Shown piece by piece: positions 1-64,000 of a stretch of 64,000 nucleotides of DNA (the stretch's first letter is position 1; each line of letters starts with the position of its first letter). Both the position numbers and the translations under genes were made by a program. A model generated the notes under the pieces. The model ran no database searches. It was not told the origin of the DNA and was given only the letters and a program-made list of their open reading frames with translations. Where the stretch lies: the IMG/VR virus record IMGVR_UViG_3300021405_000012, positions 1 through 64,000 of that record. One strand, written 5' to 3'. The DNA is from a virus.

Positions 1-1
1 G

Positions 2-244
2 TGGTGCAGCCGGACCACCGAAGAAGTTGGAAGCTACGTTGCCCTGGCCAACCGTCTGGCACGAATCTCCTGGGTGGAGATCGTCCACGCCGGCAAGCCA
101 CTCGATCACGCCGCCATCGAAAAGCAGCTCATCCTGGCCGCCTGCGGGGTTTGCGAAGACAATCCAGTCAAGGCCGCCCGGCTGCTAGACATCGGCAAGA
201 CCACCATCTACCGCCGGCTGAAAAAGTACCGGGAAGTGCCGTGA
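2..244 (+). CDS. Fis-type helix-turn-helix protein, 5' end cut off
   Basis: The reading frame is open from the window edge and stops with TGA at 242-244. The last ~45 residues have the form of a Fis-family helix-turn-helix: ILAAC followed by NPVKAARLLDIGKTTIYRRLKKY, the arrangement seen at the C-terminus of sigma-54 activators and Fis. The upstream 35 residues visible here match nothing I recognise. Only the DNA-binding end is present, so its full domain set is unknown. It is probably a phage regulator. A small gene follows 30 nt downstream on the same strand. Confidence 0.75.
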   Translation, partial: WCSRTTEEVGSYVALANRLARISWVEIVHAGKPLDHAAIEKQLILAACGVCEDNPVKAARLLDIGKTTIYRRLKKYREVP

Positions 245-274
245 TTGTGCTACAAAGGCTACCGGAGGTCTCTG

Positions 275-565
275 ATGAACCCAACTTTCGTAAAGCAGTT
301 CCGCTGCACCCTGGTCGTGAAAACCCCCAAGCCCCGGACTTGCGAGCTGATCTCGACCGATCTGAACACCCTCAAAGACGACATCAACAAGCTGCTCGGC
401 GGCGGCACCAAGTTCGAGCCTGCCCACACCACCACTCCCAACATCACCGTGATTTACCATCCCACCCTGAATAGCGGCGAAACCCCGCTGGGATGGATCA
501 CCAGCTACGACGTTCCTGAGCAGATGAGCGTAGGGGCGATCGTCGAACAGACTCTGGCAGCCTGA
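275..565 (+). CDS. small conserved hypothetical protein (96 aa)
   Basis: The ATG at 275 is preceded by GGAGG at 264-268 with 6-nt spacing, which is better than the in-frame TTG at 245. The protein is short, soluble and beta-rich in appearance, with no membrane segment, signal peptide or metal motif. It follows the Fis-type gene on the same strand and may share its transcript. Function is not recognised. Confidence 0.65.
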   Translation: MNPTFVKQFRCTLVVKTPKPRTCELISTDLNTLKDDINKLLGGGTKFEPAHTTTPNITVIYHPTLNSGETPLGWITSYDVPEQMSVGAIVEQTLAA

Positions 566-782
566 GTCAACTTCCTATACTGCGCGCGCCTGCCGGCGGG
601 CCTGATACACCGGCACTTTCCACTGAAAACACAAAAAGGGCAACCGGCCCGAACGACCAGCTGCCCTACTGGAATCCCACCAGTCTGGGGAGGCCACGCT
701 CCTCCCTTCGCGTTGGGGTTTGCCAGGGTAAAGGAGTCGACGGCTAAAAGGGTTGCCTCGCCCCGGCGCGCTCGTGGTCTTG

Positions 783-1337
783 TTAGGCGGTCTTCTTCTC
801 AGGGACCGGCTTCAGTTCCGGTTTCCAGCCTTCATCTGCCGCCCTCACTGCCGCGGCTCCAATGTAGGCGCTCAAACTGAGATTCGCCGCTAGGGCCTGC
901 TTCCTCACCGCCTCTTTGATCTGCGGAGTGTCGAAACGCACAAACACCTGGCGATCGTAGATGGTGGTGACCGAGGCCGGCTTCTTCTTCGATGTGGCTT
1001 TCGCCTTCGGCTTCGATGTGGTCTTCGCTTTTGCCTTGGGCTGCGGCCGGGAGGCTTTCTTCTTTTTGGTGCCAGTGGTTTTGCTCATGGGCGCGATCAT
1101 AGCCTGATCCGGTTGCGCTACGCAACTGGAAACTGCGAGGTGACGGTCGATTGCTGCCTTGGCGAGTACGGCCATGTTGATCCTGCACCAGTCACACTCC
1201 GTACACCAGACCTTTTGCGCGTGGCACTTCGGGCAGCGGCAGTTCGCCTGGTAGGTGCGGAAGCCTTCGACCACTTCGGCGGCGAGCTGCTCAGTGGTCT
1301 GGCGGACGGGGCGGAGCGGGTTCGCGGGGCGCGTCAT
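783..1337 (-). CDS. zinc-ribbon plus Lys/Ala-rich linker plus ribbon-helix-helix-like protein
   Basis: The start ATG overlaps the stop of the methyltransferase gene upstream (ATGA), which fixes the 184-residue form. Residues ~34-51 hold a cysteine cluster (CRCPKCHAQKVWCTECDWC) that looks like a zinc ribbon. Residues ~85-125 are a very basic Lys/Pro/Ala linker, the kind that binds nucleic acid non-specifically. The last ~55 residues (VTTIYDRQVFVRF through LSLSAYIGAA) resemble an Arc/MetJ ribbon-helix-helix fold. A shorter version starting at the internal Met near 1088 is possible but lacks a ribosome site. Probably a DNA-binding accessory of the methyltransferase operon. Confidence 0.65.
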   Translation of the reverse strand: MTRPANPLRPVRQTTEQLAAEVVEGFRTYQANCRCPKCHAQKVWCTECDWCRINMAVLAKAAIDRHLAVSSCVAQPDQAMIAPMSKTTGTKKKKASRPQPKAKAKTTSKPKAKATSKKKPASVTTIYDRQVFVRFDTPQIKEAVRKQALAANLSLSAYIGAAAVRAADEGWKPELKPVPEKKTA

Positions 1338-2797
1338 GCGAAGAGCTTCTCCTGGGTGGAGGCCTCAGCCGCCGGCGCCGCTTCTGGAGTTACGAAGTTC
1401 AACGTCGCTTGGCTCAGCCGGCGTGCGGCAATCTCGATGTACTCGGCATTCAGCTCGATGCCGATCACGTGACACCCATTTTGCCGCGCCACCTGGCCCG
1501 TAGTGCCCGAGCCAAAGAACGGATCCAGCACGACGCCCGGGCGCAGCCAGCCTTTTTGCTGCGCGATGTGCAGCTTCTCCTGGGGCGCGAGCTCGCCCTG
1601 AAAGAAACACTCACAGGTGGGTTGCCAGCCGAGCGTGGTGCTGTGAACCACCGGCCCGCGGCGCACATCGTAAGTTTCACCACCGCCCTGCAGGCGTGCG
1701 GGACCATGCTTGTCATCGCGCTCTACTGCTGTGTCCGTCCTCCAGCCCTGAAAGCTGCGGGTTAGTTCGGTGATGCGCTCCCACGGCGCGCCGCAGTTCG
1801 CGCAACACTTGTCTGGGCAGCCGGCGAGGATGCAGGGTTTGATGAGCTCCTGCGGAAAGGTGGCAAAGTGGGCTTCTGGGAAGGGCTCGGTGCCAACCGT
1901 CCAGACGGAGCGTTTGTTGCGCGAGGGAGGTTGGTACTCCGAAAACCGCCCAGGACGACCCTCGTGATATTCGTCACCAACTGTGCCGACATAGCGCACG
2001 TCTCCGTTCAAAGCCGCCCGCTGCCGTCCGCCAGTGGGCTCCGCTGCCTCTTCCTTGATCGCTTCTGCGTCGTAGTAGTAGTGCTCACTCTTGCTCAGCA
2101 GAAAAATGTACTCATGCGACTTTGTCGGCCGATCCGTCACGCTCTCCGGCATGGGATTTGGTTTCGCCCAGATGATGTCGGAACGCAAGTACCAGCCATC
2201 GGCCTGCAGCGCGAGCGCCAGCCGCCACGGCATGCCCACCAGGTTTTTGGCTGGCAACTCAGTCAGATCATCGAGTCCGCGCTGGTTTGGCTGCGAAACA
2301 TACGAATCGCCCATGTTGAGCCACAGCGTTCCATCGTCTCGCAGAACGCGACGGACTTCGCGGAAGACATCGAGCATCTTGGCGATGTATTCCTCTGGGG
2401 TGGGTTCAAGGCCGATCTGGGAGTCGATTCTGCGGGCACCGCATTTGCCGCACACTTCGCGATAGGGCAGCCAAAGATCGCCGTCGGCGCGGTCAGCCTG
2501 CGACCGACTTCCACCATCGGAAGCGTTGGCTGCTTCAGCCAGGTTACGCCGAAACCTAATTTCTTTCTCTCGATGATCGCATTCGGGCTTTCCGCCTTCC
2601 CACGTTGCAGTCCCGTAATCCCGCAATCCCCAGTATGGCGGGCTGGTGACCACGCAATGCACCGATTCGCGCTCGAGCTGCGGTAGGACCGCGAGCACGT
2701 CGCCCTGGTAGATGGTCACACCATCGTGCTGGTAGGCAGGCCGCACAACATCCACACTTTTTCCAGAGGAAACTGGAACGCTGTTTGCTAGGGTCAT
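1334..2797 (-). CDS. DNA methyltransferase, beta class (N4-cytosine or N6-adenine)
   Basis: The protein has 487 residues. Motif IV TSPPYW lies at residues 51-56, ahead of the AdoMet-binding motif I LDPFFGSGTT at ~424-433. This is the beta-class order of the N6_N4_Mtase family (PF01555). The family transfers a methyl group from AdoMet to the exocyclic amine of adenine or cytosine; SPPY does not decide which base. Two CxxC pairs (CGKCGARR near 125 and CCANCGAPW near 340) suggest a zinc-bound recognition insert. No restriction endonuclease is adjacent, so it is likely an orphan enzyme that protects phage DNA. Both flanking genes overlap it by ATGA. The C-terminus ends QEKLFA. Confidence 0.93.
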   Translation of the reverse strand: MTLANSVPVSSGKSVDVVRPAYQHDGVTIYQGDVLAVLPQLERESVHCVVTSPPYWGLRDYGTATWEGGKPECDHREKEIRFRRNLAEAANASDGGSRSQADRADGDLWLPYREVCGKCGARRIDSQIGLEPTPEEYIAKMLDVFREVRRVLRDDGTLWLNMGDSYVSQPNQRGLDDLTELPAKNLVGMPWRLALALQADGWYLRSDIIWAKPNPMPESVTDRPTKSHEYIFLLSKSEHYYYDAEAIKEEAAEPTGGRQRAALNGDVRYVGTVGDEYHEGRPGRFSEYQPPSRNKRSVWTVGTEPFPEAHFATFPQELIKPCILAGCPDKCCANCGAPWERITELTRSFQGWRTDTAVERDDKHGPARLQGGGETYDVRRGPVVHSTTLGWQPTCECFFQGELAPQEKLHIAQQKGWLRPGVVLDPFFGSGTTGQVARQNGCHVIGIELNAEYIEIAARRLSQATLNFVTPEAAPAAEASTQEKLFA

Positions 2798-3189
2798 AAC
2801 GCGATCCTCGACTCCATGGTCTGCATGTAGGCGTGAAAGTCGAAATAACGGAATCCGCGGAAGCTATCGTAGTAGACGGGCTCCGAGCTGGGCGTGGGAG
2901 CGAAGGGCCCAGGACAGACGGCGACGTAGCGGTCGCGTTTAATCTGCCACTCGGATTCCCGGTTTTCGAGGGAGCGCAGTTTTGGAAGCTGGCCCACATT
3001 GCAGACGATTTCCTGCACTGTAAACCGGCCGAGAATTTCTCCTTGGTGAGTGAACCAGAGGTGCTCGATCTCCTGCTTCGGTTTGCCCTTCCCCAGCGTG
3101 AAGTAGAACAGGGCGTACTCTGAGCGGAAGATTTTCAGCACCTTGCGGCGCTCCATGAAGGCTGGCCAGGTCTTGAGGATGTCGGGCAT
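2794..3189 (-). CDS. hypothetical protein, possibly ASCH/PUA-like (131 aa)
   Basis: This 131-residue protein lies just upstream of the methyltransferase and overlaps it by ATGA, so the two are probably translationally coupled. The middle part (HLWFTHQGEILGRFTVQEIV) alternates like the beta-barrel of ASCH/PUA domains, which bind RNA or modified bases, but this resemblance is weak. The aromatic C-terminal part (YYDSFRGFRYFDFHAYM) is distinctive. No signal peptide or membrane segment is seen. Confidence 0.6.
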   Translation of the reverse strand: MPDILKTWPAFMERRKVLKIFRSEYALFYFTLGKGKPKQEIEHLWFTHQGEILGRFTVQEIVCNVGQLPKLRSLENRESEWQIKRDRYVAVCPGPFAPTPSSEPVYYDSFRGFRYFDFHAYMQTMESRIAL

Positions 3190-3190
3190 T

Positions 3191-3475
3191 TTATAACAGG
3201 CTCATCTGCTCGGGCGCAACTGGAGTCGGCCCGGCTGCCCGGCGCGACTTCCAGGCGTCATAGGCTTTCTGGCACTCTGGGCAAAGATGCTTCCCCGGCG
3301 CCACTTCTTTGGCGTGATGCGAGCACAGCGAACGGTCGCAGGTACCGCTCTTTTTCATGGGCGTCTTGCAGTCACACTCGAATTCACATGGACGTCCGCA
3401 GGCACAGAAGCGTTTGCGACTCCGCCCGCCGCAGATGATGACGTGCTGCCCGCCGATTTTCAGGTGCTCACACAC
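3191..3475 (-). CDS. Cys-rich zinc-binding protein (94 aa), ends in a clamp-motif-like tail
   Basis: It starts at GTG and overlaps the preceding gene by 8 nt. About ten cysteines occur as CACGRPCEFECDC, CDRSLCSHH and CPECQ, consistent with two zinc-binding knuckles. Small proteins of this type are common in phages. The last residues, EQMSLL, resemble a bacterial sliding-clamp-binding peptide (consensus QLxLF). Function is unknown; a DNA- or RNA-binding adaptor is plausible. Confidence 0.65.
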   Translation of the reverse strand: MCEHLKIGGQHVIICGGRSRKRFCACGRPCEFECDCKTPMKKSGTCDRSLCSHHAKEVAPGKHLCPECQKAYDAWKSRRAAGPTPVAPEQMSLL

Positions 3476-3719
3476 TGTCGCGCAACCTCTGGCGCTCGGC
3501 TTCGATCATTTCCTCGGTCTTGGCCCGGCCGACTGCCATGAGCAGTTTGTGGCCTTCCGTACACAGGCTGGCAGGGCTGTCTTCCCGCCCGAGCAGATGC
3601 TGGGTACACATGCGGCAGTCGTCGCAGTGGGCGTGGAAGACGTCGGCGGCGCGGCGGACTGGGTTGGGATCGGTCACCGTCTTGGTGTTGGCGTCCAAAC
3701 AAAACATAGGATTGCCCAA
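3468..3719 (-). CDS. small Cys/His protein (83 aa)
   Basis: This 83-residue product has HCDDCRMCTQH around residues 31-41, a compact Cys/His cluster likely to bind a metal, followed by a charged helix ending in AERQRLRDSV. Its 5' end is overlapped by the tiny membrane gene at 3674-3826 and its 3' end by the next zinc protein, as expected in a compressed phage operon. Not recognised further. Confidence 0.6.
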   Translation of the reverse strand: MGNPMFCLDANTKTVTDPNPVRRAADVFHAHCDDCRMCTQHLLGREDSPASLCTEGHKLLMAVGRAKTEEMIEAERQRLRDSV

Positions 3720-3826
3720 CTGATCGCCAAGGTTGCTCGTTGCAGATCGTGTAGATACCAGTGCGCGATGAAACTCAGTGCGATCAGCGCAACTCCCAAT
3801 CCACGCAATATCAATCTGTATGGCAT
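3674..3826 (-). CDS. very small membrane protein (50 aa)
   Basis: Reading the minus strand gives a 50-residue frame starting with ATG at 3826, preceded by AAGGGG that overlaps the stop of the gene before it. It has two hydrophobic stretches (residues 5-22, LILRGLGVALIALSFIA, and 32-44, TLAISWAILCFVW) separated by HWYLHDLQR. A two-span mini membrane protein is likely. It overlaps the next gene by 46 nt in another frame. Function is unknown. Confidence 0.5.
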   Translation of the reverse strand: MPYRLILRGLGVALIALSFIAHWYLHDLQRATLAISWAILCFVWTPTPRR

Positions 3827-3830
3827 CCCC

Positions 3831-4091
3831 TTAGCCTCTCGCCAGCCAGCGCAGCAGCCGCACCTTCCAGGGCAGCTTGCGCTTCTCGATCGAGCCCGGC
3901 ATGGCCACGATAGTCTCTTCGACCACTTGGCAGTCGGGGCGATCCTCGATGACGAATTTTGAGACGCTATCGAGCACCCGCACTCGCGCTTTGCCGTCGG
4001 GCAGGTGAATCTCGACTTGCAGTTCGCAGCGTCCGGGGATGGTCAGCGGCGGCTCGAAGGCGAAATCGTGGTGCTCGGTGTAGGTATTCAT
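3831..4091 (-). CDS. hypothetical protein (86 aa)
   Basis: The ATG at 4091 lies 11 nt after the stop of the radical SAM gene. An upstream in-frame start (4166) would overlap that gene by ~60 nt and is less likely. The product starts MNTYTEHHDFAFEPP, has a beta-rich middle and a basic C-terminus (RKLPWKVRLLRWLARG). No catalytic motif is visible. Confidence 0.6.
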   Translation of the reverse strand: MNTYTEHHDFAFEPPLTIPGRCELQVEIHLPDGKARVRVLDSVSKFVIEDRPDCQVVEETIVAMPGSIEKRKLPWKVRLLRWLARG

Positions 4092-4102
4092 GGGATCGCA
4101 GT

Positions 4103-4960
4103 CTAGCACTGGATCAGAGGTTTGGGAAGTGGGTTGTGCGCATGGATTATCGCCGGTCGCGCCCACTGCCGCTGGAACCTCTTCCAGTCCGGGGATGGTC
4201 GGTATCTCTCAGCGCTTGGGGTTTCCGGCGCCCAAAGCATTGCGTGGGGGGTGAAGCCGATCGCAACCATATCCCTCAGCCGTTTCTCGGCCGCAGCGAA
4301 GGTGTCTTTAGGGTAGCCGATCAGCACGTAACAGCGCAGCCGGTGCGATCTCGCCGTAAAGCCAGCAGCCAAAAGGCGGGCAGCTGCGCTCTGCAACGTC
4401 TCGAAAGGATCTCCGGGGTCATAGGCAAAGAAGCAATTCGGGCGGGGCTTCATGTCCGCCAGCAGCCCGACCTGGTAGTCCTGAAGAGCTAACGCTTCGA
4501 GGCCGCCAGTGAATTCGATCCGGCGGCTCTGCCGCGCCAGCATCGCAAACACGGCTCGTACATGAGGCTCAGGGCAAGCGAGCAGGTTATCGTCGAGGAT
4601 GTTCCAGCCATCCTGTATCGGAAGCAGGCGGGGAACCGGGTCACGCTTCCACACCGAACAGAACCAGCATCGTCGCGGGCAGCCGCGCGAGGTGAATGTG
4701 TAACCATCCCGGATGTAGCGGCCGGGCACAAACTCTTGGCCAGGGTCGCCGTAGGCCACTCCACCGATCTTCGTTGGTGCAACACGCTGCCAGGCCTCGG
4801 CCAGCATCTCGGCCTTACTCTTGTCCGCCGTGAATGTGACATCCACATGCACCTCGTCGGCCTCGGCAAACAAATCAGGCGGCCCGAAGAATGCCAACTC
4901 GTCGCCGGGTGTGGCTTTGTTGCGACGTGGGAAGACCCTGGCTAATTTCATATGATCCAT
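4103..4960 (-). CDS. radical SAM domain protein
   Basis: It starts at the ATG at 4960, one base after the integrase stop, giving 285 residues. Residues 94-101 are CPRRCWFC, the Cx3Cx2C motif that binds the 4Fe-4S cluster in radical SAM enzymes. It is followed by a partial TIM-barrel-like region with LDDNLLA (~122-128), a Gly-rich EFTGGLEA (149-156), and YVLIGYPKDT near 220-230. The N-terminal ~85 residues (FFGPPDLF, DEVHVDVTFT, KIGGVAYGDPG) resemble the short Rossmann-like leader of B12-type radical SAM proteins without a cobalamin histidine. Such genes recur in phages of soil bacteria, but the substrate (DNA base, tRNA or peptide) is not known to me. It sits between integrase and methyltransferase genes in one operon. 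Confidence 0.85.
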   Translation of the reverse strand: MDHMKLARVFPRRNKATPGDELAFFGPPDLFAEADEVHVDVTFTADKSKAEMLAEAWQRVAPTKIGGVAYGDPGQEFVPGRYIRDGYTFTSRGCPRRCWFCSVWKRDPVPRLLPIQDGWNILDDNLLACPEPHVRAVFAMLARQSRRIEFTGGLEALALQDYQVGLLADMKPRPNCFFAYDPGDPFETLQSAAARLLAAGFTARSHRLRCYVLIGYPKDTFAAAEKRLRDMVAIGFTPHAMLWAPETPSAERYRPSPDWKRFQRQWARPAIIHAHNPLPKPLIQC

Positions 4961-4961
4961 T

Positions 4962-6149
4962 TTACTCGCCGTCGAAAAGACTCCCTTGACGAAACACACG
5001 CAATCCCGGCCGTTGCCGAAACGCATCTCCCATGCGCTGGCCGACTTCTTCTTCGTTCGCGCGGGTGTACCAGTTCATCGTCTCGATGGAGGCCCACCCC
5101 ATGTACTCCTGAATGTCATTCAGCGCCTTGCCCGACTGCACTAGGTGGGTTGCTGTGCTGTGCTTCAAGGTATGCGTTTTAGCCTTTCGGGAGGGGATGC
5201 CTGCTTCAAGAGCGTAGCCGTGGACGAGCTGCCAAAACCGAACCCTGGTGATGGGAAACAACCGTTCTTTGGGGTCGCCGCGACGTTTGGGAGTGGCTGG
5301 GGGCGGCTGGGGGATGGTGGCCGAAGGCAAATTGCGCAATTCCGCTTCTGCGGCCTTCCGTCGGGCGGCGGGCAGCAGTTTGCGGGCACCGGGGCCTTTG
5401 GGGGGAGGACCGACCAATCCGCTCTCTTCCATCAGGTCGATCAGATGGCACGCCCGGCCGTATGCGATTCGCAGGCCTCGCTGCAACACCGACGTCGACA
5501 CTTTCCCCGCCGCGATCACCAGTTTGACGGCGTCCCCGTAGAGCGGATCCACGCCTGAGTTTTCCTCGGAATCGACGATTTGGCCAATTTGCCGATTTGG
5601 CAAGGACTTAACACTCCTCGTACAAGGTAAAGTTTTTTCACGGGTCAAAGTGCTGCATTTCCGGGCCTCGCGAGCACCGCCTTTTACCCCATAGTTTGAG
5701 CGGTTCGCGAGCCAATCTTCTATGGCCGCCTTCTCGTTGAGCAGCGGGTTTTGATGGTGCAGAAGGGGGTGTGTGGTTTCGTCGGATCCCTTGCCGCGCT
5801 GCACCCGGATTTCCCCGTCTTTGAAGTTGGCTGCGGTAAGGTTGGTGACCTCGGAGGCCCGCAGCCCGTGAACGTAGGCGACAAGGATCATCAGCCAGTC
5901 GCGGTGTCGGTGCTTTTTGGCGGTCGCGAGGAGAGCCTGTAGTTGCTCATCGCTGAGCGAGACGGGCGGCTTCCTGCGGCGTCTGGGTTTTTTGGGCACT
6001 TTGGGTTTTGGCGGGGCGAGGGAAAACGGGGCGGCACTCACGGCAGCCTCTCCGACGAGTTCCTTGATTCTGGCGAAGAGCGAATCTACTTCAACCCAGA
6101 TGGGCGACTCAGGTTTCGGAACAACGAACAGCTTGGCAGCGCGGGGCAC
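4962..6149 (-). CDS. tyrosine recombinase/integrase with an inserted FtsK-gamma-like winged-helix domain
   Basis: The protein has 395 residues and a GTG start. The catalytic residues can be traced: Arg97 (HGLRASE), Lys120 in the beta-hairpin (QRGKGSDE), His326-x-x-Lys329 (HTLKH, with Lys where Arg is usual), Trp352 (GWASIET) and nucleophile Tyr361 (NWYTR). Between the Lys hairpin and the HxxK box lies an insertion of ~180 residues whose part at ~200-258 (DPLYGDAVKLV, KVSTSVLQRGLRI, YGRACHLIDLMEESGLV) matches the FtsK gamma winged helix, the KOPS-reading and XerD-activating domain of the FtsK translocase. The first ~63 residues are basic and Pro-rich, with no recognisable core-binding domain. 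It presumably integrates and excises the phage. The C-terminus RQGSLFDGE resembles a clamp-binding peptide. The recombinase assignment is firm; the role of the insert is inference. Confidence 0.92.
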   Translation of the reverse strand: MPRAAKLFVVPKPESPIWVEVDSLFARIKELVGEAAVSAAPFSLAPPKPKVPKKPRRRRKPPVSLSDEQLQALLATAKKHRHRDWLMILVAYVHGLRASEVTNLTAANFKDGEIRVQRGKGSDETTHPLLHHQNPLLNEKAAIEDWLANRSNYGVKGGAREARKCSTLTREKTLPCTRSVKSLPNRQIGQIVDSEENSGVDPLYGDAVKLVIAAGKVSTSVLQRGLRIAYGRACHLIDLMEESGLVGPPPKGPGARKLLPAARRKAAEAELRNLPSATIPQPPPATPKRRGDPKERLFPITRVRFWQLVHGYALEAGIPSRKAKTHTLKHSTATHLVQSGKALNDIQEYMGWASIETMNWYTRANEEEVGQRMGDAFRQRPGLRVFRQGSLFDGE

Positions 6150-6214
6150 GCCGCATGGTACTGATCCGTCGCCCTGTGAGGCAAGGTGGAAATCGGCGCC
6201 CGATCTTTTTCTTG

Positions 6215-6244
6215 TTGACTCCCGCCGGGATCATGCGCTAGATT
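6215..6244 (+). promoter_or_regulatory. sigma70-like promoter, plus strand
   Basis: TTGACT at 6215-6220 and TAGATT at 6239-6244 are separated by 18 bp. The promoter points away from the integrase gene into a stretch with no convincing gene, ending in the terminator at 6338-6378. It is therefore likely to drive a short RNA. Confidence 0.55.
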
Positions 6245-6250
6245 GCAAGT

Positions 6251-6378
6251 CGATTGCGTTGTCCAAAGGGAAACAAGCCCCGGAATCCACTCTCTGAGCG
6301 TGACCACCGGGGCCATTTCCTGCGGTGAAAAAGAGAAGCCGGGCCTTCACCCCCAAGTGAGGCTCGGTTTTTTATTTC
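6251..6378 (+). ncRNA. candidate small RNA between integrase and DUF3307 genes
   Basis: A promoter at 6215-6244 and an intrinsic terminator at 6338-6378 bracket a ~125-nt transcript with no convincing coding frame. Inside, GCCCCGG (6277-6283) can pair with CCGGGGC (6307-6313), giving a 7-bp stem before the terminator hairpin. The arrangement is typical of small regulatory RNAs. The only long frame across it has no ribosome site and reads through the terminator. Confidence 0.45.
6338..6378 (+). terminator. intrinsic terminator
   Basis: GCCGGGCCTTCAC (6338-6350) pairs imperfectly with GTGAGGCTCGG (6357-6367) around a CCCCAA loop, followed at once by six T residues and TATTT. An A-rich stretch precedes the stem. 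Confidence 0.75.
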
Positions 6379-6432
6379 CAGAATTCCACAGCGGCTGGTG
6401 TGCTAGAGTCCCCGCAACTGCTGCATAGCTGC

Positions 6433-6470
6433 ATGGCCCCGGTGGGAGGGGGACGGGTCTTGCCGGGGCC
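6433..6470. repeat. strong inverted repeat at the 3' side of the DUF3307 gene
   Basis: GGCCCCGG (6435-6442) and CCGGGGCC (6463-6470) form a perfect 8-bp stem beside the stop of the converging gene. The left arm is also part of a 13-bp inverted repeat with CCACCGGGGCCAT at 6304-6316, so two alternative pairings are possible. An extended -10 element (TGCTAGAGT, 6401-6409) lies just upstream on the plus strand. The rest of the 6150-6475 gap holds no supported gene. Confidence 0.5.
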
Positions 6471-6475
6471 CTACT

Positions 6476-6964
6476 TCAGAGGAACCTCAGCGCCAAGAAG
6501 TTGATCGTCAGATGTAAAACAGTGTCCACGATAATTAGCAACCAGACCGCCATCCACGCCGGGGTTTCCGGGGGATATCCCGTCGGACATGCGGAAAGGG
6601 GTGGCATTTGCCGTCTGAAGGCATGCTCCACTTTCCCGCGATCGACATTCGTCCAGAGGCCGGGGTGGGGAAGAGGGGGCGGCGTCACCCCGAACTGATC
6701 GTGCGACTCAAAGAACCACTTCACCGGCGGGCTCATCCAGTTCTTCACGTACACGACGTACCGCGCCAGCCGGAGGCGGTCGATAACGTAGTGAGTTACA
6801 AAGATCATGGTCAGCGCGTTTCCAGACGGGTGCAACAAGAGAAACGTGGCGGAGTAGAGCGCTGCATGAATCACCGCAGGCAGGTTGGCTTTGGTTTTGT
6901 TCTGCGCCATCCAGTCAGATTGCAGGATGTAGTCGCCCCAGAGATGGCAGAGCAGTTGGAGCAT
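6476..6964 (-). CDS. DUF3307-family integral membrane protein
   Basis: The N-terminal LLCHLWGDYILQSDWMAQNKTKA is the signature of DUF3307, a small inner-membrane family found in bacteria and many phages. Hydrophobic segments occur near residues 30-48, 52-68 (with conserved THYVIDRLRL) and 138-158 (MAVWLLIIVDTVLHLTINFL). The central loop is Pro-rich. The family's role is not established. It follows the 67-residue gene upstream after one base. Confidence 0.85.
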   Translation of the reverse strand: MLQLLCHLWGDYILQSDWMAQNKTKANLPAVIHAALYSATFLLLHPSGNALTMIFVTHYVIDRLRLARYVVYVKNWMSPPVKWFFESHDQFGVTPPPLPHPGLWTNVDRGKVEHAFRRQMPPLSACPTGYPPETPAWMAVWLLIIVDTVLHLTINFLALRFL

Positions 6965-6965
6965 G

Positions 6966-7169
6966 TCAGACCTTTCCCGTCATCACATCGTTGAGGGTGA
7001 AGGTGGTCCGTCGGGGATGCCGGTCCTCGTAGAGCAGTTGTGCGAACATAGCGGCTTCGCGGGCTTCCATCGGCGTGAACTGGCCCTGCTCGATCGCCGC
7101 GCTCATCATGTCGACCAGGCTATGAAAGACGGGATCGTCGCGGTAGCGCTCGGCCAGAGTCGATCTCAC
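6966..7169 (-). CDS. small conserved phage protein (67 aa)
   Basis: The GTG start at 7169 overlaps the stop of the previous gene (GTGA). The product is helical and acidic, with LVDMMSAAIEQGQFTPMEAREAAMFAQLLYED, a pattern common to small phage proteins of unknown role. No membrane or metal motif is present. Confidence 0.65.
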   Translation of the reverse strand: MRSTLAERYRDDPVFHSLVDMMSAAIEQGQFTPMEAREAAMFAQLLYEDRHPRRTTFTLNDVMTGKV

Positions 7170-7675
7170 GCGCTCTTCTCCCGCACCTTCAGCGTGGGCG
7201 TCTTCGGCTCGGGTACCTCGCACTGCGAGTACAGTGCCAGCAGTTTGGTTGACAGCTTTTCGCCTTTGACGATGACCGCAGCCTCGGGATTGAGCGTCCA
7301 GCGGATCGTCTTCTCGAAGACCTTCTTCAGCGTGCCTGCGAGCTTAGCTTTGACCAGCGCCAGCCGGAAGCGTTCGACGGCGGCCGCGTCAATCGACGTG
7401 GAGGACCCGAACGTCCCCATGGCCTCGAGCGTGATGCCGTGCAGGATCTTCGACTTCTCGGCGTGCGCGCTGCCGTGGGCCCGCACCAGCTCGATGATTT
7501 CCGTTTTCAGGTCGGCGAGCTGCTCGGGTTTTGGCTTGTCGCCTTCTTTGTCACCCTTCAGCTTTTCCGCGAGTTCGAGCTTAAATTCGAGCACAGCATC
7601 GTTGATCTCTTTGTCGAGGGCGCGATACTGCTCGCACTTTTGCTCAACCTCGGCGGGAGTGGGTGCGGGAGTCAT
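7166..7675 (-). CDS. conserved phage protein, possibly Gam-like (169 aa)
   Basis: The N-terminal ~70 residues form a charged coiled coil (EQKCEQYRALDKEINDAV onward). The middle, KSKILHGITLEAMGTFGSS, recalls the end of the coiled coil in Mu Gam, a host-nuclease inhibitor, but the match is weak and the C-terminal half differs. It is overlapped by ATGA and GTGA neighbours in a small-gene operon. I give conserved phage protein as the call and Gam-like only as a suggestion. Confidence 0.6.
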   Translation of the reverse strand: MTPAPTPAEVEQKCEQYRALDKEINDAVLEFKLELAEKLKGDKEGDKPKPEQLADLKTEIIELVRAHGSAHAEKSKILHGITLEAMGTFGSSTSIDAAAVERFRLALVKAKLAGTLKKVFEKTIRWTLNPEAAVIVKGEKLSTKLLALYSQCEVPEPKTPTLKVREKSA

Positions 7676-8070
7676 GCAACAGACATCCTCGCTCGCTCGG
7701 ATTGTTCGCCGGCAAAGAAGGCCTGCACGATCGCCGAGAAGATGTAGTCCTTCAGTCGCTGATTGAACGGCAGCTGCTCGTAGGGAACAAAGCAGGGGTG
7801 CTGCTTTTTCTCTGGGTCCTTGACCGGCCCATAGATCCAGCCGTCCCGCCGCTTTTCTTCCAACCAGCTTTCATGCGAAGCCGAAGGGCTCGCAGGTCGG
7901 CCAGCGCGGAGCTCGGTCAAATGAAACCGCACCCCGTTGATTGCGGAGACTCTTTGCCAGTCCGGGGCGGTGGCCCATTCGGGCTGGGATTCGTCGCCGA
8001 TGGACAGGCAGTAAGCCCGGTTGGCCTCGTGGCAAATGCTGGCGATCTGTACTTCGTTGAGCGGATCCAT
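7672..8070 (-). CDS. RyR-domain protein
   Basis: The Met at 8070 has GGAGG with 5-nt spacing. The frame extends to 8139, but that version would overlap the previous gene and has no ribosome site. The 132-residue protein carries the RyR fold (PF02026): ASICHEANRAYCLSIGD near the start, then SHESWLEEKRRDGWIYGPVKDPEKKQHPCFVPYEQL and a final helix QRLKDYIFSAIVQAF. The family occurs in ryanodine receptors and widely in phages; its phage role is unknown, with ligand binding suspected. Confidence 0.88.
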   Translation of the reverse strand: MDPLNEVQIASICHEANRAYCLSIGDESQPEWATAPDWQRVSAINGVRFHLTELRAGRPASPSASHESWLEEKRRDGWIYGPVKDPEKKQHPCFVPYEQLPFNQRLKDYIFSAIVQAFFAGEQSERARMSVA

Positions 8071-8092
8071 CATTTCCTCCTCTACGGCCTGG

Positions 8093-8344
8093 TCATGGGT
8101 GTTCGTAGCGTGTCTGCCCCGCCGGACGTCCCGGCACATCCTGATGCTCCGGCTTCATGCACATGGCAATCACGGCATGCAGTTTGGCGTCTTGCAGGTG
8201 GGTTTGCACGATGGCAAATTCGCGAGTGTTTTCCGCGCAGTAGCCGCGCAGAGTCTTCAGGGTGGCGGAGAATAGCTCACCGATTTGGAGCAGCTTGTGC
8301 TGGCCCTCTTCGTTGAGCCGGTAGGTGTCGAAAAGTGGGTCCAT
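8093..8344 (-). CDS. Acb2/Tad1-type hairpin protein, candidate cyclic-nucleotide sponge
   Basis: The protein has 83 residues (ATG at 8344; GTG at 8350 also possible). It is all-helical with the pattern FDTYRLNEEGQHKLLQIGELF, then TREFAIVQTHLQDAKLHAVIA. This resembles the Acb2/Tad1 hairpin family, in which a tyrosine/RxL start is followed by two long helices and a conserved RE-x-A-x3-T-x-L-x2-A motif. Known Acb2 proteins bind CBASS cyclic di- and trinucleotides and Tad1 binds Thoeris gcADPR, so the host effector is not activated. The assignment is from sequence pattern only. A TAGACT-like -10 element lies immediately upstream. Confidence 0.62.
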   Translation of the reverse strand: MDPLFDTYRLNEEGQHKLLQIGELFSATLKTLRGYCAENTREFAIVQTHLQDAKLHAVIAMCMKPEHQDVPGRPAGQTRYEHP

Positions 8345-8397
8345 GGTCACAGTCTAAACCCGGATCGCAAGAAGTGAGCAAGTTACTAGCGGTTTCG

Positions 8398-8406
8398 TGC
8401 TAGAAC
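8398..8406 (+). promoter_or_regulatory. extended -10 element before a small plus-strand gene
   Basis: TGC-TAGAAC stands 7 bp before the ATG at 8413 in a 68-bp divergent gap. Similar TGCTAGA or TTAGA elements precede other isolated plus-strand genes in this window. No good -35 box is seen. Confidence 0.35.
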
Positions 8407-8412
8407 AAGGGC

Positions 8413-8613
8413 ATGGAAATCACCATCAAAGTGCCCGAGGGTTGGCACGAACGAGTCGTGACAGACCAGTCCAAACTGACGGCGGACGTCCACTTCGAGC
8501 GAGAAGGGGAATACGATTTACCCCGCGGTTGCCAGAAGACCTACTACAGAGTCGGCGACGAGTTCATCACGTTCACCTACGCGCCGAATCAGCGGCTCGT
8601 CGGAAGCGTCTAG
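8413..8613 (+). CDS. small plus-strand protein (66 aa)
   Basis: The ATG at 8413 follows AAGG and an extended -10 element, giving a very short or absent leader. The product is beta-rich (MEITIKVPEGWHERV, TYYRVGDEFITFTY). It overlaps the 3' end of the opposite-strand gene at 8518 by 96 nt, so one of the two ends may be misjudged. Function is unknown. Confidence 0.45.
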   Translation: MEITIKVPEGWHERVVTDQSKLTADVHFEREGEYDLPRGCQKTYYRVGDEFITFTYAPNQRLVGSV

Positions 8614-8961
8614 CTCCGTAGGCTCCATCGTGGCAACCCAGTCTGCGATTCGCTCCCGCGTCCAACGGTGCATGTCGTTCAAGTGAGCGATGAGCTCATT
8701 AAGCGGGATCGCCGCGTGACCGCAGACTCCCGAAGGGCATGTGGTCACGCGACGAACCTGGACGTAGGGCCAGCGCCAAAACAGCGCGTAATATACTCCC
8801 TCGTCGGCGATGATGGTTGGCAGCTCCGTGACCCCCACCGCAGCTAAGGCAGCTCCGAGAGCGCAGGTGCGCACCCCATTCACCCCACCGTATGTGCGAA
8901 AGTCGCCAAACCCCTGGCGGTTGAGGGTTGACCCCAGCCGAATTGCTTCACTGAGTCTCAT
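8518..8961 (-). CDS. conserved hypothetical protein (147 aa)
   Basis: It starts at ATG 8961 after AGGAG. The opening MRLSEAIRLGSTLNRQGFGDF, the CALGAALAAVGV stretch and the closing LNELIAHLNDMHRWTRERIADWVATMEP form a pattern seen in phage and soil-bacterial hypotheticals that sense or bind something through two cysteines (TTCPSGVCGH). The last ~30 residues overlap the opposing gene at 8413 and may be poorly conserved. Confidence 0.65.
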   Translation of the reverse strand: MRLSEAIRLGSTLNRQGFGDFRTYGGVNGVRTCALGAALAAVGVTELPTIIADEGVYYALFWRWPYVQVRRVTTCPSGVCGHAAIPLNELIAHLNDMHRWTRERIADWVATMEPTELDASDEPLIRRVGERDELVADSVVGLLATAG

Positions 8962-8988
8962 GTGTTTTCTCCTGAAGTGAGCATACAC

Positions 8989-10614
8989 CTAGCGGTTTTT
9001 CCGCCCGCGCATGCGCTGCCGCGCCGTCCCGCCGTAGCTCTGCGGCTGCTTTGCCTGCTGCAATTCCCGCTGCATCTTGTCGCGGTAGAGCACCGCCGAG
9101 GTGGGGTCTTTCTTCCAGAGTTCCGCCAGGTCCTGCTCCATCTCCGCCTGTCTGGGCTTTTTGGCGGTGCGCTCGGTGGCCCAGCTGTAGTAGCCGTAGC
9201 GGCACATATCGTAAAAATCATCAAGTTCGTCGCCGGAGATTTTGTCGACGTCGCCTTCCTTGTCGGGATCCTTTTTGCGGGTTTGCAGGGCTTCGATGGT
9301 CTTCACGCAGTTGCGGCAGATTTTGAAGTCGCCGTCTTTCAGTCCGGAGTACATCTTCATGGCTCCGCCGACGCGATCGTTTCGGGCCTTCGAGAAGCCC
9401 AGCCCGTACACTCCCAGAATCTCGTTCATCTGGTGGGCCAGGTTGAAACTCATCCCGCCGGCGCGGCCATGTTCCGACCAGGCATCGGGCGAGAGGTACC
9501 ACGGCATCCAGCGGCGTTCGGGCACACTCAAGCCGCTGCCACCATCGGTCACCCAGCGTTCGACGATGGCGCCGGCGAAACCTTTGGCAGTCTTGTCGCG
9601 GAAGTCATGGCCGCCCATCTCGTCGACCATGTAGGCGACACCTTGCGGACACTCCGCGGTTTCAGGCGCGTGTTTGAACAGGCCCGCGGCTGGCGCAGAA
9701 ATCGAGAAGCCGTAATCGCATCCCGGCCACTGCGGCCACCACCACTCCTCGCCAATGTCCTTGCGATCCACGGTCATCGAGGCATAGTCCCAGATGTCAA
9801 AGAACTGGCCTTCCGTGGCTTCCCAGCATCCGGCGAGAAGCGCTTTCGCGAGCGCCGGCGACTGCATGTAGAGCTTGGCCACATAGTCCTGCCCCAACTT
9901 GTCGTGACCATAAACGCTGCCCAGGATGTAGGCGACGGAGAGCTTGTACTTGCCGTCGGGGCCTTCGAGCGGGCGGTCGTACTCCGGCCAGCGCCCATTC
10001 CACTGCAAAACTTTTTGCGGCGGGGCTTTCAGGGGTTCGCAGTGCGGACACACTCCGCCCATGAAGAGTTTCTTGTGCCATTTCGCGCCGATGTTGCCGG
10101 GGTTGGTGGTGAAGATGGCGCGGATTTTGAGGCTGGGATCGGGGGAGCGGCTGCGAGTCAGAATGGTGCGCGGAAACTTCTCTTCCCATTGCGTCGATTC
10201 ATCGAAGGCGGCGGCGGAGATTTCCTTGCCCCAGTTGTTTTCGAGGTCAGCCTGGTTCTTCAGCTGGCGAAAGCGGAAGGCGGCCCCCGAGGGCCATACC
10301 CAGGTTGTGGTCAAACCTTTGTGGCGATCGACGGAACGCGCCCCGGTTTGGGGGAAGAGTTCGCCGGCAATGGTCATCGCCTGCTCCATGGCGTCATAGG
10401 TGCGGCGGAAAAAGTACGACGACATGCGCGGACCGTCGCGCTCCTGGATGAGCGAGACCAGGGCGGAGGAACTTTTCAGGCTCCCAGCCGCCCCGCCGAA
10501 TAGCAGCAGATCAGCTTCGCTATCGAGTGCGTCCTCCTGGGCCTGATAGGCAGGCCACCAGCGCAAGGCCCGCCGGACTGGGTCGGGCAGCACCTGGACA
10601 TCACTTGCTTGCAT
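8989..10614 (-). CDS. terL: terminase large subunit
   Basis: This is the ATPase-nuclease motor that packages DNA through the portal. The P-loop variant GGAAGSLKSS is at residues 40-49, the Walker B with catalytic acid AAAFDE at ~135-140, and a coupling motif TTNPG near 168-172. The nuclease half begins around CDYGFS (~305) with further acidic residues (PDAW; GDELDDFYDM). The length of 541 residues suits the family. The C-terminal tail is basic (RQRMRGRKNR). Its start overlaps the small subunit gene by 14 nt. Confidence 0.95.
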   Translation of the reverse strand: MQASDVQVLPDPVRRALRWWPAYQAQEDALDSEADLLLFGGAAGSLKSSSALVSLIQERDGPRMSSYFFRRTYDAMEQAMTIAGELFPQTGARSVDRHKGLTTTWVWPSGAAFRFRQLKNQADLENNWGKEISAAAFDESTQWEEKFPRTILTRSRSPDPSLKIRAIFTTNPGNIGAKWHKKLFMGGVCPHCEPLKAPPQKVLQWNGRWPEYDRPLEGPDGKYKLSVAYILGSVYGHDKLGQDYVAKLYMQSPALAKALLAGCWEATEGQFFDIWDYASMTVDRKDIGEEWWWPQWPGCDYGFSISAPAAGLFKHAPETAECPQGVAYMVDEMGGHDFRDKTAKGFAGAIVERWVTDGGSGLSVPERRWMPWYLSPDAWSEHGRAGGMSFNLAHQMNEILGVYGLGFSKARNDRVGGAMKMYSGLKDGDFKICRNCVKTIEALQTRKKDPDKEGDVDKISGDELDDFYDMCRYGYYSWATERTAKKPRQAEMEQDLAELWKKDPTSAVLYRDKMQRELQQAKQPQSYGGTARQRMRGRKNR

Positions 10615-11179
10615 GTGTCTCCTCGAGTTGCTTATTCCAGAGCGCCTTTTTGTCGCGCAGCCACTTGGCTTCGTACACGTCGATCAGGTTGGGCCCGGTC
10701 GATGGCGGCAGGTCGGGATGTTCGCGGGCATCGCCGCGGCCTGTGGGACGGATTGGGGCGTGCGTGGCAATCGTGCCCGTCGATTTCCAGCCATTGAGGA
10801 TCGCGAGTGTCGCGGTGGAATCGAGCTTCTTGACTCCCTTGAGCAGGCGAATGTATTGGGCATCGAGCCATTCCACGGTGAGGATTCGGTTCTCTGCTAA
10901 CCGCGTGACGATTTCCTCCTTGAGCTCGACGCGCAATTCCTCGACGCGCTTGGCGATCGCGGGGCGCCGGGTTGACCACTGCAGACACGTACCCTCGTTG
11001 AGGCCGCACAGGGCAGCGGCTTTGCGGATGGTGTCGCCGCAGGCCCGGTGAAAGCAGTAGGCTTCTTCGGTCGGAGAAAGGTGGGTCTTCGGAGGACGTC
11101 CCTTGCGGTTGCGGTGGGCTGCGAGAGTCGCGGCCGCGGCGGTTTTCTTTTGTTTCTGTTGGGCCTTGGTTGCGCCCAT
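10601..11179 (-). CDS. terS: terminase small subunit (probable)
   Basis: The 192-residue protein has a basic Ala/Lys-rich N-terminus (residues 1-30), then a helix-turn-helix-like segment (GDTIRKAAALCGLNEGTCLQWSTRRPAIAKRV, 48-79) and a long helical middle. DNA-binding small terminases look like this, and the gene directly precedes and overlaps terL. It would recognise the packaging site and load the motor. Assignment rests on the helix-turn-helix and position. Confidence 0.8.
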   Translation of the reverse strand: MGATKAQQKQKKTAAAATLAAHRNRKGRPPKTHLSPTEEAYCFHRACGDTIRKAAALCGLNEGTCLQWSTRRPAIAKRVEELRVELKEEIVTRLAENRILTVEWLDAQYIRLLKGVKKLDSTATLAILNGWKSTGTIATHAPIRPTGRGDAREHPDLPPSTGPNLIDVYEAKWLRDKKALWNKQLEETHASK

Positions 11180-11230
11180 GGGTGTGCCTCTTTCCTTGGC
11201 GGCGAAGGCGTGCAGCCGCAGGAGGATAAG

Positions 11231-11250
11231 TACCCCATAATTACGGGGTA
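11231..11250. promoter_or_regulatory. palindrome upstream of terS, candidate operator
   Basis: TACCCCATAATTACGGGGTA is a 20-bp near-perfect palindrome with one mismatched pair. It lies ~50 bp before the terS start and ~30 bp before the opposing small gene at 11279, so it could control either. AATTAT within it could serve as a -10 element for terS. Confidence 0.4.
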
Positions 11251-11278
11251 GTTATGAGTGATCTGTTAGAGTGGTGCG

Positions 11279-11464
11279 ATGTTCTGGAAATTCGTGAGTG
11301 CGGTGGTTCTCGGTTTTCTCGCCGGCGAGGTTGGCTACTCGATCTGGCCTTGGATGGCGTTCCGAGTCGCGACGGCCGTCTTGGTGGTGGCGTTCTTCTT
11401 TGCGATCGAGCCGGTTATCGGTTGGGTAGTGGATGGCGCGCCGATTCGGTTGCCCTGGCGCTGA
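11279..11464 (+). CDS. small two-span membrane protein (61 aa)
   Basis: This plus-strand gene sits between minus-strand genes. The product has two hydrophobic spans: VSAVVLGFLAGEVGYSIW (6-23) and VATAVLVVAFFFAIEPVIGWVV (30-51). TTAGAGT just upstream may be a -10 element. Its stop TGA abuts the stop of the converging 3511-residue gene, the two forming TGATCA at 11462-11467. Possibly a moron or holin-like protein; function unknown. Confidence 0.6.
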   Translation: MFWKFVSAVVLGFLAGEVGYSIWPWMAFRVATAVLVVAFFFAIEPVIGWVVDGAPIRLPWR

Positions 11465-14400
11465 TCACTGCGCGGCGGCCTCTGCCTTCTCAGTCTCCGC
11501 CCGTTCGCCCTTCTCCAGCAAGTTCATGCGCTTCTGGCGAACCTCGCGATGCAGCTCCTCCATTGCTTTCTTGTCACCGTCGCGCTTCGCGGCCTCGTAC
11601 ACGCGCATGATTTCCGAGTAGCTGAAGCCGTGAACCGTATCCTGCAACGGAGTCAGCCGGGCGCGTTCCCGGAGCTGCTTTTCCTGGGTGAGCGTGATCT
11701 GGTGTTTGGCGCGGGCCTCGGATAGAGGCTTCGAATCGCCCTTGCGCAGTGCGTCGAGAATCTCCCGGCGCCGGCTGTAGACTTGCTGCTCTTCGGGATC
11801 AACTGCCTCAGTGCCGACTTTCGTCATGGCGATATCCGCGGCGACACGCTCGGCCGGAGTCTTCACGCTCTTCAGTCCCAACTGCTGTAGCCAGAATTTC
11901 TTTCTTTGCTCGGCGCTTGACCAGGCCCGTTCGGCTTGCCCGATCTGGCCCATTTCGCCGATGACGTAGTGGCCGAGTTCGTCGCGCTGCGTCGACCAGG
12001 TCGCGTGCGGATCGACAATGTTTCGCCCGGAATACGACTCGCGGTTGTTCAGCAGGTCCATGCCACCCTTGAGCAGCGGGCTCGGCATCAGCACGCGCTG
12101 GGCGGTGGCGCCGACCCCGGCTTCCCGGCGGGCCATCTTGTCGACGGCTTCCATGAAGCCGACCAAGCCGAAACGCTTCACCGCCAGATGCGCATCGTGG
12201 CCGAGTTCTTTGGCTTTGTCGTCGAGCCAAGGCAGGATGCCGTACATCAGCAGTGCCAGCATGGCCCACTGCGACCAGGCAGTACCAACTTCGCCCGCTT
12301 TGGAGTTGTCGCCGGTGGGCTCTTTCAGTCCCAGCGCCGCCTTGCCCATTTCGAAGGGTGCTTTAAGCAGGTGGTAGTGCCAAGGGCCGAAGATGAACAC
12401 TTTCGGGCTGCGGAAGGCCTTCGAGAGCATAGTGCTGTCGGCGATGCGTGTGGGCACGCGGTAGTCGGCCAATATGCGGACCGTGTCCGCCAGCGCATCC
12501 TCGAACGACATACCCTTTGCCTGCTTCTCATAGGCCGACTGCAACAGGAAGAAATCGCTGGAATGCCACGCCACGAAGTTCGAGAGCGTCTTCAGCGGGC
12601 CCAGGATGTAGGCGTACTTGGCCTCCGTGAGTCCGATCGCGTCGGCGATGCGCATGGCCCACGGTTCTTTCTTGCCCAATCCCTCGGCCAGCCGTTCGTA
12701 GAAGAGCTTGGTGACATCCTGCGTCAGTTCGCGGTGGGATTGCAGCGCGGCGCCGGCATCGAGCGCAGCCTTGAAATCGTCGTTCTTGGTGAGCACCGCA
12801 TGCAGCGCTTTCGAGCTGGTGCGGTACATGCGCACGTAGTTGGTGGGGAAAAACCCGTGCAGGCCTTTCTCGACCAGCCAGTCCATGCCGACGTTGCCGG
12901 CGTGCATGAGAGGGTTGAGCAACATCACTAGGCGCATGAATTTGCCGACCTGGTCGAGCACGTTCGCCTCTCCACCCTTCAGGCTGTCGGCGTAGCGATC
13001 AAGGACCTCGGACGTCCGGGGCTCGAAGTAGTAGCCATGGAACTGCGGGAGCTGCGTGGACTTCCAGCCCTTGGGCGGATTGCCGCTGCCTTTCCAGGCA
13101 ATGTCTTTGAATTCCGGCGAGGCTTTCAGGCCTTCGATGAAGTGCATCGCATCGAGCGCCGATTCCAACTGGATATTGGAAACGAGCAGAGACGCCAGCG
13201 CCGAATGATAATATTCCATGTCGGTGTTGTCCTCGATCTCGCGCGTGGTCGCCTGTACCACCTTCCAGTCGTAGCCGTCCGGCCCTTCGACGATCTTGCC
13301 CTTATCGTAGAACGCGGAATTTGGCTGGCCTTCAGGGAAGGTCTCATTCTCTTCGTCGGTTCGGCCGTTTGCGTTCTTGATCTCCCCGAGTTCGGTGGGT
13401 TCGCCTTCCTGCCACATGGTCGCGTGGCCGCCTTTGATTGAGATGACGCGCCGGTCCCCGGAATCATTCTCGATGGCCATCATGGTGCGGGTCTTCGTCT
13501 GGGGCGCGGATTTCGAGAGGCCTTTCCCGCCCACACTGGTGCGAATCTTTTGCGCGATGCGATCGAGCGCGCCGCCTTTGCCCTTCACCGTGCGGTGGAC
13601 GTAGTTCTCAAGGGGCACGCCGCCGGCCGTCAGTTCGGTGTAGGCCTTCTCGTTGCGCTCCGCGATCGGCAGCATGTCATCGAAGCGGTTCTCCTGGGCG
13701 TCGGTGAGTTCGTCGCTTTCCTGGTCCTCGAGGTGGTGGTAGATGGCTTCGTCATCGGCCTTGGTCAGCCCGGCTTTCTTGGCTTCGAGGAAGGCATCGC
13801 GGGCGCGCAGTTTGCGGGCATCTTTGCGGGTTTCGAGGGTTTCGAGCTGGTGCTCGATGTCGCGGGCGATCTTGGTAGCGGCTTTGACGTCTGTCAAGTA
13901 AGACTTTACAGCGCCGGCGGCGTCGACGGCCGCTTCGCCGAGCTTCGAGAGGTTGGCTTCTCCCGACTCGCCGGTCAGCAGGTTCTCTGCCTTCGGTGCG
14001 GGTGCTTCCTTCGGTGCGAACGATTTCGCTTCTTCGGCCATGCTGGGAGAGGCGTAGAGCGTGGTTTTCTTCAGCAGCTCCTCGATGACCTGTGTCTCCT
14101 TCCCCTTGGGGATAGCCGCCCGCATCGTGTTCTGCTGCGAAACAAAATCGCCGGTTAGGTCGGTGATGCCGTGGTCCAGGAAGTACTTGCCGCCGCGCGC
14201 CTTGGCTCTCGGCGTTACGATCGCGAGCTTTCCGGCATCGTTGACCACGCGCACGTTTCCATCGCGGCTGGCGATGCCCATGTCCTCGATGCGCGGGTTG
14301 ACGGTCTTGCGCAGGAACTTCAGCGCGTGCGCGGCGTCCCGCAGCCGGTAATCGCCTTTGGTGTTCTTGCTGAAGTCGAACTTCTTAGGCAGCAGAATGC

Positions 14401-17400
14401 CCTGCTCAGTTGTGCCGTCGGCCTTGGTGAAGTTGATGATCGTGCCGCGCGTGTCGGTCAGTTCGCCATAGGCTGCCAGCAGATTGCCGGTGATGATCTT
14501 GGCAGTCTCGCGGGTCTCGGCTTTCGTGCCGCGGAAAATGTCCTCCGGTTTGTCATAGAGTTTCCGTTCCTCGATGCGCTGCACCTGCGTGGCTGGAACG
14601 GCGAGTGTCCGCAGGGAGCCGTTCGTCGCCAACGTGACGTTGATTTTACTGAGAGCGAACGGATTGCCGGTGCCTTTGTGGGTGCTGCGGATATTGACAA
14701 CGGCGGCGTTATAGAGATCGCCATTGATTTCGACGCGCCAGGTTGAGCCGATCTCGTGGTCGCGGATGAAGTCCCGCGCCGTGCGCGCAACGATTTCAGA
14801 TTGCCCCACCGTGGGGCTCGCTGGGTCGAGGGTCTGTTTGTAGTACGTGAGCTCGCCGTCTAGTTTCTCGATCAGCTCTTTTGAGTGCGCGGATGGCGTC
14901 TTGCCGTCGAGGTGCTCTTTGATGCTGGCGGTGACTTCATCGGGAGCCAGCGGTTTGCCCTGAGATTTGATCGAGTACTCCCCGTAGGTTGCGGCTTCGC
15001 CAAAGGGTGAAGCGGGATTGGTCGCCGCCACCAGTTCGTAGCCGCGGGTTTCCTTGGCGTCGTAATCGAAGGTCTTCGGCTCGAGCTCGTTCTGGTTGGT
15101 TGAATCGAGGTAAGCGATATAGTCGTTGTACTGCTGCTCGACCTCGTTATAGAACGCCTCTTGCACTTTGACCGGAAGGATCGCCAACCGCCCAGTTGCC
15201 TTGCGGGCGATGTCCTCAGTCGGGCTGCCGTCCTCGTTGAGCGGAGTGACGTGCAGCATGCTCGCGAGTTCCGCGTTGTCTCCGAGATAGTTTCCGACAA
15301 TCTGATCGCCGTACTTGTTGAGCATGTCCGCGGCTTTTACCGAGGTCGCGGATTCTGTGTTGCTCGAAGTGTTCGCGTTCAGCGACTTCATTTTCTTCGA
15401 CAGCAGGGCCGTCGGGCGCTTCTCTGCCGGCAGGTCGGCGTTGAGGATGGTGTATCCGGGTAGCCGCACTTGGCCGGTGCGGTTGATTCGCCCCAGCATC
15501 TGCATGAAGATGTTGATGTCCTGCGCCGGCTGGGCAACGATCATATGGCGCGGCTTCTGGTCTTTGAACTTCTCGGAAGCGTGGGCGCTGATGCCCGTCG
15601 AGCCAGCCACATTCAGCAGAAGGGAATCCAGGCGGCCATCGTTGAACCGGCGAATGGTCTCGACTTTATCGTTCTGCTCCTTCAGCGGGACGTGCGACAG
15701 CTTCGGCTGCTCTGGGTTGCTGTAGTCCACGGACAGATTGCGGCCGGTGATTTCAGCCACGGTGTAGCCCGCATCCTCGATGCGCTGGCGGATCCAGTCG
15801 ATCGGTGACACCGGAAGATCAATCTTCAGCTTGTCGATGGTCTTCTGGGCGTCATCATAGGCATGCCGGGTCACGGGATCCAGTTCGTCGAGGGGAACGT
15901 ACTTCTTGGTTTTGTTGCCCATGGCGTCGGTGATCTGCAAGTACCGGCTGCGATCAAGGGCGCGCGAGAGCACGTTGCGGTAGTCGAAGTCTTCAAGCCG
16001 ATCTCCGGGCTGTAATCCCTTGTCGCCAACGTAGGCCGAGAGGAATGAACCCATCGTGTTATCGACGGCAATGACTGGCTTTTCGCCGCGCTTGATTGAC
16101 GCGATCGCATCATCGGCTGCGGTGTTGGCCTTGATGCCCAGCAGCATCTGGCGCACGAAGTTGTGAACCACCGAGGAGAACTCGGTGTGGTGTACCGACT
16201 TGCCGGCCTCGTTTCCACCGCCAACGATTTTGTTGGCCTTGTTCTCTGCGACAGCCGCCTTCTGTGCCTCTCCGACGTAGGTCGTATGGAAGGACTTGTC
16301 GGCGTCCACGATCGCGCGCAGGGCGCTGGTGGCACCGTCGGCAATCTTGGTGTGTTCGGCCCGGTGCTCGGTATCCACCTTGGTCGCCATGCTGATGCCG
16401 TCGTAGGAACGCTCCCGGCGGAACATCTGGCCAGCCTTCACCAGATTGTTCGAGACCACGGTTTGCAGGGGCAGGCCGCCGTCTTTCATGGCCTGCACCA
16501 GTGTGCCGCTGTCGCCGATGGCTTCGCCCATGTCCGTCTTGAAATAAAGCGGCATGTTGTCGGGGCGCTTTGCGTAGGTGGCCGAGAGGTAGGTCACGCC
16601 TTTGGCGTCGGCCAGCAGGCCACGAAGGAAGTCGCCGGTGTTCGACGAACCGCCGGCGTTGTGGGATTCGTCCAGAACAAAGATCGCTTTCCGCGCCAGC
16701 GACATAAGCATTCCCTGCTGGGCGTTGTGCACATTGACCTGCGAGTAGGTCAGAAACACCGCGTTGCGGCCGGCGGGCAGCGTCCCAGTGTTGCGAATCT
16801 GCTCTATCAGCTTTCGATGATTGGGCTTGTTGGCGAAGGCGCGGCTGCCGTCCGGGCGCGTGATCCACTCGTCTGAATTCACAATGAAGGGATTCACGTC
16901 ATCCGTTCCGATGTCCGAGAGATCGCCGTACATATCGGTGAACAGGGACGGCGCTTTGGTGATGAAGACGGGGATATCGCCTTTCTTGGCGGCCCAGCGG
17001 ATGATGGCCGCAGCCTGGCGTCCTTTGCCGATGCCGGTCTGATCGGCAATGACGATGGCTTTGCCCTGCTGGATTTCGTGGATAGCTGCGGCAACCGAGT
17101 CAACCTGCAACCCCATAAAAGCGTTGTGCAGGTCGTCGACCGAGGGATAGCCAAGTTCCTTCGCCACGTACTTGTCGAGGTTGCCGACTTCATCTTCGAG
17201 GACGTTCATCGCCTGCTCCAGAGGCGATTTCATGTTTACCGGGATCAGGACGTTGGCGTCTTTTTTCTCCGAGGCCGGGGTGTAGGGAGTTTGGAAGTCG
17301 TTCGACTTCGGACTTATTGCGCTAGGGCTTCCGTTATCTGGTCGAGAGTTGGCAACTCGCTCGGGTCGAGACTCAGGCTTGTGCCCTTTTTCCAGTCGAT

Positions 17401-20400
17401 CCGAGTGAGCAATGTCTGCATCTGGCCGCAGGCTAGGATCTGAGACGGCCACTCTTCCGTCTCGTCCTGCATTGCGATCTGATACAGGTCCGACAGATTC
17501 TCCGGATCGCTCGACAGCACCTGCTGCGCCTGCTCCGGGTCGTCCTCGATCAGTTTTCTCAGGCGCTGCTCCAGGAGTGTTTCGTACAGGCTGCGATTCA
17601 TCGGCTGGCTGCCGCTGTAGGGAACTGTCAGCCCCTCGCTCCCGTGCAGGTCGGGGCTCGGCCGCCATGATTTCACTGAACTGCTCATACACCTGATCCC
17701 ATGACTCTAGTCGTTGGATGCTTTCAACCGGAGGGGCGATTGCAGAAGATGTTTGCCTTCCGCCGATCGCGATAACCCGAACTGGCCACGCCGCACCCTG
17801 GCGCCCATAGAGTTTTCCCTCGATCTCGAAATGCCCACTCACATCATAGTGCGAATAGAGCCAATTTAGGAAGATATTGTCATCGGTGCTTTGGCCGCCG
17901 GGGGTGAACTTGTTGGCTCCGAGGATCAGGGTAGCCTTCCCGTCGTCCTTCATGGCGTCAAGGGCTCGAGCTGCAATCAGGTGGTCGATCTGGCCGATCT
18001 TGTAGCCGTCTACACGTTCCTTCGTCGCTTTGCCCTGGGCGTCTTTCACCGAGCCGAACGGCGGGTTGGCCACAACCGCGTCGTATGCCTTACCCAGAGT
18101 GGCCTTATGTGCTGGGCTCCACGCCTCTGCGGCATCCCGTTGGGTGACTTCCTGGTATCCCTGCTTTTGCAGTGCAGCCATGCGCTCCGGGTTGAGCTCG
18201 TTCACCCGCGTCTTCTTGGGGTTCGCTGCGATGGTGAGCATGCCGTTGCCGGCAGTCGGCTCGTAGAGACTGCTGTTCTTATCGACTCCCGCCAATTTGT
18301 CCGCGAGGTAGGCCAGCGGCGCGGGTGTGCTGTAGGCCTGGTTCTCGATGCTGGTCGAGGTACGGATGTTCAGGTTTGGCTGGGAATTGTAGAGATCGAC
18401 CAGTTTGTCGAAGGTCTCGCGTGTGTTCTCACCTGCGTCAACGATATCGCGCGCGCGCTGGACCACGGCAACTTCGAGTGCTTCCTGCGCCTGCTTCATT
18501 CGAGCCGGGTCCGCAGGCTTGCCGTCGAAGGCGTCTACGAGCTTTTTCAGCGCTGGGTTGTCTTTCGGCATTTCACCGGCGGCGATCTTCTCCAGCAGGT
18601 GTTCGGTGAGAGCGGCGGCGCCTTTGCTGGTTTTGCCTTTCTGGATGTCGGCCCAGCCGGGTTTCTTCGGCTCTTCTGCGTGCGGCCGCGCTTCGTAGCT
18701 GCCCTCCGGGGTGGGAACGATGTCGGCCTTCTTGACGGTGAATTTCGGCTTCTCCTCGCCTTTCTTAAGCCCATGCGTCACGAAGCTGGGCAGCACGTAC
18801 TTGGCGGGCTTCTCTCCCGCGAGCTTGACCACCTCCTGCTTGCCCTGCCGATCGGTGATCGCGATTTCACTAACTGTGAACTGTTTACCCTTGGTCAACT
18901 CCATGCCGACGTGCCTCTCTGCTCGGTCGGGGCGGACGTAGGCTATAGTTGCGTGAGGTCGGTACTCGAAGTCGGGCTTTTTGAAATCGCCATGCTTCTC
19001 CAGTTCCCCATTGATCCGGTGCAACTCCGGCGCCTCAATCGGTGCGATGATGACGGCGGCGCCGTCGCTGTGCTCGCTGGGCGGGAACTTGTCAGTTTTC
19101 CCGAGCGTAGCCTCGAACGGCGCGAGGCCTGCCAGATACTTCTTGACGCCTTCGACGTCGTCGCCCTTGATCCCGTAGCGTACCGTTACATGATTTCCGC
19201 CCTCTCCGATATCTTTGCCGTCTCCAGCGAGGTCCGCTTTCGAGATGCGGGCCCGAGCGGCTTCTAGAGCTTTGGCAGCTTCGCTCTCTTTGGGAATGTT
19301 GGCCTGGGTTGATCCGAATTTGTAGAGCGTCTCAGGTTTGTCGGCTTCACCGCGGTAAAGTCGGACTGTTCCTGCCCCCCGCGGTACTGCCGGCTTCTCC
19401 GCCCGCACCTTCTGCCCAACGTCCGGGCCCGTCTCAATCGAGTGATCGAAGCCGTGCTGCGTGATGTTCCGCTTTGCCGGGAAGACGGCACCTTTGGCTG
19501 GCTCGGAACTTCCGCCCTTGAGGCCCATGCTCTTGGTGACGATCCCGCCCGGCTCCGGCTTTTCTCCCAACTCCATTTCGAGGTTGGTCGAGTGCGTCAC
19601 CACCAGTGGCCGCTTGCCTGCCTTCGCCATGCCCTCGATTTCGGCGAGCGCTTCGTCCTGGCGCTCCTTGGCCTGGTTATAGGATTCCCCGCCTTTCGGC
19701 ACTTCGTCAGGATGGGCTTTGTAGTGATCCCGGATGTGCTGGATGTCGGAAACCTGCTTGCCTTCGGTTTCCGGCATACGCTGCGGCCGCAACCGTTCGT
19801 CGGCTTCGACGGGTACGCCCAGAGCTTTGCCGACAATGTCGGCGGTCTCTTTCGCGCGCGGCAAGTCTGATGTCACGATGGCAGTGGGTGGATTCCCTTT
19901 CAGGTCCGCCGCCATCTTCTGGGCAGCGGCTTTGCCACGCTCATCAAGACTCTCATCCGACCAACCCGCGACAGTTTCTCTTCCTCCGGCTTGGTCGAGT
20001 TTGGTGGCGCCATGACGCCCGAATATGATCTCTCCGGCCTTGATGTCAGTCTTGGCGGTTTGCTCAACTTGCTTCTCGCCGGCGGCGGAGAGTGTCGCGT
20101 GGTGACGCTTGGGGATGGTGGTAGTCGATTTCGGCTCGGACATCCAGGGCAGCTGGGTAGGCTCGTCGAATTTCACCCGCACCGTGCGCAGCCCGCCGAT
20201 CAGGCCATCGTGCTTGATTTCGGCTTCGGTGTTGCCGGCGGCGCCGATTTGGATCCGGCTGCCCTTTGCGAAGCTTCCAGCAACTCCTTGGCCCGGGGCA
20301 GCAGCTCCAGATACTTCTCCGCCACCTGTTCGAGTGTCAATGTTTCGCTCAGGCAGGTTGGTTCCGGCAGCGGCGGCGGTGGATCCGGCAGCAGCAGTCG

Positions 20401-22000
20401 AAACGTCCTCGCGCTGATTAGCTCGATCGTGCTCGTCTGCTGCGAGTACCGCTGGCTTCGAAGTTTCACTGGGTATCTCCTCTTCGCCCACGATTGTAGG
20501 TGCGACATCCACATTCGTGGACGCTGGGATTGGCTCTTCGGCTAGAATTGCAGGCTGAGCTTGCCCGAGCTCGGCGGCACGCCCGCTACGGGTTTGCCGT
20601 GACCCCCTGGTTTCCTTGGGGGCAGCCGCCGGTTTGGTAGCTGCCCCCGATTTGCCCGTCTCCCCAGAGTTCCGGGCAAATTCCTTCTCCTGGCGCGCAA
20701 CTTCGTCGTTGATGATCGATTGGGCGACCGAGGCGGCTTGTTTCTCATTTTCGATAATGTGTAACTGGCCGTCTGGCCCAACGATTTTCCCCTGTTGCAG
20801 CAACACTTTAGACAGGGTTTCATGGGCTTCCATGACGCCTTGGGCGCGCAGGTTCTCCGGCAGCTTGACCAGCAGTTTGGCGATTCCAGAGACCGTATCC
20901 GAGGAAATGTGGCCCTGCTGGATGTCCTGGGGCAGAGGTGGGCCTTGCGGGGTTGGCTCCGGTTCTACAGGGGGCATGCCACGCACCACGCGGGCGGCTG
21001 CGGTGCGTTTGGCGGCGGCGGCGACCAGAGCGCTGGCTCCGTTGTCGGGCGGCCCTGCAGGGGCGGTTTGCTGGCCTTCGATGGTGGGAGGCTCCAAACC
21101 GGGACCCGCAGGCCGATTTCCCCGAGGGATGACAGTCTCACCCCGAAACGACCCTACTCCACCGCGCAGGCGGATTTCTTCAGGAGTGACCGCGATGCCA
21201 GCGCCAGCACGGCCATTGGCAACGGTTGCAGCCGCCCGAGTCCCTTCCGGACCGCTTTCCATGGAGAACTTGGGCCGCAGCCGGTTGGCGTCTGCGGCGA
21301 AGTAGGCGCTCAGCCCGGTCTTGGTGGCAATCTCCGAGCGTTCCATGGGGGTGAGTTCATCCCAGTGGTCGTGGAGCTGCTTGGCTCCGTCGATCGCGCC
21401 CGCGCCGAGCATGGTGCGGAAACCGCCGCTGATGATTTTTTGCAGGATGGGTCGGGCGGCCGCGCTCGCGAAGAAAGGCCAGTTGCGCACATCGCCGACC
21501 GTGCCGCCAGCGAATTCGCCGACACCCTTGATGGCTCCCATGGTCTTCGGGGCATAAAACTCCATCGCTTTGACCGCATCGCCTTGGGGCGCTCCCGGTT
21601 TCAGTTCTGGCCGGAGAATCGGTTGCAACACAACTGAAGCCGCGCCCTCGGCAATCTCGCCGCCAGCCTTCGCGGTGCGCGCAGCTGCGCGTTCGAACGG
21701 CTGCACCAGTGTGCGGTTCGCCAGATCCAGCGCGGGCACCGCCGCCTGCGGCACCATTTCGCCGAGACGTTCTTCGGGCGTGGGCTGGTTCGGAGCGGCT
21801 TGATAGCTGGAACCGGTGCGCTGGGCGGGGGGCAGAACTTCGGGGTGAAGGATGCTGGGACGGGCTGGGGCTGCGGCTACAGCGGGCGGAATCGGCTCTT
21901 CGCCGACTATCTGGAACTTCGGGGCGGAGGAAGGGCGGGGTTGAGCGCTGGGCGCAGGGATGGGCTCTTCGCCAACAATCTGATAGGTGGGGTCGGGCAC
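11465..22000 (-). CDS. polyvalent protein: histidine phosphatase, 2H phosphoesterase, adenine methyltransferase and DarB-like helicase
   Basis: The protein has 3511 residues and a GTG start. N-terminal: Pro-rich region with repeated QIVGEEPIP motifs (residues ~7 and ~29, with two variants near 500). Histidine phosphatase: GRHGATK near 658 and THST near 801. 2H phosphoesterase: HVTV near 933 and HATI near 1015. N6-adenine methyltransferase: EPTAGNGML near 1245 and NPPFG near 1311. Strawberry-notch/DarB-type SF2 helicase: TGIGKGRQ near 1651, DESHN near 1777, SATYAKRP near 1810, GRINRTGQ near 2170. C-terminal half: helical, with a hydrophobic span WAMLALLMYGILPWL and an acidic/basic coiled tail. 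This is the architecture of polyvalent proteins described in phages and conjugative elements; P1 DarB, packaged and injected to block restriction, also pairs methyltransferase and helicase. Its place among virion genes supports injection. Confidence 0.9.
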   Translation of the reverse strand: MPDPTYQIVGEEPIPAPSAQPRPSSAPKFQIVGEEPIPPAVAAAPARPSILHPEVLPPAQRTGSSYQAAPNQPTPEERLGEMVPQAAVPALDLANRTLVQPFERAAARTAKAGGEIAEGAASVVLQPILRPELKPGAPQGDAVKAMEFYAPKTMGAIKGVGEFAGGTVGDVRNWPFFASAAARPILQKIISGGFRTMLGAGAIDGAKQLHDHWDELTPMERSEIATKTGLSAYFAADANRLRPKFSMESGPEGTRAAATVANGRAGAGIAVTPEEIRLRGGVGSFRGETVIPRGNRPAGPGLEPPTIEGQQTAPAGPPDNGASALVAAAAKRTAAARVVRGMPPVEPEPTPQGPPLPQDIQQGHISSDTVSGIAKLLVKLPENLRAQGVMEAHETLSKVLLQQGKIVGPDGQLHIIENEKQAASVAQSIINDEVARQEKEFARNSGETGKSGAATKPAAAPKETRGSRQTRSGRAAELGQAQPAILAEEPIPASTNVDVAPTIVGEEEIPSETSKPAVLAADEHDRANQREDVSTAAAGSTAAAAGTNLPERNIDTRTGGGEVSGAAAPGQGVAGSFAKGSRIQIGAAGNTEAEIKHDGLIGGLRTVRVKFDEPTQLPWMSEPKSTTTIPKRHHATLSAAGEKQVEQTAKTDIKAGEIIFGRHGATKLDQAGGRETVAGWSDESLDERGKAAAQKMAADLKGNPPTAIVTSDLPRAKETADIVGKALGVPVEADERLRPQRMPETEGKQVSDIQHIRDHYKAHPDEVPKGGESYNQAKERQDEALAEIEGMAKAGKRPLVVTHSTNLEMELGEKPEPGGIVTKSMGLKGGSSEPAKGAVFPAKRNITQHGFDHSIETGPDVGQKVRAEKPAVPRGAGTVRLYRGEADKPETLYKFGSTQANIPKESEAAKALEAARARISKADLAGDGKDIGEGGNHVTVRYGIKGDDVEGVKKYLAGLAPFEATLGKTDKFPPSEHSDGAAVIIAPIEAPELHRINGELEKHGDFKKPDFEYRPHATIAYVRPDRAERHVGMELTKGKQFTVSEIAITDRQGKQEVVKLAGEKPAKYVLPSFVTHGLKKGEEKPKFTVKKADIVPTPEGSYEARPHAEEPKKPGWADIQKGKTSKGAAALTEHLLEKIAAGEMPKDNPALKKLVDAFDGKPADPARMKQAQEALEVAVVQRARDIVDAGENTRETFDKLVDLYNSQPNLNIRTSTSIENQAYSTPAPLAYLADKLAGVDKNSSLYEPTAGNGMLTIAANPKKTRVNELNPERMAALQKQGYQEVTQRDAAEAWSPAHKATLGKAYDAVVANPPFGSVKDAQGKATKERVDGYKIGQIDHLIAARALDAMKDDGKATLILGANKFTPGGQSTDDNIFLNWLYSHYDVSGHFEIEGKLYGRQGAAWPVRVIAIGGRQTSSAIAPPVESIQRLESWDQVYEQFSEIMAAEPRPARERGADSSLQRQPADESQPVRNTPGAAPEKTDRGRPGAGAAGAVERSGESVGPVSDRNAGRDGRVAVSDPSLRPDADIAHSDRLEKGHKPESRPERVANSRPDNGSPSAISPKSNDFQTPYTPASEKKDANVLIPVNMKSPLEQAMNVLEDEVGNLDKYVAKELGYPSVDDLHNAFMGLQVDSVAAAIHEIQQGKAIVIADQTGIGKGRQAAAIIRWAAKKGDIPVFITKAPSLFTDMYGDLSDIGTDDVNPFIVNSDEWITRPDGSRAFANKPNHRKLIEQIRNTGTLPAGRNAVFLTYSQVNVHNAQQGMLMSLARKAIFVLDESHNAGGSSNTGDFLRGLLADAKGVTYLSATYAKRPDNMPLYFKTDMGEAIGDSGTLVQAMKDGGLPLQTVVSNNLVKAGQMFRRERSYDGISMATKVDTEHRAEHTKIADGATSALRAIVDADKSFHTTYVGEAQKAAVAENKANKIVGGGNEAGKSVHHTEFSSVVHNFVRQMLLGIKANTAADDAIASIKRGEKPVIAVDNTMGSFLSAYVGDKGLQPGDRLEDFDYRNVLSRALDRSRYLQITDAMGNKTKKYVPLDELDPVTRHAYDDAQKTIDKLKIDLPVSPIDWIRQRIEDAGYTVAEITGRNLSVDYSNPEQPKLSHVPLKEQNDKVETIRRFNDGRLDSLLLNVAGSTGISAHASEKFKDQKPRHMIVAQPAQDINIFMQMLGRINRTGQVRLPGYTILNADLPAEKRPTALLSKKMKSLNANTSSNTESATSVKAADMLNKYGDQIVGNYLGDNAELASMLHVTPLNEDGSPTEDIARKATGRLAILPVKVQEAFYNEVEQQYNDYIAYLDSTNQNELEPKTFDYDAKETRGYELVAATNPASPFGEAATYGEYSIKSQGKPLAPDEVTASIKEHLDGKTPSAHSKELIEKLDGELTYYKQTLDPASPTVGQSEIVARTARDFIRDHEIGSTWRVEINGDLYNAAVVNIRSTHKGTGNPFALSKINVTLATNGSLRTLAVPATQVQRIEERKLYDKPEDIFRGTKAETRETAKIITGNLLAAYGELTDTRGTIINFTKADGTTEQGILLPKKFDFSKNTKGDYRLRDAAHALKFLRKTVNPRIEDMGIASRDGNVRVVNDAGKLAIVTPRAKARGGKYFLDHGITDLTGDFVSQQNTMRAAIPKGKETQVIEELLKKTTLYASPSMAEEAKSFAPKEAPAPKAENLLTGESGEANLSKLGEAAVDAAGAVKSYLTDVKAATKIARDIEHQLETLETRKDARKLRARDAFLEAKKAGLTKADDEAIYHHLEDQESDELTDAQENRFDDMLPIAERNEKAYTELTAGGVPLENYVHRTVKGKGGALDRIAQKIRTSVGGKGLSKSAPQTKTRTMMAIENDSGDRRVISIKGGHATMWQEGEPTELGEIKNANGRTDEENETFPEGQPNSAFYDKGKIVEGPDGYDWKVVQATTREIEDNTDMEYYHSALASLLVSNIQLESALDAMHFIEGLKASPEFKDIAWKGSGNPPKGWKSTQLPQFHGYYFEPRTSEVLDRYADSLKGGEANVLDQVGKFMRLVMLLNPLMHAGNVGMDWLVEKGLHGFFPTNYVRMYRTSSKALHAVLTKNDDFKAALDAGAALQSHRELTQDVTKLFYERLAEGLGKKEPWAMRIADAIGLTEAKYAYILGPLKTLSNFVAWHSSDFFLLQSAYEKQAKGMSFEDALADTVRILADYRVPTRIADSTMLSKAFRSPKVFIFGPWHYHLLKAPFEMGKAALGLKEPTGDNSKAGEVGTAWSQWAMLALLMYGILPWLDDKAKELGHDAHLAVKRFGLVGFMEAVDKMARREAGVGATAQRVLMPSPLLKGGMDLLNNRESYSGRNIVDPHATWSTQRDELGHYVIGEMGQIGQAERAWSSAEQRKKFWLQQLGLKSVKTPAERVAADIAMTKVGTEAVDPEEQQVYSRRREILDALRKGDSKPLSEARAKHQITLTQEKQLRERARLTPLQDTVHGFSYSEIMRVYEAAKRDGDKKAMEELHREVRQKRMNLLEKGERAETEKAEAAAQ

Positions 22001-22025
22001 AGCAGGTTGAGGTTCACAGCGGGAA

Positions 22026-22053
22026 ATATCACGAAATCAACAATTTGTGATAT
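22026..22053. repeat. 28-bp imperfect inverted repeat with 11-6-11 spacing
   Basis: ATATCACGAAA and ATTTGTGATAT are inverted arms (9 of 11 match) around a 6-bp centre TCAACA. The geometry matches a tyrosine-recombinase core site, but an operator or weak hairpin is equally possible. It lies in the 85-bp gap before the polyvalent gene and is AT-rich compared with its surroundings. Confidence 0.4.
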
Positions 22054-22069
22054 CCCCCGCCAGTCACGA

Positions 22070-22085
22070 TGTTCCACGTGGAACG
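22070..22085. promoter_or_regulatory. parS: parS-like ParB binding site
   Basis: TGTTCCACGTGGAACG contains the perfect 14-bp palindrome GTTCCACGTGGAAC, differing from a widespread chromosomal parS sequence only at the last base. No parA or parB gene is in the window. It immediately follows the stop of the upstream gene. Confidence 0.6.
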
Positions 22086-22658
22086 CTAGGATGTCGGGCC
22101 GAGGTTGCTGGCATCCGGCATCTGCACCAGGTTGTCGCTGCCCATGGCAGTCTCGACGTTGACCTGTTCCGCCTGGCCTGCTTCGCCGACGGCGGCGGGC
22201 GCGATCGCGGAGGGCTGGCCGCCAGGGTCTGGGCCTTTGTCGTAGGCGGCAATCTGGGCTTGCAACTCGACGATGTGGCCACCCAGTTCGAGATTGGTTT
22301 TTCGTAGTGCCTCGATCTCGGCGTCCTTTGCGAACAGCGCTTCGCTGCCTTGATCGACGGCGGCTTCGGGTTGTGCGACTCGGGCCTGATCGCTCGTTTC
22401 CGACCAGCCGTGATAGTACTCGCCCGTCGGCTGATACGGCACCTGATCGACGACACTGAAGGCGTCAACCCAGTTGGCATCGCGCAGCAGGCCAAAATTC
22501 TTGGGTTCGATGATGGCGAGCTTCGCAGTCGGGACGGCATCATCCTTCGCGCTGGCGGGCAAAACGTCATAGGCGAGCAGGAAGGCATCGAGCGACTGGG
22601 CTTCGGGGTGGGTGCGGAAATAGTGGACAGCGGAGCCGATCTTTACGGGCTGGTGCAT
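22086..22658 (-). CDS. hypothetical virion-associated protein (190 aa)
   Basis: The N-terminal ~85 residues look globular; a coiled-coil segment follows (ALFAKDAEIEALRKTNLELGGHIVELQAQIAAYDKG, ~106-141), then a Pro/Ala/Gly tail. It lies between the polyvalent gene and internal-protein-like genes, so it is probably part of the injected set or a virion component. No family recognised. Confidence 0.6.
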   Translation of the reverse strand: MHQPVKIGSAVHYFRTHPEAQSLDAFLLAYDVLPASAKDDAVPTAKLAIIEPKNFGLLRDANWVDAFSVVDQVPYQPTGEYYHGWSETSDQARVAQPEAAVDQGSEALFAKDAEIEALRKTNLELGGHIVELQAQIAAYDKGPDPGGQPSAIAPAAVGEAGQAEQVNVETAMGSDNLVQMPDASNLGPTS

Positions 22659-22672
22659 GACAAGTTCTCCTT

Positions 22673-23968
22673 TTAGGGTGTGCCCGCGGCTGCGACAGGT
22701 TTCGGCGTGCCGTCGGGTTGAATATCGAATTTCGCGGTGCGGCCACCGCCGACATCGACGGTGACTCGCTTATTTTCCTTGCCTTTGAAAAAGTCTTTGG
22801 GGAACTGCGGAGTCTCGGCCTGTGGCGCCGCTGCCGGTTTCGCTGCTGGCGCGGCGGCTGGGGGTGGCGTCTTCGGCGCGGGCTTCCCATTCCAGGCGGT
22901 CACATCCTGATGTGCTGGCGTTCCGCCGAGGGCGGTGATCTCAGCTTCGTAGGCATCCTGCGCCTGCTGCTGCGCTTCCATGAAATCGTCGTGGGCGTCC
23001 TGGTTGGCCTTGATGTCAAGCTGGTTGTATTCGCCCTTCTCGTCGGGTGTGAGACTCAGGTTGCGTGTGGCTTTCACGTACTCGTTGTGGGCCTTGGTGA
23101 GCGCGCTGGCTTTCTTCGCTTCCGCCCCTGCGAACTGGGCAGGTTTGGCTTTGCCCGCCAGTTGTTCGCGGAATTCGAGCAACTCCTTCCGCAGCGCCAG
23201 CGTGTCCTCACCATTTTTCTGCTTTACCTCTAGGGCCTTTTGCGCCTGATCCAGCTTGTCCTGCGCTCCCTGCAAGTTGTTCGTCGCGATCTGCTGCTTG
23301 ATGTCGGCGATGTTGTTTTTGTACTCGGCGTTGCTCTGGTCGCGCTGGGTCTCCCGGTCGAGGTTGGCTACTTTGTAGCGCCGTTCCCAGTTTTCGCCGG
23401 TGATTTTGGCCGCAGCTTCTGCCGGGGCGAGTTGCTCGCGTTCGGCGGCCATTTGCTTATCGAGGGCGCCAGACTTCTGCTGGTAATCGTTTTCCGCGCG
23501 GTTATATCCTCCCCATTCGAGATCATGTAAGGCGTTTCCCGCGCGCGGGGAAATCACCGACGCAGCTGCCGTGCCAATCCGCTTCCAGAGCGCAGGCTTA
23601 TATTGTTCCGCCGATGGAGGCTTGAGGGCTGCGCGTTGCGTTCCCAAGTCCTGCATCTTGCTGGTGATGTTGCGGAGATTCTGCATCTCCGGGCTATTCG
23701 AGACGGCGTTCGGGTCTAGCGCGGGATCATCCGACGGCATCCCGGCTGCGCGCGGAACCCGTTCGGCGGTGACGGCTGGCGTGACCGCAGGTGTCATTCC
23801 CGCTGCCGGAGCTGCTGCTGGCGGTTGCATGGCTCCCGGCACGGCTCCGGGGTACGGTGTCGAGCCGGGCGCGAATCCCGGAGGCGCGGCTGCGCCATTG
23901 GGCGGCTGCATGGCTGGGCGTGCGGCCAGAAGCGCCTTCAGTCCTTCGGGGATTTGATCGAGTGCCAT
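22673..23968 (-). CDS. Pro/Ala-rich coiled-coil protein, probable internal virion protein (431 aa)
   Basis: Residues 1-80 are Pro/Ala/Gly-rich and probably disordered. Residues ~140-330 are long charged helices rich in Gln, Lys and Ala (for example TQRDQSNAEYKNNIADIKQQIATN), typical of coiled coils. A low-complexity Pro/Ala stretch follows, with a short beta-like end (KRVTVDVGGGRTAKFDIQPDG). Composition and position next to the polyvalent gene suggest a DNA-ejection protein, but no sequence family is recognised. Confidence 0.6.
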   Translation of the reverse strand: MALDQIPEGLKALLAARPAMQPPNGAAAPPGFAPGSTPYPGAVPGAMQPPAAAPAAGMTPAVTPAVTAERVPRAAGMPSDDPALDPNAVSNSPEMQNLRNITSKMQDLGTQRAALKPPSAEQYKPALWKRIGTAAASVISPRAGNALHDLEWGGYNRAENDYQQKSGALDKQMAAEREQLAPAEAAAKITGENWERRYKVANLDRETQRDQSNAEYKNNIADIKQQIATNNLQGAQDKLDQAQKALEVKQKNGEDTLALRKELLEFREQLAGKAKPAQFAGAEAKKASALTKAHNEYVKATRNLSLTPDEKGEYNQLDIKANQDAHDDFMEAQQQAQDAYEAEITALGGTPAHQDVTAWNGKPAPKTPPPAAAPAAKPAAAPQAETPQFPKDFFKGKENKRVTVDVGGGRTAKFDIQPDGTPKPVAAAGTP

Positions 23969-23978
23969 TTATAGCTCC

Positions 23979-24551
23979 CTAGGAGCCCCGTCCTGCACTT
24001 GCCGCTCCGCTGGTGACGCCCTGAATCAGCGAGTTCCATGGGCCATACGCCGCAATTCCCAGCTGAGTGAGCGCTTGATTCGAAGCGTCCGTCCCACCCA
24101 CTGAGGTCGAGTAGTACGGGCTTTCCGCTTGCGCGCCCGCGAGCGGCATTTCTGCCATGCCGGTCTGGTAGGCGACGTTTTTGTTGTAGTCGCCGGCGGC
24201 GCGTTCGGCGGAGAGTTGATCTGCCAGCCGTCCGGTCTGCAACCCGGTGTCGCGGATCGCGCCGTAGGCGGAAGCGTTATTCATCCCGCCGGTGCGGCGG
24301 TTGACTGCCGCCAGTTGCTGGTCGGTGGCGTTCTTGTTGGCATTCAGTGCGCCCGATTGCAGGCGGTTGACGTTCGAAAGATATGCCGGCTTCTGCCAGG
24401 GGTTTGGAGCTACATCCTGCCCGCTCTCGAGCTTTTTCAGGTTGTTTCCGAACTGCGAGATGTAGCCTTGCCCGGCCCCGAAGGCGGTGCCCTGGTTGGC
24501 CGTCATCGTGCTCGACTGCGAGGTATCTTGAGATTGCCCGGTACGAGCCAT
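23979..24551 (-). CDS. probable DNA-ejection/internal virion protein (190 aa)
   Basis: The protein is rich in Gln, Asn, Gly and Ala with helical segments such as SALNANKNATDQQLAAVNRRTGGMNN and RLADQLSAERAAGDYNK, a composition common in podoviral ejection proteins. The C-terminus is Gly/Ala/Ser-rich (SGAASAGRGS). It is followed by the coiled-coil gene after 10 nt. Assignment is by composition and position. Confidence 0.55.
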   Translation of the reverse strand: MARTGQSQDTSQSSTMTANQGTAFGAGQGYISQFGNNLKKLESGQDVAPNPWQKPAYLSNVNRLQSGALNANKNATDQQLAAVNRRTGGMNNASAYGAIRDTGLQTGRLADQLSAERAAGDYNKNVAYQTGMAEMPLAGAQAESPYYSTSVGGTDASNQALTQLGIAAYGPWNSLIQGVTSGAASAGRGS

Positions 24552-25022
24552 TTAGGCCACCTGTGCTTTCGCCTTGGCCTTCAGTTGCGGGAGCCACTTA
24601 TAGAACTGGGTGAGCAGCTCGGGGTCTTCCTGGGTGAAGCCGAGCTTCTCGAAAATGCGTGCGATTGCCGGCTTGCGGCTGCCTTTTGCTGGCCACATCA
24701 TGGCGGCCGGCACAAACGATCTCACCACCCGCAGGCGATAGAACTGGGCCGCCGCGGTCAGCATGTGCAGCGGTTCCGCCAGTTCGGCCGGCGCGAGCAC
24801 GTTGGCAGCTCCGCTTTGCAATTCCGCTTCAGCTTCGAGAAACAGCACATGACGGAGCACTCCATCCACCCGCCCGACCACGGCGGCGATGATGGGCTCT
24901 TCGAGCAGCTCCGAGCATTCGAGCCTGCGCCCTATCCGGCGTTCGAGTTCGGCGTGCAACAGCAGCCGTTCGGCCTCGTCTTCCTTGCAGTACCAGCTCC
25001 ACACCACGCGCGGTTTTCTCAC
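24552..25022 (-). CDS. hypothetical protein, weak acetyltransferase-like C-terminus (156 aa)
   Basis: A helical N-terminus (ERLLLHAELERRIGRRLECSELLEEPIIAAV) is followed by RVDGVLRHVLFLEAEAELQ. The C-terminal IFEKLGFTQED recalls the last helix and strand of GNAT acetyltransferases, but the acetyl-CoA P-loop is not evident. It overlaps the preceding gene by ATGA and sits among tail and internal protein genes, so a virion role is also possible. Confidence 0.55.
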   Translation of the reverse strand: MRKPRVVWSWYCKEDEAERLLLHAELERRIGRRLECSELLEEPIIAAVVGRVDGVLRHVLFLEAEAELQSGAANVLAPAELAEPLHMLTAAAQFYRLRVVRSFVPAAMMWPAKGSRKPAIARIFEKLGFTQEDPELLTQFYKWLPQLKAKAKAQVA

Positions 25023-25477
25023 GCGGTTACCACTCCGCTGCGGATGGGCGGATTGAAGTTCTCGCCATCGAAACTGGATTGCACCCGGAAGTAGCCTGTC
25101 TGCGGCGATCCGACTTTCCCGCCTACATCTTCAACCGGCACGGTGTAGTAGGTCTGCGTCGAAATGGGGAAGGCGATCATGCCCGAAGCAAAATCCGGCC
25201 GCGTCGAAAACTCCACCAGATGCAGCAACGGGGTTTTGGGCAGGTTGCCGCGGTTGACATACTCGGGGTTGGTGATACGGATCACGAAGCGCCCCGAGCC
25301 AGTCACCGCCGAGACCGAAACTGCCGCCTGCGGCGGCGTCGACAGTAATGCTCCCGTCTTGGTTTCGAGACTCGATATCCGGGCTTCGTTGTTTTCGAGC
25401 AACTGCTGCAACTGGAAACTGCGCCCCTTGACTGCCGCCTGGGCGGCATCGCTGGGCTTGATTTTGGCGGTGCTCAT
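25019..25477 (-). CDS. tail-associated protein, probable (152 aa)
   Basis: The ATG at 25477 overlaps the stop of the 1191-residue gene (ATGA), preferred to an upstream in-frame start. A short coiled coil (FQLQQLLENNEARISSLETKTGALL) is followed by a beta-rich region (SGRFVIRITNPEYV through YFRVQSSFDGENF) resembling a fibronectin-type III fold. It probably belongs to the tail or its attachment to fibres. Confidence 0.6.
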   Translation of the reverse strand: MSTAKIKPSDAAQAAVKGRSFQLQQLLENNEARISSLETKTGALLSTPPQAAVSVSAVTGSGRFVIRITNPEYVNRGNLPKTPLLHLVEFSTRPDFASGMIAFPISTQTYYTVPVEDVGGKVGSPQTGYFRVQSSFDGENFNPPIRSGVVTA

Positions 25478-28400
25478 ACCCCGGATGACTCCGCCGGCCG
25501 GCAGGGGTACTTCTCTTTCGACCAGATGGTGATTTCGTGGAGTTCGGCCCAACTGCCGGCCACCGCCGCGTTATTGAAATTGAGCGAGAACAGCTCTTTC
25601 TCCATCACCTCGCCGAGACTCTTCGCAAACTTGATGGGCGTGCCCGCCGTCTTCCCAACGGGCACCGTCAAAGCCACACTGGGCACTTTGGTTGCCGCCA
25701 CCCCAAAGGTCGGGTCATCGGTGGTCTGGGTCATCACCATGGCGCCATTGCCGCGTGCCCGGCCGGTCACCATTTCCCAGCTCAGAATGCCGGCGCCGGT
25801 GGCGGGGCTTTGTCCCGCCGCCGGCATCGAGCGCGCAAACGCGGGCAGATACTGGAAGTCGATGCCAACCGCGGCACCGCCGGTGAAACTGTCATCCTGA
25901 TAGCTGTCCGGCACTTCCATCTGCACCAGCGATGCGGCGAGATTGAGGGTGCCGGCGGCGATGCCAAACAGCGGCTGGAACTTGTTGATGCGGGGATCGA
26001 CTTTGACCGCCAGCGTGCGCTGCATGTAGCGCACCTTGCGGCAGGCCAGCGGCCAGGTCGACCAGCGGCGGGAGTAGCGGTTGGGCTTGACCGAGCCATC
26101 CAGCATCACAATCAGCGGATCCTGCCAGCCCATCGAGTAGTCGAGACACATGACGGTGTTGCAGGTAGTCGCGCCATTCAACGGCAGCAGGAAGAACACG
26201 CGATGGTTGTCTTCGTCGATTTCGATGGAGACTTCCCGCGAGGCATCCCAGTTGACGGTGTCCCAGGTGGCTTGCTTCTCGTGGCCTATCCAGGTCAGCT
26301 CGCCTTCGAAGTAGCGATAAGGTCCGGTGCGCCGCGAGAACAGGATCATAAAATCTTTGGCGACTTTGCAGGCGTCGGGACCAACCGGGCCGCGTTTGCG
26401 CCAGCGGTTGCCTACGCCCCACTGCGCCGGCGGGAGATCGCTCGGAGTGATGGCAAAGCCGCCATTTTCCTTGAGTGACAGCAGTTCTCCGTTCTGCATT
26501 TCGCGGAAGCAGATGGTGGGATAGCCGTCGTTGTCGTTGACCGCAAGAATCCCGTCTGGGCTTTGAATGTTTTCCGCGTCCCCAATGTTCGAAAAATAAT
26601 GCGTGCTGGCCCCTCCGGGGGTATAGACCACGCGGTTTTGGCTTTCCGAGAAAGCGATGTCGATGGATTTGGGGGCGCCGATGGCGGTGAGCTGCGAGGT
26701 TACATCGCCGGAGTCGGCGCCGGAGTCGGCGAGGGTATTGTCATCGAAATTCAGGATGATGCCGGGGGCCCCAATCAGCACGCCGGCGGTTCCAGTGAAG
26801 GGCGCTCCCAGGATGGTCGACTGCCAGGTGACGACGCCGCCATTGCCGACCAGCGCCGGAGTAACCGTCTGCAACTCGCCAATCTGGCGATCGAGGGTCG
26901 CATCTCCAGTGGAAAACGCCGCGATGCGCATGCCGGGAGCCACGAAGCTGGCATCGTCGACCGTGGCAATCACCTGGCCGTTCGCGAGCAGGCGCAGTGC
27001 GGTGATGTTGGCGATGGTGAGATTAAACGCCGAAGGTGGCTGCGCCGTGGGCAAAACCTGCTGCACGGTCAAGGTGCCATTGATGTTAGTGACTGAGCCG
27101 GTCGAAGTGGTGATATCGGCCAAAAGCACCGTGTTGCCGGTAATGGCGGCCACTCCAAACTGCACTCCATCGAGGTTGTTCAAAGGCGCGGGAATGCTGC
27201 CAAGGATGACGATATCGCCGAGCGAGATCCCGGAAGGGTCTTTGACATTCAACGTGATCCCGCCATTGGCGGCGGTGCAGGAGGTCACTACCGTCGAAAA
27301 GATGGCAGCGGGAATAGCTTCGGGAATCCAGGTAAACGGCCCGGCGGTGCCCGCGCCCGCCACCGTCAAAGCCACTACATCGAGCGCATCGTTATAGCCG
27401 GGCGGCAAGACTACGACGGGCGGCGGTCCGGGAACGGTGGTTATGGTGCCCTGGGCGCTGCCGGTGGTTCCGCTCATGGTCGAGGTTTGCCAGGTCACTG
27501 CTCCGGCGGGCAGCACGGAAGGAACAATCGAGAGCAAGGCAAAGGCGCCGCCATCGAGCGTGGCGTCGGAAGCGTTGGCGACGAACAGCTCCTGCCCGAC
27601 CGCGAGTTGGGTGATGTCATCGAGTTCCGCCGTCACCAGGCCCGCGCCGTTGCGGGCGATGGCGGTAATGTTGGCACTGAAGCTGCCAAGAAACTGGGCG
27701 GAAAGCACGGCGCCGGGATCGGCTGGCGAGAGGCTGTCATTGTAGTCGTCGCGCAGCACCACCAGATTGCGTTTGCCGCTTTCGCCGAGAAAGAGCAGGC
27801 CGGTCAGGGGTGCCGTCGATACCGTGAGTTGGGTATGCGCGCCGGTGCCGCTGATGGCGGTGATGATGACTGGCGCTCCTGGACTCTGCGCGGCGGCGTA
27901 GAGCTTATAAGTGGTCGGCGCGGCCGCCGAGTGAGCGACTGAAGCTACATACACATTCATGCAGGCAAACGCCGCCGGCCAGGCGATAAGCGGGTCAGTC
28001 GAAGGATCGACCGCCGGAGTCCCGCCAACCAGCGGGAAAAAGATGGAAGCCAGCCAGCTCGGCATGCGCGGGCCGCCATAGCCGGCGGCGCCGTAAGTGG
28101 CGGGAACAACCGGGCCGGGCACTTCGCCATTTTTCTGGAAAAAGACTTCGAGAACGTCATTCGCGGCGGTGTTCGAATACACAATGGGAACGGTCCAGAT
28201 GCTTTCCCCGTTGGCGTTCTCGTAGGCGATTGCGACATACACATCGAGGCCGTTGCCGATGGTTCCGCCAGGTGCGCCGGCTTCGCCTTTGATCGAGAGA
28301 ATCTGTTCAGGAGCCTCCGGGGCGGGCACATAGGCAGTGATGCCGGGGGTCCATTCCGTCCAACTGATCTGGTTGGGGCCGGCATTGTCGACCACGAACG

Positions 28401-29049
28401 ATGCGGTGAACGCGGTGCCTTGGAAGTAGCCATCGAAGGTTGGCCAGTTGGGCTCATTGACTCCCGATATCCCGGCATTCGAGGCGAGAAACCAGCGCCG
28501 CGCGTTGCCCGAAGTGCGTACCAGGTCGCCGGCAAAATAGTTTGTCGCCGGCAGCCACAGCGCTCCCGGAGCGTTTTGCGAAACAGGAGTGAAGTTGCCG
28601 GTGGGGCCATCGAGCACCATGGGCAGAGCCAGGCCGTTGAACATATCGGTGATCGTCATGTACTCGCGGTTGAAGGCTTGTGCGGCCATCAGGTGGCTCG
28701 AGCCGGGCAGGGCGAAGGGTGGCGTCAGGGGAACCAGGGTGCCTGAGCCTGCGGGCGATTCTTTGAGCAGGATGCCAGTCCCGCCGGCGCCCCCGGTCGA
28801 GAGCCACACCAGCGGAATCTGCTTGGCGTAGGCGCCCAGCACATTCAGGCACTCCATGCCAGTGATGTCGGCCGGAGTCGCGTAGCTCATGGTGTTCTTG
28901 CGGCCAAAGCGGCAAGCCACACTTTCAGCGCGAAACCGGGCGTTACGCGCTCTGAGCGCCAAACCGTTAGGGATTTGAGTCGGATCGTCCCAATCCGATT
29001 CGCCGCCCCAGCGCGTAATCTTCCAGGGAGTGAGCCCAGATGTGTTCAA
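25474..29049 (-). CDS. tail stabilisation/hub-like structural protein (1191 aa)
   Basis: The large beta-rich protein begins WKITRWGGESDWDDPTQIPNG and ends with a segment of DNYHRVFF-like blades, short Trp/Gly strands resembling the beta-propeller stabilisation proteins (tail tubular B type) of short-tailed phages. The middle holds at least three repeats of ~90 residues built as I-T-x-I-x-R-x-G-x-V-T-V with Gln/Gly turns, as in phage immunoglobulin-like modules (ITAIARNGAGLVTAELDD, ITALRLLANGQVIATVDD, SCTAANGGITLNVKD). It lies between the head connector genes and the internal-protein genes. Confidence 0.7.
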   Translation of the reverse strand: MNTSGLTPWKITRWGGESDWDDPTQIPNGLALRARNARFRAESVACRFGRKNTMSYATPADITGMECLNVLGAYAKQIPLVWLSTGGAGGTGILLKESPAGSGTLVPLTPPFALPGSSHLMAAQAFNREYMTITDMFNGLALPMVLDGPTGNFTPVSQNAPGALWLPATNYFAGDLVRTSGNARRWFLASNAGISGVNEPNWPTFDGYFQGTAFTASFVVDNAGPNQISWTEWTPGITAYVPAPEAPEQILSIKGEAGAPGGTIGNGLDVYVAIAYENANGESIWTVPIVYSNTAANDVLEVFFQKNGEVPGPVVPATYGAAGYGGPRMPSWLASIFFPLVGGTPAVDPSTDPLIAWPAAFACMNVYVASVAHSAAAPTTYKLYAAAQSPGAPVIITAISGTGAHTQLTVSTAPLTGLLFLGESGKRNLVVLRDDYNDSLSPADPGAVLSAQFLGSFSANITAIARNGAGLVTAELDDITQLAVGQELFVANASDATLDGGAFALLSIVPSVLPAGAVTWQTSTMSGTTGSAQGTITTVPGPPPVVVLPPGYNDALDVVALTVAGAGTAGPFTWIPEAIPAAIFSTVVTSCTAANGGITLNVKDPSGISLGDIVILGSIPAPLNNLDGVQFGVAAITGNTVLLADITTSTGSVTNINGTLTVQQVLPTAQPPSAFNLTIANITALRLLANGQVIATVDDASFVAPGMRIAAFSTGDATLDRQIGELQTVTPALVGNGGVVTWQSTILGAPFTGTAGVLIGAPGIILNFDDNTLADSGADSGDVTSQLTAIGAPKSIDIAFSESQNRVVYTPGGASTHYFSNIGDAENIQSPDGILAVNDNDGYPTICFREMQNGELLSLKENGGFAITPSDLPPAQWGVGNRWRKRGPVGPDACKVAKDFMILFSRRTGPYRYFEGELTWIGHEKQATWDTVNWDASREVSIEIDEDNHRVFFLLPLNGATTCNTVMCLDYSMGWQDPLIVMLDGSVKPNRYSRRWSTWPLACRKVRYMQRTLAVKVDPRINKFQPLFGIAAGTLNLAASLVQMEVPDSYQDDSFTGGAAVGIDFQYLPAFARSMPAAGQSPATGAGILSWEMVTGRARGNGAMVMTQTTDDPTFGVAATKVPSVALTVPVGKTAGTPIKFAKSLGEVMEKELFSLNFNNAAVAGSWAELHEITIWSKEKYPCRPAESSGV

Positions 29050-29073
29050 TGGAGGCTCGCGGGATTACGGCCG

Positions 29074-29475
29074 CTAGTCGCGCTTCAGCGGGGTGATGAT
29101 CTCGAACATGATATCGGTCAGCTGTAATCCCGCCGGCATCGCTCCAGCCGCCAGTTCCTGCGTGCTCTGGAAGATGGTGAGCACGTAATTCTTCAGCGTG
29201 GGGGCGACCGCGTTCTGCGAGATGTAGATCTGGTAGCCCGCCAGGTCCGCGGGCAGGATGTCGTCGGTTGCCGGGATCGAATTCGGGGAGCTTGCGACTC
29301 CTCCAAACTTGCCTTTCTGGATTTTCTGCGGGTTCGCCATGGTGGTGAAGTCCACCGGGAAGCCGCCATTCGCGTTCTGCACGTAGTTTCCCGCGCCTAA
29401 CTGGATGGCGATCCAGCGAGTCGCGTGGTTACGGCTTAGATCCTTGCGCTTGAGGGTGATGCTCGAAACTGACAT
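29074..29475 (-). CDS. small structural protein, probable (133 aa)
   Basis: Starts MSVSSITLKRKDLSRNHATRWIAIQLGAGNYVQN and ends DIMFEIITPLKRD, with mostly beta character and no signal peptide. Between connector and tail genes, it is likely a minor head or tail-completion protein. The 140-bp gap upstream (29476-29615) holds only a doubtful plus-strand frame. Confidence 0.6.
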   Translation of the reverse strand: MSVSSITLKRKDLSRNHATRWIAIQLGAGNYVQNANGGFPVDFTTMANPQKIQKGKFGGVASSPNSIPATDDILPADLAGYQIYISQNAVAPTLKNYVLTIFQSTQELAAGAMPAGLQLTDIMFEIITPLKRD

Positions 29476-29505
29476 GGTGGCCTCCGGTAGAAAAACTCAG
29501 GTAAA

Positions 29506-29601
29506 ATGAAATCGCCGCGTGAAGCTCGATCCAATCATGCGGTGAGTGTTGCTCAGAACGCAGACACGGACGCGCGTATAAACTGCCGATTCACCAAATG
29601 A
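29506..29601 (+). CDS. doubtful tiny plus-strand protein (31 aa)
   Basis: ATG at 29506 is preceded by AGG and by GGTAGAAAA, an element like those before other small plus-strand genes here. The 31-residue product (MKSPREARSNHAVSVAQ...) is polar and has no recognised feature. It is the only possible gene in the 29476-29615 gap. Confidence 0.25.
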   Translation: MKSPREARSNHAVSVAQNADTDARINCRFTK

Positions 29602-29615
29602 AGGCGCGCCCGTTG

Positions 29616-30344
29616 TTATCCGGTCGGGATGCGGAAGCTGTTCGGGCCTTGCCGCATGCCGCTGCGCCGTCCCCCCAGCCGCTGCCGCTGGCCGTGCTTA
29701 GGCTTGATCTGGTTGTTCTCGAAATTCGCCTTCGAGCGCCCTAGCTCTTCTTTCCAGGACACGGCTTCCGCCGAAGCTGCCCCGCCACGGCTTTTCGCAA
29801 TCGACCAGCAAATCCAGTAGACGAGGATGTTGACGACGCCGCGAATCGGCTGGTTGGGGGAATCGGCATCGAGGTTCGCGGGCAAAGCCTGAAAGCGCAC
29901 CCGGAGATCGACCACCGACTGCGACGGGCTGATGAAGATGATTCCATCGCGCCACTCCCAGCTTTCAACATCCATCGCATCCGAGGCGACTGCCGCGCCC
30001 GGCAGTCCGGTGCCAGTGTCGGTATCGAGCACTTTTGCGACTGGGTCGACCACCTCCCAGTCCTGCTGGTTTTCGCCACTCAGCCGCCATTCGATGGTGA
30101 TGGGCATCGTCATGCAGGCGAGCGGCCCGCCAATCACCTGAAAGCTCGACAGGTCGGTGGTATTGGCCGCGACCGCCGGCAGGATGACCACCTGGGTATC
30201 GAAGTTCAGGTCGAGTGATTCGAGTTCCTGCTCGAGATCGTCATTCTTGATGGCGAGCACCTGGCAGATGAAGTCCGCATCCGTCCAGGTCGCTCCAAAG
30301 TCGCGCAGTTCCCACTGCACGCGCTTGATGATGAGAGGAACCAC
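29616..30344 (-). CDS. head-tail connector/adaptor protein (probable)
   Basis: The 242-residue protein starts MVPLIIKRVQWELRDFGATWTDADFICQVLAIKNDDLEQELE, a helical, acidic opening like the adaptor proteins that bind under the portal. A later hydrophobic helix (GVVNILVYWICWSIAKS, ~182-198) fits the packed helices of this fold. The C-terminus is basic and Gly/Arg-rich (GQRQRLGGRRSGMRQG). Position and shape support the call; no strict motif exists. Confidence 0.6.
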   Translation of the reverse strand: MVPLIIKRVQWELRDFGATWTDADFICQVLAIKNDDLEQELESLDLNFDTQVVILPAVAANTTDLSSFQVIGGPLACMTMPITIEWRLSGENQQDWEVVDPVAKVLDTDTGTGLPGAAVASDAMDVESWEWRDGIIFISPSQSVVDLRVRFQALPANLDADSPNQPIRGVVNILVYWICWSIAKSRGGAASAEAVSWKEELGRSKANFENNQIKPKHGQRQRLGGRRSGMRQGPNSFRIPTG

Positions 30345-30350
30345 GGCTAT

Positions 30351-30779
30351 TTAGTTGGCGTTCGGCGATGCTTGCACCGGGCCAGGTACTTGAGGGGGCA
30401 CTGGCACCTGAGCACAGCCCTCAACCGAGAGTGTGCTCTTTAAGCCTCCGCTGCCTACAGCTGCCGCTTCGTAATAGAGCGCGGTTGCCCCAGCCGGAAT
30501 GTTGTTGTCCTGAAAGGCCACTGTTCCGCCGTTTGATATCAGTCCGGTAGCGTAGGGCGTTGTCCCCTCGGCGCCGGAAGTCGTCGCGCGGTAAAGGTCG
30601 TAGCTGACCACTGTCGGCGGCTGCGTGGATGCCGCAAACGATATCTGCACACAGATGGCGCCCACGGGCTGGCCGGCGCAGCCCTGAGTGCCGATGGTCG
30701 AATTGCAGGTGGTGGCCGCGAAGGCGGCACCGGCGAGCACTAACAACGTGCTCAGCAGACTAATGATTGTTCGTTTCAT
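30351..30779 (-). CDS. exported fibronectin-like protein (142 aa)
   Basis: The N-terminus MKRTIISLLSTLLVLAGAAFA is a textbook Sec signal peptide with cleavage after AFA. The mature part has four cysteines (CNSTIG, GCAGQ, ICVQI, GCAQV) and a beta-sandwich pattern with SYDLYRATTSG, like a fibronectin III module. It ends in a Pro/Gln tail. An exported protein inside the virion gene block is unusual; it may act in the periplasm or on the cell surface. Confidence 0.7.
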   Translation of the reverse strand: MKRTIISLLSTLLVLAGAAFAATTCNSTIGTQGCAGQPVGAICVQISFAASTQPPTVVSYDLYRATTSGAEGTTPYATGLISNGGTVAFQDNNIPAGATALYYEAAAVGSGGLKSTLSVEGCAQVPVPPQVPGPVQASPNAN

Positions 30780-30791
30780 CCGCAGTGCTCC

Positions 30792-31832
30792 TCAGTCAGT
30801 TTTGGCTTTGACCTTCTTTTCTTCCTTCTCGAATCCAGGCATGTTGGCTGCGGTCAAAGCCTCTCGGGTAAACATCCCGCCTTTGATCAGGTGCTTGATC
30901 TGGGCTTCGGTCAGGCGGCGGAAGGCGAGACCAGCTCCGGGAGTGTCCAACCCGATGACATATTTCTCGAAAGCCTCAAAGGCGTCGAAGACGTAGCTGC
31001 AAGTGCCATTGGTGCAGCGCACGGCTTTCGGTTTGGCCTCGAACCCGCAGGAAGGGCACTCGCGCGGCGGGCGCGCATCTTTCCCGGTACGCTTCGCGGT
31101 GAACCACTCGGGGTCGGTGGCAATCACTCCCCAGGCGCGGCACATGGTCACAATCTTGCGCATGTTGGGAGTGATCTCGGAACGCCGCTGGCCCTTGCGC
31201 CAGGACTTGGCTTCGTCGGCGAAGATGTCGTTAGCTTCGTCGAGCTGCTTCATGTAGTAGGCCAGCTGGTCGGCATGCACCCGCTCGATCGCCTCTTTCA
31301 CCGTCATGCGGGCGCAGTTTTCCGGCAGATAGGCGTTCTGGGTGGGCACGTAGGCTTCTTTCCCCAGGCTGTGGTTCGGAGGCTCAACGCCCACGTAGCA
31401 GAACATTCCGCCGACGTTATTGCGCATGGAATTGTTGTGCTGGTAGACGTAGTCGAGCGCCTGCGAAAGCGGCAGCATCTCTTCAAAGGTACGATCACCG
31501 GACTCGTTTGGAATGCCGTCCACTTTGTAGTCGGTGAAAGCGTAGATGGCGTAAGTCAGGTCGCGGCCGTCGAGGGTCTGGATGCGGGGCGCGGTTTCAT
31601 CGCTCGGCAAGGGCGCTGGCGGAATGCGGAGGTCGTGGTGAACGTAGCCCGAGGCATGCAGCGGCCAGGGATGGAAGCTGATGAGGGTGATGGGATCCCA
31701 GCGGGTCGAGCGCATGCGGCTGTGAATGTGGGCGATGCCGCGCAGTTCCTTGGCTTCCGAGCGGCTGGTCCAGCGCTTGACTTCGGCGCGGGCGTTACCT
31801 TCTTCGATGTGCGGGATTGCGTTAGTTGCCAT
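30792..31832 (-). CDS. hypothetical structural-region protein with zinc ribbon (346 aa)
   Basis: Cys259, Cys262, Cys273 and Cys278 (CPSC...CTNGTC) form a zinc-ribbon-like site in the C-terminal third, flanked by helices (FDAFEAFEKYVIGLD). The N-terminal part is rich in His and Pro with FHPWPLHASGYVHHDLRIPP. The last residues are Lys-rich. No family recognised; its place between capsid and connector genes suggests a virion or assembly role. Confidence 0.65.
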   Translation of the reverse strand: MATNAIPHIEEGNARAEVKRWTSRSEAKELRGIAHIHSRMRSTRWDPITLISFHPWPLHASGYVHHDLRIPPAPLPSDETAPRIQTLDGRDLTYAIYAFTDYKVDGIPNESGDRTFEEMLPLSQALDYVYQHNNSMRNNVGGMFCYVGVEPPNHSLGKEAYVPTQNAYLPENCARMTVKEAIERVHADQLAYYMKQLDEANDIFADEAKSWRKGQRRSEITPNMRKIVTMCRAWGVIATDPEWFTAKRTGKDARPPRECPSCGFEAKPKAVRCTNGTCSYVFDAFEAFEKYVIGLDTPGAGLAFRRLTEAQIKHLIKGGMFTREALTAANMPGFEKEEKKVKAKTD

Positions 31833-31887
31833 GGGTTGTCCTTGGTTTTAAGTCGCGAACGTGAAGCGACTGATTTAGAATTGGTGG

Positions 31888-32001
31888 GTGATCCTGCTAA
31901 AACTGATCTGGGTTAAGCTGCAACTGTGGTACTGGCGTCGCAGATTGCACGCCGCTGGCGAAGAGAATCGCCGCCTCAAGGCCTTATTCCGTAAATCCTG
32001 A
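31888..32001 (+). CDS. tiny plus-strand protein (37 aa)
   Basis: GTG at 31888 follows a GGTGG-like site and a TTTAGAAT element. The product has an amphipathic Trp/Leu start (LLKLIWVKLQLWYWRRR) then a charged helix with ENRRLKALFRKS, like a single-helix membrane-associated peptide. Its 3' end overlaps the end of the opposing gene by 26 nt. Possibly a small membrane-active protein. Confidence 0.4.
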   Translation: MILLKLIWVKLQLWYWRRRLHAAGEENRRLKALFRKS

Positions 32002-32329
32002 GCGTTCCCCGCACCAGCGCGGTTTGGCTATAGAAGTCGACGGCGGCTTTCATCGCGGTATCGCGTTGGCTCTGCTGGTCGGCCTTCTCCGCGCGGCGCC
32101 GCCAGTGGATGTAGGCCGTGCCAATCGGCGGAATCACCAGACTCCCAGCCGCGAAGGGCAAGCTGAGCGCGAAGTGCAGTGGCACCCGCCAGACGGCTTT
32201 CTTCCAGTCGCGTTGCACTTTGCAGAGTTGCGGGCCGGTGGTCGCATACGGACCGGCGTAGGGGCCGCCTTGGGCGGTTGCGACCGCCGAGAGCAGCAGT
32301 AGGACGGCGATGGCCTTAGTTGCCAACAT
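31976..32329 (-). CDS. exported or membrane protein (117 aa)
   Basis: MLATKAIAVLLLLSAVATAQG is a Sec signal peptide. A second hydrophobic stretch (VPLHFALSLPFAAGSLVIPPIGTAYIHW, ~49-76) may anchor it in the membrane. Its start overlaps the previous gene. Function unknown. Confidence 0.6.
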   Translation of the reverse strand: MLATKAIAVLLLLSAVATAQGGPYAGPYATTGPQLCKVQRDWKKAVWRVPLHFALSLPFAAGSLVIPPIGTAYIHWRRRAEKADQQSQRDTAMKAAVDFYSQTALVRGTLRIYGIRP

Positions 32330-33188
32330 GCTCCTTGATCCCTGCCCTGTCTGCGAGCTCCGTGCGCATCTTTCCGGCGGCCAAACTTGAGCCTAAGTAG
32401 GGCTTCATGGTGTCGCGAATAAACTGCAACTGCTGCTCACGTTCCTGCTCTTCGAGCATGCGCATGCGGCGCTGATACTCGCTCAACCGCATGGCCATAC
32501 GAGCCTCGGGACTGGCTCCGAGCGTCTTCAGGCGATCGCATTCAAGAAACTGGATCATGTCTTCGAGCAGGCTGATCGGCGGAACCTTCTCCCAGGAGTC
32601 GTAAGTCTGGAATACGCCTTGATGGTTGCGCTCGACACGCTCGCCGGCGATTTCGTAGGCTCCGCGCTCGGGGTACGGGCCCAGCATCAGGATGGCGGGA
32701 TTGCCGCGGTAGAGAAACGATTCCCAGACATGCCGCGCCCCAAAGTGTCCCGCCGGACGCCACATTTGCAGGATCCAGCCGTAGATGGTGGGATAGCGCT
32801 TCACTTTCCGCATGCCCACAAAACGGCGGATCGGCTGCGTGGTCGATGGCACCATGACCGGCACCTGCGCCTGGATGGTGAGGGGTTTGGTGAATTCCGG
32901 GATCTTGATGCGATGAGTTTTGAGCTGGGTGCCAGCAAACACCATTCCACCTTGCTCTTGCAGCGCGGTGCCTTTCGGCCAGTCGATGAACTCGCCGCCA
33001 TGCCACTCCATGACGCATTGCGCCAGCACCAGGCGGAAGCGCGGCTCGCCGTGGGGATTGAGGCCGCCAACCTGGGCCAGGGCGAGCTGGATGGGTTTGG
33101 GCGCGTGGCCGTCGCTGATGATGTCGTCACGCTGGATGACGTCTTTCAGGCGGGCGCGGGCACGGAGCTGGCGGGGCGAGATGGTCAT
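32316..33188 (-). CDS. hypothetical structural-region protein (290 aa)
   Basis: The first ~200 residues look globular with many aromatic residues (YGWILQMWRPAGHFGARHVWESFLYRG). The C-terminal ~90 residues form a charged helix/coiled coil (RLSEYQRRMRMLEEQEREQQLQFIRDTMK). It is transcribed with the capsid block just before the homing endonuclease interruption. No family recognised. Confidence 0.6.
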   Translation of the reverse strand: MTISPRQLRARARLKDVIQRDDIISDGHAPKPIQLALAQVGGLNPHGEPRFRLVLAQCVMEWHGGEFIDWPKGTALQEQGGMVFAGTQLKTHRIKIPEFTKPLTIQAQVPVMVPSTTQPIRRFVGMRKVKRYPTIYGWILQMWRPAGHFGARHVWESFLYRGNPAILMLGPYPERGAYEIAGERVERNHQGVFQTYDSWEKVPPISLLEDMIQFLECDRLKTLGASPEARMAMRLSEYQRRMRMLEEQEREQQLQFIRDTMKPYLGSSLAAGKMRTELADRAGIKEHVGN

Positions 33189-33237
33189 AAGAGTTGTGGT
33201 GATCCCATCGGGAAAGTGTTAAGCTGGACAGAGAAAA

Positions 33238-33269
33238 GGCCACGCACTGTTGCGAACAGCGACGTGGCC
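33238..33269. repeat. stem-loop before the HNH endonuclease gene
   Basis: GGCCACG (33238-33244) pairs with CGTGGCC (33263-33269), and inside it CTGTT (33247-33251) pairs with AACAG (33255-33259) around GCG. The structure lies ~30 nt before the endonuclease start and could be the terminator of converging transcription, a structured leader, or a mark of the element's edge. Confidence 0.5.
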
Positions 33270-33296
33270 GACACCGCTCTCACGGGAGGAGAGACG

Positions 33297-34142
33297 ATGC
33301 CACCATTCAAGTCTACCAAACGATTGCGCTACGAGTGGCTTGTGGATCAGCTGTCCAAGCCGCTCACCGATCAGTGCATACTTTGGCCCTTTGAAACTCA
33401 AAGAGGCTACGGAACCCTTCACCTGTTGAGTTCGGGGAGACCTAAAGTATTCGCGCATCGTCTCGCCTACAAACTTCATTACGGAGTCTGGCCGAATCCC
33501 TGCGGTCGCCACACCTGCGACGTTTCCCTTTGTTTCAATCCTTTGCATATCGTGGCCGGTACCGTCGCAGAGAATAACCGCGACATGCTTGACCGAGGAC
33601 ACCATCGCAACCAGTACACCGGCCCGCTTCCGAAACGCCTGCGCTACGCCGTGAAGCACGGTCGCGAGTTGGACATAACGCTCTACGCTTGGTTGGTCGA
33701 AGCGATTAGAAAGCATGGCGACAGTGATGGATGTCTCCTCTGGCCGTGGCCCGTGAACGCCTCTGGCTTCCCTCGCTTGCGGGATCTCGCGCACAGAAAC
33801 ATTCTCGCCCATCGGCTCGTATTTCGCTTGATTCATGGCAGAGAGGCTGTGCCGTTCGCCACTCAGACTTGTCAAGACCACACCTGCATCAGCCCGCGTC
33901 ACATCGCTGAGTCGTCGAAAATCGAAGCGTGGCGAAAGGCTGGCCACAATGGCGCGAACAATCGCCGTGGCGAGAGAAACGGCTCGGCGAAGCTCGACGC
34001 GGAGAAAGTCCGCGAGATCAGGCGCATGTATGCCAGTGGTCACTATTCGCAGCAGCGAATCGCGGATCAATTTAGCGTTGGACAAAACACGGTGAGCTGC
34101 ATTTTGCTGAACAAAACGTGGGGCCACGTTAGCGTACCGTGA
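33297..34142 (+). CDS. HNH homing endonuclease with tandem HNH units and C-terminal helix-turn-helix
   Basis: ATG 33297 has GGGAGG 8 nt upstream, so the long open frame before it is not coding. The 281 residues hold two similar halves: CILWPFETQRGYG, AHRLAYKL, HTCDVSLCFNPLHIVAGT, ENNRDMLDRG; then CLLWPWPVNASGF, AHRLVFRL, QTCQDHTCISPRHIAE. Both follow the zinc-bound HNH pattern of homing endonucleases. The C-terminal helix-turn-helix (KLDAEKVREIRRMYASGHYSQQRIADQF, then VGQNTVSCIL) suits DNA binding. It lies opposite to the flanking capsid gene (34166) and the gene ending at 33188, as expected for a free-standing homing element. Confidence 0.88.
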   Translation: MPPFKSTKRLRYEWLVDQLSKPLTDQCILWPFETQRGYGTLHLLSSGRPKVFAHRLAYKLHYGVWPNPCGRHTCDVSLCFNPLHIVAGTVAENNRDMLDRGHHRNQYTGPLPKRLRYAVKHGRELDITLYAWLVEAIRKHGDSDGCLLWPWPVNASGFPRLRDLAHRNILAHRLVFRLIHGREAVPFATQTCQDHTCISPRHIAESSKIEAWRKAGHNGANNRRGERNGSAKLDAEKVREIRRMYASGHYSQQRIADQFSVGQNTVSCILLNKTWGHVSVP

Positions 34143-34165
34143 CCCCAACACGTAAGTTGTTGATT

Positions 34166-35431
34166 CTATGAGCCAAAAACATGCGCCGCGGGACACGCAC
34201 AATCCGTGATGACCGCAGTCGCGACCGGATTGTCGCAGTAGAATTGGACCGGGTTCACATGGGTCGAAGCCAGCTGCGTGGTGGGGCGGCCAGTATTCGG
34301 ATCCATGTAGTTGTAAACTTTGTTCCCGTTGATCAGCAGCCAATACGGATCGGCAAACTTCACGCGACCAAAAGCGTCCGGCTGGAGCAAGAACCATGCA
34401 GTCTGGTCCGCGTTCTTGCCGGCCTTCACGGAGACGCCGTCGATGGTGATCGAGCCCTGGAAGAACAGGTCCAAGCCCTTCGCTTCCCCGTTGACCGGAT
34501 AGAGCTGGCGGTCGTAGCCCAACTCCTTGTAACCCTCGATCTGGGAGTCGTGGGTGTACCAGAAGGAGCCGACCAGAGCCTCTTCACTCAGGCGGTTCTG
34601 GCGGATGATTTTCGCCAAAGCCAACGAGGGAAGCGTGATCTGGTTATTGCCGTTGTCGAAGCCGGCGGCGTTGGTGAACGGGTTCGAGCGCGGAATCCCG
34701 TGCAGGTTGCCGAGCGCGGAGAAGCTGACCATATACTTCAGGCCATTGACTCCGATCGGCGCGCCGTCCGTCAGGTTGCCGTAGCGGCAGATATCGAGCG
34801 GCTGGGCGCCCGGAACGTCGGCGGTGTTGTAGGTGAACTGCTGTTGCGAGCCCACCAGCTGAAAGCGGTTCTGAATAGTCAGCGAGCCGCGCTTGATGTT
34901 GGTGGCGGGATTGACAATATCCACCGTCTGGCCTTGCTGGATCAGGCGGGCGCCGAACGGGGTGGCATTCAAGGTGTAAGTCTTGGTGCCGGGGTTCACC
35001 GCGGAAACGGTTGCCAGCGTGCCTTGGCCGTCGGTCTGGAGCAGGGCGTCGGTCCACTGCTTTTCCATCTCGATGAGGCCATTCAAGGCGCGGGCGACGG
35101 CGTTCTCGATCGAAACTTTATCGTCGGCCTTGGCGCCTACCAACTCAATCAATTCCGTCCAGTTGGTCGAAGAGGCAATCACCGATGGGGTGACCGCTCC
35201 CGCCAGCCAGTCGGGCGAGCTGCCGGCCGGCACTACATCGCCGTCCAGGTTCATAAAGCGCGAATCGCCGGGCAGCGCATCTTCCATCACCAGACGGAAG
35301 GCGCGAGGCGAAACTTGTTGGGCCCGCCCGTTGTTCAGGTGGGTGTAGAGCATCTTGTCGGTCAGCCACAGTTTCGGAATGCGCGGGCTGATGGCTTCGA
35401 TATAGAGGTTGGCAGTCGAGGCTGCGTTCAT
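34166..35431 (-). CDS. major capsid protein
   Basis: The 421-residue protein starts NAASTANLYIEAISPRIPKLWLTDKMLYTHLNNG and has the mix of N-arm, helical E-loop region and beta-rich P-domain expected of HK97-fold shell proteins. It lies directly downstream of a scaffold-like gene and portal in canonical order. The C-terminus has the pair CACPAAH. It is the most abundant protein expected in the virion. Confidence 0.85.
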   Translation of the reverse strand: MNAASTANLYIEAISPRIPKLWLTDKMLYTHLNNGRAQQVSPRAFRLVMEDALPGDSRFMNLDGDVVPAGSSPDWLAGAVTPSVIASSTNWTELIELVGAKADDKVSIENAVARALNGLIEMEKQWTDALLQTDGQGTLATVSAVNPGTKTYTLNATPFGARLIQQGQTVDIVNPATNIKRGSLTIQNRFQLVGSQQQFTYNTADVPGAQPLDICRYGNLTDGAPIGVNGLKYMVSFSALGNLHGIPRSNPFTNAAGFDNGNNQITLPSLALAKIIRQNRLSEEALVGSFWYTHDSQIEGYKELGYDRQLYPVNGEAKGLDLFFQGSITIDGVSVKAGKNADQTAWFLLQPDAFGRVKFADPYWLLINGNKVYNYMDPNTGRPTTQLASTHVNPVQFYCDNPVATAVITDCACPAAHVFGS

Positions 35432-35475
35432 GGGTTGTCTCCGTTAGGTGGGAAGTGGAAGGGTGGTCCAGTTCC

Positions 35476-37101
35476 TCACGCCGCGCCCTGAGCGGCTTGC
35501 TTGAGCTTCACCACTTCAACCAGAAACTCCTGATTGAACTGGGGCGTCCGTCGTCCCCCATGCCGGGCCAGTACGTTCGCGGTCGCCTGATTGTCGATAT
35601 CGTCTTCCGACATGACTTTCGGGGCGGCGGCGGCGCTGGTGGCGGCAGAGGTGGGAGTGGACTTATCGCGGGCGATGGCCGTGTCAATGGCAGTGTGGCG
35701 GGCCGCGTTGGCCGCCACCAGATCAACACCATACTCGCCTAACACTTTCTCGGCGACCGAGGCGAAAATGCCTTCGATGGTGGTGACGTTGAGGGCGGCG
35801 AGCGATTTGACTTGCTCGTCTCCCATGCCTCTCGACCAGTAGCCACGCTTGAGCTGCTGATACTCGCGGTTGGTTTTCAGGGATTCGAATACTCCCTGCC
35901 AAATCTCTTTTTCCGCTTTGATCTTCAGCTTATCGCTCAGCGCGGTGCGGTCGAGTGTTGCACGCATGGTGGGCTGGACGCCCTTCAGCGTGTCATCAAA
36001 GATGCGGTCTTCGGTGATCTTTTCGCGTTCGGCTTGGGTGGCGGCATCGCGTTCCCGCGATTCCTTCACGGTTTTGTCGGCGGCATCCAGGCGCCGCTGC
36101 ACTTCCGGCGAGATGGTGTCGGTGGTCTTCGCGCCCGGCTTCTGATAGCCCGCCTGGCGGAAGTCGTTGAGGTAGTCGATGGCGGCTTCGAGGTGGCCGT
36201 AGTACTCCTTGTCCTCATCGGAGCCGGCGGCTTTGCCGAGCTGCTGCGCGGCGTTGCGGATGTAGCCGAGATCGGCATCGCTCGCGAATTGCAGGAAGCG
36301 TTGCACGCTGCCATCGGTCTGGAAGGTGCCATCGGCGTTTCTGAGGATCTCGCCTTTATCGTTGCGCAGCACGGAGAGTGGCAGCATGGTCTCCATGACA
36401 AAGCTGTCAAAGTCTTCAAGCTTCTGGATCGACGGAAAACGCTCTTCGATGTCGTAGAAGTGGCCTGCGCTTTCTTTCATAAACGTGGCCGCTTCGAGGG
36501 TGGGGGCGATGGCCTTGTACTGCGCGGTTTCAGCCGCCAGGCGGGCGTTGTGGATGAGGGTATCGCCGTCGAGGCCGGCGGCTTTGAGGGCCGCAGCCAG
36601 CTCGGGCTTGGCGGCCATGGCTTTGGCAATCTTCTCCGCGGGCAGCGGACCCAGCTTGTCGAGTGGGTTGACATTCTTCTCCGCGAGTTCGCGGGCCGCT
36701 TTTGCTTCCGGGGTCTCGGCGGCACGCTCTGCGGTTTCCCGAGCGGTCTTCGCCTCGGGGGATTCCGCAGCGCGTTCGCGAGCCAATTTTTGCTCGGGAG
36801 TCTCAGCCGCAAGTTCGCGCGCGGCTTTCTCTGCGGCAGTTTGGCCGGGCTTGGCGGCCTCGGCAGGCTTCGGCAGCTCGACTTCCTCGCCCGCCAGGGC
36901 CCGCTTGGCCAGGTCCTCGGGAACTTTGGCGAGTTCGTCTTTGAGGAATTTGAGGGTTTCCGGCCCGGAGAACGTAGATTCGTCGCGGGTGGTGGTAGTG
37001 GTTTCGGTGGAACTGGGGGTAGCTACTGGGGCCGCCGTAGTTTCCGGTGCCGCAGCCGCTGCCGGAGCGCTTACTTCCGGAGTGATGGCGCTAGTTGCCA
37101 T
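35476..37101 (-). CDS. scaffold protein (probable)
   Basis: The 541-residue protein is rich in Ala, Glu, Lys and Thr and largely helical. Residues ~88-145 are tandem ~15-residue repeats of the form A-R-E-x-A-A-E-T-P-E-x-K-x (ARELAAETPEQKL, ARERAAESPEAKT, ARETAERAAETPEAKA). The N-terminus is low-complexity Ala/Pro/Thr. A helical, acidic, repeat-bearing protein between portal and major capsid gene is the usual profile of the phage scaffold, which directs head assembly and then leaves. Confidence 0.75.
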   Translation of the reverse strand: MATSAITPEVSAPAAAAAPETTAAPVATPSSTETTTTTRDESTFSGPETLKFLKDELAKVPEDLAKRALAGEEVELPKPAEAAKPGQTAAEKAARELAAETPEQKLARERAAESPEAKTARETAERAAETPEAKAARELAEKNVNPLDKLGPLPAEKIAKAMAAKPELAAALKAAGLDGDTLIHNARLAAETAQYKAIAPTLEAATFMKESAGHFYDIEERFPSIQKLEDFDSFVMETMLPLSVLRNDKGEILRNADGTFQTDGSVQRFLQFASDADLGYIRNAAQQLGKAAGSDEDKEYYGHLEAAIDYLNDFRQAGYQKPGAKTTDTISPEVQRRLDAADKTVKESRERDAATQAEREKITEDRIFDDTLKGVQPTMRATLDRTALSDKLKIKAEKEIWQGVFESLKTNREYQQLKRGYWSRGMGDEQVKSLAALNVTTIEGIFASVAEKVLGEYGVDLVAANAARHTAIDTAIARDKSTPTSAATSAAAAPKVMSEDDIDNQATANVLARHGGRRTPQFNQEFLVEVVKLKQAAQGAA

Positions 37102-37170
37102 GATGGTGTACCTTCCTTTGTGTGGAGTTCAAAACTGGTGCTGGCGTGGGTTCAGTTGCACAATCCCGGA

Positions 37171-37434
37171 ATGATTAGCGAAGAACAACTCGCTAAGGTC
37201 GCAGCGCTCTATGCCGAGCATGGCTATCTGGTCGTCGCCCGCGTCGGGACTTGCGCGATGGGCGAGATCGTCGACAATGTGGCGTGGCAAGACTCGCGTT
37301 CACACGTCCCGCAACCGTTCCGTGTCGTCGGCGAGGCGACAAAAGCCGAGTTCCTGGAGCAGAGTCGCGCCGCCGGCGGCGGCAACGCGATTGGCTGGCC
37401 CTACGACAACTTCTACCGTGTTATCACCGACTAG
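37171..37434 (+). CDS. small plus-strand protein (87 aa)
   Basis: The ATG at 37171 is preceded by CCCGGA; a long upstream extension opposite the scaffold gene is a shadow. The product looks globular and polar (MISEEQLAKVAALYAEHGYLVVARVG, then GWPYDNFYRVITD). Its stop shares the CTAG at 37431-37434 with the converging 58-residue gene. Divergent from the scaffold gene. Function unknown. Confidence 0.6.
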   Translation: MISEEQLAKVAALYAEHGYLVVARVGTCAMGEIVDNVAWQDSRSHVPQPFRVVGEATKAEFLEQSRAAGGGNAIGWPYDNFYRVITD

Positions 37435-37607
37435 GCTCCCGCCTTCTCTTTCGCGTCGAAGATGGGATAGACCATCGCCAGCAGCTCCGCGATCGTAAAT
37501 TTCTCTTTCAGGCTGCGCAGCTCGACGGTGACATCGTGCTGACCGAAGAGGCCCACAGTGACCTTCATCACACTGCCGTCGGGCGCTTGATATTCCACAT
37601 CTGCCAT
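37431..37607 (-). CDS. small protein downstream of portal (58 aa)
   Basis: ATG 37607 overlaps the portal stop (TGATG) and has GAGGAGGAG upstream. The product MADVEYQAPDGSVMKVTVGL, then ELRSLKEKFTIAELLAMVYPIFD, is a compact alpha/beta protein without cysteine. The strong ribosome site and close coupling with the portal support a real gene, perhaps a minor head protein. Confidence 0.65.
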   Translation of the reverse strand: MADVEYQAPDGSVMKVTVGLFGQHDVTVELRSLKEKFTIAELLAMVYPIFDAKEKAGA

Positions 37608-39931
37608 CAGGCTCCTCCTCGGGGTGCTGCCGCAGGCGCAGCGCCCTTACCAGTCGCTGCGGGGTGGCCCAACGATCCTGCCCAGCCGGGAGCGCCTTCG
37701 CTCAGCATCGACTCCGCCTGCACTTCGCCAACATACTGCCGCGCGATGGTCAGATACGCCATCAGGGCTTGCCAGTTGGCCGGCTTCTTGCGGCGCTGAT
37801 CGTAGTTTTTCAGGGCGTAGCGCACCACCGTGGGAATGGTCACCGGAGTCAGATAGTCGCGATCGACGTCGCGGTCGGGCTCGACGATGGGCTTCTCGAC
37901 CGGCTGTCCGGTGGCTTCGTCCTGTCCTGGCACCAGCGGTTGCTGGGCGCCCATGATGGTCGAAATGTCTTTCAAAACCTTGTCGCGCGCGACCTGCTCC
38001 GGCAGTTCCATGTCGGGCGGCCCCAGGTAGAGCATGGCCTGGCGGCGGTTCTCGAAGGTGTCAAGCACTTCCATTACCAGCGGGTTTGGCTCTTTGCCGC
38101 TGGCCATGCCAACCAGCTCTTTGTAGAGCTGGCGCTGCTGGTCGTAGTCGATGGGATAGTCCTGATTGGCTTCCGGGCGTGCAATGGCTTTGGCGCGGAG
38201 ATCGACCAAGCGAATCGGCTCATTCATAAATTCCGGGGTGTCTTCGGATTTCGTGACCAGGTAGTCGTCTCCCGAGGCGTTTCCGGCAAAGCAGTCAACC
38301 GAGAGGTTCGCGCGCAGCGCCCACTCGTTCACTACAGCCTGGTAGTGGCCGCCTTCGGCGGCGCGGGCGGTATTCAGCGACTGTTGCTGGCCCATGCCGG
38401 TTTTGATGTTCTTGTCGGAGCCGCCCCACATCGAAGGATTCACGCCGACCAGCACCTGCACCAGCTGGAAGAGTTCCTGCAGCCACTGGTAGACGCCGTT
38501 GTCCATCTTGAAGTTGGGCTGCCAGCAGGTGTCTTCGAGTTTGCGTCCAATATCGCGGTTGGCGGCGACTGGCACCAGCGATCCCGCGGGAAGGTATTTG
38601 CCATTGAAGGCATCCCCCCACACAAAGGCGTCGTAGATGATGGGCGGATTGCCGGCGCGATCGTGAAATTCGTCGATCGAGTTGCCGCGATCGTTGATCC
38701 TGTCCTGGAAGTCGAGCGCGGAATGTACCGGCGCCGGAGGATATGCTCCCGCATCCTGTTCGGCTCCGCACCAGGTCCACTCTTTGGTGGCTTCCGCTTT
38801 GCGGATGTCGAGAATCGAGTTCTCCTGAATCACCGCCATGCAGCCATCGCCGATCTTGTCGGCCAGCTTCTGGATTTCCTCTTTCGAGGCATCGAGGCCA
38901 TAAATCGAGTCGGGATTGAACCACACCCGGTGATAGCTCAGCGTGTTCGGGCAGATGACCACTCCGCGCTGGGTGCCGGGCGTGAGGGCGCGGATCTGCG
39001 CGATGCGGGTGATTTCGGTGTCGGTGCCGGAAGTGTCGGCGTCGGCGGCGCGCAGCTTTTCCCAGGCTCCGGGATACATTCGCCGGTAGGCGCCCTTGGT
39101 GATCAGGCAGGATAGGTCGATCAGCGGGGTGTTGCCAATCACTCCCGCCCCTTGCGGCGAGGCCTGTGGCATGACTTCACAGTTGAGGATGTTCCAGGTA
39201 TCCCAGCGCACCTGGCCGTTCGGGACTTCGCGCTGGCCAGTCTGCACCGGAACCTTGATGCTCTTGCCGGGATAGAAATTCGCCGAAGTTAACGGACGTC
39301 CGCAACCGATGCAGGGCCGCTTCGAGTCAATGCTTTCAAGGTTGGCGGGAGTGGTCGCGCCGCAGCTGGGGCAGGTGTAGCGGTCGGGCAGAATTTGCTG
39401 GTCGGCCCAGCCCATGATGGGTTCGAAGTGCGTCCCGGTAATGGTCTTGTCCATCGACCAGCGGGTGTGCGTGAAATACGAGCCGGTCAAAAACAGGTAG
39501 TCAAGGCAGAGCGCGAGGAAACCTTTGTCCTGGTTGTCGCCGGCAATCTTGCGGTAGGCGCGGCCACGGGCCTGGGCGCAGCGGTTGTCGAGATCCGATT
39601 CCGAATCTCCCGGCCACCATTCGACCCGCGGCACCGCGCCGCCGAGGTAAGACGTCCAAACCCGGCGCAGCCATTGGATGATGTTCGCCGTCGACTGATA
39701 GATAGCTGCATCGTCGGTGCCCTGCTGAGTGCCTTCCGTCATCCCCGAGGCGGCATCGGAGCCAAAGGGGTTGTAGTAAGCGAACGAGAACGGGTCCCAG
39801 GAGATGTACTGGTTGCCTTTGTTGTACTCGATGGCCCGCAACACGTCGCGCAGCTTCATGCGCCGCGGAATCGCCCAGTCTTCGATGTGGCGGCGCCAGA
39901 TTTTGCAGAGATGGCGTTCGTAAGTCTGCAC
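37607..39931 (-). CDS. portal protein (P22-like, with zinc-ribbon insertion)
   Basis: The 774-residue protein has the wing, stem and clip organisation of podoviral portals, with VLRAIEYNKGNQYISWDPFSFAYYNPF near the start and VNPSMWGGSDKNIKTGMGQQQSLNTARAAEGG near 480-510. Cys187, Cys190, Cys207 and Cys210 (CPSC...CIGC) form an inserted zinc ribbon. The start is uncertain: the frame stays open ~57 codons upstream to a TAA near 40103, includes the homolog-like FFGTQNLGEVQTYERH, and contains a CTG, so translation may begin earlier. It forms the DNA channel at one capsid vertex. Confidence 0.85.
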   Translation of the reverse strand: MQTYERHLCKIWRRHIEDWAIPRRMKLRDVLRAIEYNKGNQYISWDPFSFAYYNPFGSDAASGMTEGTQQGTDDAAIYQSTANIIQWLRRVWTSYLGGAVPRVEWWPGDSESDLDNRCAQARGRAYRKIAGDNQDKGFLALCLDYLFLTGSYFTHTRWSMDKTITGTHFEPIMGWADQQILPDRYTCPSCGATTPANLESIDSKRPCIGCGRPLTSANFYPGKSIKVPVQTGQREVPNGQVRWDTWNILNCEVMPQASPQGAGVIGNTPLIDLSCLITKGAYRRMYPGAWEKLRAADADTSGTDTEITRIAQIRALTPGTQRGVVICPNTLSYHRVWFNPDSIYGLDASKEEIQKLADKIGDGCMAVIQENSILDIRKAEATKEWTWCGAEQDAGAYPPAPVHSALDFQDRINDRGNSIDEFHDRAGNPPIIYDAFVWGDAFNGKYLPAGSLVPVAANRDIGRKLEDTCWQPNFKMDNGVYQWLQELFQLVQVLVGVNPSMWGGSDKNIKTGMGQQQSLNTARAAEGGHYQAVVNEWALRANLSVDCFAGNASGDDYLVTKSEDTPEFMNEPIRLVDLRAKAIARPEANQDYPIDYDQQRQLYKELVGMASGKEPNPLVMEVLDTFENRRQAMLYLGPPDMELPEQVARDKVLKDISTIMGAQQPLVPGQDEATGQPVEKPIVEPDRDVDRDYLTPVTIPTVVRYALKNYDQRRKKPANWQALMAYLTIARQYVGEVQAESMLSEGAPGWAGSLGHPAATGKGAAPAAAPRGGA

Positions 39932-40094
39932 TTCGCCAAGGTTCTGGGTGCCAAAGAAGATCAGCTTGTTCTGATCTGGGGTGGTGGTAACCGGGGTGCG
40001 GGGCGAGGCTTCAGCGCCATTGCCGCCTTGCCCACTGTTGGCAGCAGGTTGGGGACGGCCTTGCGCGTCTAGGATCGGACTGGTTTGGGCAGCC

Positions 40095-40125
40095 GTAAAA
40101 TTTTACCGGGCTGTAAAGTTTTTAC
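40095..40125. promoter_or_regulatory. pair of AT-rich palindromes upstream of portal
   Basis: GTAAAATTTTAC (40095-40106) is a perfect 12-bp palindrome, and GTAAAGTTTTTAC (40113-40125) is a near copy 18 bp further on. Both lie in non-coding DNA between the small gene ending at 40153 and the portal frame. The 18-bp spacing of two similar sites suggests an operator for a dimeric repressor. Confidence 0.4.
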
Positions 40126-40152
40126 GGGGGTGTCAAAACTTCAGCGGCCATG

Positions 40153-40461
40153 TCAGGGCTTGCGCCGGCTGAGCTTGCGCACCGGATGATCTGGAGGAAA
40201 CTCCTCGGTGGCCGCCGTGGTGCCGGTGTGGGAGCCATCATCGGCGCCGCCTTCATGCTCGGCCAGCAGCTGGTCGATGTGGGCATGTACTTCGTCGCGA
40301 GTCTTCGCCAGGTGCGGCTTGGGACTATCGCTGGCCGAGGTGGGCATGGGCGCATCGCCACTGCCGCCGGTCTTTGCTGGCATGGCGTGGCGGTGATGGA
40401 TGCTGTAACCGTTGTCGGCGGTGTCGATGCTGATATGTTCGAGCTTGCCTTTTTTGCTCAT
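40153..40461 (-). CDS. small conserved phage protein (102 aa), HPVRKL motif at C-terminus
   Basis: ATG 40461 has GGAGGG 8 nt before it. The product opens MSKKGKLEHISIDTADNGYSIHHRH, a His-rich motif seen in phage proteins, and ends DHPVRKLSRRKP. Three other small proteins in 41703-43311 carry the same short motif. It may be a minor virion protein; function unknown. Confidence 0.7.
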   Translation of the reverse strand: MSKKGKLEHISIDTADNGYSIHHRHAMPAKTGGSGDAPMPTSASDSPKPHLAKTRDEVHAHIDQLLAEHEGGADDGSHTGTTAATEEFPPDHPVRKLSRRKP

Positions 40462-40480
40462 GCGCAAAACCCTCCGTAGA

Positions 40481-40846
40481 TCAAATCCGGGTGTAGCCGT
40501 CCTCGAACGCGGCTGCCGGCGAGAACGAGACATAGCCGTCTTCGTAGATCACGTAGTACCCGCCGACCTGGGGTTGGTGCTTCTCCATGAAGGATGGCTC
40601 GACCTGGAACGGGCCGTAACCCGCATCCTCCGGCGTGATGAGTGTCTTGAGCTTGGGGCCATGCTCGCGTTCCCATTCGCAGCGCTCACAGGCGTTGCAG
40701 GCAGCCTGAAATGCGGACGAGCCTCGGCAGGTCACGCCAACCCATTCCGGCAGCTTCTCGGTGTCGATCGCCTTGATCTTCAGCGCCCAAACTTTCTTGT
40801 GGCACTGGTAGCGGGGCAGAGGCGTGGTTCCGGTGGTGTGAGTCAT
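40481..40846 (-). CDS. conserved phage protein with CHKKVWALKI motif (121 aa)
   Basis: PRYQCHKKVWALKIKAID near the start and GYYVIYEDGYVSFSPAAAFEDGYTRI at the end are recurrent features of a phage-only family. Three cysteines (AACNACERCEW) may bind a metal. The family has no assigned function. It is a soluble protein with no signal peptide. Confidence 0.8.
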   Translation of the reverse strand: MTHTTGTTPLPRYQCHKKVWALKIKAIDTEKLPEWVGVTCRGSSAFQAACNACERCEWEREHGPKLKTLITPEDAGYGPFQVEPSFMEKHQPQVGGYYVIYEDGYVSFSPAAAFEDGYTRI

Positions 40847-40855
40847 GGGAAGTTC

Positions 40856-41296
40856 CTATTGTGCGAGCGCTTTCAGCAGGTCTTTGCTGGCTTCGACCAC
40901 ATCCGCATTCTGGGCGGCGGTCGGGATGACTGCTTCTTTGGCCTCGGCGGGTTCGGTGCGGCTCACCGGAAACATCGTCCGGCTGAATTCCTGGAGGTTT
41001 TGCCGGCTGATGTGATTGGCGATGGCGCGCGGGTTGCGGCTGCCGGTTGCGCGCACCGCCCGCGCAATGGGGTCGGTTGGCGCTTCTTCGGGCTCGCGGG
41101 TTTCGGCGGGGGCCGCGCCCGGCTTCATCCACTCCGGCCGCACTTCGATCTCAGGATGGGTTGGAGCGCCTCCCAGCCGCCAGGCAATGAAATTGTTGAG
41201 CCGCTCGACTTCCCGCGCCAAGCCCAGCTTCTCCGCCTTCAGCTCGGCGATACGCTCTTGCGCATCGTTAAAGCGGGACCCGGAGACAAACCACAT
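40856..41296 (-). CDS. hypothetical protein with N-terminal coiled coil (146 aa)
   Basis: The ATG at 41296 shares TGATG with the stop of the gene before it and has AGGGAA at a good distance; ATG 41305 is an alternative. The first 40 residues are a coiled coil (RFNDAQERIAELKAEKLGLAREVERLNNFI), the rest is Pro/Glu-rich with AIANHISRQNLQEFSRTMFP. Function unknown. Confidence 0.6.
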   Translation of the reverse strand: MWFVSGSRFNDAQERIAELKAEKLGLAREVERLNNFIAWRLGGAPTHPEIEVRPEWMKPGAAPAETREPEEAPTDPIARAVRATGSRNPRAIANHISRQNLQEFSRTMFPVSRTEPAEAKEAVIPTAAQNADVVEASKDLLKALAQ

Positions 41297-41691
41297 CAGA
41301 GCCATTCCCTGACTTCGACCTGGGTAGCGTTCGCGGTCGCGGAAATCACTTCGCAGAGCGTGGTCGCGGGGATGGTGTTCCCCGGCTGCGCATTGTCGGC
41401 GCGGGCAGCAAAGCCAAGTCCGCGGCCTCCCCACTGCCGGGCCATGGCATCGGAGTTGCCGAAAGGCAGAATATCGCCCGCAACCAGGCCGCGCGGAGTA
41501 AGGAAACCATCGTCAGGCAGGGTGTAATTCAAGCCTTGGGGAGCGTAGTTCGCGCCATTGAAGGCATTGGCTTTGGGCGGGCATTCCGCGATTTCGACGT
41601 AGTGAGCGCCGTTGACGGTGATGGGGATGATGGTAGGCGCGCCGCCGGCGGCGGCCACCGGGTAGATGGTACGTTTGGGATTCGATGGCAT
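41296..41691 (-). CDS. small structural protein, probable (131 aa)
   Basis: The protein starts MPSNPKRTIYPVAAAGGAPTIIPITVNGAHYVEIAE and continues with beta-strand-rich sequence and Gly-rich loops (QWGGRGLGFAARADNAQPGNT). Phage minor structural proteins near portal genes commonly show this pattern. No enzyme motif is visible. Confidence 0.6.
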   Translation of the reverse strand: MPSNPKRTIYPVAAAGGAPTIIPITVNGAHYVEIAECPPKANAFNGANYAPQGLNYTLPDDGFLTPRGLVAGDILPFGNSDAMARQWGGRGLGFAARADNAQPGNTIPATTLCEVISATANATQVEVREWL

Positions 41692-41702
41692 GGTTGCCTC
41701 GG

Positions 41703-41894
41703 TTATTTTTTGGGTCTGCGGGAGAGCTGGCGCAGGGGATGCTCGGGCTGATATTCCTTGTTGCCGCCTTCAGCCGCGCGTTTCTCGGAGAGCATGATGG
41801 CTACGGCTTGCTTCTGATCTTTGACGGGTTCACCAGAGCCGCCGGATTTCAGCGTCCCAGCTTTCCACTTGTGCATGACCTGGTCGTAGGGCAT
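41703..41894 (-). CDS. DUF6496-like small protein (63 aa), HPLRQL motif
   Basis: ATG 41894 overlaps the previous stop (TGATG). MPYDQVMHKWKAGTL, then KDQKQAVAIMLSEKRAAE, matches the small DUF6496-type phage family whose members have an MHxWKxGxL and KQAVAIxLSE core. The C-terminus is YQPEHPLRQLSRRPKK. Function unknown. Confidence 0.75.
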   Translation of the reverse strand: MPYDQVMHKWKAGTLKSGGSGEPVKDQKQAVAIMLSEKRAAEGGNKEYQPEHPLRQLSRRPKK

Positions 41895-42292
41895 CAGTCT
41901 TCGCTGCGGCCGGGGCCGTGCTCCTCGAAACCGGCTGGCTGGTATGGTCTCTTGAGCTTCTTCATGGTCAGCTTCGCGGTCGCATCGTCGAGCGGCTTGA
42001 TGAACTGAGGCTGGCTGTCCATCTTCTGCATCGAGTTGGCGGTCTTGTAGTCGCCAGCATCGAACGCGGTGGCTGCGGCATAGCCCTTGCCGGGCGGACG
42101 CGCAGGCTTTGTGACGTCGGTCGGTGCGGTCTCGGTGCGGTCCATGCGCATCGGCGACTCCGCGCGGTCTGAAGACACAGCCCATTTTGACAGTGGCGGA
42201 TCGCCGGGGCGGCGCGGGTCATCGGGGTCAGCTCCGCCGGATGATGGACGGCGCTTGCTTAACGCGCGAAGTGGATGATCGGCAGCAGACAT
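41894..42292 (-). CDS. hypothetical protein (132 aa) with N-terminal HPLRAL motif
   Basis: ATG 42292 overlaps the previous stop in TGATG. The opening MSAADHPLRALSKRRPSSGG carries the same HPLRxL motif as its neighbours, but at the N-terminus. The middle is charged and Pro-rich (likely disordered) and the end is Lys-rich. No family recognised. Confidence 0.6.
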   Translation of the reverse strand: MSAADHPLRALSKRRPSSGGADPDDPRRPGDPPLSKWAVSSDRAESPMRMDRTETAPTDVTKPARPPGKGYAAATAFDAGDYKTANSMQKMDSQPQFIKPLDDATAKLTMKKLKRPYQPAGFEEHGPGRSED

Positions 42293-42474
42293 CAGCAGCA
42301 CACTCCGTACATGCGATTGACTTCCTCGAACGACCGTTTGAAATCGTCCGCAGCAACCTCTATCGCGAGGCTGCGAAGCAGTTGCCGAGCTTGGTTGTCG
42401 GCCATGGTTCGCCGACGTGCGAGTGAGCGAAAAGCCCCTCCCAGGATCATCAGTCCAATCAGCCCCTCTGTCAT
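42292..42474 (-). CDS. small hypothetical protein, start uncertain (60 aa)
   Basis: From ATG 42474 the product starts MTEGLIGLMILGGAFRSLARRR (possible membrane anchor) then MADNQARQLLRSLAIEVAADDFKRSFEEVNRMYGVCC. The frame is open ~20 codons further up toward the preceding gene, but no ATG or GTG with a ribosome site is there. Function unknown. Confidence 0.5.
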   Translation of the reverse strand: MTEGLIGLMILGGAFRSLARRRTMADNQARQLLRSLAIEVAADDFKRSFEEVNRMYGVCC

Positions 42475-42530
42475 GGTGGTGGGGTGTGTCCGCAGATATT
42501 CGACCTGCAGGGCGATGATGTCGGCGGTGG

Positions 42531-42824
42531 TTAAGATGCTGCCTCCACGTCGGGCAGGGGAGCAGTCACCCACTGATCGCCGCGCCAGTAGAGCCGCGCC
42601 CGCTCGTACAGCATCCAAGCGCCGGTGGCGGTCTTGTTCCCTCCGGCGCTGCCGCCGTAGAGATGGTAGGCCTGCCTCAAGTAGAAGCGATCCAGAGAGC
42701 ACAGCGGATCGGCGATGATGATCTCTTTCGGGAACGACCACACTCGCCCGAGCGGGATAGCGTGCTCAAGCGCTATCCCGGCCGTGCCTAAGCCGAGCAG
42801 CGAAAGAAAGCGCCGGCGGTTCAT
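42531..42824 (-). CDS. Tat-signal protein, conserved in phages (97 aa)
   Basis: MNRRRFLSLLGLGTAGIALEHA is a twin-arginine signal (RRRFLSLL with the hydrophobic core following). The remainder (IPLGRVWSFPKEIIIADPL, then a WMLYERARLYWRGDQWV region) is aromatic and short. Folded export through the Tat system is implied, which is rare for phage proteins. Function unknown. Confidence 0.65.
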   Translation of the reverse strand: MNRRRFLSLLGLGTAGIALEHAIPLGRVWSFPKEIIIADPLCSLDRFYLRQAYHLYGGSAGGNKTATGAWMLYERARLYWRGDQWVTAPLPDVEAAS

Positions 42825-43087
42825 GGCGTCAATCTTAGCGCGAACTTCTGCATGATAAACCAGCCCAATTCCCAGAGCCCCAACCCCCAGCCAATCCAGC
42901 CGTAGAGTTTCGATGGCCCTAGCTGCTGCTTGCGGTCATAGAACGGAACGAGTATCAGGAAGCCGACAAACAGGTGCGCCAGAGCTTCGTAAGTGCCCTC
43001 GAATGAGGGGATGTTGACTAGGCGCGGCGCGATAAAGAATCTGCCGATGGCCACAGCCACCGCGAGAACGATGACGAGTTTTTTCAT
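42821..43087 (-). CDS. small integral membrane protein (88 aa)
   Basis: ATG 43087 overlaps the preceding stop (ATGA). Three hydrophobic spans are seen: KKLVIVLAVAVAIGRFFIA (2-20), ALAHLFVGFLILVPFY (34-50) and IGWGLGLWELGWFIMQKFAL (63-82). The loop FEGTYEALAH is recurrent in phage membrane proteins. It might be a holin-like or superinfection protein; not recognised. Confidence 0.6.
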   Translation of the reverse strand: MKKLVIVLAVAVAIGRFFIAPRLVNIPSFEGTYEALAHLFVGFLILVPFYDRKQQLGPSKLYGWIGWGLGLWELGWFIMQKFALRLTP

Positions 43088-43311
43088 TGTCTGCCCACCA
43101 GCTTGCGCAGGGGGTGCTCCTTGTTCACGTATTCGCAGGTTCCGCAACTGAATTTCTGTACGCTTTTGGACTGGGGTTCGAAATAATTGCAACACCCGAG
43201 TGTCGTGCTCACTCCGCCGGGCACTGCGACCTTCTCGCAGTCGGCATCTTTCACGGCGCCAGCGAGTTCCATGTAGCCAGCGGCTTCTGCGAAGATGCGA
43301 TGGTCAGCCAC
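43084..43311 (-). CDS. Cys-rich small protein (75 aa), HPLRKL motif
   Basis: Begins at GTG 43311 in an 8-nt overlap with the upstream short gene. Cysteines occur as DADCEKV, LGCCNYFEP and FSCGTCEY, consistent with a metal site or Fe-S cluster (five Cys). The last residues are KEHPLRKLVGRQ. Function unknown. Confidence 0.6.
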   Translation of the reverse strand: MADHRIFAEAAGYMELAGAVKDADCEKVAVPGGVSTTLGCCNYFEPQSKSVQKFSCGTCEYVNKEHPLRKLVGRQ

Positions 43312-43420
43312 GCAGGTGCAACCTCTGCAACTCTTCCGCTGTGGGCGGCAGGATCACAATCTTTTCCGCCAAGGCCCGCAAGCGCATTGCCTCAAACCAC
43401 GCGAGAAAGCGGGCCAGCAC
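43304..43420 (-). CDS. very small helical protein (38 aa)
   Basis: GTG 43420 lies 3 nt after the stop of the zinc gene, and the stop overlaps the next start by 8 nt. The product, VLARFLAWFEAMRLRALAEKIV followed by ILPPTAEELQRLHLRG, is an amphipathic helical peptide. Its tight fit between two genes supports it, but no ribosome site is convincing. Confidence 0.4.
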   Translation of the reverse strand: MLARFLAWFEAMRLRALAEKIVILPPTAEELQRLHLRG

Positions 43421-43423
43421 ATG

Positions 43424-43597
43424 CTACTTCTTGACTCCGAGCCCGGCGGAGCACTCGCGGCAGTAGGCGAGCACGGTGTTCGCAGAGACGCAGACGCCAG
43501 TCCCACATTTGCCGCAAGGCAGAATCTTGGTCGGGTGCGGCAGCTCCAGGAGGTTGCTGGGGGCTGGAGCCACGTTCTGGGCACGCTGGAGGCTCAT
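43424..43597 (-). CDS. small zinc-ribbon protein (57 aa)
   Basis: ATG 43597 overlaps the deformylase stop (ATGA). The product carries a four-Cys zinc ribbon: CGKCGTGVC and YCREC, ending GLGVKK. Such minimal zinc proteins are frequent in phage late operons. Function unknown. Confidence 0.6.
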   Translation of the reverse strand: MSLQRAQNVAPAPSNLLELPHPTKILPCGKCGTGVCVSANTVLAYCRECSAGLGVKK

Positions 43598-44067
43598 GCG
43601 GTTCGCTCCAGGCAGGTCAGGCCGTCGAGGTGATCGAGTTCGTGCTGAATCGCGCGCGCGAGCAAGCCCTTGGCCTTCAGCTCGCGGGCGATGCCGAGTT
43701 CATCCTGGAAGGCAATCCATACGGTGGCAGCGCGTTCGACCATCATGCGCACGCCGGGGATGCTGAGGCAGCCTTCCGCCTGGCGCGAGTAGCCTTTCTT
43801 GCGCACAATCCATGGATTCACTAAGGCCATGTCCGGCCAGCCGGGCACCGCCAGCACGGCGATGCGCAGGCCATAGCCGACCTGATTGGCCGCGAGGCCG
43901 ATCCCGTGGTACCCCTTCTGCTTCATGGTTGCAAACATGTCCATGATGAGCGAGAAGTAGCGGCGATCAAACTCTACCACCCGCTCGGTCGGAGTCAAGA
44001 GTATCGGATGCGGATGCATCACGATTTGCAGGGCGGCACCACTCTTTAGTTCTGTAACCGGGTTCAT
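43594..44067 (-). CDS. def: peptide deformylase
   Basis: All three conserved motifs are present: GIGLAANQVG (residues 55-64), EGCLS (98-102, with metal ligand Cys100) and QHELDH (141-146, His142 and His146, Glu143 catalytic). ATG 44067 overlaps the endolysin stop; earlier in-frame codons would run into that gene. At 157 residues it is a compact form of the family, like those encoded by other phages. It removes the formyl group from nascent proteins and may speed processing of phage proteins. Confidence 0.95.
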   Translation of the reverse strand: MNPVTELKSGAALQIVMHPHPILLTPTERVVEFDRRYFSLIMDMFATMKQKGYHGIGLAANQVGYGLRIAVLAVPGWPDMALVNPWIVRKKGYSRQAEGCLSIPGVRMMVERAATVWIAFQDELGIARELKAKGLLARAIQHELDHLDGLTCLERTA

Positions 44068-44552
44068 AGCGAGGATTCTACCTCTGCCCAGAACGCTGCG
44101 GCGCCTTCGTTTTGGTAAATCTGCCGTGCTTCGTCGTTCGGTGCATTCACGGGGAAACCGCCGGTGAGCTGAAAATGCGGGGCGTCGACCAGCCGGATCC
44201 AGTTCGCACCCGTCGTAAGGCCTAGACTCACGCCTACAGCCTCCATCCGCTTCCACTGCGGGTGGGAGGCCTTCCAGTCGATCTCGCCGTTAACTACTTC
44301 CGGCTCGCAGTCAACGGCTACCCCAAGGCAATGCCAGCTTTGCCCGCCATCGGCGTCGGTGACGATGTCGCCGGGCAGGCTGCGGCCTTGTAGAAAAAGT
44401 GCGTGCTGTTCAGCCCAGGTGCGTGCGCCGGCGGAAACCACCAGCGCGATCGGCTCCGGGTCGAGGGCGAGGATCGCCGCCATCTGCCGAATCTTGTCGG
44501 CCAGAGCTGGCATGACATCCTGCAAGCGCGCTTCTGAGGCTGGACTAAGCAT
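44064..44552 (-). CDS. endolysin, M15/VanY-type D,D-peptidase
   Basis: ATG 44552 has GGAGG 3 nt upstream. Zinc ligands of the M15 family are visible: SWHCLGVAVDC (His74, Asp81), DAPHFQ (His126). A short motif SAGARTWAEQHALFLQGR (40-57) precedes them. No signal peptide or cell-wall-binding domain is present, so the enzyme probably needs a holin for export. It cleaves peptidoglycan stem peptides. The 162-residue length is normal for single-domain M15 endolysins. Confidence 0.85.
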   Translation of the reverse strand: MLSPASEARLQDVMPALADKIRQMAAILALDPEPIALVVSAGARTWAEQHALFLQGRSLPGDIVTDADGGQSWHCLGVAVDCEPEVVNGEIDWKASHPQWKRMEAVGVSLGLTTGANWIRLVDAPHFQLTGGFPVNAPNDEARQIYQNEGAAAFWAEVESSL

Positions 44553-45327
44553 CTTCCTCCGCGGCGAAATTGAACGGCGCCGACTTGCGCCCGTTCCAGT
44601 TCCCTCCAAACTGCGCATTCACCGATTCCAGATGGTAGCCCACCACTTCCGGGATCAGCGCACGTTTGGCGCGCGGCCACTGCGCCGCAAACAGCAGGTC
44701 GGTACGGCCCGCGTTGTTACTCTCGCCGGGATAGCGCCGCACTTTTGACTGGCCGGGATGCCACAGCTGAAAAAAGCCGATAGGGATATAGCCGCCAAAA
44801 TGTTCCTGCATCACCCGTGTGCCTACGGGAAACGCTCCCATGTGAATGTAGGCGCCGGCTTCCTGCTGCAAGGCGGGCAACTCTTTGAAGCGGTCCCAGG
44901 CCCGGAAGCCTTTCACGATGAAGCGGTCGGCGCCATAGACCATGCTGGGATCGAGGTTGGCGGCTTGCAGCAGTTTCCGGGTGAGCGGTGGCAGCCAGAT
45001 ATCGGCGTCGAGATGCACTACCCAACCCTCCATCGAGAGCGCGGACAGGCCCACATTGATGCCCGAAGCCTTGCAGAACGTCCCCCAGCGCGTGCCCAGC
45101 ACGTCGGTCGGGACACATTCGACGTGATAGAACTCGCACAGCCGCCGCGTGTCTTTGTCCTCGGCGGAGGTGACCACCACCATGCGGTCGAATAAATGCT
45201 TGTTCTCCGGCAGGGTGTTCCGCAGGAAGTCCGAGTAGTGGTCACACACCACCACTGCTTCGAGCCGGAAGTTCGGATCCGGTGCCGGAGCCGGCTGGGG
45301 ATCGACGTAGGGCTGAGGGGATTCCAT
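44545..45327 (-). CDS. glycosyltransferase, GT-A fold (GT2-like)
   Basis: Rossmann-like strands (RLEAVVVCDH, RMVVVTSAEDKDT) lead to the DxD motif HLDADIW (Asp107, Asp109) that binds the sugar-nucleotide metal. A later GYIPIGFFQLWHPGQSK region could form the acceptor side. The substrate is unknown. Placed beside endolysin and an outer-membrane-like protein, it may modify the cell surface rather than DNA. No membrane segment is seen. Confidence 0.75.
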   Translation of the reverse strand: MESPQPYVDPQPAPAPDPNFRLEAVVVCDHYSDFLRNTLPENKHLFDRMVVVTSAEDKDTRRLCEFYHVECVPTDVLGTRWGTFCKASGINVGLSALSMEGWVVHLDADIWLPPLTRKLLQAANLDPSMVYGADRFIVKGFRAWDRFKELPALQQEAGAYIHMGAFPVGTRVMQEHFGGYIPIGFFQLWHPGQSKVRRYPGESNNAGRTDLLFAAQWPRAKRALIPEVVGYHLESVNAQFGGNWNGRKSAPFNFAAEEDA

Positions 45328-45888
45328 CTACCAGCCCAGTTTCAATCCGCCTGAGAGGATCACTGCCGAGCTATTGAAGCCGGGCAGGTGGCCGTAACGC
45401 AGCTCGAACAAGTTGACGGTGAACTTGCCATTCGAGGTTGGGCTGTAGGCAACCCCGCCGCCGAGCATCTCGCCGACATTCTGCTTGGTCTTGTTTTCCT
45501 GGGAATTGATGCCGGCGCCGATGCTGGCCGTGAAGTAGGGCTGGAACTGGTTCGGACTCAGTTTGGTCTTCGCAATCTGTTTAGCGAAGAAGCCGGGCGC
45601 CCAGTTGAAGCCGCCGAAGTAGCCTTGCCAGCTGGCCGAGGGCGCGAGGATGTTCTCTTGGCGCAAGGCCACCGTGTTGGTCAGTTGCAGCGTGCCCCCG
45701 AAGTCGGCGGCGGCGGTCGAGCCGGAGACTACGTTGCCAATCTGCATCACGCTGGCGTTGAGCGAGAAGGTGCTGGTCGGAGTCACGGTCACCGGGGCCT
45801 GGGCCGGAGGCGGCGTGGGTACGGTGGTTTGGGCGATCGCCGGCACCAGGCCAGCGAACAGGACAAGCAGGCGGACAAAGTTCTTCAT
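45328..45888 (-). CDS. exported beta-barrel-like protein
   Basis: MKNFVRLLVLFAGLVPAIAQ is a Sec signal peptide, followed by a Pro/Thr linker. The mature part has alternating strands (LQLTNTVALRQENIL, FQPYFTASIGAGIN, GKFTVNLFELRYGH) and ends ILSGGLKLGW with an aromatic final residue, the usual BAM recognition form for outer-membrane barrels. Superinfection exclusion by surface masking is a reasonable inference. Confidence 0.65.
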   Translation of the reverse strand: MKNFVRLLVLFAGLVPAIAQTTVPTPPPAQAPVTVTPTSTFSLNASVMQIGNVVSGSTAAADFGGTLQLTNTVALRQENILAPSASWQGYFGGFNWAPGFFAKQIAKTKLSPNQFQPYFTASIGAGINSQENKTKQNVGEMLGGGVAYSPTSNGKFTVNLFELRYGHLPGFNSSAVILSGGLKLGW

Positions 45889-45948
45889 CGCATTCTCCTT
45901 AAAGGTTGTGAATGGTGCTGCTTAGAGTTGACAAAAGACGTGCCACAT

Positions 45949-46170
45949 TCAGCGCGGGCAGCGCAGGACGGTGTTGCCGCTGCGGGCGTCGATTTCGATA
46001 TCGAATTTGTCGCAGGCACAGCTCACGATGGCGAGGCCGGGATCGAGACGGCAATCCTGCAAATGCACCGCGCCCAGCCGTCCCGCCGGCAGGTTCATGG
46101 TCACCCGCTTGGCGGCGCAGCCCAACAACAGCAGCCCAAGAGCGGCGGCGGCGGTCAGACGCAAGCCCAC
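45949..46170 (-). CDS. small lipoprotein (73 aa)
   Basis: The N-terminus MGLRLTAAAALGLLLLGC is a lipoprotein signal with lipobox LLGC. The mature part has four further cysteines (DCRLD, SCACDKF, RCPR). It could be an o-spanin-type lipoprotein or a periplasmic partner of the neighbours, but it lacks the Pro-rich region of classical Rz1. Confidence 0.65.
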   Translation of the reverse strand: MGLRLTAAAALGLLLLGCAAKRVTMNLPAGRLGAVHLQDCRLDPGLAIVSCACDKFDIEIDARSGNTVLRCPR

Positions 46171-46172
46171 GG

Positions 46173-46394
46173 TTAGCCTTGAGCGGCGCGGGCCACGCTG
46201 ACGTTCGCAGCCTGTGGGCCTTTTGGGCCCTGGACTACGTCGAAGGTGACTTCATCGTTCTCGGCCAGGCTTTTGTAGTCGCCCTGCTGGGCGTCGATGG
46301 CGGTGTAATGCACGAAGATGTCCTTGCCGCCCTCGGCGGGGCTGATGAAGCCGTAGCCCTTGGAATTGTTGAACCATTTCACGCTACCTTGCAT
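46173..46394 (-). CDS. csp: cold-shock protein
   Basis: The 73-residue product has both RNP motifs, KGYGFI (12-17) and DIFVHYTAI (25-33), with the start [13 protein letters not shown] and end VSVARAAQG. It is a single-strand nucleic-acid chaperone by family. Cold-shock genes are occasional phage cargo. The gene lies 2 nt before the lipoprotein gene and 3 nt after the next gene. Confidence 0.93.
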
Positions 46395-46397
46395 AGA

Positions 46398-46637
46398 TCA
46401 GTTCTCCTTTTTTGCAATCTCATTGCCGCGGTTGGGCAGCATGTAGAAACCCCGCGCCACCATCAGCGCGGCCGCGACTCCGGTGGCGGCGTAGTGCTCC
46501 CAGCATGCGGCAGTGTAGCAATTCCCCTCCGAAGCGGCATGCACAAAAGCGGCGACGAAGCCACTCGCGACTGCCACGATGGCAGCCTGCGCCTGGTGCG
46601 GCAGGCTGGCCCAGAACGCCTTACATTTTGCGATCAT
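46398..46637 (-). CDS. two-span small membrane protein, holin candidate (79 aa)
   Basis: ATG 46637 has GGAGGAG upstream. Two hydrophobic segments, AAIVAVASGFVAAFVHAAS (~17-36) and AATGVAAALMVARGFYML (~50-67), separated by a short acidic loop with two cysteines, and a charged C-terminus (NRGNEIAKKEN) fit a class II holin. Its proximity to lysis genes supports this, but no family is clearly met. Confidence 0.55.
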   Translation of the reverse strand: MIAKCKAFWASLPHQAQAAIVAVASGFVAAFVHAASEGNCYTAACWEHYAATGVAAALMVARGFYMLPNRGNEIAKKEN

Positions 46638-46833
46638 CAGCTCCTCCGTGGTGTTTCTGGTGACAGGCACAAGGGGAGGAGTCGCCATGCTCGCAGGTGT
46701 CATGCAGGCCGAGTATGCACCAAAAGCACATCATCGCCGCGAAGCGTTTGCGGGGCTTCTTGCGCTGCCGGGGCCAGTCATGCTCGATCCAGCGGCCATA
46801 AGCGACCTGGTTTCCGTTTTCAGTTTCAGGCAT
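46621..46833 (-). CDS. small Cys/His protein (70 aa)
   Basis: ATG 46833 overlaps the previous stop by 8 nt. The C-terminal half is Cys/His-rich (CFWCILGLHDTCEHGDSSPCACHQKHHGG), probably zinc-binding. The N-terminus is polar with Lys/Arg. Function unknown. Confidence 0.5.
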   Translation of the reverse strand: MPETENGNQVAYGRWIEHDWPRQRKKPRKRFAAMMCFWCILGLHDTCEHGDSSPCACHQKHHGGADDRKM

Positions 46834-47134
46834 GGCGGCGTTGTTCAAGTGCGGCCAGGACGGCCAGCGATGAGGCCATCTGCTGGCTGGTGTCGGTAAG
46901 TTTTTCGAGCAGCCGGGTCTGTGTCTGCAAGGTCTGGCCAAGCCTGCCGTTGATGACTTCGATCATGGTTTCGCGAATGAAGCGCTGCCAGTACTCCGAG
47001 CTGCGCTCCGACGCCGGTTCTCCCCGCACGTCCTCGGGGTCCTCCGGCCGGGTAAACCTGCGGCGGACGAGGGGCACAGCAATGGCGGCTGCAACGGAGC
47101 CGCCGATGGCCGCGCCAATGGTTCCCCAATCCAT
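46826..47134 (-). CDS. membrane-anchored coiled-coil protein (102 aa)
   Basis: An N-terminal membrane span (TIGAAIGGSVAAAIAVPLV, 5-23) is followed by Arg-rich RRRFTRPED and a long helix with QTLQTQTRLLEKLTDTSQQMASSLAVLAAL. This is the shape of i-spanins and of other small phage membrane proteins. No clear family match. Confidence 0.55.
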   Translation of the reverse strand: MDWGTIGAAIGGSVAAAIAVPLVRRRFTRPEDPEDVRGEPASERSSEYWQRFIRETMIEVINGRLGQTLQTQTRLLEKLTDTSQQMASSLAVLAALEQRRHA

Positions 47135-47200
47135 GGCTAGTTGGCCTTTCGGGTAGACTGTCTCGGCACCGAAATTAGGCGCAGAAAGAGGTATGAATCA

Positions 47201-47275
47201 ATGAAGCGAGTAGCCCTTTGTTTGTCGGTTTGCATTTTATTGCTCACGCTCACGCCATGGCTAACACGCCGGTAA
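47201..47275 (+). CDS. candidate signal-peptide-like leader peptide (24 aa)
   Basis: ATG 47201 is preceded by AAAGAGG with an intervening short frame. The peptide MKRVALCLSVCILLLTLTPW is strongly hydrophobic, like a signal or anchor peptide. It overlaps the next small frame at 47257. Support is weak because of its size. Confidence 0.3.
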   Translation: MKRVALCLSVCILLLTLTPWLTRR

Positions 47276-47361
47276 GCGTGAGTGCGCTCGCTAACGTGTG
47301 TGGAGGCGGTGGCACTGCTGCGTTCGACATCATCATTGGGAGGATCAAGATCAACCCGTAA
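47257..47361 (+). CDS. tiny plus-strand protein (34 aa)
   Basis: ATG 47257 opens a 34-residue frame (MANTPVSVSALANVCGGGGTAAFDIIIG) that stops 3 nt before a strong terminator. It has no ribosome site of its own, and could be coupled to the 24-residue leader. The terminator placement makes transcription likely, the coding status less so. Confidence 0.35.
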   Translation: MANTPVSVSALANVCGGGGTAAFDIIIGRIKINP

Positions 47362-47364
47362 GTT

Positions 47365-47401
47365 CCCAGAGGCAGACCCGGTGGACGGGCCTGCCTCTGG
47401 G
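47365..47401. terminator. long hairpin terminator between converging genes
   Basis: A 16-bp stem with one mismatch (CCCAGAGGCAGACCCG, 47365-47380; CGGGCCTGCCTCTGGG, 47386-47401) with loop GTGGA sits between the plus-strand small frame and the minus-strand gene ending at 47404. No long T tract follows on either side, but the stem is among the strongest in the window and could stop both directions. Confidence 0.6.
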
Positions 47402-47403
47402 TG

Positions 47404-49308
47404 TTAGTTCGCGGTGACCGGCTCGAACGTCAACATGTTGATGATGGGGGCGGTGATGTTCTGTGAACCACTCTCGGCCGCGTTGACCGAAACCCACAAA
47501 CCTTTGGTTAGATCGAGGGCGCTTGAGGCTGCGGTACCCACGTCCGCCCCGTTCACGAACGTGGTTTGCGCCGAGTTCTTCACGTTGAAAAACGGGAAGG
47601 GAGTCTCTGCCCACAATGTCCCACTGGTCCCAGTGGCAGCTGTCGAGAGCTTCCAACATCCGCCCTGAGTTCCTGCCGTCGTCTGCGTTTGAGTCGCGAA
47701 GAGAACAGCCGACACGGCCACCGGAGACTGAGCGTAATTATTGCTCATGTTCAAGTTGTAGGTCAGGATCGAAGAGGCCACCTGGGTAGCAGTCGCCCCC
47801 TTAATGCACAGATTCCAGGACTTCTGCAGCTGGTTGAGAAAGCCCGCGGGGAGGTAGAACTGGGCCAAATCTGCGTTGCTGTTGTTGATAGTGCCGCCCG
47901 CGGCAAACGGAGCGAAGCTGGTCTGGAAGTTCAGCGGAGGATTCGAGAACGCCTGGTAGCCGAACAGGGTGTGCGCAGTCGATTCCACCACCGGCTTCGA
48001 AGTCGCCGAAGGGTTGCCGGCGGTGATGACCGCCGGGGAGCCGATGGCGCATGCCGGAATCACCGTCTCCAGCGTCGACAGCGGACAGATATTCGAGTCG
48101 ATGGTCTGCTTGGCCAGGATTTCGGTGTTGGTCGCGCCGCCGTTGGCGGTGATGTAGGGCAGCCAGCCACAGGCACCGGCGGTGGCCACTGGCGAGCTTA
48201 GCGACATGCCGGTAATGGTGCCAGACTGCGCCGACTCGGTCGAAGGCAGCGAGATTCCGCCCAGGCAGTCCACATACGCGGTTTTGGCGTAGTAGGCGCC
48301 CGAGGTCAAGCTGCCAGTCGCGGCGGTAATGGTCGAAGCCGCCGCCGCGGCAATCAGGGTAATCGTGGTCGGACGCAGCGCGAAGTACAGCGGCTGATTG
48401 AAGCCGTTGGCTTGCGTGGCCTGCACGATGCAGCCGGTGCCGGCGGCGAGGGATGCCGTCTGCACCAGGTAGGTCAAGGTGGTGCCGCCAGAGCCGCCCG
48501 AAGCCAGCGCGAAAGTCGAGCCGTTGCCACCTTGGCTGCTGTTATAGCCGGTGGGAGTGCAGTTCGATACCACCAGGCCGTTGCCGCCGGCAAATGAAGC
48601 GGCGAAGTTCGAGCCGCTGACCGTGGTCAAGGTGACCGTGTTGGTCGAAGCCGTGGCGGTGACCGCGGTCTGGGTTCCGGGAATGATGGCGCCCGGCGCG
48701 GCGCCTTTGGTGTACTCGATGACGATGTTGGGTACAGGCCCTGTGGCCGCCGTGGTGGTGGCGTTCAGGATCTGCTGGGTGGTGATGCCTGAATAGTTGT
48801 CGACGGTGACGTAGGCGGCGCCCAGAATGGCGGCATCGTTGATTGCTTCCATCAAGCCGTTGTCTCCCGAGACGATGCGCACGCCTACCGCATGGGCGTT
48901 GGCAAAGGTCGCGGTAAAGCCGCAGTTGAAGGGATTGACGGCGCCGATGCCGGCCGGAGTCGGAGTAGTGACCGCGGTCGGGGTTACCGTCTCAGTGTTG
49001 GCTCCGTCGATGACGGTGAGAGGAACGTCGGTCGCGTAGATGGCCGCGAACGGAGCAAAACGGTTGTTCGAGCCGACCGGCACAAAGCAGGTATCGACCG
49101 TCATGGCGCCCGCGCCGGCGGCGACTGCGGTGAGGCCTTTCACGCTCCAGTTGCCGTAGCCGGAAGCCATCACCCGGCCAGCCTGGTTCGAGGGGTACTG
49201 CGGAATAACGCTCTGGGCCAAGCCGAACGAGACCAGAGTCAACAGAGTGAGGCATGCGCCCGCCAGTCGAATACGGGCGAACGCCGGAACTAGCGAGCGT
49301 GGGTTCAT
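47404..49308 (-). CDS. exported tail-spike-like protein (634 aa)
   Basis: A Sec signal peptide lies at the N-terminus (LAGACLTLLTLVSFGLAQS after a basic start). The mature part is Thr/Ser/Ala/Gly-rich with repeated short beta segments and several cysteines, for example DTCFVPVG, FNCGFTATF and ICPLSTLETVIPACAIG. The repetition of T-A-x-A-T-x-T-V-T-L patterns looks like a fibrous or spike protein. Signal peptides are not expected on virion proteins, so it may be exported for display instead. Confidence 0.65.
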   Translation of the reverse strand: MNPRSLVPAFARIRLAGACLTLLTLVSFGLAQSVIPQYPSNQAGRVMASGYGNWSVKGLTAVAAGAGAMTVDTCFVPVGSNNRFAPFAAIYATDVPLTVIDGANTETVTPTAVTTPTPAGIGAVNPFNCGFTATFANAHAVGVRIVSGDNGLMEAINDAAILGAAYVTVDNYSGITTQQILNATTTAATGPVPNIVIEYTKGAAPGAIIPGTQTAVTATASTNTVTLTTVSGSNFAASFAGGNGLVVSNCTPTGYNSSQGGNGSTFALASGGSGGTTLTYLVQTASLAAGTGCIVQATQANGFNQPLYFALRPTTITLIAAAAASTITAATGSLTSGAYYAKTAYVDCLGGISLPSTESAQSGTITGMSLSSPVATAGACGWLPYITANGGATNTEILAKQTIDSNICPLSTLETVIPACAIGSPAVITAGNPSATSKPVVESTAHTLFGYQAFSNPPLNFQTSFAPFAAGGTINNSNADLAQFYLPAGFLNQLQKSWNLCIKGATATQVASSILTYNLNMSNNYAQSPVAVSAVLFATQTQTTAGTQGGCWKLSTAATGTSGTLWAETPFPFFNVKNSAQTTFVNGADVGTAASSALDLTKGLWVSVNAAESGSQNITAPIINMLTFEPVTAN

Positions 49309-49374
49309 AGTGTCATTTCTCCTTTGGGTTGGGTGACGAGAGTTACGAGAAAAGTTACGTGCGAAAGAAAGAGA

Positions 49375-49794
49375 TCAGGGGCGTATGCCCATCAAAGTCC
49401 ACTTGTAGTCATCGCCGGCAAAGCCCGGCGCGGCGCCGAGCGCCATCTTGCCAGTCTCGGGCGCAACCACGCCGATGCCCTGATGAGTGACATCGCTGGT
49501 ATCGGTGTAGCGGTACATGCGAAGCGGAAACTCAGTCCAGGGATCGCCGTTGAATGAGTAGGACGCTCCCCCGACGCAGAGGTAGCCGTAGTTCGCTGGC
49601 GAGCAGTTCAGATAAAGCGCGATCCAGTCGCCCTTTTGGACTTTAATGGTGTGGAACAGCGACACCCTGGTTTCCCCGCTCTCGATCAGAAACAGATTCG
49701 AGAACGCAGCCGGGCCCGCCTGAAGCGGACGGCTCTGGGCGAAGGCTGGCCCCACCAAGCAGCAGCTGGCTATGAGTAGGAGAAGCGCCCGCAT
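49375..49794 (-). CDS. exported protein (139 aa)
   Basis: ATG 49794 overlaps the stop of the 1339-residue gene (TGATG). MRALLLLIASCCLVGPAFAQS is a signal peptide; the mature part is beta-rich with LYLNCSPANYGYLCVGGASYSF (two cysteines, likely a disulphide). Grouped with the spike-like genes. Function unknown. Confidence 0.7.
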   Translation of the reverse strand: MRALLLLIASCCLVGPAFAQSRPLQAGPAAFSNLFLIESGETRVSLFHTIKVQKGDWIALYLNCSPANYGYLCVGGASYSFNGDPWTEFPLRMYRYTDTSDVTHQGIGVVAPETGKMALGAAPGFAGDDYKWTLMGIRP

Positions 49795-52700
49795 CAGTTG
49801 GCCTGGATAAGATTGCAGACCGCGTTAGCCAGCACTTGGATGGTGCCCGCAGCAGCCACGTTCGAGGTATCGAGAGTCATGGCGCCGGCGCTTGAGCCAT
49901 TCTGAATCTGGGCGTTGACGTGGAAGATGGCCGTGCCCGCCAAGGCGGCGCTGGCTCCGGTCTTGGTCGATACCCAAGTGGTTTGCGCGATGATGTTCTG
50001 ATCGGAATATGCGCCCGCCGTCCCGATTGCGCCGTACATGTCCAGGTTGTAAGAGGTCGGAGTGCCCGGCCCCACCAGTCCAAAGGCCACGGTCGCCGTC
50101 GACGTCAGGGCTACCGGGATTTCGCAATCCAGGCGATAGTTCTTGCTGGCAATCAGGGTCCAGCTCATGCCGGTAATCGCCGTCAGTGTGGCCGAAGCCT
50201 GCGTGCCCATGCTGGTGGCGAGAAAGCCGGTGGTGGTATCGACGTAGCCTGCGGCTTTCATCGTGCCGGTGGTCACCAGTTGCGGCGACGCGCAGTTGGC
50301 TGCAAGGAAGGTTAAGCTTAGTACGCTTGAGGCCCCCACCTGCCAGTCGAAATCTTTAGAAAGCGCCCCGGCCTGGGTGCAGGTGATGTTGTGAAAGAAG
50401 GAAGCTGTTACCACCCCCGACGTGTTCCACGTAGCAGTCGAGTAGACCAGCGCCGGGAAAATCTGCGTGCCGGTCAGAGAGTTACTCATGTTGAGGGCAC
50501 TCGCGGTCGAACCGGCTAACGTCGTCAATTGCAGCTTAGCTTGTCCGCCAGCCGCGCCACCCGTTGCGGCGTGGCCTGCGGTCTCTCCCATCTGAAAAGA
50601 GACGTGGTTGTTGGTGGTCATGCTGTCTTGCCAGATTTGCTGGGTGTTGCCATTGGCGAGGGTGTTGGTTCCAAGCGCGGCCTTCAGCGAAGAAATGGGT
50701 ACCGTGCATCCGGTGCATACCCCGGTGCCTACGTTGATCCCGCCAGGGAAGCTCTGCACTGCCGCAATGTCGGAGTTCAGCACAAAGCCGGTATTGCTGG
50801 GCTGCCCGTTGGCGAGCGAGTCGCGGATGTAGTGCATGACCGGACTGGTCACATTGGTAGTCTGTCCGGTTGCGGCGTTCAAGACATCATCGAGGATCTC
50901 GGTTGTCCCCCCACCGCCCGCCGCCATGGTGACATCCGCGCTGGGGACGTTCTGGTCCAGGTGGATGGCTACCGCGGAGCTGCGGAACTGGCCTGAACAG
51001 CAGCGCACCATAACGTTGCGGACGGTAATCGAGGTATTGACCACAAACAGGTTCTCGATGGCCGCTTCCGCGTCGAAGTTTTCGATGACCCCGCCCAGCG
51101 GCTCGGCCAGTGACGACGTCAAAGAGTGTTCCACTTCGATGACCGCGCGGCCCAGCACCGAGGTGCCTTGTGCGGGCCCATAGCTGCTATCCGCGGAAGA
51201 GTGGAATGCGCCAACATCTTCGAACAGGCGGTGCATCTGGTAGTCGGTGTTCTGTCCCAGACAATGCCCGTAACGCAGGTTGGAGTTTTGCGCCCCTGGC
51301 CCAAACAGGTATTCGCAGCCCGCGCCGGCGTCGGCAATCACGATATTGTCGTCCTGGGTGGCTTCTTCGCAGGACTGGTTAAACAGGCCCCAGGAATCGG
51401 GTTCGAGCACGTTGAGGTTCTTCGCCAGTTCAAGCTTGAGTCCACCCACGCGAGCTCCGTAACAGCCGCCCGGCCAGTTCGGCAAGAGTGCCGGCCCACC
51501 CAGCTGGACGAGGATCTCGCTGGCATTGTGAGTAGGTACGCGGTTGCCGTTGTTGTTGATGGTCGTCATCGTCCAAGTCGATCCCGGAGCGCAGACACGG
51601 CCATACGGCAGCGAACCTACATAGGCGGAGCAGACGAAGTTGATGCCGTCGGGAACTTGTTCGAGGTTGTTGGCGGAGCCTGCGCCACTGGCGCCATTGC
51701 TTGCCCACATGATCCAGCCAGCGGCGTTGTTGACACCCGTAGTCGGGAAGGTGCCTTGCACCGCCTGCCCAGCGCTCCACGAGCCGTGCGCGAAGGCGGT
51801 CTCGGCCAGCGCGTTGCCGGGACCGTTGGCGGTGACTGGCACAGCCTGGAGAAAGAGGTCGTTGGCCGGATTGAGGAATAAGACGTTCGGTTGCAGGCCC
51901 GCGCTCGAGGTCGGGCAAGTGTTGGTCGCAGGGCAGCTGACTGCCGAGGGCGCTGCTTGGGCGGGCAGGAAGGTAGCGCCATCGCCGCCCGCAATGACGG
52001 TCGTGAAGTTGAGCGCGGTCTGGTTGGCGTTCAGCGTCCCTTTGAAGCCAGCGAAGCTGGTGCCGGAATTCCAGGTGATCTGCTTAAAGCCGCCATTCAG
52101 GGAAAGCAGGCTCTCGAACGGGCTCAATGTGGTGTTGATGCAGGAAGCGCAACCACCGCCGCCCGAAACCTGCTGCGACCACTGGTTGGCAAAACTCACC
52201 GCCCCGGTTGCGACAAATACTCCATACTGCGGGCTGACCAGCGTAGTCTGGCCGCCCATCGACATCCAAGTACAGCCGGCATCCACGATGACGTCACCCA
52301 GCTGGCCGCTGCCGGAGTCGGCGGCGAAGGGATTCGAGCCGGTGCCGCCGGTGCAGCCTTGCGCTACTCCCGAGCCGTTGGCGGTGATGTTTTCCCACGC
52401 CGTAGCCGTGCCGGAATCGTAGATCATCGCCTTAGCGGCGTAGGCAGTGCCAGCGCCGGCATTGTTCGACCAGGCCGAGGCCACGTAGCGGATTTCCCAG
52501 GCCTCGGTGCCGTCGGTGCAAAGCGAGCCGACGGTGAAGGCCGCACAGCCACCCGAAGGGAAGCTGCCGCCGGAACTCGAGATGCCCACCGCCGTGGCAA
52601 CCAGAATGTAAAGCGTTCCGCCGCTGACTACAGCGATGCGGTTGCCCTGGCAGGAGTGCGCGGTGCTGTTGCCCCAGTAAAGGACGCTCGGCGCCCACGG

Positions 52701-53813
52701 CCCAAACTCGGCGTGCATCACCGGAGTTGAGAGCTTGACTGCCTGGGTGCCAGAAACAAAGGCGGGGAAGGTATGCGGCGGCCCAATGCTAACAATCTGA
52801 TCTGAGCCGGTGCAAGCGTCGTAGAGCGCGTAAGCAACAGTCAATGACTGGCCGATGGTGCCCGCGCCTGCAATCTCCTGTCCCAGTGGTTCCATCAGCG
52901 TGGGAATGCCGTCCGGGAAGCCGGAGCCGCCGGTAATCTGCGAAGTGTTGCGGTTTAAGCCTAAAAGTGTCGGATAGTTCCCGGTCACCCAAGGCACGTT
53001 GGTCACGAACGGGCCGGTGCCGATATTCAGCGAGACGCTCGAAACGATCAGGCCGTTGGTGTTTGCCGGCGGCGGCGTGGGGCCGGCATTGAAGCCGTAA
53101 GTGTTGGTCGCCGCTCCGATGAACGGGCCAACTCCGTTGGAGCCGCTGATGAAGAGGTTGGTCGTCGAAGTCGAGGCCAGCACGAAGTTCGAGCAGTTGG
53201 TTCCCTGGCATTCGCCCACTTCGTAGGCGTAGGCACCGGCCAGCGTGGCCGCGATCGGCGAGACCACGGTGAAACACTGGTTGGCGGCGGTGACTGGGAT
53301 GTTGGCTTGCACCGCCGAGGTCGCAATATCGCCTGGGCGATCGAGCACGTAGAGCACAACCGAAAGCGGGCTGCCGTTGGTCAGTGCAGTGCGGCCGCCG
53401 CAGGTTCCGGTGAGGGCTACCGTGGGTGCGGCTGGAACTTGGGGGTTACCATAGGGGTTGCTGGCGACGTTGACGGTCTGCCCGTTGGGCGGCGACCAGG
53501 TGATGCTTCCCCCCATGGTGCCGAAATTGTTGGCCGGATTCGAGAGCACGGCGCCGGGGTTGGCGACAGCGGTGCCATCGACAAAGAAGCTGCCGCCGGT
53601 GCTAGAAGCGCCGAGACTGACCACGCCGTTGCTGTACGCACAAGTCAGGCCAGCTACGCAGTTCAAGGTCGCATAGCGGTTCAGCGTCACCAGCGGCGTT
53701 CCCGCTTGCTGCATTTGCAGGGTAAACACGGGCGGCTTGTTCTGAGCTGCGATTGGCAGCACTGCCAGCAGGCAGAGGAGTGCGACTCTGAGCACGCGAA
53801 GCATAGGTTTCAT
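49794..53813 (-). CDS. large exported tail-spike-like protein (1339 aa)
   Basis: ATG 53813 starts MKPMLRVLRVALLCLLAVLPIAAQ, a Sec signal peptide; the in-frame upstream extension overlaps the previous gene. The mature protein starts NKPPVFTLQMQQAGTPLV and is composed of beta-rich modules with many Gly, Ser, Thr and frequent Cys (TLNCVAGLTCAYSNG, ECQGTNCSNF, DACTGSDQ, ASCINTT), as expected for a disulphide-stabilised extracellular protein. It resembles a tail spike or fibre in composition. A polysaccharide-binding or adhesive role is likely; no catalytic motif was identified. Confidence 0.68.
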   Translation of the reverse strand: MKPMLRVLRVALLCLLAVLPIAAQNKPPVFTLQMQQAGTPLVTLNRYATLNCVAGLTCAYSNGVVSLGASSTGGSFFVDGTAVANPGAVLSNPANNFGTMGGSITWSPPNGQTVNVASNPYGNPQVPAAPTVALTGTCGGRTALTNGSPLSVVLYVLDRPGDIATSAVQANIPVTAANQCFTVVSPIAATLAGAYAYEVGECQGTNCSNFVLASTSTTNLFISGSNGVGPFIGAATNTYGFNAGPTPPPANTNGLIVSSVSLNIGTGPFVTNVPWVTGNYPTLLGLNRNTSQITGGSGFPDGIPTLMEPLGQEIAGAGTIGQSLTVAYALYDACTGSDQIVSIGPPHTFPAFVSGTQAVKLSTPVMHAEFGPWAPSVLYWGNSTAHSCQGNRIAVVSGGTLYILVATAVGISSSGGSFPSGGCAAFTVGSLCTDGTEAWEIRYVASAWSNNAGAGTAYAAKAMIYDSGTATAWENITANGSGVAQGCTGGTGSNPFAADSGSGQLGDVIVDAGCTWMSMGGQTTLVSPQYGVFVATGAVSFANQWSQQVSGGGGCASCINTTLSPFESLLSLNGGFKQITWNSGTSFAGFKGTLNANQTALNFTTVIAGGDGATFLPAQAAPSAVSCPATNTCPTSSAGLQPNVLFLNPANDLFLQAVPVTANGPGNALAETAFAHGSWSAGQAVQGTFPTTGVNNAAGWIMWASNGASGAGSANNLEQVPDGINFVCSAYVGSLPYGRVCAPGSTWTMTTINNNGNRVPTHNASEILVQLGGPALLPNWPGGCYGARVGGLKLELAKNLNVLEPDSWGLFNQSCEEATQDDNIVIADAGAGCEYLFGPGAQNSNLRYGHCLGQNTDYQMHRLFEDVGAFHSSADSSYGPAQGTSVLGRAVIEVEHSLTSSLAEPLGGVIENFDAEAAIENLFVVNTSITVRNVMVRCCSGQFRSSAVAIHLDQNVPSADVTMAAGGGGTTEILDDVLNAATGQTTNVTSPVMHYIRDSLANGQPSNTGFVLNSDIAAVQSFPGGINVGTGVCTGCTVPISSLKAALGTNTLANGNTQQIWQDSMTTNNHVSFQMGETAGHAATGGAAGGQAKLQLTTLAGSTASALNMSNSLTGTQIFPALVYSTATWNTSGVVTASFFHNITCTQAGALSKDFDWQVGASSVLSLTFLAANCASPQLVTTGTMKAAGYVDTTTGFLATSMGTQASATLTAITGMSWTLIASKNYRLDCEIPVALTSTATVAFGLVGPGTPTSYNLDMYGAIGTAGAYSDQNIIAQTTWVSTKTGASAALAGTAIFHVNAQIQNGSSAGAMTLDTSNVAAAGTIQVLANAVCNLIQAN

Positions 53814-53833
53814 GGGTTTGATGGAAAGGGAGC

Positions 53834-56095
53834 TCAGTTGCCGAAGCATCCCCAGAACAGGTTGCCAACATCGCCGCCCACGCTCGAAGTGAACGTGACT
53901 TCGACCGTCGAGCTGGTGTAAGAAAGGATTCCCGTGACCGAGCCGGTGAGGTTCTTGTCCCAGAGCGCGAAGCATCCCGGAGCGTGGTTATAAGTTCCGC
54001 TGAGATTGATGGCACTGCAATTTGTCCCCAGAGTGCAGATGCCGGAGTCGGCGATCGCTACGCTGCGCTGAAACTGCTGGGGATTCTGATACTGCGCGGT
54101 GCAGAGTTGGGCCGCGGTTCCGCCCAGGACGTTGATAGTGGCGGTGGCCGCCGCCGTTCCGCCCACCAGGTTGGCGCAAGGCAGCGAAGCCAAGCTATTG
54201 TTGCGGGCGCTGAAGTTGACGGTGGTGGTGGTGGAATCCTTGATCACGCCGGTCGAGGGCGTGTTCAAGGCCGACTTGGCCTGGATGAAGGCGTCTTTGA
54301 TGGTGAAGAAGGCGCCTTGCGCGTTGAACCAGAAGTCGCTGCCGCTGGCGCCGGTCGAGTCGTCTTCGATCACTCCACCGTCCTGGAAGTAGTCCACGGG
54401 GCCGCGCAGGGCGTGCGCCGAGGAGCCAAAGAACAGCTCAATGTGCGGACTGTAGAGCGAGAGCTGGGCACAGCAGGTGGTGTTGTTGTTGTAGTCGAAG
54501 GCGTAGGTCGGCGTCCCAATGAACGAGGTCCCGTAAAACGTCATTTCGGAAGGAAAGCAGCCGGCCCCGCAGCCGCTCGATCCGGTGGGCGCGGCAATGT
54601 AGGTCACGCTCGATGCGAACTGGCCGCCATAGACATCCTGCGTCGAGACGTTCCCAATCACCCAATCGGTGGTGTTGAACCAGAAATTGGGATTGATCCA
54701 CGTCACCGGCGCGGAATTGAAATTGTTGGTGTAGTAACCCTGGCTGAAGCCGGCGACGGTGACGTTCTCCATGGTGGCGCCCATGATGCCGTTATTAGTC
54801 GCGCCGGTCATGATGCCAGTGGCCGAGCTGGTGCCGGTGTATTGGCCGATCAGAGCGTTCACCAGGACGATGTTTTTGAGGCCATGCGCCCCAGCCGCAG
54901 CCGAAGTGGTCGCGGTGGCGTAGTCAAGGGTGATGGCGCTGGTTGCAGTCAGTGGGGTGTAGTTCAGGCAGCCCGACCAGGTCCCAGTCGCGCCCGCTGC
55001 AATCAAGCCGCCCGAGCCCCCGGATTCGAGCAACACATACTTCCCGGCCGTGTTGAGCACGATTGGCGTCGAGTAGCTATAGCAGCTGCCATCCGCCTTC
55101 GGGGCAATGACGATGTGGCCGCCCTTCACGCCCAGTGCCGCGTATGCAGTGTTGATCGCGCAGCCGATGTCGCCGCCGCAGAGGGTGAGGTACTGGTCGG
55201 CGTATTGCACATTCTCGATGGTGGTCGAGAAGATCGAAGTCGCCGTCAGCGCGCCGGCAGCGATGTTGCCGAGCAGGAGTGGCACGTTGGTGCCGCCGGG
55301 AATGATGGTGGCGCCGCTGAGGTCAAGCACGCCTTTGATGGCCAGGCTGGTGCCGCCGAATACGGTTACCGCGGGCGCAGCCGAATAGCCGGTGCCGCCC
55401 GCTGCCACGGCGCAGGCGGTCAGAACGCCACCGCTTACCGTCGAATACAGCAGGCCACCCGTCCCCAACCCTGAAATCTGTAGTGCGGGAGGGCTTTGAT
55501 AGTTCGAGCCACCCGCAGTGACCACGCAGCCATTGATGGCCCCCCCACCGGAAACCGTTACTGTGACGGTGGCGCCGCTGCCGCCGAGCGGCTGGTTGAT
55601 AACCTGCGAGCTCGTGGGATTGCCGAAAATCGTCTGAAAGCCTGGCGCCGGCGGAGAGTTCGGGCCCAGATTGAACGGTGTCGCCCCATTCAGGTTCCAG
55701 GCGAGCGTAGCCACGCCATCGGCGCAGTTGGTGGTGGTCGAGCACAAGTCGTAGTCGAGGTCGCCGGCGATCGGCGTACTCGAATCGAGGTAGGCGGTGA
55801 CGTGCCACAGCGTCGAATACGAGTTGCCGCAAGTGATCTCATTGTTCGCGTAGATGGTGGCGGGCAGCTGCGAGGGGAGCAGCACCAGGTCCTTGGCAAC
55901 GATTGAGAGACCTCCGCCGGTCACCACCGGCACGTTGTAGCCACAGTAGTTCAGGTGCAGCTTCAGGAAGGCGTACTGCTGGGGATTGCCCTGAGCGTCG
56001 GTGAGGGTGGCATTGACGCTCACCGTAGCCCCGGCGGACGCAGCTAGGGCCAGCAGAACGAGCGGAACGAGCATTTTGCGGAGGCTGGTGATCAT
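53834..56095 (-). CDS. exported beta-helix-like spike protein (753 aa)
   Basis: ATG 56095 begins MITSLRKMLVPLVLLALAASAGA, a signal peptide, then TVSVNATLTDAQGNPQQYAF. Modules such as GGSNYQSPPALQI and GGTGYSAAPAVTV are typical of phage spikes. The central part (IGCAINTAYAALGVKGGHIVIAPK onward) alternates like a right-handed beta-helix with a pectate-lyase-type fold. Cysteines are frequent. It lies upstream of the larger spike-like gene with a 20-nt gap. No active-site motif could be confirmed. Confidence 0.68.
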   Translation of the reverse strand: MITSLRKMLVPLVLLALAASAGATVSVNATLTDAQGNPQQYAFLKLHLNYCGYNVPVVTGGGLSIVAKDLVLLPSQLPATIYANNEITCGNSYSTLWHVTAYLDSSTPIAGDLDYDLCSTTTNCADGVATLAWNLNGATPFNLGPNSPPAPGFQTIFGNPTSSQVINQPLGGSGATVTVTVSGGGAINGCVVTAGGSNYQSPPALQISGLGTGGLLYSTVSGGVLTACAVAAGGTGYSAAPAVTVFGGTSLAIKGVLDLSGATIIPGGTNVPLLLGNIAAGALTATSIFSTTIENVQYADQYLTLCGGDIGCAINTAYAALGVKGGHIVIAPKADGSCYSYSTPIVLNTAGKYVLLESGGSGGLIAAGATGTWSGCLNYTPLTATSAITLDYATATTSAAAGAHGLKNIVLVNALIGQYTGTSSATGIMTGATNNGIMGATMENVTVAGFSQGYYTNNFNSAPVTWINPNFWFNTTDWVIGNVSTQDVYGGQFASSVTYIAAPTGSSGCGAGCFPSEMTFYGTSFIGTPTYAFDYNNNTTCCAQLSLYSPHIELFFGSSAHALRGPVDYFQDGGVIEDDSTGASGSDFWFNAQGAFFTIKDAFIQAKSALNTPSTGVIKDSTTTTVNFSARNNSLASLPCANLVGGTAAATATINVLGGTAAQLCTAQYQNPQQFQRSVAIADSGICTLGTNCSAINLSGTYNHAPGCFALWDKNLTGSVTGILSYTSSTVEVTFTSSVGGDVGNLFWGCFGN

Positions 56096-56133
56096 CGCGA
56101 GGTCTGTATGTTTTTGCTGGGAAAGTGCTGGGG

Positions 56134-56304
56134 TCACACGCCAGCGGCCGGAAAGCGAATCGAAGCCAGCTCCTGGAGTTTGTCGAAATGCAGAAACGGG
56201 TCGAATATGACCATACTGACTGAGTCTTTAAAGGTCACAGCGACAAGGATTTGCCGGGAAACCACCGCCACAATCTCGGCTTGGCAGCCTTCAGGAAACT
56301 TCAC
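56134..56304 (-). CDS. small hypothetical protein (56 aa)
   Basis: GTG 56304 overlaps the stop of the clamp-tailed protein (GTGA). The product has VKFPEGCQAEIVAVVSRQILVAVTF and KDSVSMVIFDPFLHFDKLQEL, a compact alpha/beta protein. Coupling and clean stop support it. Function unknown. Confidence 0.55.
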   Translation of the reverse strand: MKFPEGCQAEIVAVVSRQILVAVTFKDSVSMVIFDPFLHFDKLQELASIRFPAAGV

Positions 56305-56558
56305 GGGAAGAGACTGAGTTGCAGTCCGGTTGTGCGAACTTTCGCACAGCGCCGGCGGCGCGCTACCGGAAGCAGCGGATCTTCGTCGTCTTCAGGTTCG
56401 GGACGCTGGCGTTGTGCAGCGACTTTCGCCGGGCGGAAGAAGCCAGACTCATCCCGCGCCATGCCTAAGCCCAGATTCGCGAGCACCTTGCGTGCCCACG
56501 CCCGGCGTGCCGGGTCGCCGGCGCCACCTTGCGGCACGGCTGTGATGCGGGGTTCCAT
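56301..56558 (-). CDS. small basic protein ending in a sliding-clamp-binding motif (85 aa)
   Basis: ATG 56558 has AGGGGC nearby; a longer start would overlap the previous gene. The protein is basic with PARRAWARKVLANLGLGMARDESGFFRPAK and an acidic patch (PEPEDDEDP). The last residues LQLSLFP contain QLSLF, the canonical beta-clamp-binding pentapeptide. It could be recruited to the host replisome. Confidence 0.6.
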   Translation of the reverse strand: MEPRITAVPQGGAGDPARRAWARKVLANLGLGMARDESGFFRPAKVAAQRQRPEPEDDEDPLLPVARRRRCAKVRTTGLQLSLFP

Positions 56559-56568
56559 TCTGCCCCTA

Positions 56569-56979
56569 TTATGATGCAAGTGCATTGTTTTGCTGCTTTT
56601 TCTCTGGGGTGAGGAAGCGCAACAGCCAGCGCAGGCGATGATCGCCCAAGGCTGGGATGTTGTAGTGGTGCCGCTCCGGTTCGCGCATCGGGTTCTGGAT
56701 CCGGGCAAAGCCGAGCACGTTGCCGACACCGACCGGCCCGTCGTACCACCGGGCCACGCCTTCAATCTCGCCGTACTGGAGGGCCAGCTCGCGCAACTGG
56801 GCTTGCAGGGTGTGCGCGGGAATGGTTTTGAACTGGGCAGCGTACTCGCGGCCGCGGCTGTCCCGCAGCAACACGATGCGGCCCTCCTCGAGCAAAATCA
56901 GTATCCCCGACCAGGACTCGTAGCACAGCGGGGCGTCAAAGCTGGGGTCGGCGTCGTGAGCGAACAGGGATATCCGCAT
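56569..56979 (-). CDS. hypothetical protein (136 aa)
   Basis: Starts MRISLFAHDADPSFDAPLCYESWSGILILLEEGRIVLLRDSRGREYAAQF, an alpha/beta domain with a YGEIEGVARWYDG motif in the middle, then a basic tail ending EKKQQNNALAS. Not recognised. Its 174-bp upstream gap (56980-57153) holds only a doubtful short plus-strand frame at 57099-57176. Confidence 0.6.
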   Translation of the reverse strand: MRISLFAHDADPSFDAPLCYESWSGILILLEEGRIVLLRDSRGREYAAQFKTIPAHTLQAQLRELALQYGEIEGVARWYDGPVGVGNVLGFARIQNPMREPERHHYNIPALGDHRLRWLLRFLTPEKKQQNNALAS

Positions 56980-57153
56980 GGCTGTGGGGTCACCGCGTTA
57001 CGGCGCGGGATGCCGTCGAACACACAACACACTTAGGGCCGAAAGCCTACGCCGTGCCAGATCTGGGGAAACGCGGAGGAGGAAGGTAAATTCACTGCAT
57101 GAGTTGTAGTGGAGAGCGGAAAAGCTGGCAAGTTACCAACGGTCAATACTGGT

Positions 57154-57429
57154 TCATGGGGTGCGGCGGCTGGTGATGGTGAGGGTCAAGGTCTTGGCGG
57201 AATTCAAGTGGTCCCGCATTTCGCCTTCCGCTCTAGTGTCGTCGTTGGCAAGGAAGCTGGCCGCGATGTCGGCGATTTTGCCTTTCGCTATACATGGGAC
57301 AGTGATCTCGACGTCGGTGCTGCTGTGGCGGCCTACCACAAATTGGACGGCGCAATCGCTCGGTTCGGGCGTTGAGCTCGCCGAACCGAGCAGTACAAGG
57401 AACGCGAAAGGAACAATCAGCCGCTTCAT
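57154..57429 (-). CDS. small exported protein (91 aa)
   Basis: MKRLIVPFAFLVLLGSASS is a signal peptide. The mature part has two cysteines (SDCAVQFVV, VPCIAKGK) that may pair, and ends TLTLTITSRRTP. It overlaps the stop of the 49-residue gene by ATGA. Function unknown. Confidence 0.65.
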   Translation of the reverse strand: MKRLIVPFAFLVLLGSASSTPEPSDCAVQFVVGRHSSTDVEITVPCIAKGKIADIAASFLANDDTRAEGEMRDHLNSAKTLTLTITSRRTP

Positions 57430-57575
57430 GCGGTGGCCTTCTTCCGCTTGGCCCAGCGGGCGTTGGCGGCACGGCGGGCAGAGTCCTTGCGCTGTTTGGT
57501 GGTCATCTTCTTCGCCAGAGCCTTACCGCCCATGCGCGCAAATTCCGTGATCGTCAGTGGTTTGACTGCTGCCAT
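57426..57575 (-). CDS. small basic protein of the KGG/stress type (49 aa)
   Basis: The product MAAVKPLTITEFARMGGKALAKKMT followed by TKQRKDSARRAANARWAKRKK has a conserved GGKxxAKKxT and SARRAAxARW pattern known from small proteins of phages and mobile elements, of unknown function. It is very basic and probably binds nucleic acid. ATG 57575 stands ~50 bp from the divergent early promoter. Confidence 0.7.
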   Translation of the reverse strand: MAAVKPLTITEFARMGGKALAKKMTTKQRKDSARRAANARWAKRKKATA

Positions 57576-57605
57576 GTTCGCATCTTGTCACACTTCCGCC
57601 ATCCG

Positions 57606-57652
57606 CGCAAGCACGAATTTACTTGACAATGCGTGCAAGCGCGTAATAGGAT
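57606..57652 (+). promoter_or_regulatory. early promoter with flanking inverted repeat
   Basis: TTGACA (57623-57628) and TAGGAT (57647-57652) are 18 bp apart. GCGCAAGCACG (57606-57616) and CGTGCAAGCGC (57632-57642) flank the -35 box as an imperfect inverted repeat (only the two central A's do not pair) and are likely bound by a regulator. This is the divergent control region between the minus-strand block and the early operon. Confidence 0.65.
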
Positions 57653-57689
57653 GCGAATCGGCAGCAGATAGGCAGCAAACGAGGCTCCA

Positions 57690-57929
57690 ATGACCAGACT
57701 CTCCGAACGCAAGACGCGGCTGGCTTTCACCACCGACGCCGAGATCCGCTATCGCGGCAAGATGCGCCCCGTCATCGTCGAAGTGCAAAACGGCTTTGTC
57801 GCCAGCGTGCGGCTGGCTGGAACACGCCAGCGGTATGAGTTTTCATGGGAGGGGCTCCACAATTGGGCGGCTGAGCTTTACGTGCGGCGGGAACGCGAAC
57901 AACGTAAGTTGCGCCGCAAACAACGTTAA
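57690..57929 (+). CDS. small conserved early protein (79 aa)
   Basis: This is the first gene after the promoter. MTRLSERKTRLAFTTDAEIRYRGKMRPVIVEV, GFVASVRLAGTRQRYEF and the basic end REREQRKLRRKQR give a short, basic, beta-containing protein. Similar small leaders occur in phage early regions. Function unknown; DNA binding is possible. Confidence 0.7.
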   Translation: MTRLSERKTRLAFTTDAEIRYRGKMRPVIVEVQNGFVASVRLAGTRQRYEFSWEGLHNWAAELYVRREREQRKLRRKQR

Positions 57930-58002
57930 CCGGGCCGGGAGGCGGCTTCCAGACCGCCCGCCAGCCCTAACCAAACTTACCTGCAATGGAGGCAGGCAAA
58001 AC

Positions 58003-58212
58003 ATGGCTCCGACCACTGTAACATCCCCTGATCTTCTCCCGTTCCTGACCGAACTTCTCCGGCCCACCGGCTTCTGCGAATACGAATATCCAGAATCGTC
58101 GCGCGGCGCCTGCGATGGCGGCCAGCCCTGCATTCACAGCGCAACCGTTCACGATCCCGAAAGCGACCGCAATCTCTGCGGGAAGCACTTCGAAATCAAG
58201 GGGGCACTGTGA
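58003..58212 (+). CDS. small Cys-containing early protein (69 aa)
   Basis: ATG 58003 after an AGG-rich region. The product has FCEYEYPESSRGACDGGQPC and LCGKHFEIK, a Cys/His set suited to metal binding. It overlaps the next start (GTGATG). Function unknown. Confidence 0.6.
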   Translation: MAPTTVTSPDLLPFLTELLRPTGFCEYEYPESSRGACDGGQPCIHSATVHDPESDRNLCGKHFEIKGAL

Positions 58213-58424
58213 TGACCAGCACCGAGATCAGGGTTAAAGGAATCGAGGCTCCGAGTAATTCGATGTGTGGTCGCGAGGGCGACAACAATGCTGGCGCAGT
58301 GGACAATCTCGGCTTGGTTGTGGGCTGCCTCACTGAGATCGCCGCGCAACTCGCTGAATTGAACGAGCGCATCGGGCGCATCACTGCTGGCACGGAACAC
58401 GTATGCACAGACATCTATAAGTGA
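58212..58424 (+). CDS. small early protein (70 aa)
   Basis: ATG 58212 follows AAGGGGG. The product is polar with a short amphipathic helix (LGLVVGCLTEIAAQLAELNERIGRI). Not recognised. The next gene begins 35 nt on. Confidence 0.6.
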   Translation: MTSTEIRVKGIEAPSNSMCGREGDNNAGAVDNLGLVVGCLTEIAAQLAELNERIGRITAGTEHVCTDIYK

Positions 58425-58459
58425 CGTTTCACCAATCCACTACCCAAAGGAGAACCACA

Positions 58460-59704
58460 ATGGCTTTACAGCTAGCAACCAAAGAAGTCGGATTCGCAAA
58501 AGGCGGTATCTACGGGCCGAAGGGCACAGGGAAAACCACCCTCATGGCCATGCTGCTCATCCACTTGTCGAAGACCTACCACAACTCTGCGCCCGTCGCA
58601 TGGCTGGCGTCCGAGAAGGGCGTGGACTTCGTCATCGACATCTTCGCCGCCGAGAAAGTGCCGCTGCTGCTCACTCGCAGCCGGTCCTTTGTCGATTTGC
58701 TGGCCCTTAGCCGCGAGGCGATCACGGCGGGTGCCTGCGCCGCCGGTGTTGATTCAGTCTCTCACTACTGGTCTGATCTATTCACCGCTGGCATGAAAGC
58801 ACGCGGGCCACGGCTGCAACGCATCGGACGTATCAAGGAAGAATGGGCACCGTTCGCCCAGGACTTTCAAGACTCCAACATCCACTTCCTGGTCACTGGC
58901 CGCATGGGTTTTGTGTGGGATGAGGTCGAGATCGAGGATGACAAAGGGGAACTGGTGAAGGAGCTATCCAAGGGCGGCACCAAGATGAAGGCCGAAGGGG
59001 ATTTTGGGCATGAGCCTGATTTGGAAATCGAGACTTCACAGATTGACGATCCCGATCTAGTCCGCTTCGATAAGATCAGAGGCAAGGCGCGTCGCAACTT
59101 CAAGAGCCAGATGATTCACGTCGCCACGGTAAAGAAGTGTAGAGTCTGGGCTTTGAACGGCCAAGCCTTCACCTGGAAGGATGTTCCGGGATACAAGCCC
59201 GACTACTATAAGAAAGTGGCTGATCCCTTCCGCCCCTACTTCGATGCCATCAACATCGGCGGCGTGCATGCTGCTGTGCATTCCGAACGCCCCAGCGCCG
59301 CCGTACTGTTTGAAAACGGTTCGGAGCAGAGCCGGGTTGAGTGGGGAATCAAGAAAGACATCGCCCTTGAAAAGTGGCAGGCGACGATGGATCTCATCGC
59401 TGGCGGCCAGACCAAAGAGAACATCCACAAGCGGGCGGTCATGGGCGAGGCCATCACTGGCACGCGCTCAAGGACCGAATTCGAGCGGCAGAGTCTTGAC
59501 TCAATCGTGCGTCAAGTCCAGGTTCTGATGACACTCGAACACCGTCTGCTACTCGATGCTCCCAAAAACGATGAAGAGCTGCTGGCCTGCTGCGCGATGG
59601 CAATCGAGGACGTCGACCATCCCGGCAAGAGCCTTACACTGCTCGAAGCCATGAGTACCAGCAAAGCAAACGGCCAAGGGCAGCCTGAAGCCATGCCGTT
59701 TTAG
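58460..59704 (+). CDS. AAA/RecA-type ATPase
   Basis: ATG 58460 has AAGGAG. A P-loop GPKGTGKTT lies at residues 19-27. The next strands (PVAWLASEKG, then GACAAGVDSVSHYW with the Asp at ~98) fit the Walker B region of a RecA-like core; HFLVTGRMGF (~146) provides the next strand. Residues 160-270 carry acidic insertions with DLEIETSQIDD. The C-terminal ~150 residues are helical and end KANGQGQPEAMPF. It resembles phage Sak4-type recombination or replication ATPases, though that subfamily is not certain. Confidence 0.8.
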   Translation: MALQLATKEVGFAKGGIYGPKGTGKTTLMAMLLIHLSKTYHNSAPVAWLASEKGVDFVIDIFAAEKVPLLLTRSRSFVDLLALSREAITAGACAAGVDSVSHYWSDLFTAGMKARGPRLQRIGRIKEEWAPFAQDFQDSNIHFLVTGRMGFVWDEVEIEDDKGELVKELSKGGTKMKAEGDFGHEPDLEIETSQIDDPDLVRFDKIRGKARRNFKSQMIHVATVKKCRVWALNGQAFTWKDVPGYKPDYYKKVADPFRPYFDAINIGGVHAAVHSERPSAAVLFENGSEQSRVEWGIKKDIALEKWQATMDLIAGGQTKENIHKRAVMGEAITGTRSRTEFERQSLDSIVRQVQVLMTLEHRLLLDAPKNDEELLACCAMAIEDVDHPGKSLTLLEAMSTSKANGQGQPEAMPF

Positions 59705-59775
59705 GCGAGGGGGGCGCGGTCCTGAGCCGCGCAAGCTGGCCCCGCTCAGAGAAGGGCTGGCTTGTGGAGCTTAGG

Positions 59776-60141
59776 ATGATTCGCAGAAGGCCCATCCCGC
59801 GCAGCGCCTACTGCTGGCAACCCCAGCCAAAGCCTGCCCGATCCCTGCGCTACGCTGTGATCCTCAATGGAGCCGTGCGCGTGTATCCTGATGGCCGCGA
59901 AGTCTGTCAGTCGAACTCTGCGGGCAGCCGTGAATACGCGCGCAGAGTAGGCTTGATGGTCGAACGCCAGAGATACCGTTGCAGCCTGTGTACGCACCGC
60001 TTACACGAAAGCGCGGCCACCTTCGAGCACCAACGACGTAGAGGGATGGGGGCAGCCTTCCGGGATGATAGGATCGCGGACGCCGCAGGTAACTGGCTGA
60101 ATTCCGCGGCTCACTGGATTTGTAATTCTAGAAAGGGGTAA
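59776..60141 (+). CDS. HNH-type nuclease-like small protein (121 aa)
   Basis: ATG 59776 has AGG in the proper place; the in-frame GTG 12 nt earlier is less likely. The C-terminal part RYRCSLCTHRLHESAATFEHQRRRGM followed by DAAGNWLNSAAHWICNSRKG matches the HNH fold with CxxC and His/Asn catalytic positions, and the closing NSRKG typical of the family. It may nick DNA or take part in packaging or mobility. Not a full homing endonuclease. Confidence 0.7.
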   Translation: MIRRRPIPRSAYCWQPQPKPARSLRYAVILNGAVRVYPDGREVCQSNSAGSREYARRVGLMVERQRYRCSLCTHRLHESAATFEHQRRRGMGAAFRDDRIADAAGNWLNSAAHWICNSRKG

Positions 60142-60143
60142 CC

Positions 60144-60578
60144 ATGAACAAGATCACCGGCACCCACAGCGACGGCAGGCGCTTCTTGGCCTTAATTCTC
60201 GAACCTGGCAACATCTTCCGGCTCTGCCAGAAACGCGCCCGCATCATGCTCCGCATCGAAGACGAGTTTCCCGACGGCATTCCGCCGAAGTTGCTCCTCG
60301 AAATCCACTATAGCGAGACGCCGCTGGCCGACGCGGCCCAACTGAAGGGCATGGCGAAAATGACGTTCGACGAACGCTCCGCAGTCACCGACAAGCTGCG
60401 CCCGCATTGCCCAGAGTGCCATTCAACCATCGAGCAGCTCGGGATGTGGAAGGGCGACAGCCCGATCGCCCTGCTATTTTGTGCTCAGTGTGGCTGCGCG
60501 TTCGGCTCGTTCCCGGCCCGCGACTTGCCTGCGGACCTCAGCCAGTTCACCGCGCCGTTCGGAAAGGAGCAGCCATGA
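60144..60578 (+). CDS. hypothetical early protein with zinc ribbon (144 aa)
   Basis: The C-terminal CPECHSTIEQLGMW and FCAQCGCAFG form a four-Cys zinc ribbon. The N-terminal half is alpha/beta with DGRRFLALILEPGNIFRLCQKRA. Its stop overlaps the next start (ATGA). Function unknown. Confidence 0.65.
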   Translation: MNKITGTHSDGRRFLALILEPGNIFRLCQKRARIMLRIEDEFPDGIPPKLLLEIHYSETPLADAAQLKGMAKMTFDERSAVTDKLRPHCPECHSTIEQLGMWKGDSPIALLFCAQCGCAFGSFPARDLPADLSQFTAPFGKEQP

Positions 60579-60691
60579 CCCGCGCCGACAAATTGCTCTG
60601 GTGGATGTGGGCAGTCAGTCTTTTGTTGTCGCTCGGAATGCTGGGCGCGTTCGCCGTCATCACGATCCACTTTGCCCGCAAGTTTTGGTAG
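60575..60691 (+). CDS. tiny membrane protein (38 aa)
   Basis: ATG 60575 overlaps the previous stop and has GGAAAGGAG. One membrane span (LWWMWAVSLLLSLGMLGAFAVITIHFA) fills most of the protein, ending ARKFW. Function unknown. Confidence 0.6.
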   Translation: MTRADKLLWWMWAVSLLLSLGMLGAFAVITIHFARKFW

Positions 60692-60704
60692 GAAAGGGAC
60701 AACC

Positions 60705-60908
60705 ATGAAAATCCGCACCAGCTACGACTACCCGCCCATCCCCATCCGCTGGTTAGACTGGAGTGCGGTCGACGACGACACCTACGACGGCCCAGGCTCT
60801 CCCATTGGCACGGGCGCAACCGAGCAGGAAGCTATTGCCGACCTGTTGGAGCAGCTTGAGGAGAAACGCGAAGAACGTCTGTGCCAGAAAGGACTACATC
60901 AGCCATGA
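60705..60908 (+). CDS. conserved phage protein (67 aa)
   Basis: MKIRTSYDYPPIPIRWLDWSAVDDDTYDGPGSPIGTG, then ATEQEAIADLLEQLEE, matches a common small phage family. Acidic and soluble. ATG 60705 is preceded by AAAGGG. Function unknown. Confidence 0.75.
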   Translation: MKIRTSYDYPPIPIRWLDWSAVDDDTYDGPGSPIGTGATEQEAIADLLEQLEEKREERLCQKGLHQP

Positions 60909-61234
60909 CGACACCCACTGCCGAACTCGAGCTGGCACTGGTACATCTCTCCCGCGCCATTCAGCTCTGTGTGATCTTTCCCCACCGCGCTGCGGATCTC
61001 GAACTGCTGGCCAAGGTGCAGCGCGGCGCCGGAGAAGTCCGAAGGCGGTTTATTGCCGAGCACTCGACAACTCTTCCCTTTCAGGTATGGTGCCGATGCA
61101 CCCACATCAGCGGCCAGCACGGTGCTCGATTCCCCCACGTTTGTGCTGTGGATGGTGGCTGCGAAAACAACTGTCAAGAATTTCAGGAGGCTGCAAATGG
61201 CAAACAAGAGAAAATCATCACGCCCGCGTTTTAG
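60905..61234 (+). CDS. hypothetical early protein (109 aa)
   Basis: ATGA overlap with the previous gene. Starts TTPTAELELALVHLSRAIQLCVIFPHRA and ends with a Cys-rich stretch (WCRCTHISGQH, HVCAVDGGCENNC). Possibly metal-binding. The downstream gene begins within its end. Confidence 0.55.
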   Translation: MTTPTAELELALVHLSRAIQLCVIFPHRAADLELLAKVQRGAGEVRRRFIAEHSTTLPFQVWCRCTHISGQHGARFPHVCAVDGGCENNCQEFQEAANGKQEKIITPAF

Positions 61235-61451
61235 CCACCATCCGGGAATATCGGATCAACATGCGCTCGAAATCGTGCGGGAGACGCTTGGAACCCCAAA
61301 GCCGGTTATCGCAAAACCGGCCGATCCAGACACCGAGCCGGACTGGGGAGGCCAGTGCGAAGTGTGCGGCGCAAGTCCTATCGTGCCGGCTACCGGGATG
61401 TGCGGGCCCTGCACGTTTGGTGAAGCCGAAACTGCGGGAGGAAACTGGTAA
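61197..61451 (+). CDS. small zinc-binding protein (84 aa)
   Basis: ATG 61197 has AGGAGG. The basic N-terminus KRKSSRPRF is followed by QCEVCGASPI and MCGPCTFGEA, a four-Cys zinc site. It overlaps the previous gene by 38 nt in another frame. Function unknown. Confidence 0.6.
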   Translation: MANKRKSSRPRFSHHPGISDQHALEIVRETLGTPKPVIAKPADPDTEPDWGGQCEVCGASPIVPATGMCGPCTFGEAETAGGNW

Positions 61452-61454
61452 ATC

Positions 61455-61712
61455 ATGCCCACGCTAACGATTGAAGTCACCGAGAAAGACATCGACAAAG
61501 GCATGCCCTGCGATGGCTGGAACGATCCTATCTCGCGGGCACTCTTTCGCATCGTGGGCCAGCGCTTCATCGTCCACGAGGACCGCATCCATCCCCTCGG
61601 CCAAGCTGGCGTCTTCATTCCGCTGCCACAGCACGCGAAGCTCTGGCTGTGGGGCTTCGACCATCGCCTGCCCGTCAACCCTTTCAGCTTCAAGCTGGAG
61701 ATGCCGCAATGA
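61455..61712 (+). CDS. conserved early protein (85 aa)
   Basis: MPTLTIEVTEKDIDKGMPCDGWNDPISRALFRIVGQRFIVHEDRIHPL is an alpha/beta pattern found in phage early regions, ending FSFKLEMPQ. It starts 3 nt after the previous stop. Function unknown. Confidence 0.65.
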   Translation: MPTLTIEVTEKDIDKGMPCDGWNDPISRALFRIVGQRFIVHEDRIHPLGQAGVFIPLPQHAKLWLWGFDHRLPVNPFSFKLEMPQ

Positions 61713-61722
61713 GGAGGAAATC

Positions 61723-61926
61723 GTGGCTCTAGGCCCAGGTAAATACGATGCCGAATGCACCCAGGCAATGGTTCAGTACCACGCCGCGGCAGTTCTAGTC
61801 ATCGTCATCGGCGGAACGAAGGGCAGCGGGTTCGCCTGCCAGGCCACGCCCGAGATTACCGCCAATCTACCTCGCGTTCTTCGCTCTGTGGCCGACGAGA
61901 TCGAGCGCTCCGGAGCTTTCGCATGA
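61723..61926 (+). CDS. small early protein (67 aa)
   Basis: GTG 61723 has GAGGAGG in place. The hydrophobic strand AAAVLVIVIGGTKGSGFACQ, followed by a helix (NLPRVLRSVADEIER), is similar to a short alpha/beta nucleotide-binding fragment. Function unknown. Confidence 0.6.
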   Translation: MALGPGKYDAECTQAMVQYHAAAVLVIVIGGTKGSGFACQATPEITANLPRVLRSVADEIERSGAFA

Positions 61927-62144
61927 GGAAGCACTGCCGCATCCGCCAAGGCGCTTTCGGACGCTGGTACATCTTTCACGCGATATTCGATTTCGCCGCC
62001 TGGAGTGGGTCGCGCTGGGCGCCTTGTCTCGGCAACGGCCTGCCCGCCGCCGACGTTCAAACCTCGAACTTCGATACTCGCGAAGCGGCGTTGGCCTGCG
62101 CCACATCGCAGGGCTTCGATGTCGACCGCGAACTGGCTTCCTAG
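61923..62144 (+). CDS. small early protein (73 aa)
   Basis: ATG overlaps the previous stop (ATGA). MRKHCRIRQGAFGRWYIFHAIFDFAAW is aromatic and basic; the end DTREAALACATSQGFDVDRELAS is helical. Its stop shares the CTAG palindrome with the converging gene. Function unknown. Confidence 0.6.
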   Translation: MRKHCRIRQGAFGRWYIFHAIFDFAAWSGSRWAPCLGNGLPAADVQTSNFDTREAALACATSQGFDVDRELAS

Positions 62145-62512
62145 CGCAGCGCCCGCATCACCAGAAAAGCGATTCCCAGCCCTTCCGCGGCGACCACCAC
62201 CATCAGCAGCAGCAGCGCTTGGCTTTGGCGCTTCAGGTCGGCAACCAGGTCGTTCGAGGGCGCGATCGCTATGGGCAAGGCCAGAGGCACAGGCAGCGGG
62301 ATGACTTTCGGTAGACCAGGTGGGTTGACCTCCAGCGGGGGTTGCGGTCCGAGGTTGTGTTCAGCGACTGAGCGTTGCACCAGAGCATGCACCCATTCAA
62401 AGAAGCTACGGCGCTGGTCATCCCAGTATTGGGAGAGCAGTTGATCGGGCGTGCGCTCGACCGAGGCCAAAGGAGTGAATCCCATCGCAGGCGCCCCGGC
62501 CAGCCTGCGCAT
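62141..62512 (-). CDS. membrane-anchored hypothetical protein (123 aa)
   Basis: A C-terminal membrane span (QALLLLMVVVAAEGLGIAFLVM, ~96-118) follows a Pro/Leu-rich linker; the N-terminal half is soluble with QLLSQYWDDQRRSFFEWVHALVQ. Two Met starts are possible (62512 or ~62485). Function unknown. Confidence 0.5.
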   Translation of the reverse strand: MRRLAGAPAMGFTPLASVERTPDQLLSQYWDDQRRSFFEWVHALVQRSVAEHNLGPQPPLEVNPPGLPKVIPLPVPLALPIAIAPSNDLVADLKRQSQALLLLMVVVAAEGLGIAFLVMRALR

Positions 62513-62596
62513 CGAGGAGTGGGGAGCTACGGGGGTGAGGTAGCTGCCTGCATCATACTCTCCCCTTGGCTAAAGCGCTTGTCTGAGCAAAATTGC

Positions 62597-62965
62597 TCAC
62601 TTTGGGGCGGTTTTCGCAGCTCCCGCGTTGACTTTATGGCACCAATAGTTCGGCGGGTCTTGTTCGTCGTGCAGGAGAATTCTGATCTTGTCGGCGCAGG
62701 ATTGCCGAGTCATGTGATATTTACCCGGATTGCCATACCAATCATCGGGGGTAGCTGGCTTACCACTTCGATCAAGTATCGCGCAGCCCTCCATCGTGGA
62801 GAAGCAGCCCCACGTAGGCACCGTGACCTGAACCGCCGGGACATCCTCTGCGAAGGGATTCACTGAACCGCTCACGCCAGAGGTCGTGGCCTTCCAGACG
62901 ATGCCGCCATCTTTAACCGTTCCCTGTAACAATCCGAGCACCAGCAACGCGCACAGCAGTCTCAT
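62597..62965 (-). CDS. exported protein with Cys pairs (122 aa)
   Basis: The Met at 62965 gives MRLLCALLVLGLLQG, a signal peptide. The mature part contains WGCFSTMEGCAILD and QSCADKIRI and WCHKV, four or more cysteines. It overlaps an upstream start that has no ribosome site. Periplasmic function is likely; role unknown. Confidence 0.6.
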   Translation of the reverse strand: MRLLCALLVLGLLQGTVKDGGIVWKATTSGVSGSVNPFAEDVPAVQVTVPTWGCFSTMEGCAILDRSGKPATPDDWYGNPGKYHMTRQSCADKIRILLHDEQDPPNYWCHKVNAGAAKTAPK

Positions 62966-62966
62966 G

Positions 62967-63428
62967 TCAGTTACTCCAGTTCCAGAGCATACGGTTTCCC
63001 TTCGCCGGAATTGGCTCATCGAGAACGCGGAGGCTATTCAGATACCAAGCATAGCGTCCTAGCTCATAGTTGCCAAAGAGATGCTCTAAGTCACCAATGA
63101 TCTCTGGCTCGTGATCCAATCCGGTTTCTCGGATGTCATCCAGGCGCACAATACACAGAACTTTTCCGTAGGGAAGTGCGCGGATTGCATCATCGACGTG
63201 AGCACCCACACGATCATCAGAATCACGACGACAGTTGAAAATATCCGCCAAGGCATTGCGGAAGTAGACGTTATGCCGAGATACCCCTAACCATTTCGGC
63301 GGTAAGACCGCTGCCGCATGAATTGCTAGATCGCCACGATGTTTTGTAGACCAGCAGCGGGTCTCAATTCGTTTGTGACCAAGGGCGACCAAACTCGCCC
63401 ATGGCTGCCATAGCGTCAAAGCCTTCAT
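62967..63428 (-). CDS. ASCH-domain protein
   Basis: ATG 63428 has GGGAGGGG. MKALTLWQPWASLVALGHKRIETRCW is the hallmark start of the ASCH family, a PUA-related fold found in RNA- or modified-base-binding proteins and in phages. A WxWS-type end (MLWNWSN) closes the 153-residue protein. Its phage role is unknown; ligand binding is inferred from the family. Confidence 0.85.
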   Translation of the reverse strand: MKALTLWQPWASLVALGHKRIETRCWSTKHRGDLAIHAAAVLPPKWLGVSRHNVYFRNALADIFNCRRDSDDRVGAHVDDAIRALPYGKVLCIVRLDDIRETGLDHEPEIIGDLEHLFGNYELGRYAWYLNSLRVLDEPIPAKGNRMLWNWSN

Positions 63429-63459
63429 CTTCCCCTCCCGGCGAACCCGCACAGAGTCT

Positions 63460-63666
63460 TCATGGCTTCACCGTCCCCGTTGTGCAGCTAGCAGTGGCTA
63501 TCCACACACAAGTATTGTTGTTATCAGGTTTTGCGCAGAGAGGCCAAGCGGTAGTTGCCACGGCGCTGGGGAGGCTTACATGCCTACGTGAGCTATCCAC
63601 CCAGCCATTTTCATATCCAGCGATAAATGCTAATGCCGCAATCAATAGGGCGCACGTAGTCTTCAT
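63460..63666 (-). CDS. small exported protein (68 aa)
   Basis: MKTTCALLIAALAFIAGYENG is a signal or anchor peptide; the mature part has LCAKPDNNNTC and ASCTTGTV cysteines. Function unknown. Confidence 0.5.
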   Translation of the reverse strand: MKTTCALLIAALAFIAGYENGWVDSSRRHVSLPSAVATTAWPLCAKPDNNNTCVWIATASCTTGTVKP

Positions 63667-63857
63667 CCCGCCTTCTTTCTCGGCTCCGAGCGCCAGTTGC
63701 GTTCCATCAGCTTCCGGTTATGCGCCATGACTTCGGGATCCGGACGTTCGGGTACCCCTTCTTGGCAAAAGCGGTCGAGTGGCCCGGGCTCGATCTCTTT
63801 CATGTAACCAGGGCGCGGCACTTGACAGCGGGCGCCTTCTTCCTCGCGGTTGGTCAT
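63663..63857 (-). CDS. small hypothetical protein (64 aa)
   Basis: ATGA overlap with the next gene. The product is charged and Pro-rich: MTNREEEGARCQVPRPGYMKEIEPGPLDRFCQEG, ending NWRSEPRKKAG. No domain recognised. Confidence 0.5.
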   Translation of the reverse strand: MTNREEEGARCQVPRPGYMKEIEPGPLDRFCQEGVPERPDPEVMAHNRKLMERNWRSEPRKKAG

Positions 63858-63860
63858 GGC

Positions 63861-64000
63861 TCACGCTGCCTTATGGTCGATACGTGACTGATCCAGCCGC
63901 TTGGGGAGAGTGTTCTTTTTCCAGCCAGCGCGAACTTCGGCCTTGGCCTCTGCGACGCGCTCGCGCAGTCTTAGGCTGACAATGAGACGGTTGAGGGTGT
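63861..64000 (-). CDS. partial gene running off the window
   Basis: The frame on the minus strand ends at TGA 63861-63863 and is open to the window edge. The visible C-terminal ~45 residues are basic and helical (LRERVAEAKAEVRAGWKK, ending RLDQSRIDHKAA). The start lies beyond the window. Confidence 0.55.
   Translation of the reverse strand, partial: TLNRLIVSLRLRERVAEAKAEVRAGWKKNTLPKRLDQSRIDHKAA

Follow-up and report, generated by a model that had tools for sequence, protein, structure and literature searches.

Phage polyvalent proteins are giant, multidomain proteins that join disparate enzymes and are encoded in a late-gene context (Iyer et al. 2017, PMC5512222). The catalogue of these proteins already holds dyads of a methyltransferase and an SF2 helicase, strawberry-notch helicases and 2H phosphoesterase domains; the dyads have been proposed to move along the DNA as it enters and to methylate it, and the 2H domains, which were never seen with RNA ligases, have been proposed as RNases or destroyers of nucleotide signals (PMC5512222). 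A precedent is P1 DarB, a head-borne protein of about 2,000 aa that is co-ejected with the DNA and is needed against EcoB/EcoK restriction (PMC12810830, PMC11437467), and the P1 Dar proteins have also been tied to head morphogenesis (PMC12810830). The DarB-like proteins of Atu_ph08 and Bcep22 likewise hold an adenine methyltransferase and an SF2 helicase in one very large chain, with cell-wall hydrolase or transglycosylase domains and without histidine phosphatase (HP) or 2H domains (PMC6630229). Catalytic effector domains such as PBECR, InPase and 2H are also known as fusions to portal, MuF and other head proteins, a list in which HP is missing. HP is mentioned neither in the main text on polyvalent proteins from 2017 (PMC5512222, supplementary tables aside) nor in the 2021 jumbo-phage survey, and open-access full texts gave nothing relevant on HP in polyvalent proteins, in phage anti-defence or in fusions with portals, although a mention elsewhere is possible.

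We analysed a stretch of 64,000 nt (the window), which is nearly the whole of a 67,854-bp record of a bacterial virus from soil. Its minus strand carries a single ORF of 3,511 residues, flanked by a terminase pair downstream and by a block of virion-type genes upstream. In the following list, L004 is the giant-protein locus of the related 66.7-kb record G001, and G049 (71 kb) and G050 (43 kb) are two other virus contigs.

11465..22000, minus strand: polyvalent protein ORF, GTG start, 3,511 aa, far longer than ORFs in shuffled sequence
20030..22000, minus strand: N-terminal region, residues 1-657, without known domain, partly common to L004 and G049/G050
19580..20029, minus strand: histidine phosphatase, residues 658-807 (His_Phos_1, E 3.7e-27)
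18839..19210, minus strand: 2H phosphoesterase, residues 931-1054 (2_5_RNA_ligase2, E 2.6e-11)
14021..18622, minus strand: methyltransferase-helicase cassette, residues 1127-2660, a block conserved in relatives and exchanged in G049/G050
17882..18295, minus strand: gamma-type N6-adenine methyltransferase (Eco57I-like), residues 1236-1373 (Eco57I methylase, E 3.5e-6; NPPF at 1312)
16379..17065, minus strand: helicase N-lobe AAA_34, residues 1646-1874 (E 3e-12; Walker A GIGKG at 1656, DESH at 1777)
15272..15763, minus strand: helicase C-lobe Helicase_C_4 (strawberry notch), residues 2080-2243 (E 1e-18)
11510..14014, minus strand: C-terminal region, residues 2663-3497, 52-54% identical to G049/G050 and 39% to L004
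10601..11179, minus strand: small ORF, putative small terminase by its position between the polyvalent gene and the large terminase, weakly conserved in G001
8989..10614, minus strand: terminase large subunit (PHROG 979, E 1.8e-28)
34166..35431, minus strand: candidate major capsid protein, the best-conserved gene of the virion module, 77% identical in G001
37607..39931, minus strand: candidate portal protein by size and position, 64% identical in G001

The stop-to-stop ORF spans 3,523 residues, while mononucleotide shuffling of the window, repeated 50 times, gave none longer than 432, which rules out a chance ORF. A fusion created by assembly is ruled out as well, since HP followed by 2H was found again in the same order in G049 and G050. 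An earlier note, made from the letters alone, had described, with no strand given, one gene with four enzyme types and long regions without a recognised domain, and both parts of this description are borne out. The domain search that it called for, run with Pfam, placed the segments in the families named: all four enzyme types scored above the curated cut-offs and carry their catalytic motifs, and residues 1-640 and 2660-3511 had no Pfam match. The chain unites at least two domains of disparate biochemical activity and is encoded beside packaging and virion genes, as polyvalent proteins are.

When we examined the surroundings, an integrase gene followed by a cytosine methyltransferase-type gene was found beyond the large terminase, and the integrase suggests a temperate phage. 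G001 is syntenic with the window through the virion block, has a terminase 37% identical to that of the window, and encodes a giant protein of its own at the matching position. The capsid and portal genes are candidates assigned from conservation, size and position; PDB sequence searches with the portal, capsid and tail-type genes returned no useful matches, and a search of 396 Acidobacteriota genomes with the candidate capsid protein, run without a positive control, gave no match. The same genomes contain only separate ORFs of 220-224 aa that match the HP part. Two further features of the window were observed. A DNA methyltransferase-type gene at 1334-2797 (minus strand; PHROG 67) matches its profile over protein residues 19-478 against profile positions 116-360, which suggests an insertion in the protein. 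At 22071-22084, 71-84 bp ahead of the start of the polyvalent gene, lies a perfect palindrome, GTTCCACGTGGAAC, for which the chance expectation is 0.03 occurrences with up to one mismatch allowed; its sequence equals the core of the chromosomal parS site, and no such palindrome was found upstream of the polyvalent genes of relatives.

In the methyltransferase-helicase part, the NPPF motif at 1312 and an N-terminal STPAP motif conserved in the alignment identify a gamma-class adenine methyltransferase, and an SF2 helicase with AAA_34 and Helicase_C_4 lobes above cut-offs follows directly on its C-terminal side. The helicase matches strawberry-notch models, unlike the DarB types, and LPD36 was not among the Pfam matches of the 3,511-aa protein. 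Residues 1127-2660 are common to eleven phage contigs of the first scan, with more distant relatives in Bacteroides phage BS-TP4 and Acinetobacter phage MD-2021a. When this part was used as a profile, 336 relatives were found, of which 80 were kept; the set of 89 loci, some of them duplicates, contains ORFs of up to 5,600 aa. The block is kept in relatives at about 40-80% best-segment identity, and their N-terminal regions carry InPase, transglycosylase, ddrB-ParB or LPD1 domains instead. L004 shares with the window N-terminal residues 248-639, the 2H domain and residues 2663-3497, and its protein contains no methyltransferase or helicase by Pfam. In the cultured Bacteroides phage BS-TP4, whose genome includes a reverse transcriptase gene, the relative is gp3 (L002), an unannotated protein of 5,391 aa encoded directly before the portal gene, and this phage would be suited to virion proteomics.

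The 2H domain has the two HxT motifs of its superfamily, H937-x-T939 (HVT at 937) and H1016-x-T1018 (HAT at 1016), both invariant across 41 aligned sequences, and the 2H fold. Its AlphaFold model is confident (pLDDT 92.3), and Foldseek of this model against the PDB matched cyclic phosphodiesterase, Usb1, LigT, poxvirus cGAMP phosphodiesterase and Acb1 (best E 1.5e-6). We then compared the domain with the anti-CBASS nuclease Acb1, a small separate protein encoded by T4 gene 57B, whose reaction product is GpAp[3'] (Hobbs et al. 2022, PMC9117128). The two share the 2H fold and the HxT/HxT tetrad, whereas the window domain is part of a giant protein. A search of solved structures with the 41-row profile ranks Acb1 at the top (E 3.1e-6). 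The five members of the initial alignment all match the Acb1 Pfam model too, mostly with weak scores. Membership in Acb1 was nevertheless rejected, as the window domain scores 19.0 bits against the PF23474 cut-off of 27 bits; the 2H domains of G001, G049 and G050 likewise fall under the cut-off. Because of this score, and because in fold the model resembles CPDase, LigT or Usb1 as closely as it does Acb1, we say only that the domain may work like Acb1, though it is not filed as Acb1.

The closest cultured 2H relative is gp321 of Tunturiibacter phage Tunturi_5, encoded with a head-tail connector gene on one side and a minor tail gene on the other. This protein of 1,362 aa (L017:6603-10691) is annotated as a MutT/NUDIX hydrolase, yet has a 2H domain at residues about 481-651. 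A linker of 37 residues (window residues 839-875, nt 19376-19486) is 78% identical to residues 986-1022 of the L004 ORF; it precedes the 2H domain in the window but follows it in L004, and we read this displacement as a sign of local reshuffling where HP sits.

The phosphatase domain shows the catalytic residues of branch-1 histidine phosphatases, with RHG at 662-664 (R662, H663, G664), a second Arg (R715) and a second His (H803). Its AlphaFold model is confident (pLDDT 90.1), and Foldseek against the PDB matched histidine phosphatases (best E 1.4e-13); the nearest solved structures are small-molecule phosphatases, namely PhoE, glucosyl-3-phosphoglycerate phosphatase and ribazole phosphatase, and SixA is a weak NCBIfam match. 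The fold and these residues are those of the PhoE/CobC-type enzymes, but the general acid of the latter is replaced, since PhoE Glu83 aligns with Pro739, and the domain lies within a larger virion-type protein and probably belongs with a separate phage family. That family is marked by the signature TSDLxRAxxTA...LRPW[ND]xG and by Pro for the usual catalytic Glu. In the window domain, TSDLPRAKETA and LRP are kept, but Q stands in place of W and P in place of G.

DNA pattern scans of viral contigs with TSDLxRAxETA (15 contigs) and RAxxTA-17-RPWx[FILMV]G (68 contigs) together yielded 73 HP ORFs at E 5e-11 or better. In a 51-row alignment of the family, no row departs from RHG, the second Arg or the second His, and Pro occupies the Glu83 position throughout; the constancy of R-P-W is partly circular, as rows came from a pattern that itself demands it. 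The counts are underestimates and not a prevalence, because the pattern requires RPW and one fixed spacing, and the window HP, which lacks the W, was itself missed by it. In the tree, the family stands apart from generic HPs with 99/98 support, but on long branches, and the clade of the window HP groups with the family under the same long-branch warning. When we ran the RPW pattern on 257 billion bases from about 85,000 bacterial and archaeal genomes, only 11 HPs were found, all in Acidobacteriota, a phylum that may have given this family to phages or received it from them. One Acidobacteriaceae genome (L214) carries two adjoining LRPW-type HP genes.

Pfam searches of the ORFs from the pattern scans showed the HP attached to head proteins of several kinds. 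It lies C-terminal to portals of four Pfam families, Phage_portal_2 (L101), Phage_portal_3 (L105, L123, L126), Phage_portal (L119) and Portal_Mu (L133, L153), and ahead of an XkdF-type prohead protease in L104, L113, L135, L138, L146, L154 and L161; among 61 non-redundant HP ORFs, seven are joined to portals and seven to XkdF. Many other HPs of the family are small separate genes. Compared with the known portal- and MuF-fused effectors, this family places another catalytic domain on the portal and adds the prohead protease as a carrier. We found no earlier description in the open-access literature of what these sequences indicate to be repeated attachment of one HP family to virus head proteins. 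Four XkdF ORFs hold HP plus NUDIX or methyltransferase domains ahead of the protease (L154:1-1911, L113:7234-9681, L138:2943-4916, L161:5063-7438), so that prohead proteases are carriers of several enzymes. HP also occurs in other multidomain proteins, with GNAT (L155), with LPD23 and a metallopeptidase (L124), with DUF3293 (L099), and with a Zeta-toxin domain and LPD38 in a chain of 1,899 aa (L117:6605-12301, minus strand).

HP at first looked unique to this phage, as the relatives examined earlier had none, and this was overturned by G049 and G050. Both came from a scan with the 2H alignment, which found 343 relatives, of which 80 were kept. They encode HP and then 2H in ORFs of 4,156 aa (G049) and 3,942 aa (G050), with 56-60% identity to the window in HP and 72-76% in 2H (G049, 56% over the joined HP-2H stretch; G050, 60% in HP and 76% in 2H), and the three HPs form one clade with 100/100 support. 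Of some 90 2H ORFs, only these three encode both domains; in the majority of cases, the HP and 2H domains of these families are found apart. A separate HP gene was present in one of 49 whole records, that of Tunturi_5, and the HP matches in public phage records are generic HPs, mostly from contigs of bacterial appearance.

Between 2H and the C-terminal block, G049 and G050 carry another cassette, in which the methyltransferase shows the motif GNVPFG and the SNF2-type ATPase shows DEAHEYKN. In the PDB this cassette matched a type I restriction-modification methyltransferase and ISWI/SNF2 ATPases; the profile of the window methyltransferase-helicase core gave no match to it. Since HP-2H and the terminal blocks are kept while the slot holds a non-homologous cassette, the sequences indicate that HP-2H is a conserved pair and that the methyltransferase-helicase slot is exchangeable. 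That giant proteins related in their other parts differ in this way suggests selection for what the slot does and not for the enzyme lineage that fills it. The earlier note suggested that the combination had no published description. This holds for HP, which is absent from the 2017 catalogue, and not for the 2H domain and the strawberry-notch dyad, which are already there; the HP-2H tandem pair and the exchange of a whole cassette for a non-homologous one appear to be new relative to Iyer et al. 2017.

The same note had proposed a protein injected with the phage DNA to defeat several defences at once. The polyvalent, DarB-like part of this proposal gains from the domain content, the position beside the terminase pair and the synteny with a related phage; the defeat of defences is plausible for the methyltransferase-helicase part, by the DarB precedent, and unproven for HP and 2H. 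Based on these observations, we consider it reasonably probable that the protein is delivered by the virion, with the HP-2H pair directed at cyclic phosphates and the dyad at DNA protection. From the domains and the gene order we infer the following course. A temperate tailed phage would make the protein late, pack it in the head and release it into the next host together with the phage DNA. The methyltransferase-helicase would travel along the incoming DNA and methylate it or shield it from restriction, as proposed for P1 DarB. The 2H domain would open cyclic phosphodiester bonds, either in cyclic-oligonucleotide alarm signals, as Acb1 does, or at 2',3'-cyclic phosphate ends, so that a 2'- or 3'-phosphate is left at the terminus, and HP would strip this exposed phosphate to give a product unable to signal. 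Since 2H reactions leave such a phosphate and HPs are phosphatases, HP would be the next chemical step, and a phosphatase step after 2H is established chemistry for cyclic ends in RNA repair (PMC7824862); that HP does act on the 2H product is nonetheless a tentative proposal, which we hold at well under even chances. The co-occurrence of HP and NUDIX in the protease fusions would suit nucleotide clearance. A broader generalisation, in which HP-2H is a virion-borne two-step unit that destroys signals and the Glu-less HPs are generally head-borne effectors clearing phosphorylated signals before phage gene expression, is speculative and rather doubtful.

The same two chemistries, in the same order, could instead serve RNA-end repair, where 2H would open 2',3'-cyclic phosphates left on tRNA by anticodon nucleases and HP would take off the phosphate to ready the ends for a ligase. 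The Usb1 and LigT folds among the matches of the 2H model fit this reading, but no RNA ligase was found among the ORFs examined, in line with the absence of ligases beside polyvalent 2H domains (PMC5512222), and we regard it as unlikely. HP might also have nothing to do with 2H and act as an independent protein phosphatase on phospho-His/Ser/Thr/Tyr, reversing a kinase-based defence or resetting host signalling. The frequent occurrence of family HPs without 2H, on portals and proteases, and the weak match to SixA point this way, while the nearest solved relatives are small-molecule phosphatases and HP and 2H stay together though the neighbouring cassette is swapped; we give this reading little credence. 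The Pro at the Glu83 position, found in the window and in all aligned family rows (rows collected with the R-P-W pattern), would suit an HP that has lost or altered its catalytic activity and acts as a binding domain, but the remaining catalytic residues are invariant in the 51 rows and some HPs, SixA for example, work without that general acid, which makes this improbable. Nor do we think it at all likely that the protein goes undelivered and works in the cell that makes it, assembling heads or modifying DNA late in infection: the gene lies among late genes and the Dar proteins of P1 are tied to head morphogenesis (PMC12810830), but DarB is a precedent for ejection (PMC11437467, PMC12810830) and catalytic HPs occur as fusions with many types of portal and prohead protease. 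Head delivery of a polyvalent protein thus stays our preferred reading, and strong hints of it come from the fusion of HP to prohead proteases and to four families of portal. If it is true, a phosphatase family joins the enzymes carried in phage heads, and the HP-2H pairing offers a concrete biochemical test.

The terminal regions of the giant protein are conserved as well, and they probably serve packaging and targeting. At the N-terminus, residues 248-639 are 39% identical in L004, and residues about 80-460 are 32-33% identical to the G049/G050 proteins. The C-terminal block has the higher identity to G049/G050 listed above; used as a query against viral contigs, the C-terminal region gave no matches, and a comparison with the LPD38 of L117 found no relation. 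Residues 1-520 (window 20440-22000) contain short near-repeats resembling QIVGEEPIP (YQIVGEEPIP, FQIVGEEPIP, AILAEEPIPA and PTIVGEEEIP), which are perhaps a packaging or cleavage signal.

Follow-up and report, generated by a model that had tools for sequence, protein, structure and literature searches.

Conserved signal peptides and even cysteine numbers suggest that a soil phage lineage exports its spike-like proteins

Tailed phages are taught to assemble wholly in the cytoplasm. What, then, is a run of spike-like genes with Sec-type signal peptides (SPs) doing in a phage genome? The window analysed here (G000) is 64 kb of the 67,854-base virus record IMGVR_UViG_3300021405_000012, and it encodes a terminase (PHROG 979), a tyrosine integrase (PF00589) and a block of structural genes on the minus strand. 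The original prediction described four consecutive genes at 47404-56095 as encoding mainly large spike-like proteins, each with an SP. The four genes are indeed present, all on the minus strand and with high coding scores in gene finding; g53, g55 and g56 are large, but g54, with only 139 aa, is not a large spike. The features referred to below are as follows.

47404..49308, minus strand: g53, predicted secreted spike-like protein of 634 aa, conserved from end to end in five relatives
49216..49308, minus strand: g53 predicted signal peptide, residues 1-31 (rule-based SP test)
48760..49176, minus strand: g53 N-terminal domain, residues about 45-183 (AF2, Foldseek, cysteine pair C74 and C129)
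49375..49794, minus strand: g54, predicted secreted protein of 139 aa with two conserved cysteines (LNCSPANYGYLC)
49738..49794, minus strand: g54 predicted signal peptide, residues 1-19 (SP rule with the upstream ATG 49794)
49794..53813, minus strand: g55, predicted secreted fibre-like protein of 1339 aa, ATG 53813, N-terminal domain conserved and rest divergent
53745..53813, minus strand: g55 predicted signal peptide, residues 1-23 (rule-based SP test)
53550..53744, minus strand: g55 conserved domain behind the SP, residues 24-88 (cysteine pair LNCVAGLTC; alignment with k15 and m37)
53834..56095, minus strand: g56, predicted secreted spike-like protein of 753 aa, domain of ~150 aa behind the SP kept and remainder swapped
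56027..56095, minus strand: g56 predicted signal peptide, residues 1-23 (rule and family alignment)
55577..56026, minus strand: g56 conserved domain behind the SP, residues 24-173 (C51 and C89 invariant in 5/5 family rows)
55346..55585, minus strand: g56 GGxGY-type repeats, residues 171-250, common to baseplate and virion PHROGs
30351..30779, minus strand: g27, small predicted secreted protein of 142 aa with 4 cysteines, within the tail module
37607..39931, minus strand: g34, portal-like, without SP, the reference gene for finding kin

All four proteins start, as predicted, with the features of a Sec SP, namely a positive n-region, a hydrophobic core and small residues at -3 and -1. Up to the predicted cleavage they read MNPRSLVPAFARIRLAGACLTLLTLVSFGLA (g53), MRALLLLIASCCLVGPAFA (g54), MKPMLRVLRVALLCLLAVLPIAA (g55) and MITSLRKMLVPLVLLALAASAGA (g56), with Q as the next residue in the first three and T in the last. 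These calls come from our own rule-based test and not from SignalP. The g53, g55 and g56 proteins pass it, and g54 does so from the upstream ATG 49794, which overlaps the g55 stop codon by one base, a pattern of coupled genes. For g56 the rule alone places the cleavage at residue 18 and the family alignment at residue 23. The rule is also passed by 265-298 of 2000 shuffles of the window's N-terminal residues (13-15%), a rate that lends something to the idea that the hydrophobic N-terminus is a virion or membrane anchor and that the proteins stay in the cytoplasm. The rule being loose on its own, it is conservation that bears the SP claim.

Relatives were found among IMG/VR contigs. G001 (3300044713_000119), G002 (3300005439_000214) and G003 (3300036884_000163) were recovered by a portal query together with a query of the g56 N-terminal domain, after which their capsid proteins proved 77%, 46% and 48% identical to that of the window, and their portal-like proteins 65%, 49% and 49%; scans of the viral contigs with the single proteins g56, g55 and TerL had given no relative. 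The reference gene g34 has no Pfam or PHROG match, so that it is called portal-like from its length and its place in the gene order. A g53-family search led to 14 loci, including G004 (3300043787_000193), a further close relative with 49% identity in the capsid and 39% in the portal, and the more distant contigs G006, G008 and G012. These four longer contigs were read whole, the shorter ones only near the match. Two scans of bacterial genomes found no relative; from the style of the SPs we guess that the host may be acidobacterial.

For each of the four window proteins, a related contig encodes a homolog that also carries an SP. In the g53 family the homologs k28, m41, n53, G004g52 and G006g18 all have an SP, so that it is retained in 6/6 rows (G000-G004 and G006), as it is in 5/5 rows of the g56 family, at identities of 29-59%. 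The association extends to a whole class of genes. In G000-G003, SPs were found in 19/19 large proteins (200 aa or more) of low charge, with a cut-off of 10% KRED picked after the genes had been viewed, versus 2/80 other large proteins, both lipoprotein-like; in eight contigs, with the cut-off at 11%, the counts were 31/36 versus 7/138, smaller genes being left out of both comparisons. The five SP-less members of the 36 are the nozzle-like G004g30 and G012g47, together with G012g54, G008g05 and G008g18. The seven SP-positive others are k13, a spike slightly above the cut-off, the lipoproteins k25 and m44, the scaffold gene G004g41 with a mis-called start, and G004g22, G006g36 and G012g06, which look membrane-like or due to chance. 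A later cut-off of 11.5% adds k13 to the low-charge class; the G000-G003 count had placed it with the other proteins as lacking an SP, its SP start being further upstream than the range examined. The SPs of m48, n63, n49 and m49 use an in-frame start that differs from the gene finder's choice.

The trait is thus not confined to one cluster, as had been proposed, since it marks almost all spike-like genes of large size and low charge in G000-G004 and G006. Within the window, g27, g29, g47, g48 and g59 also have SP-like N-termini, and g17, g42, g50 and g66 satisfy the rule yet resemble membrane proteins. The g47 product, encoded close to the cluster, is a weak PagL-like barrel. The pattern is mixed further away: in G012 the SP-less g36 and g54 stand beside spikes with SPs, and a fibre-like protein of G008 lacks an SP. 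Export is therefore not universal, and both kinds of spike can coexist in one phage.

The cysteines offer a second line of evidence. An even cysteine number is given as a mark of DsbA-type disulfide substrates in the part of PMC7678975 consulted. Across the eight contigs, the mature SP-bearing spikes contain 2 to 44 cysteines, and this DsbA-substrate mark is found in 29/31 of them (binomial p 2e-7), the odd ones being m36 (3) and n63 (37), versus 50/92 large proteins without SP and with at least two cysteines each. Because the SP-bearing spikes are partly homologous, we also sampled one random member per homology cluster, and a mean of 15.5/17 was even (p about 0.001). With the 11.5% cut-off, 30 of 32 are even. 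Cysteine content is 2.1% for SP genes and 1.0% for the rest in the G000-G003 gene set.

Furthermore, SP and cysteines change together in the g53-type domain, which several contigs of distant phages carry between terminase and portal, with an SP in L025, L027, L028, L029 and L036 and without one in L030, L031, L033, L034 and L035; G008 also has the domain without SP. In a set of 15 domain sequences (L031 is nearly identical to L034, and its copy L032 was omitted), exactly two domain cysteines are present in 9/9 SP-bearing members and none or one in 6/6 SP-less relatives. The domain tree is weak, with 3/12 inner branches well supported. The even counts and this link speak against a cytoplasmic anchor, as do two properties of the N-termini: those of unrelated families are alike in features and not in sequence, and sequence conservation begins after the predicted cleavage site. 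We consider the anchor quite improbable. Passage to an oxidising compartment, in contrast, accounts for the presence of SPs, for even cysteine numbers and for the joint change of SP and cysteine pair, and g53-g56 are very probably exported and oxidised in the periplasm. The export half of the original prediction is accordingly strongly supported, by SPs in divergent homologs, even counts and the SP/cysteine-pair co-change.

Are these proteins spikes? None of g53-g56 matches Pfam, and PHROG matches were obtained for g56 only, at residues 171-250 (phrog_2885, E 2.5e-7; phrog_460, E 4.9e-6). Its homolog k29 of G001 (47% over 173 aa) shows by eye the fibre repeats TKQYVDNG and TTVATTAFV, weakly matches a beta-helix (Pfam E 1e-3, under the curated cut-off), and contains stretches resembling a prophage hyaluronidase (E 4.5e-4) and a Streptomyces phage tailspike (E 1e-4). 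For g53, AF2 gave a model with a pLDDT of 55 overall and about 60-87 at residues 45-183; with E values of about 1e-4 and low TM-scores, Foldseek matched it to a pre-neck appendage protein, the phi15 spike and the KP34 capsule depolymerase. A PDB fold search with g53 returned weak jelly-roll/lectin-like and GH43 matches at an rmsd of about 10-22, which we set aside. The g56 model (pLDDT 36) was discarded, and no relevant PDB entry matched the g56 domain in a sequence search. One SP-less protein of G012 fuses a g53-type domain to a typical fibre repeat, a hint that this domain is itself a fibre component. From these partial matches, the SP-bearing window proteins appear to be fibre- or spike-like.

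Family architecture points the same way. A conserved N-terminal part with a swapped remainder is the usual pattern of receptor-binding proteins, and in the g55 and g56 families the part behind the SP is common and the rest swapped, as in tail fibres and spikes with a conserved N-terminal domain and variable C-terminal modules. The g56-type N-termini occur in G000-G004, where k29, m49, n65 and G004g20 match g56 in the N-terminal region only (m23, which misaligned when included, was left out of the alignment). The g55 N-terminal domain was found by alignment in G000, G001 and G002 and by eye in G004g45; k15 of G001 matches g55 at 38% over 84 aa (residues 5-88) and keeps both cysteines of the pair, m37 keeps the second only, and G004g45 has a pair at the equivalent place. 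Only the C-terminal tip of k15 is shared by n49 of G003. The g53 family, unlike these two, is conserved along its full length (k28 of G001, 47% over 203 aa). The small g54 has a counterpart in G001 only, k16 (40% over 70 aa), whose N-terminus also looks like an SP.

Could the genes be chance-carried host or unrelated genes, or gene-calling artefacts? The lack of an INPHARED match for g55 and g56 and of a plasmid match for g53 would fit such an origin. However, orthologs lie amid the same structural genes in independent phage contigs, and this, with the high coding scores, makes it hardly credible. The SP-bearing spikes are on the portal strand in 32/32 cases, and some sit among structural genes, m23 between homologs of g23 and g24, and k13-k16 between homologs of g37 and g38.

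Where the exported proteins go is a harder question. The original prediction offered display on the host surface or spike assembly in the periplasm, and the sequence evidence separates neither fate from the other. The proteins could be exported and never become virion-bound, acting as adhesins, depolymerases or superinfection blockers on or from the host, in lysogens or during infection. The identical SP and cysteine evidence supports such a role; the window phage carries an integrase gene, as do at least some members of the lineage; the weak barrel g47 bears some resemblance to lambda Lom with its place in a set of tail genes (PMC12309495, as far as the part consulted goes); and the layout is like that of the MAT fibres described in the consulted part of PMC10769870, which consist of an SP, a conserved domain of about 130 aa rich in beta structure, and diverse tips. 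Since the phage looks temperate, a surface or secreted role fits the evidence nearly as well as docking on the virion does, and we regard it as a serious possibility somewhat short of an even chance. Against it, G000-G004 retain the g53 and g56 families no less firmly than structural genes, the spikes lie on the structural strand and partly within head and tail modules, and these contigs offer no other clear receptor binder: once the nozzle-like g24 family is set apart, no large protein of low charge that lacks an SP remains as a candidate. The receptor binder could still be g24 or a small conserved protein. Because g53 and g56 belong to the core gene set of the five close contigs, on the structural strand and with no clear competitor bar the nozzle-like protein, we favour a model in which the exported spikes join virions at or after lysis, to which we give about an even chance.

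This docking model would run as follows. Spike and fibre proteins of this soil phage lineage would be made as Sec pre-proteins; that they cross the inner membrane, shed the SP and form disulfide bonds while folding in the periplasm is strongly supported at the level of sequence. Judging from the architecture, docking would fall to the conserved domain right behind the SP, and the binding or cutting of surface glycans to the exchanged C-terminal regions. The SP-less heads and tail cores would be assembled in the cytoplasm. Lysis would then bring particles and spikes together, with the spikes docking last, a step that may equally well hold or fail. In extracts, finished heads of P22 can acquire their tailspikes, which makes late docking chemically reasonable. 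As a whole, Sec export, periplasmic disulfides and docking at lysis form the best explanation, in which our confidence is evenly divided. A full split of assembly, with head and tail core made in the cytoplasm, the whole receptor-binding apparatus passing through Sec and oxidised by the host, and the virion completed at or after lysis, is put forward more tentatively.

The likeness to known phage proteins lies in parts: the KP34 K63 depolymerase and the phi15 spike resemble the g53 N-terminal domain in its predicted fold, and the phage-associated hyaluronidase resembles a stem stretch of k29. Phage tailspikes, depolymerases and the phage hyaluronidase are not known to be made with SPs. The closest known parallels are bacterial. 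According to the consulted part of PMC10769870, Bdellovibrio MAT fibres are likewise phage-tail-fibre-like and exported, with diverse C-terminal tips, but they are encoded by a predatory bacterium whereas g53-g56 are encoded by a phage beside structural genes; the likeness is one of layout, the domains being compared by description and not by homology. WceF of Pantoea stewartii, in the portion of PMC7949094 seen, is also exported, a glycan enzyme with a tailspike fold (beta-helix trimer), but it travels by Tat and not by the predicted Sec route, and it is a bacterial biofilm gene. Lambda Lom is likewise a phage gene with an SP amid tail genes and expressed in the lysogen, but a small outer-membrane barrel and not a spike-like set (PMC12309495, in the part consulted). 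The open-licence literature on SPs in phage fibres, spikes, receptor-binding proteins or Acidobacteria phages, in the portions consulted, yielded no exported phage spike set.

In conclusion, exported and disulfide-bonded spikes, if true, would either break the rule of cytoplasmic assembly or show remodelling of the host surface by phages on a large scale. The even cysteine count, together with the link between SP and cysteine pair, provides a simple screen for exported spikes in the genomes of uncultured phages.

A lipoprotein-like family (k25, m44 and n56) is conserved in three related phage contigs, G001, G002 and G003, close to the spike genes, and the window has just g48, a lipoprotein-like protein of 73 aa. 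Small secreted proteins, FN3-like by eye, are located near tail or spike genes in the window, in G003 and in the more distant relative G012, and their cysteine counts are all even.

Features of the window and of related phages
G001 25742-26356, minus strand: k25
G002 45760-46383, minus: m44
G003 46726-47304, minus: n56
Window 30351-30779, minus: small secreted protein, 4 cysteines
G003 50284-50685, minus: small secreted protein, 2 cysteines
G012 46636-46989, plus: small secreted protein, 2 cysteines
Window 44545-45888, minus: g46, GT2-like glycosyltransferase, and neighbouring g47
Window 43594-44513, minus: peptide deformylase (PF01327, E 2e-39) and adjoining M15 peptidase
Window 11465-22000, minus: 3511 aa protein adjoining terminase genes
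L041:4918-6159 (phage G004), minus: secreted protein with GloVer tandem repeats (TIGR03803, E 3e-70)
Window 4962-6149, minus: tyrosine integrase (PF00589, E 3e-26)

The g46 product is 65% identical to m16 of G002 and g47 weakly matches a PagL-like outer-membrane barrel; the two possibly form a pair for surface modification. The M15 peptidase is likely an endolysin, and the GloVer protein is a possible pointer to the host. The 3511 aa protein, cysteine-free beyond residue 30, matches stretches of DNA methyltransferase and of RNA ligase in PHROG, and related giants (2055-4155 aa) are found in G001, G002 and G004.

Within the integrase, residues 200-258 match an FtsK gamma domain (PF09397, E 4e-18). 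This arrangement suggests that a Xer activator may be built into the phage recombinase.
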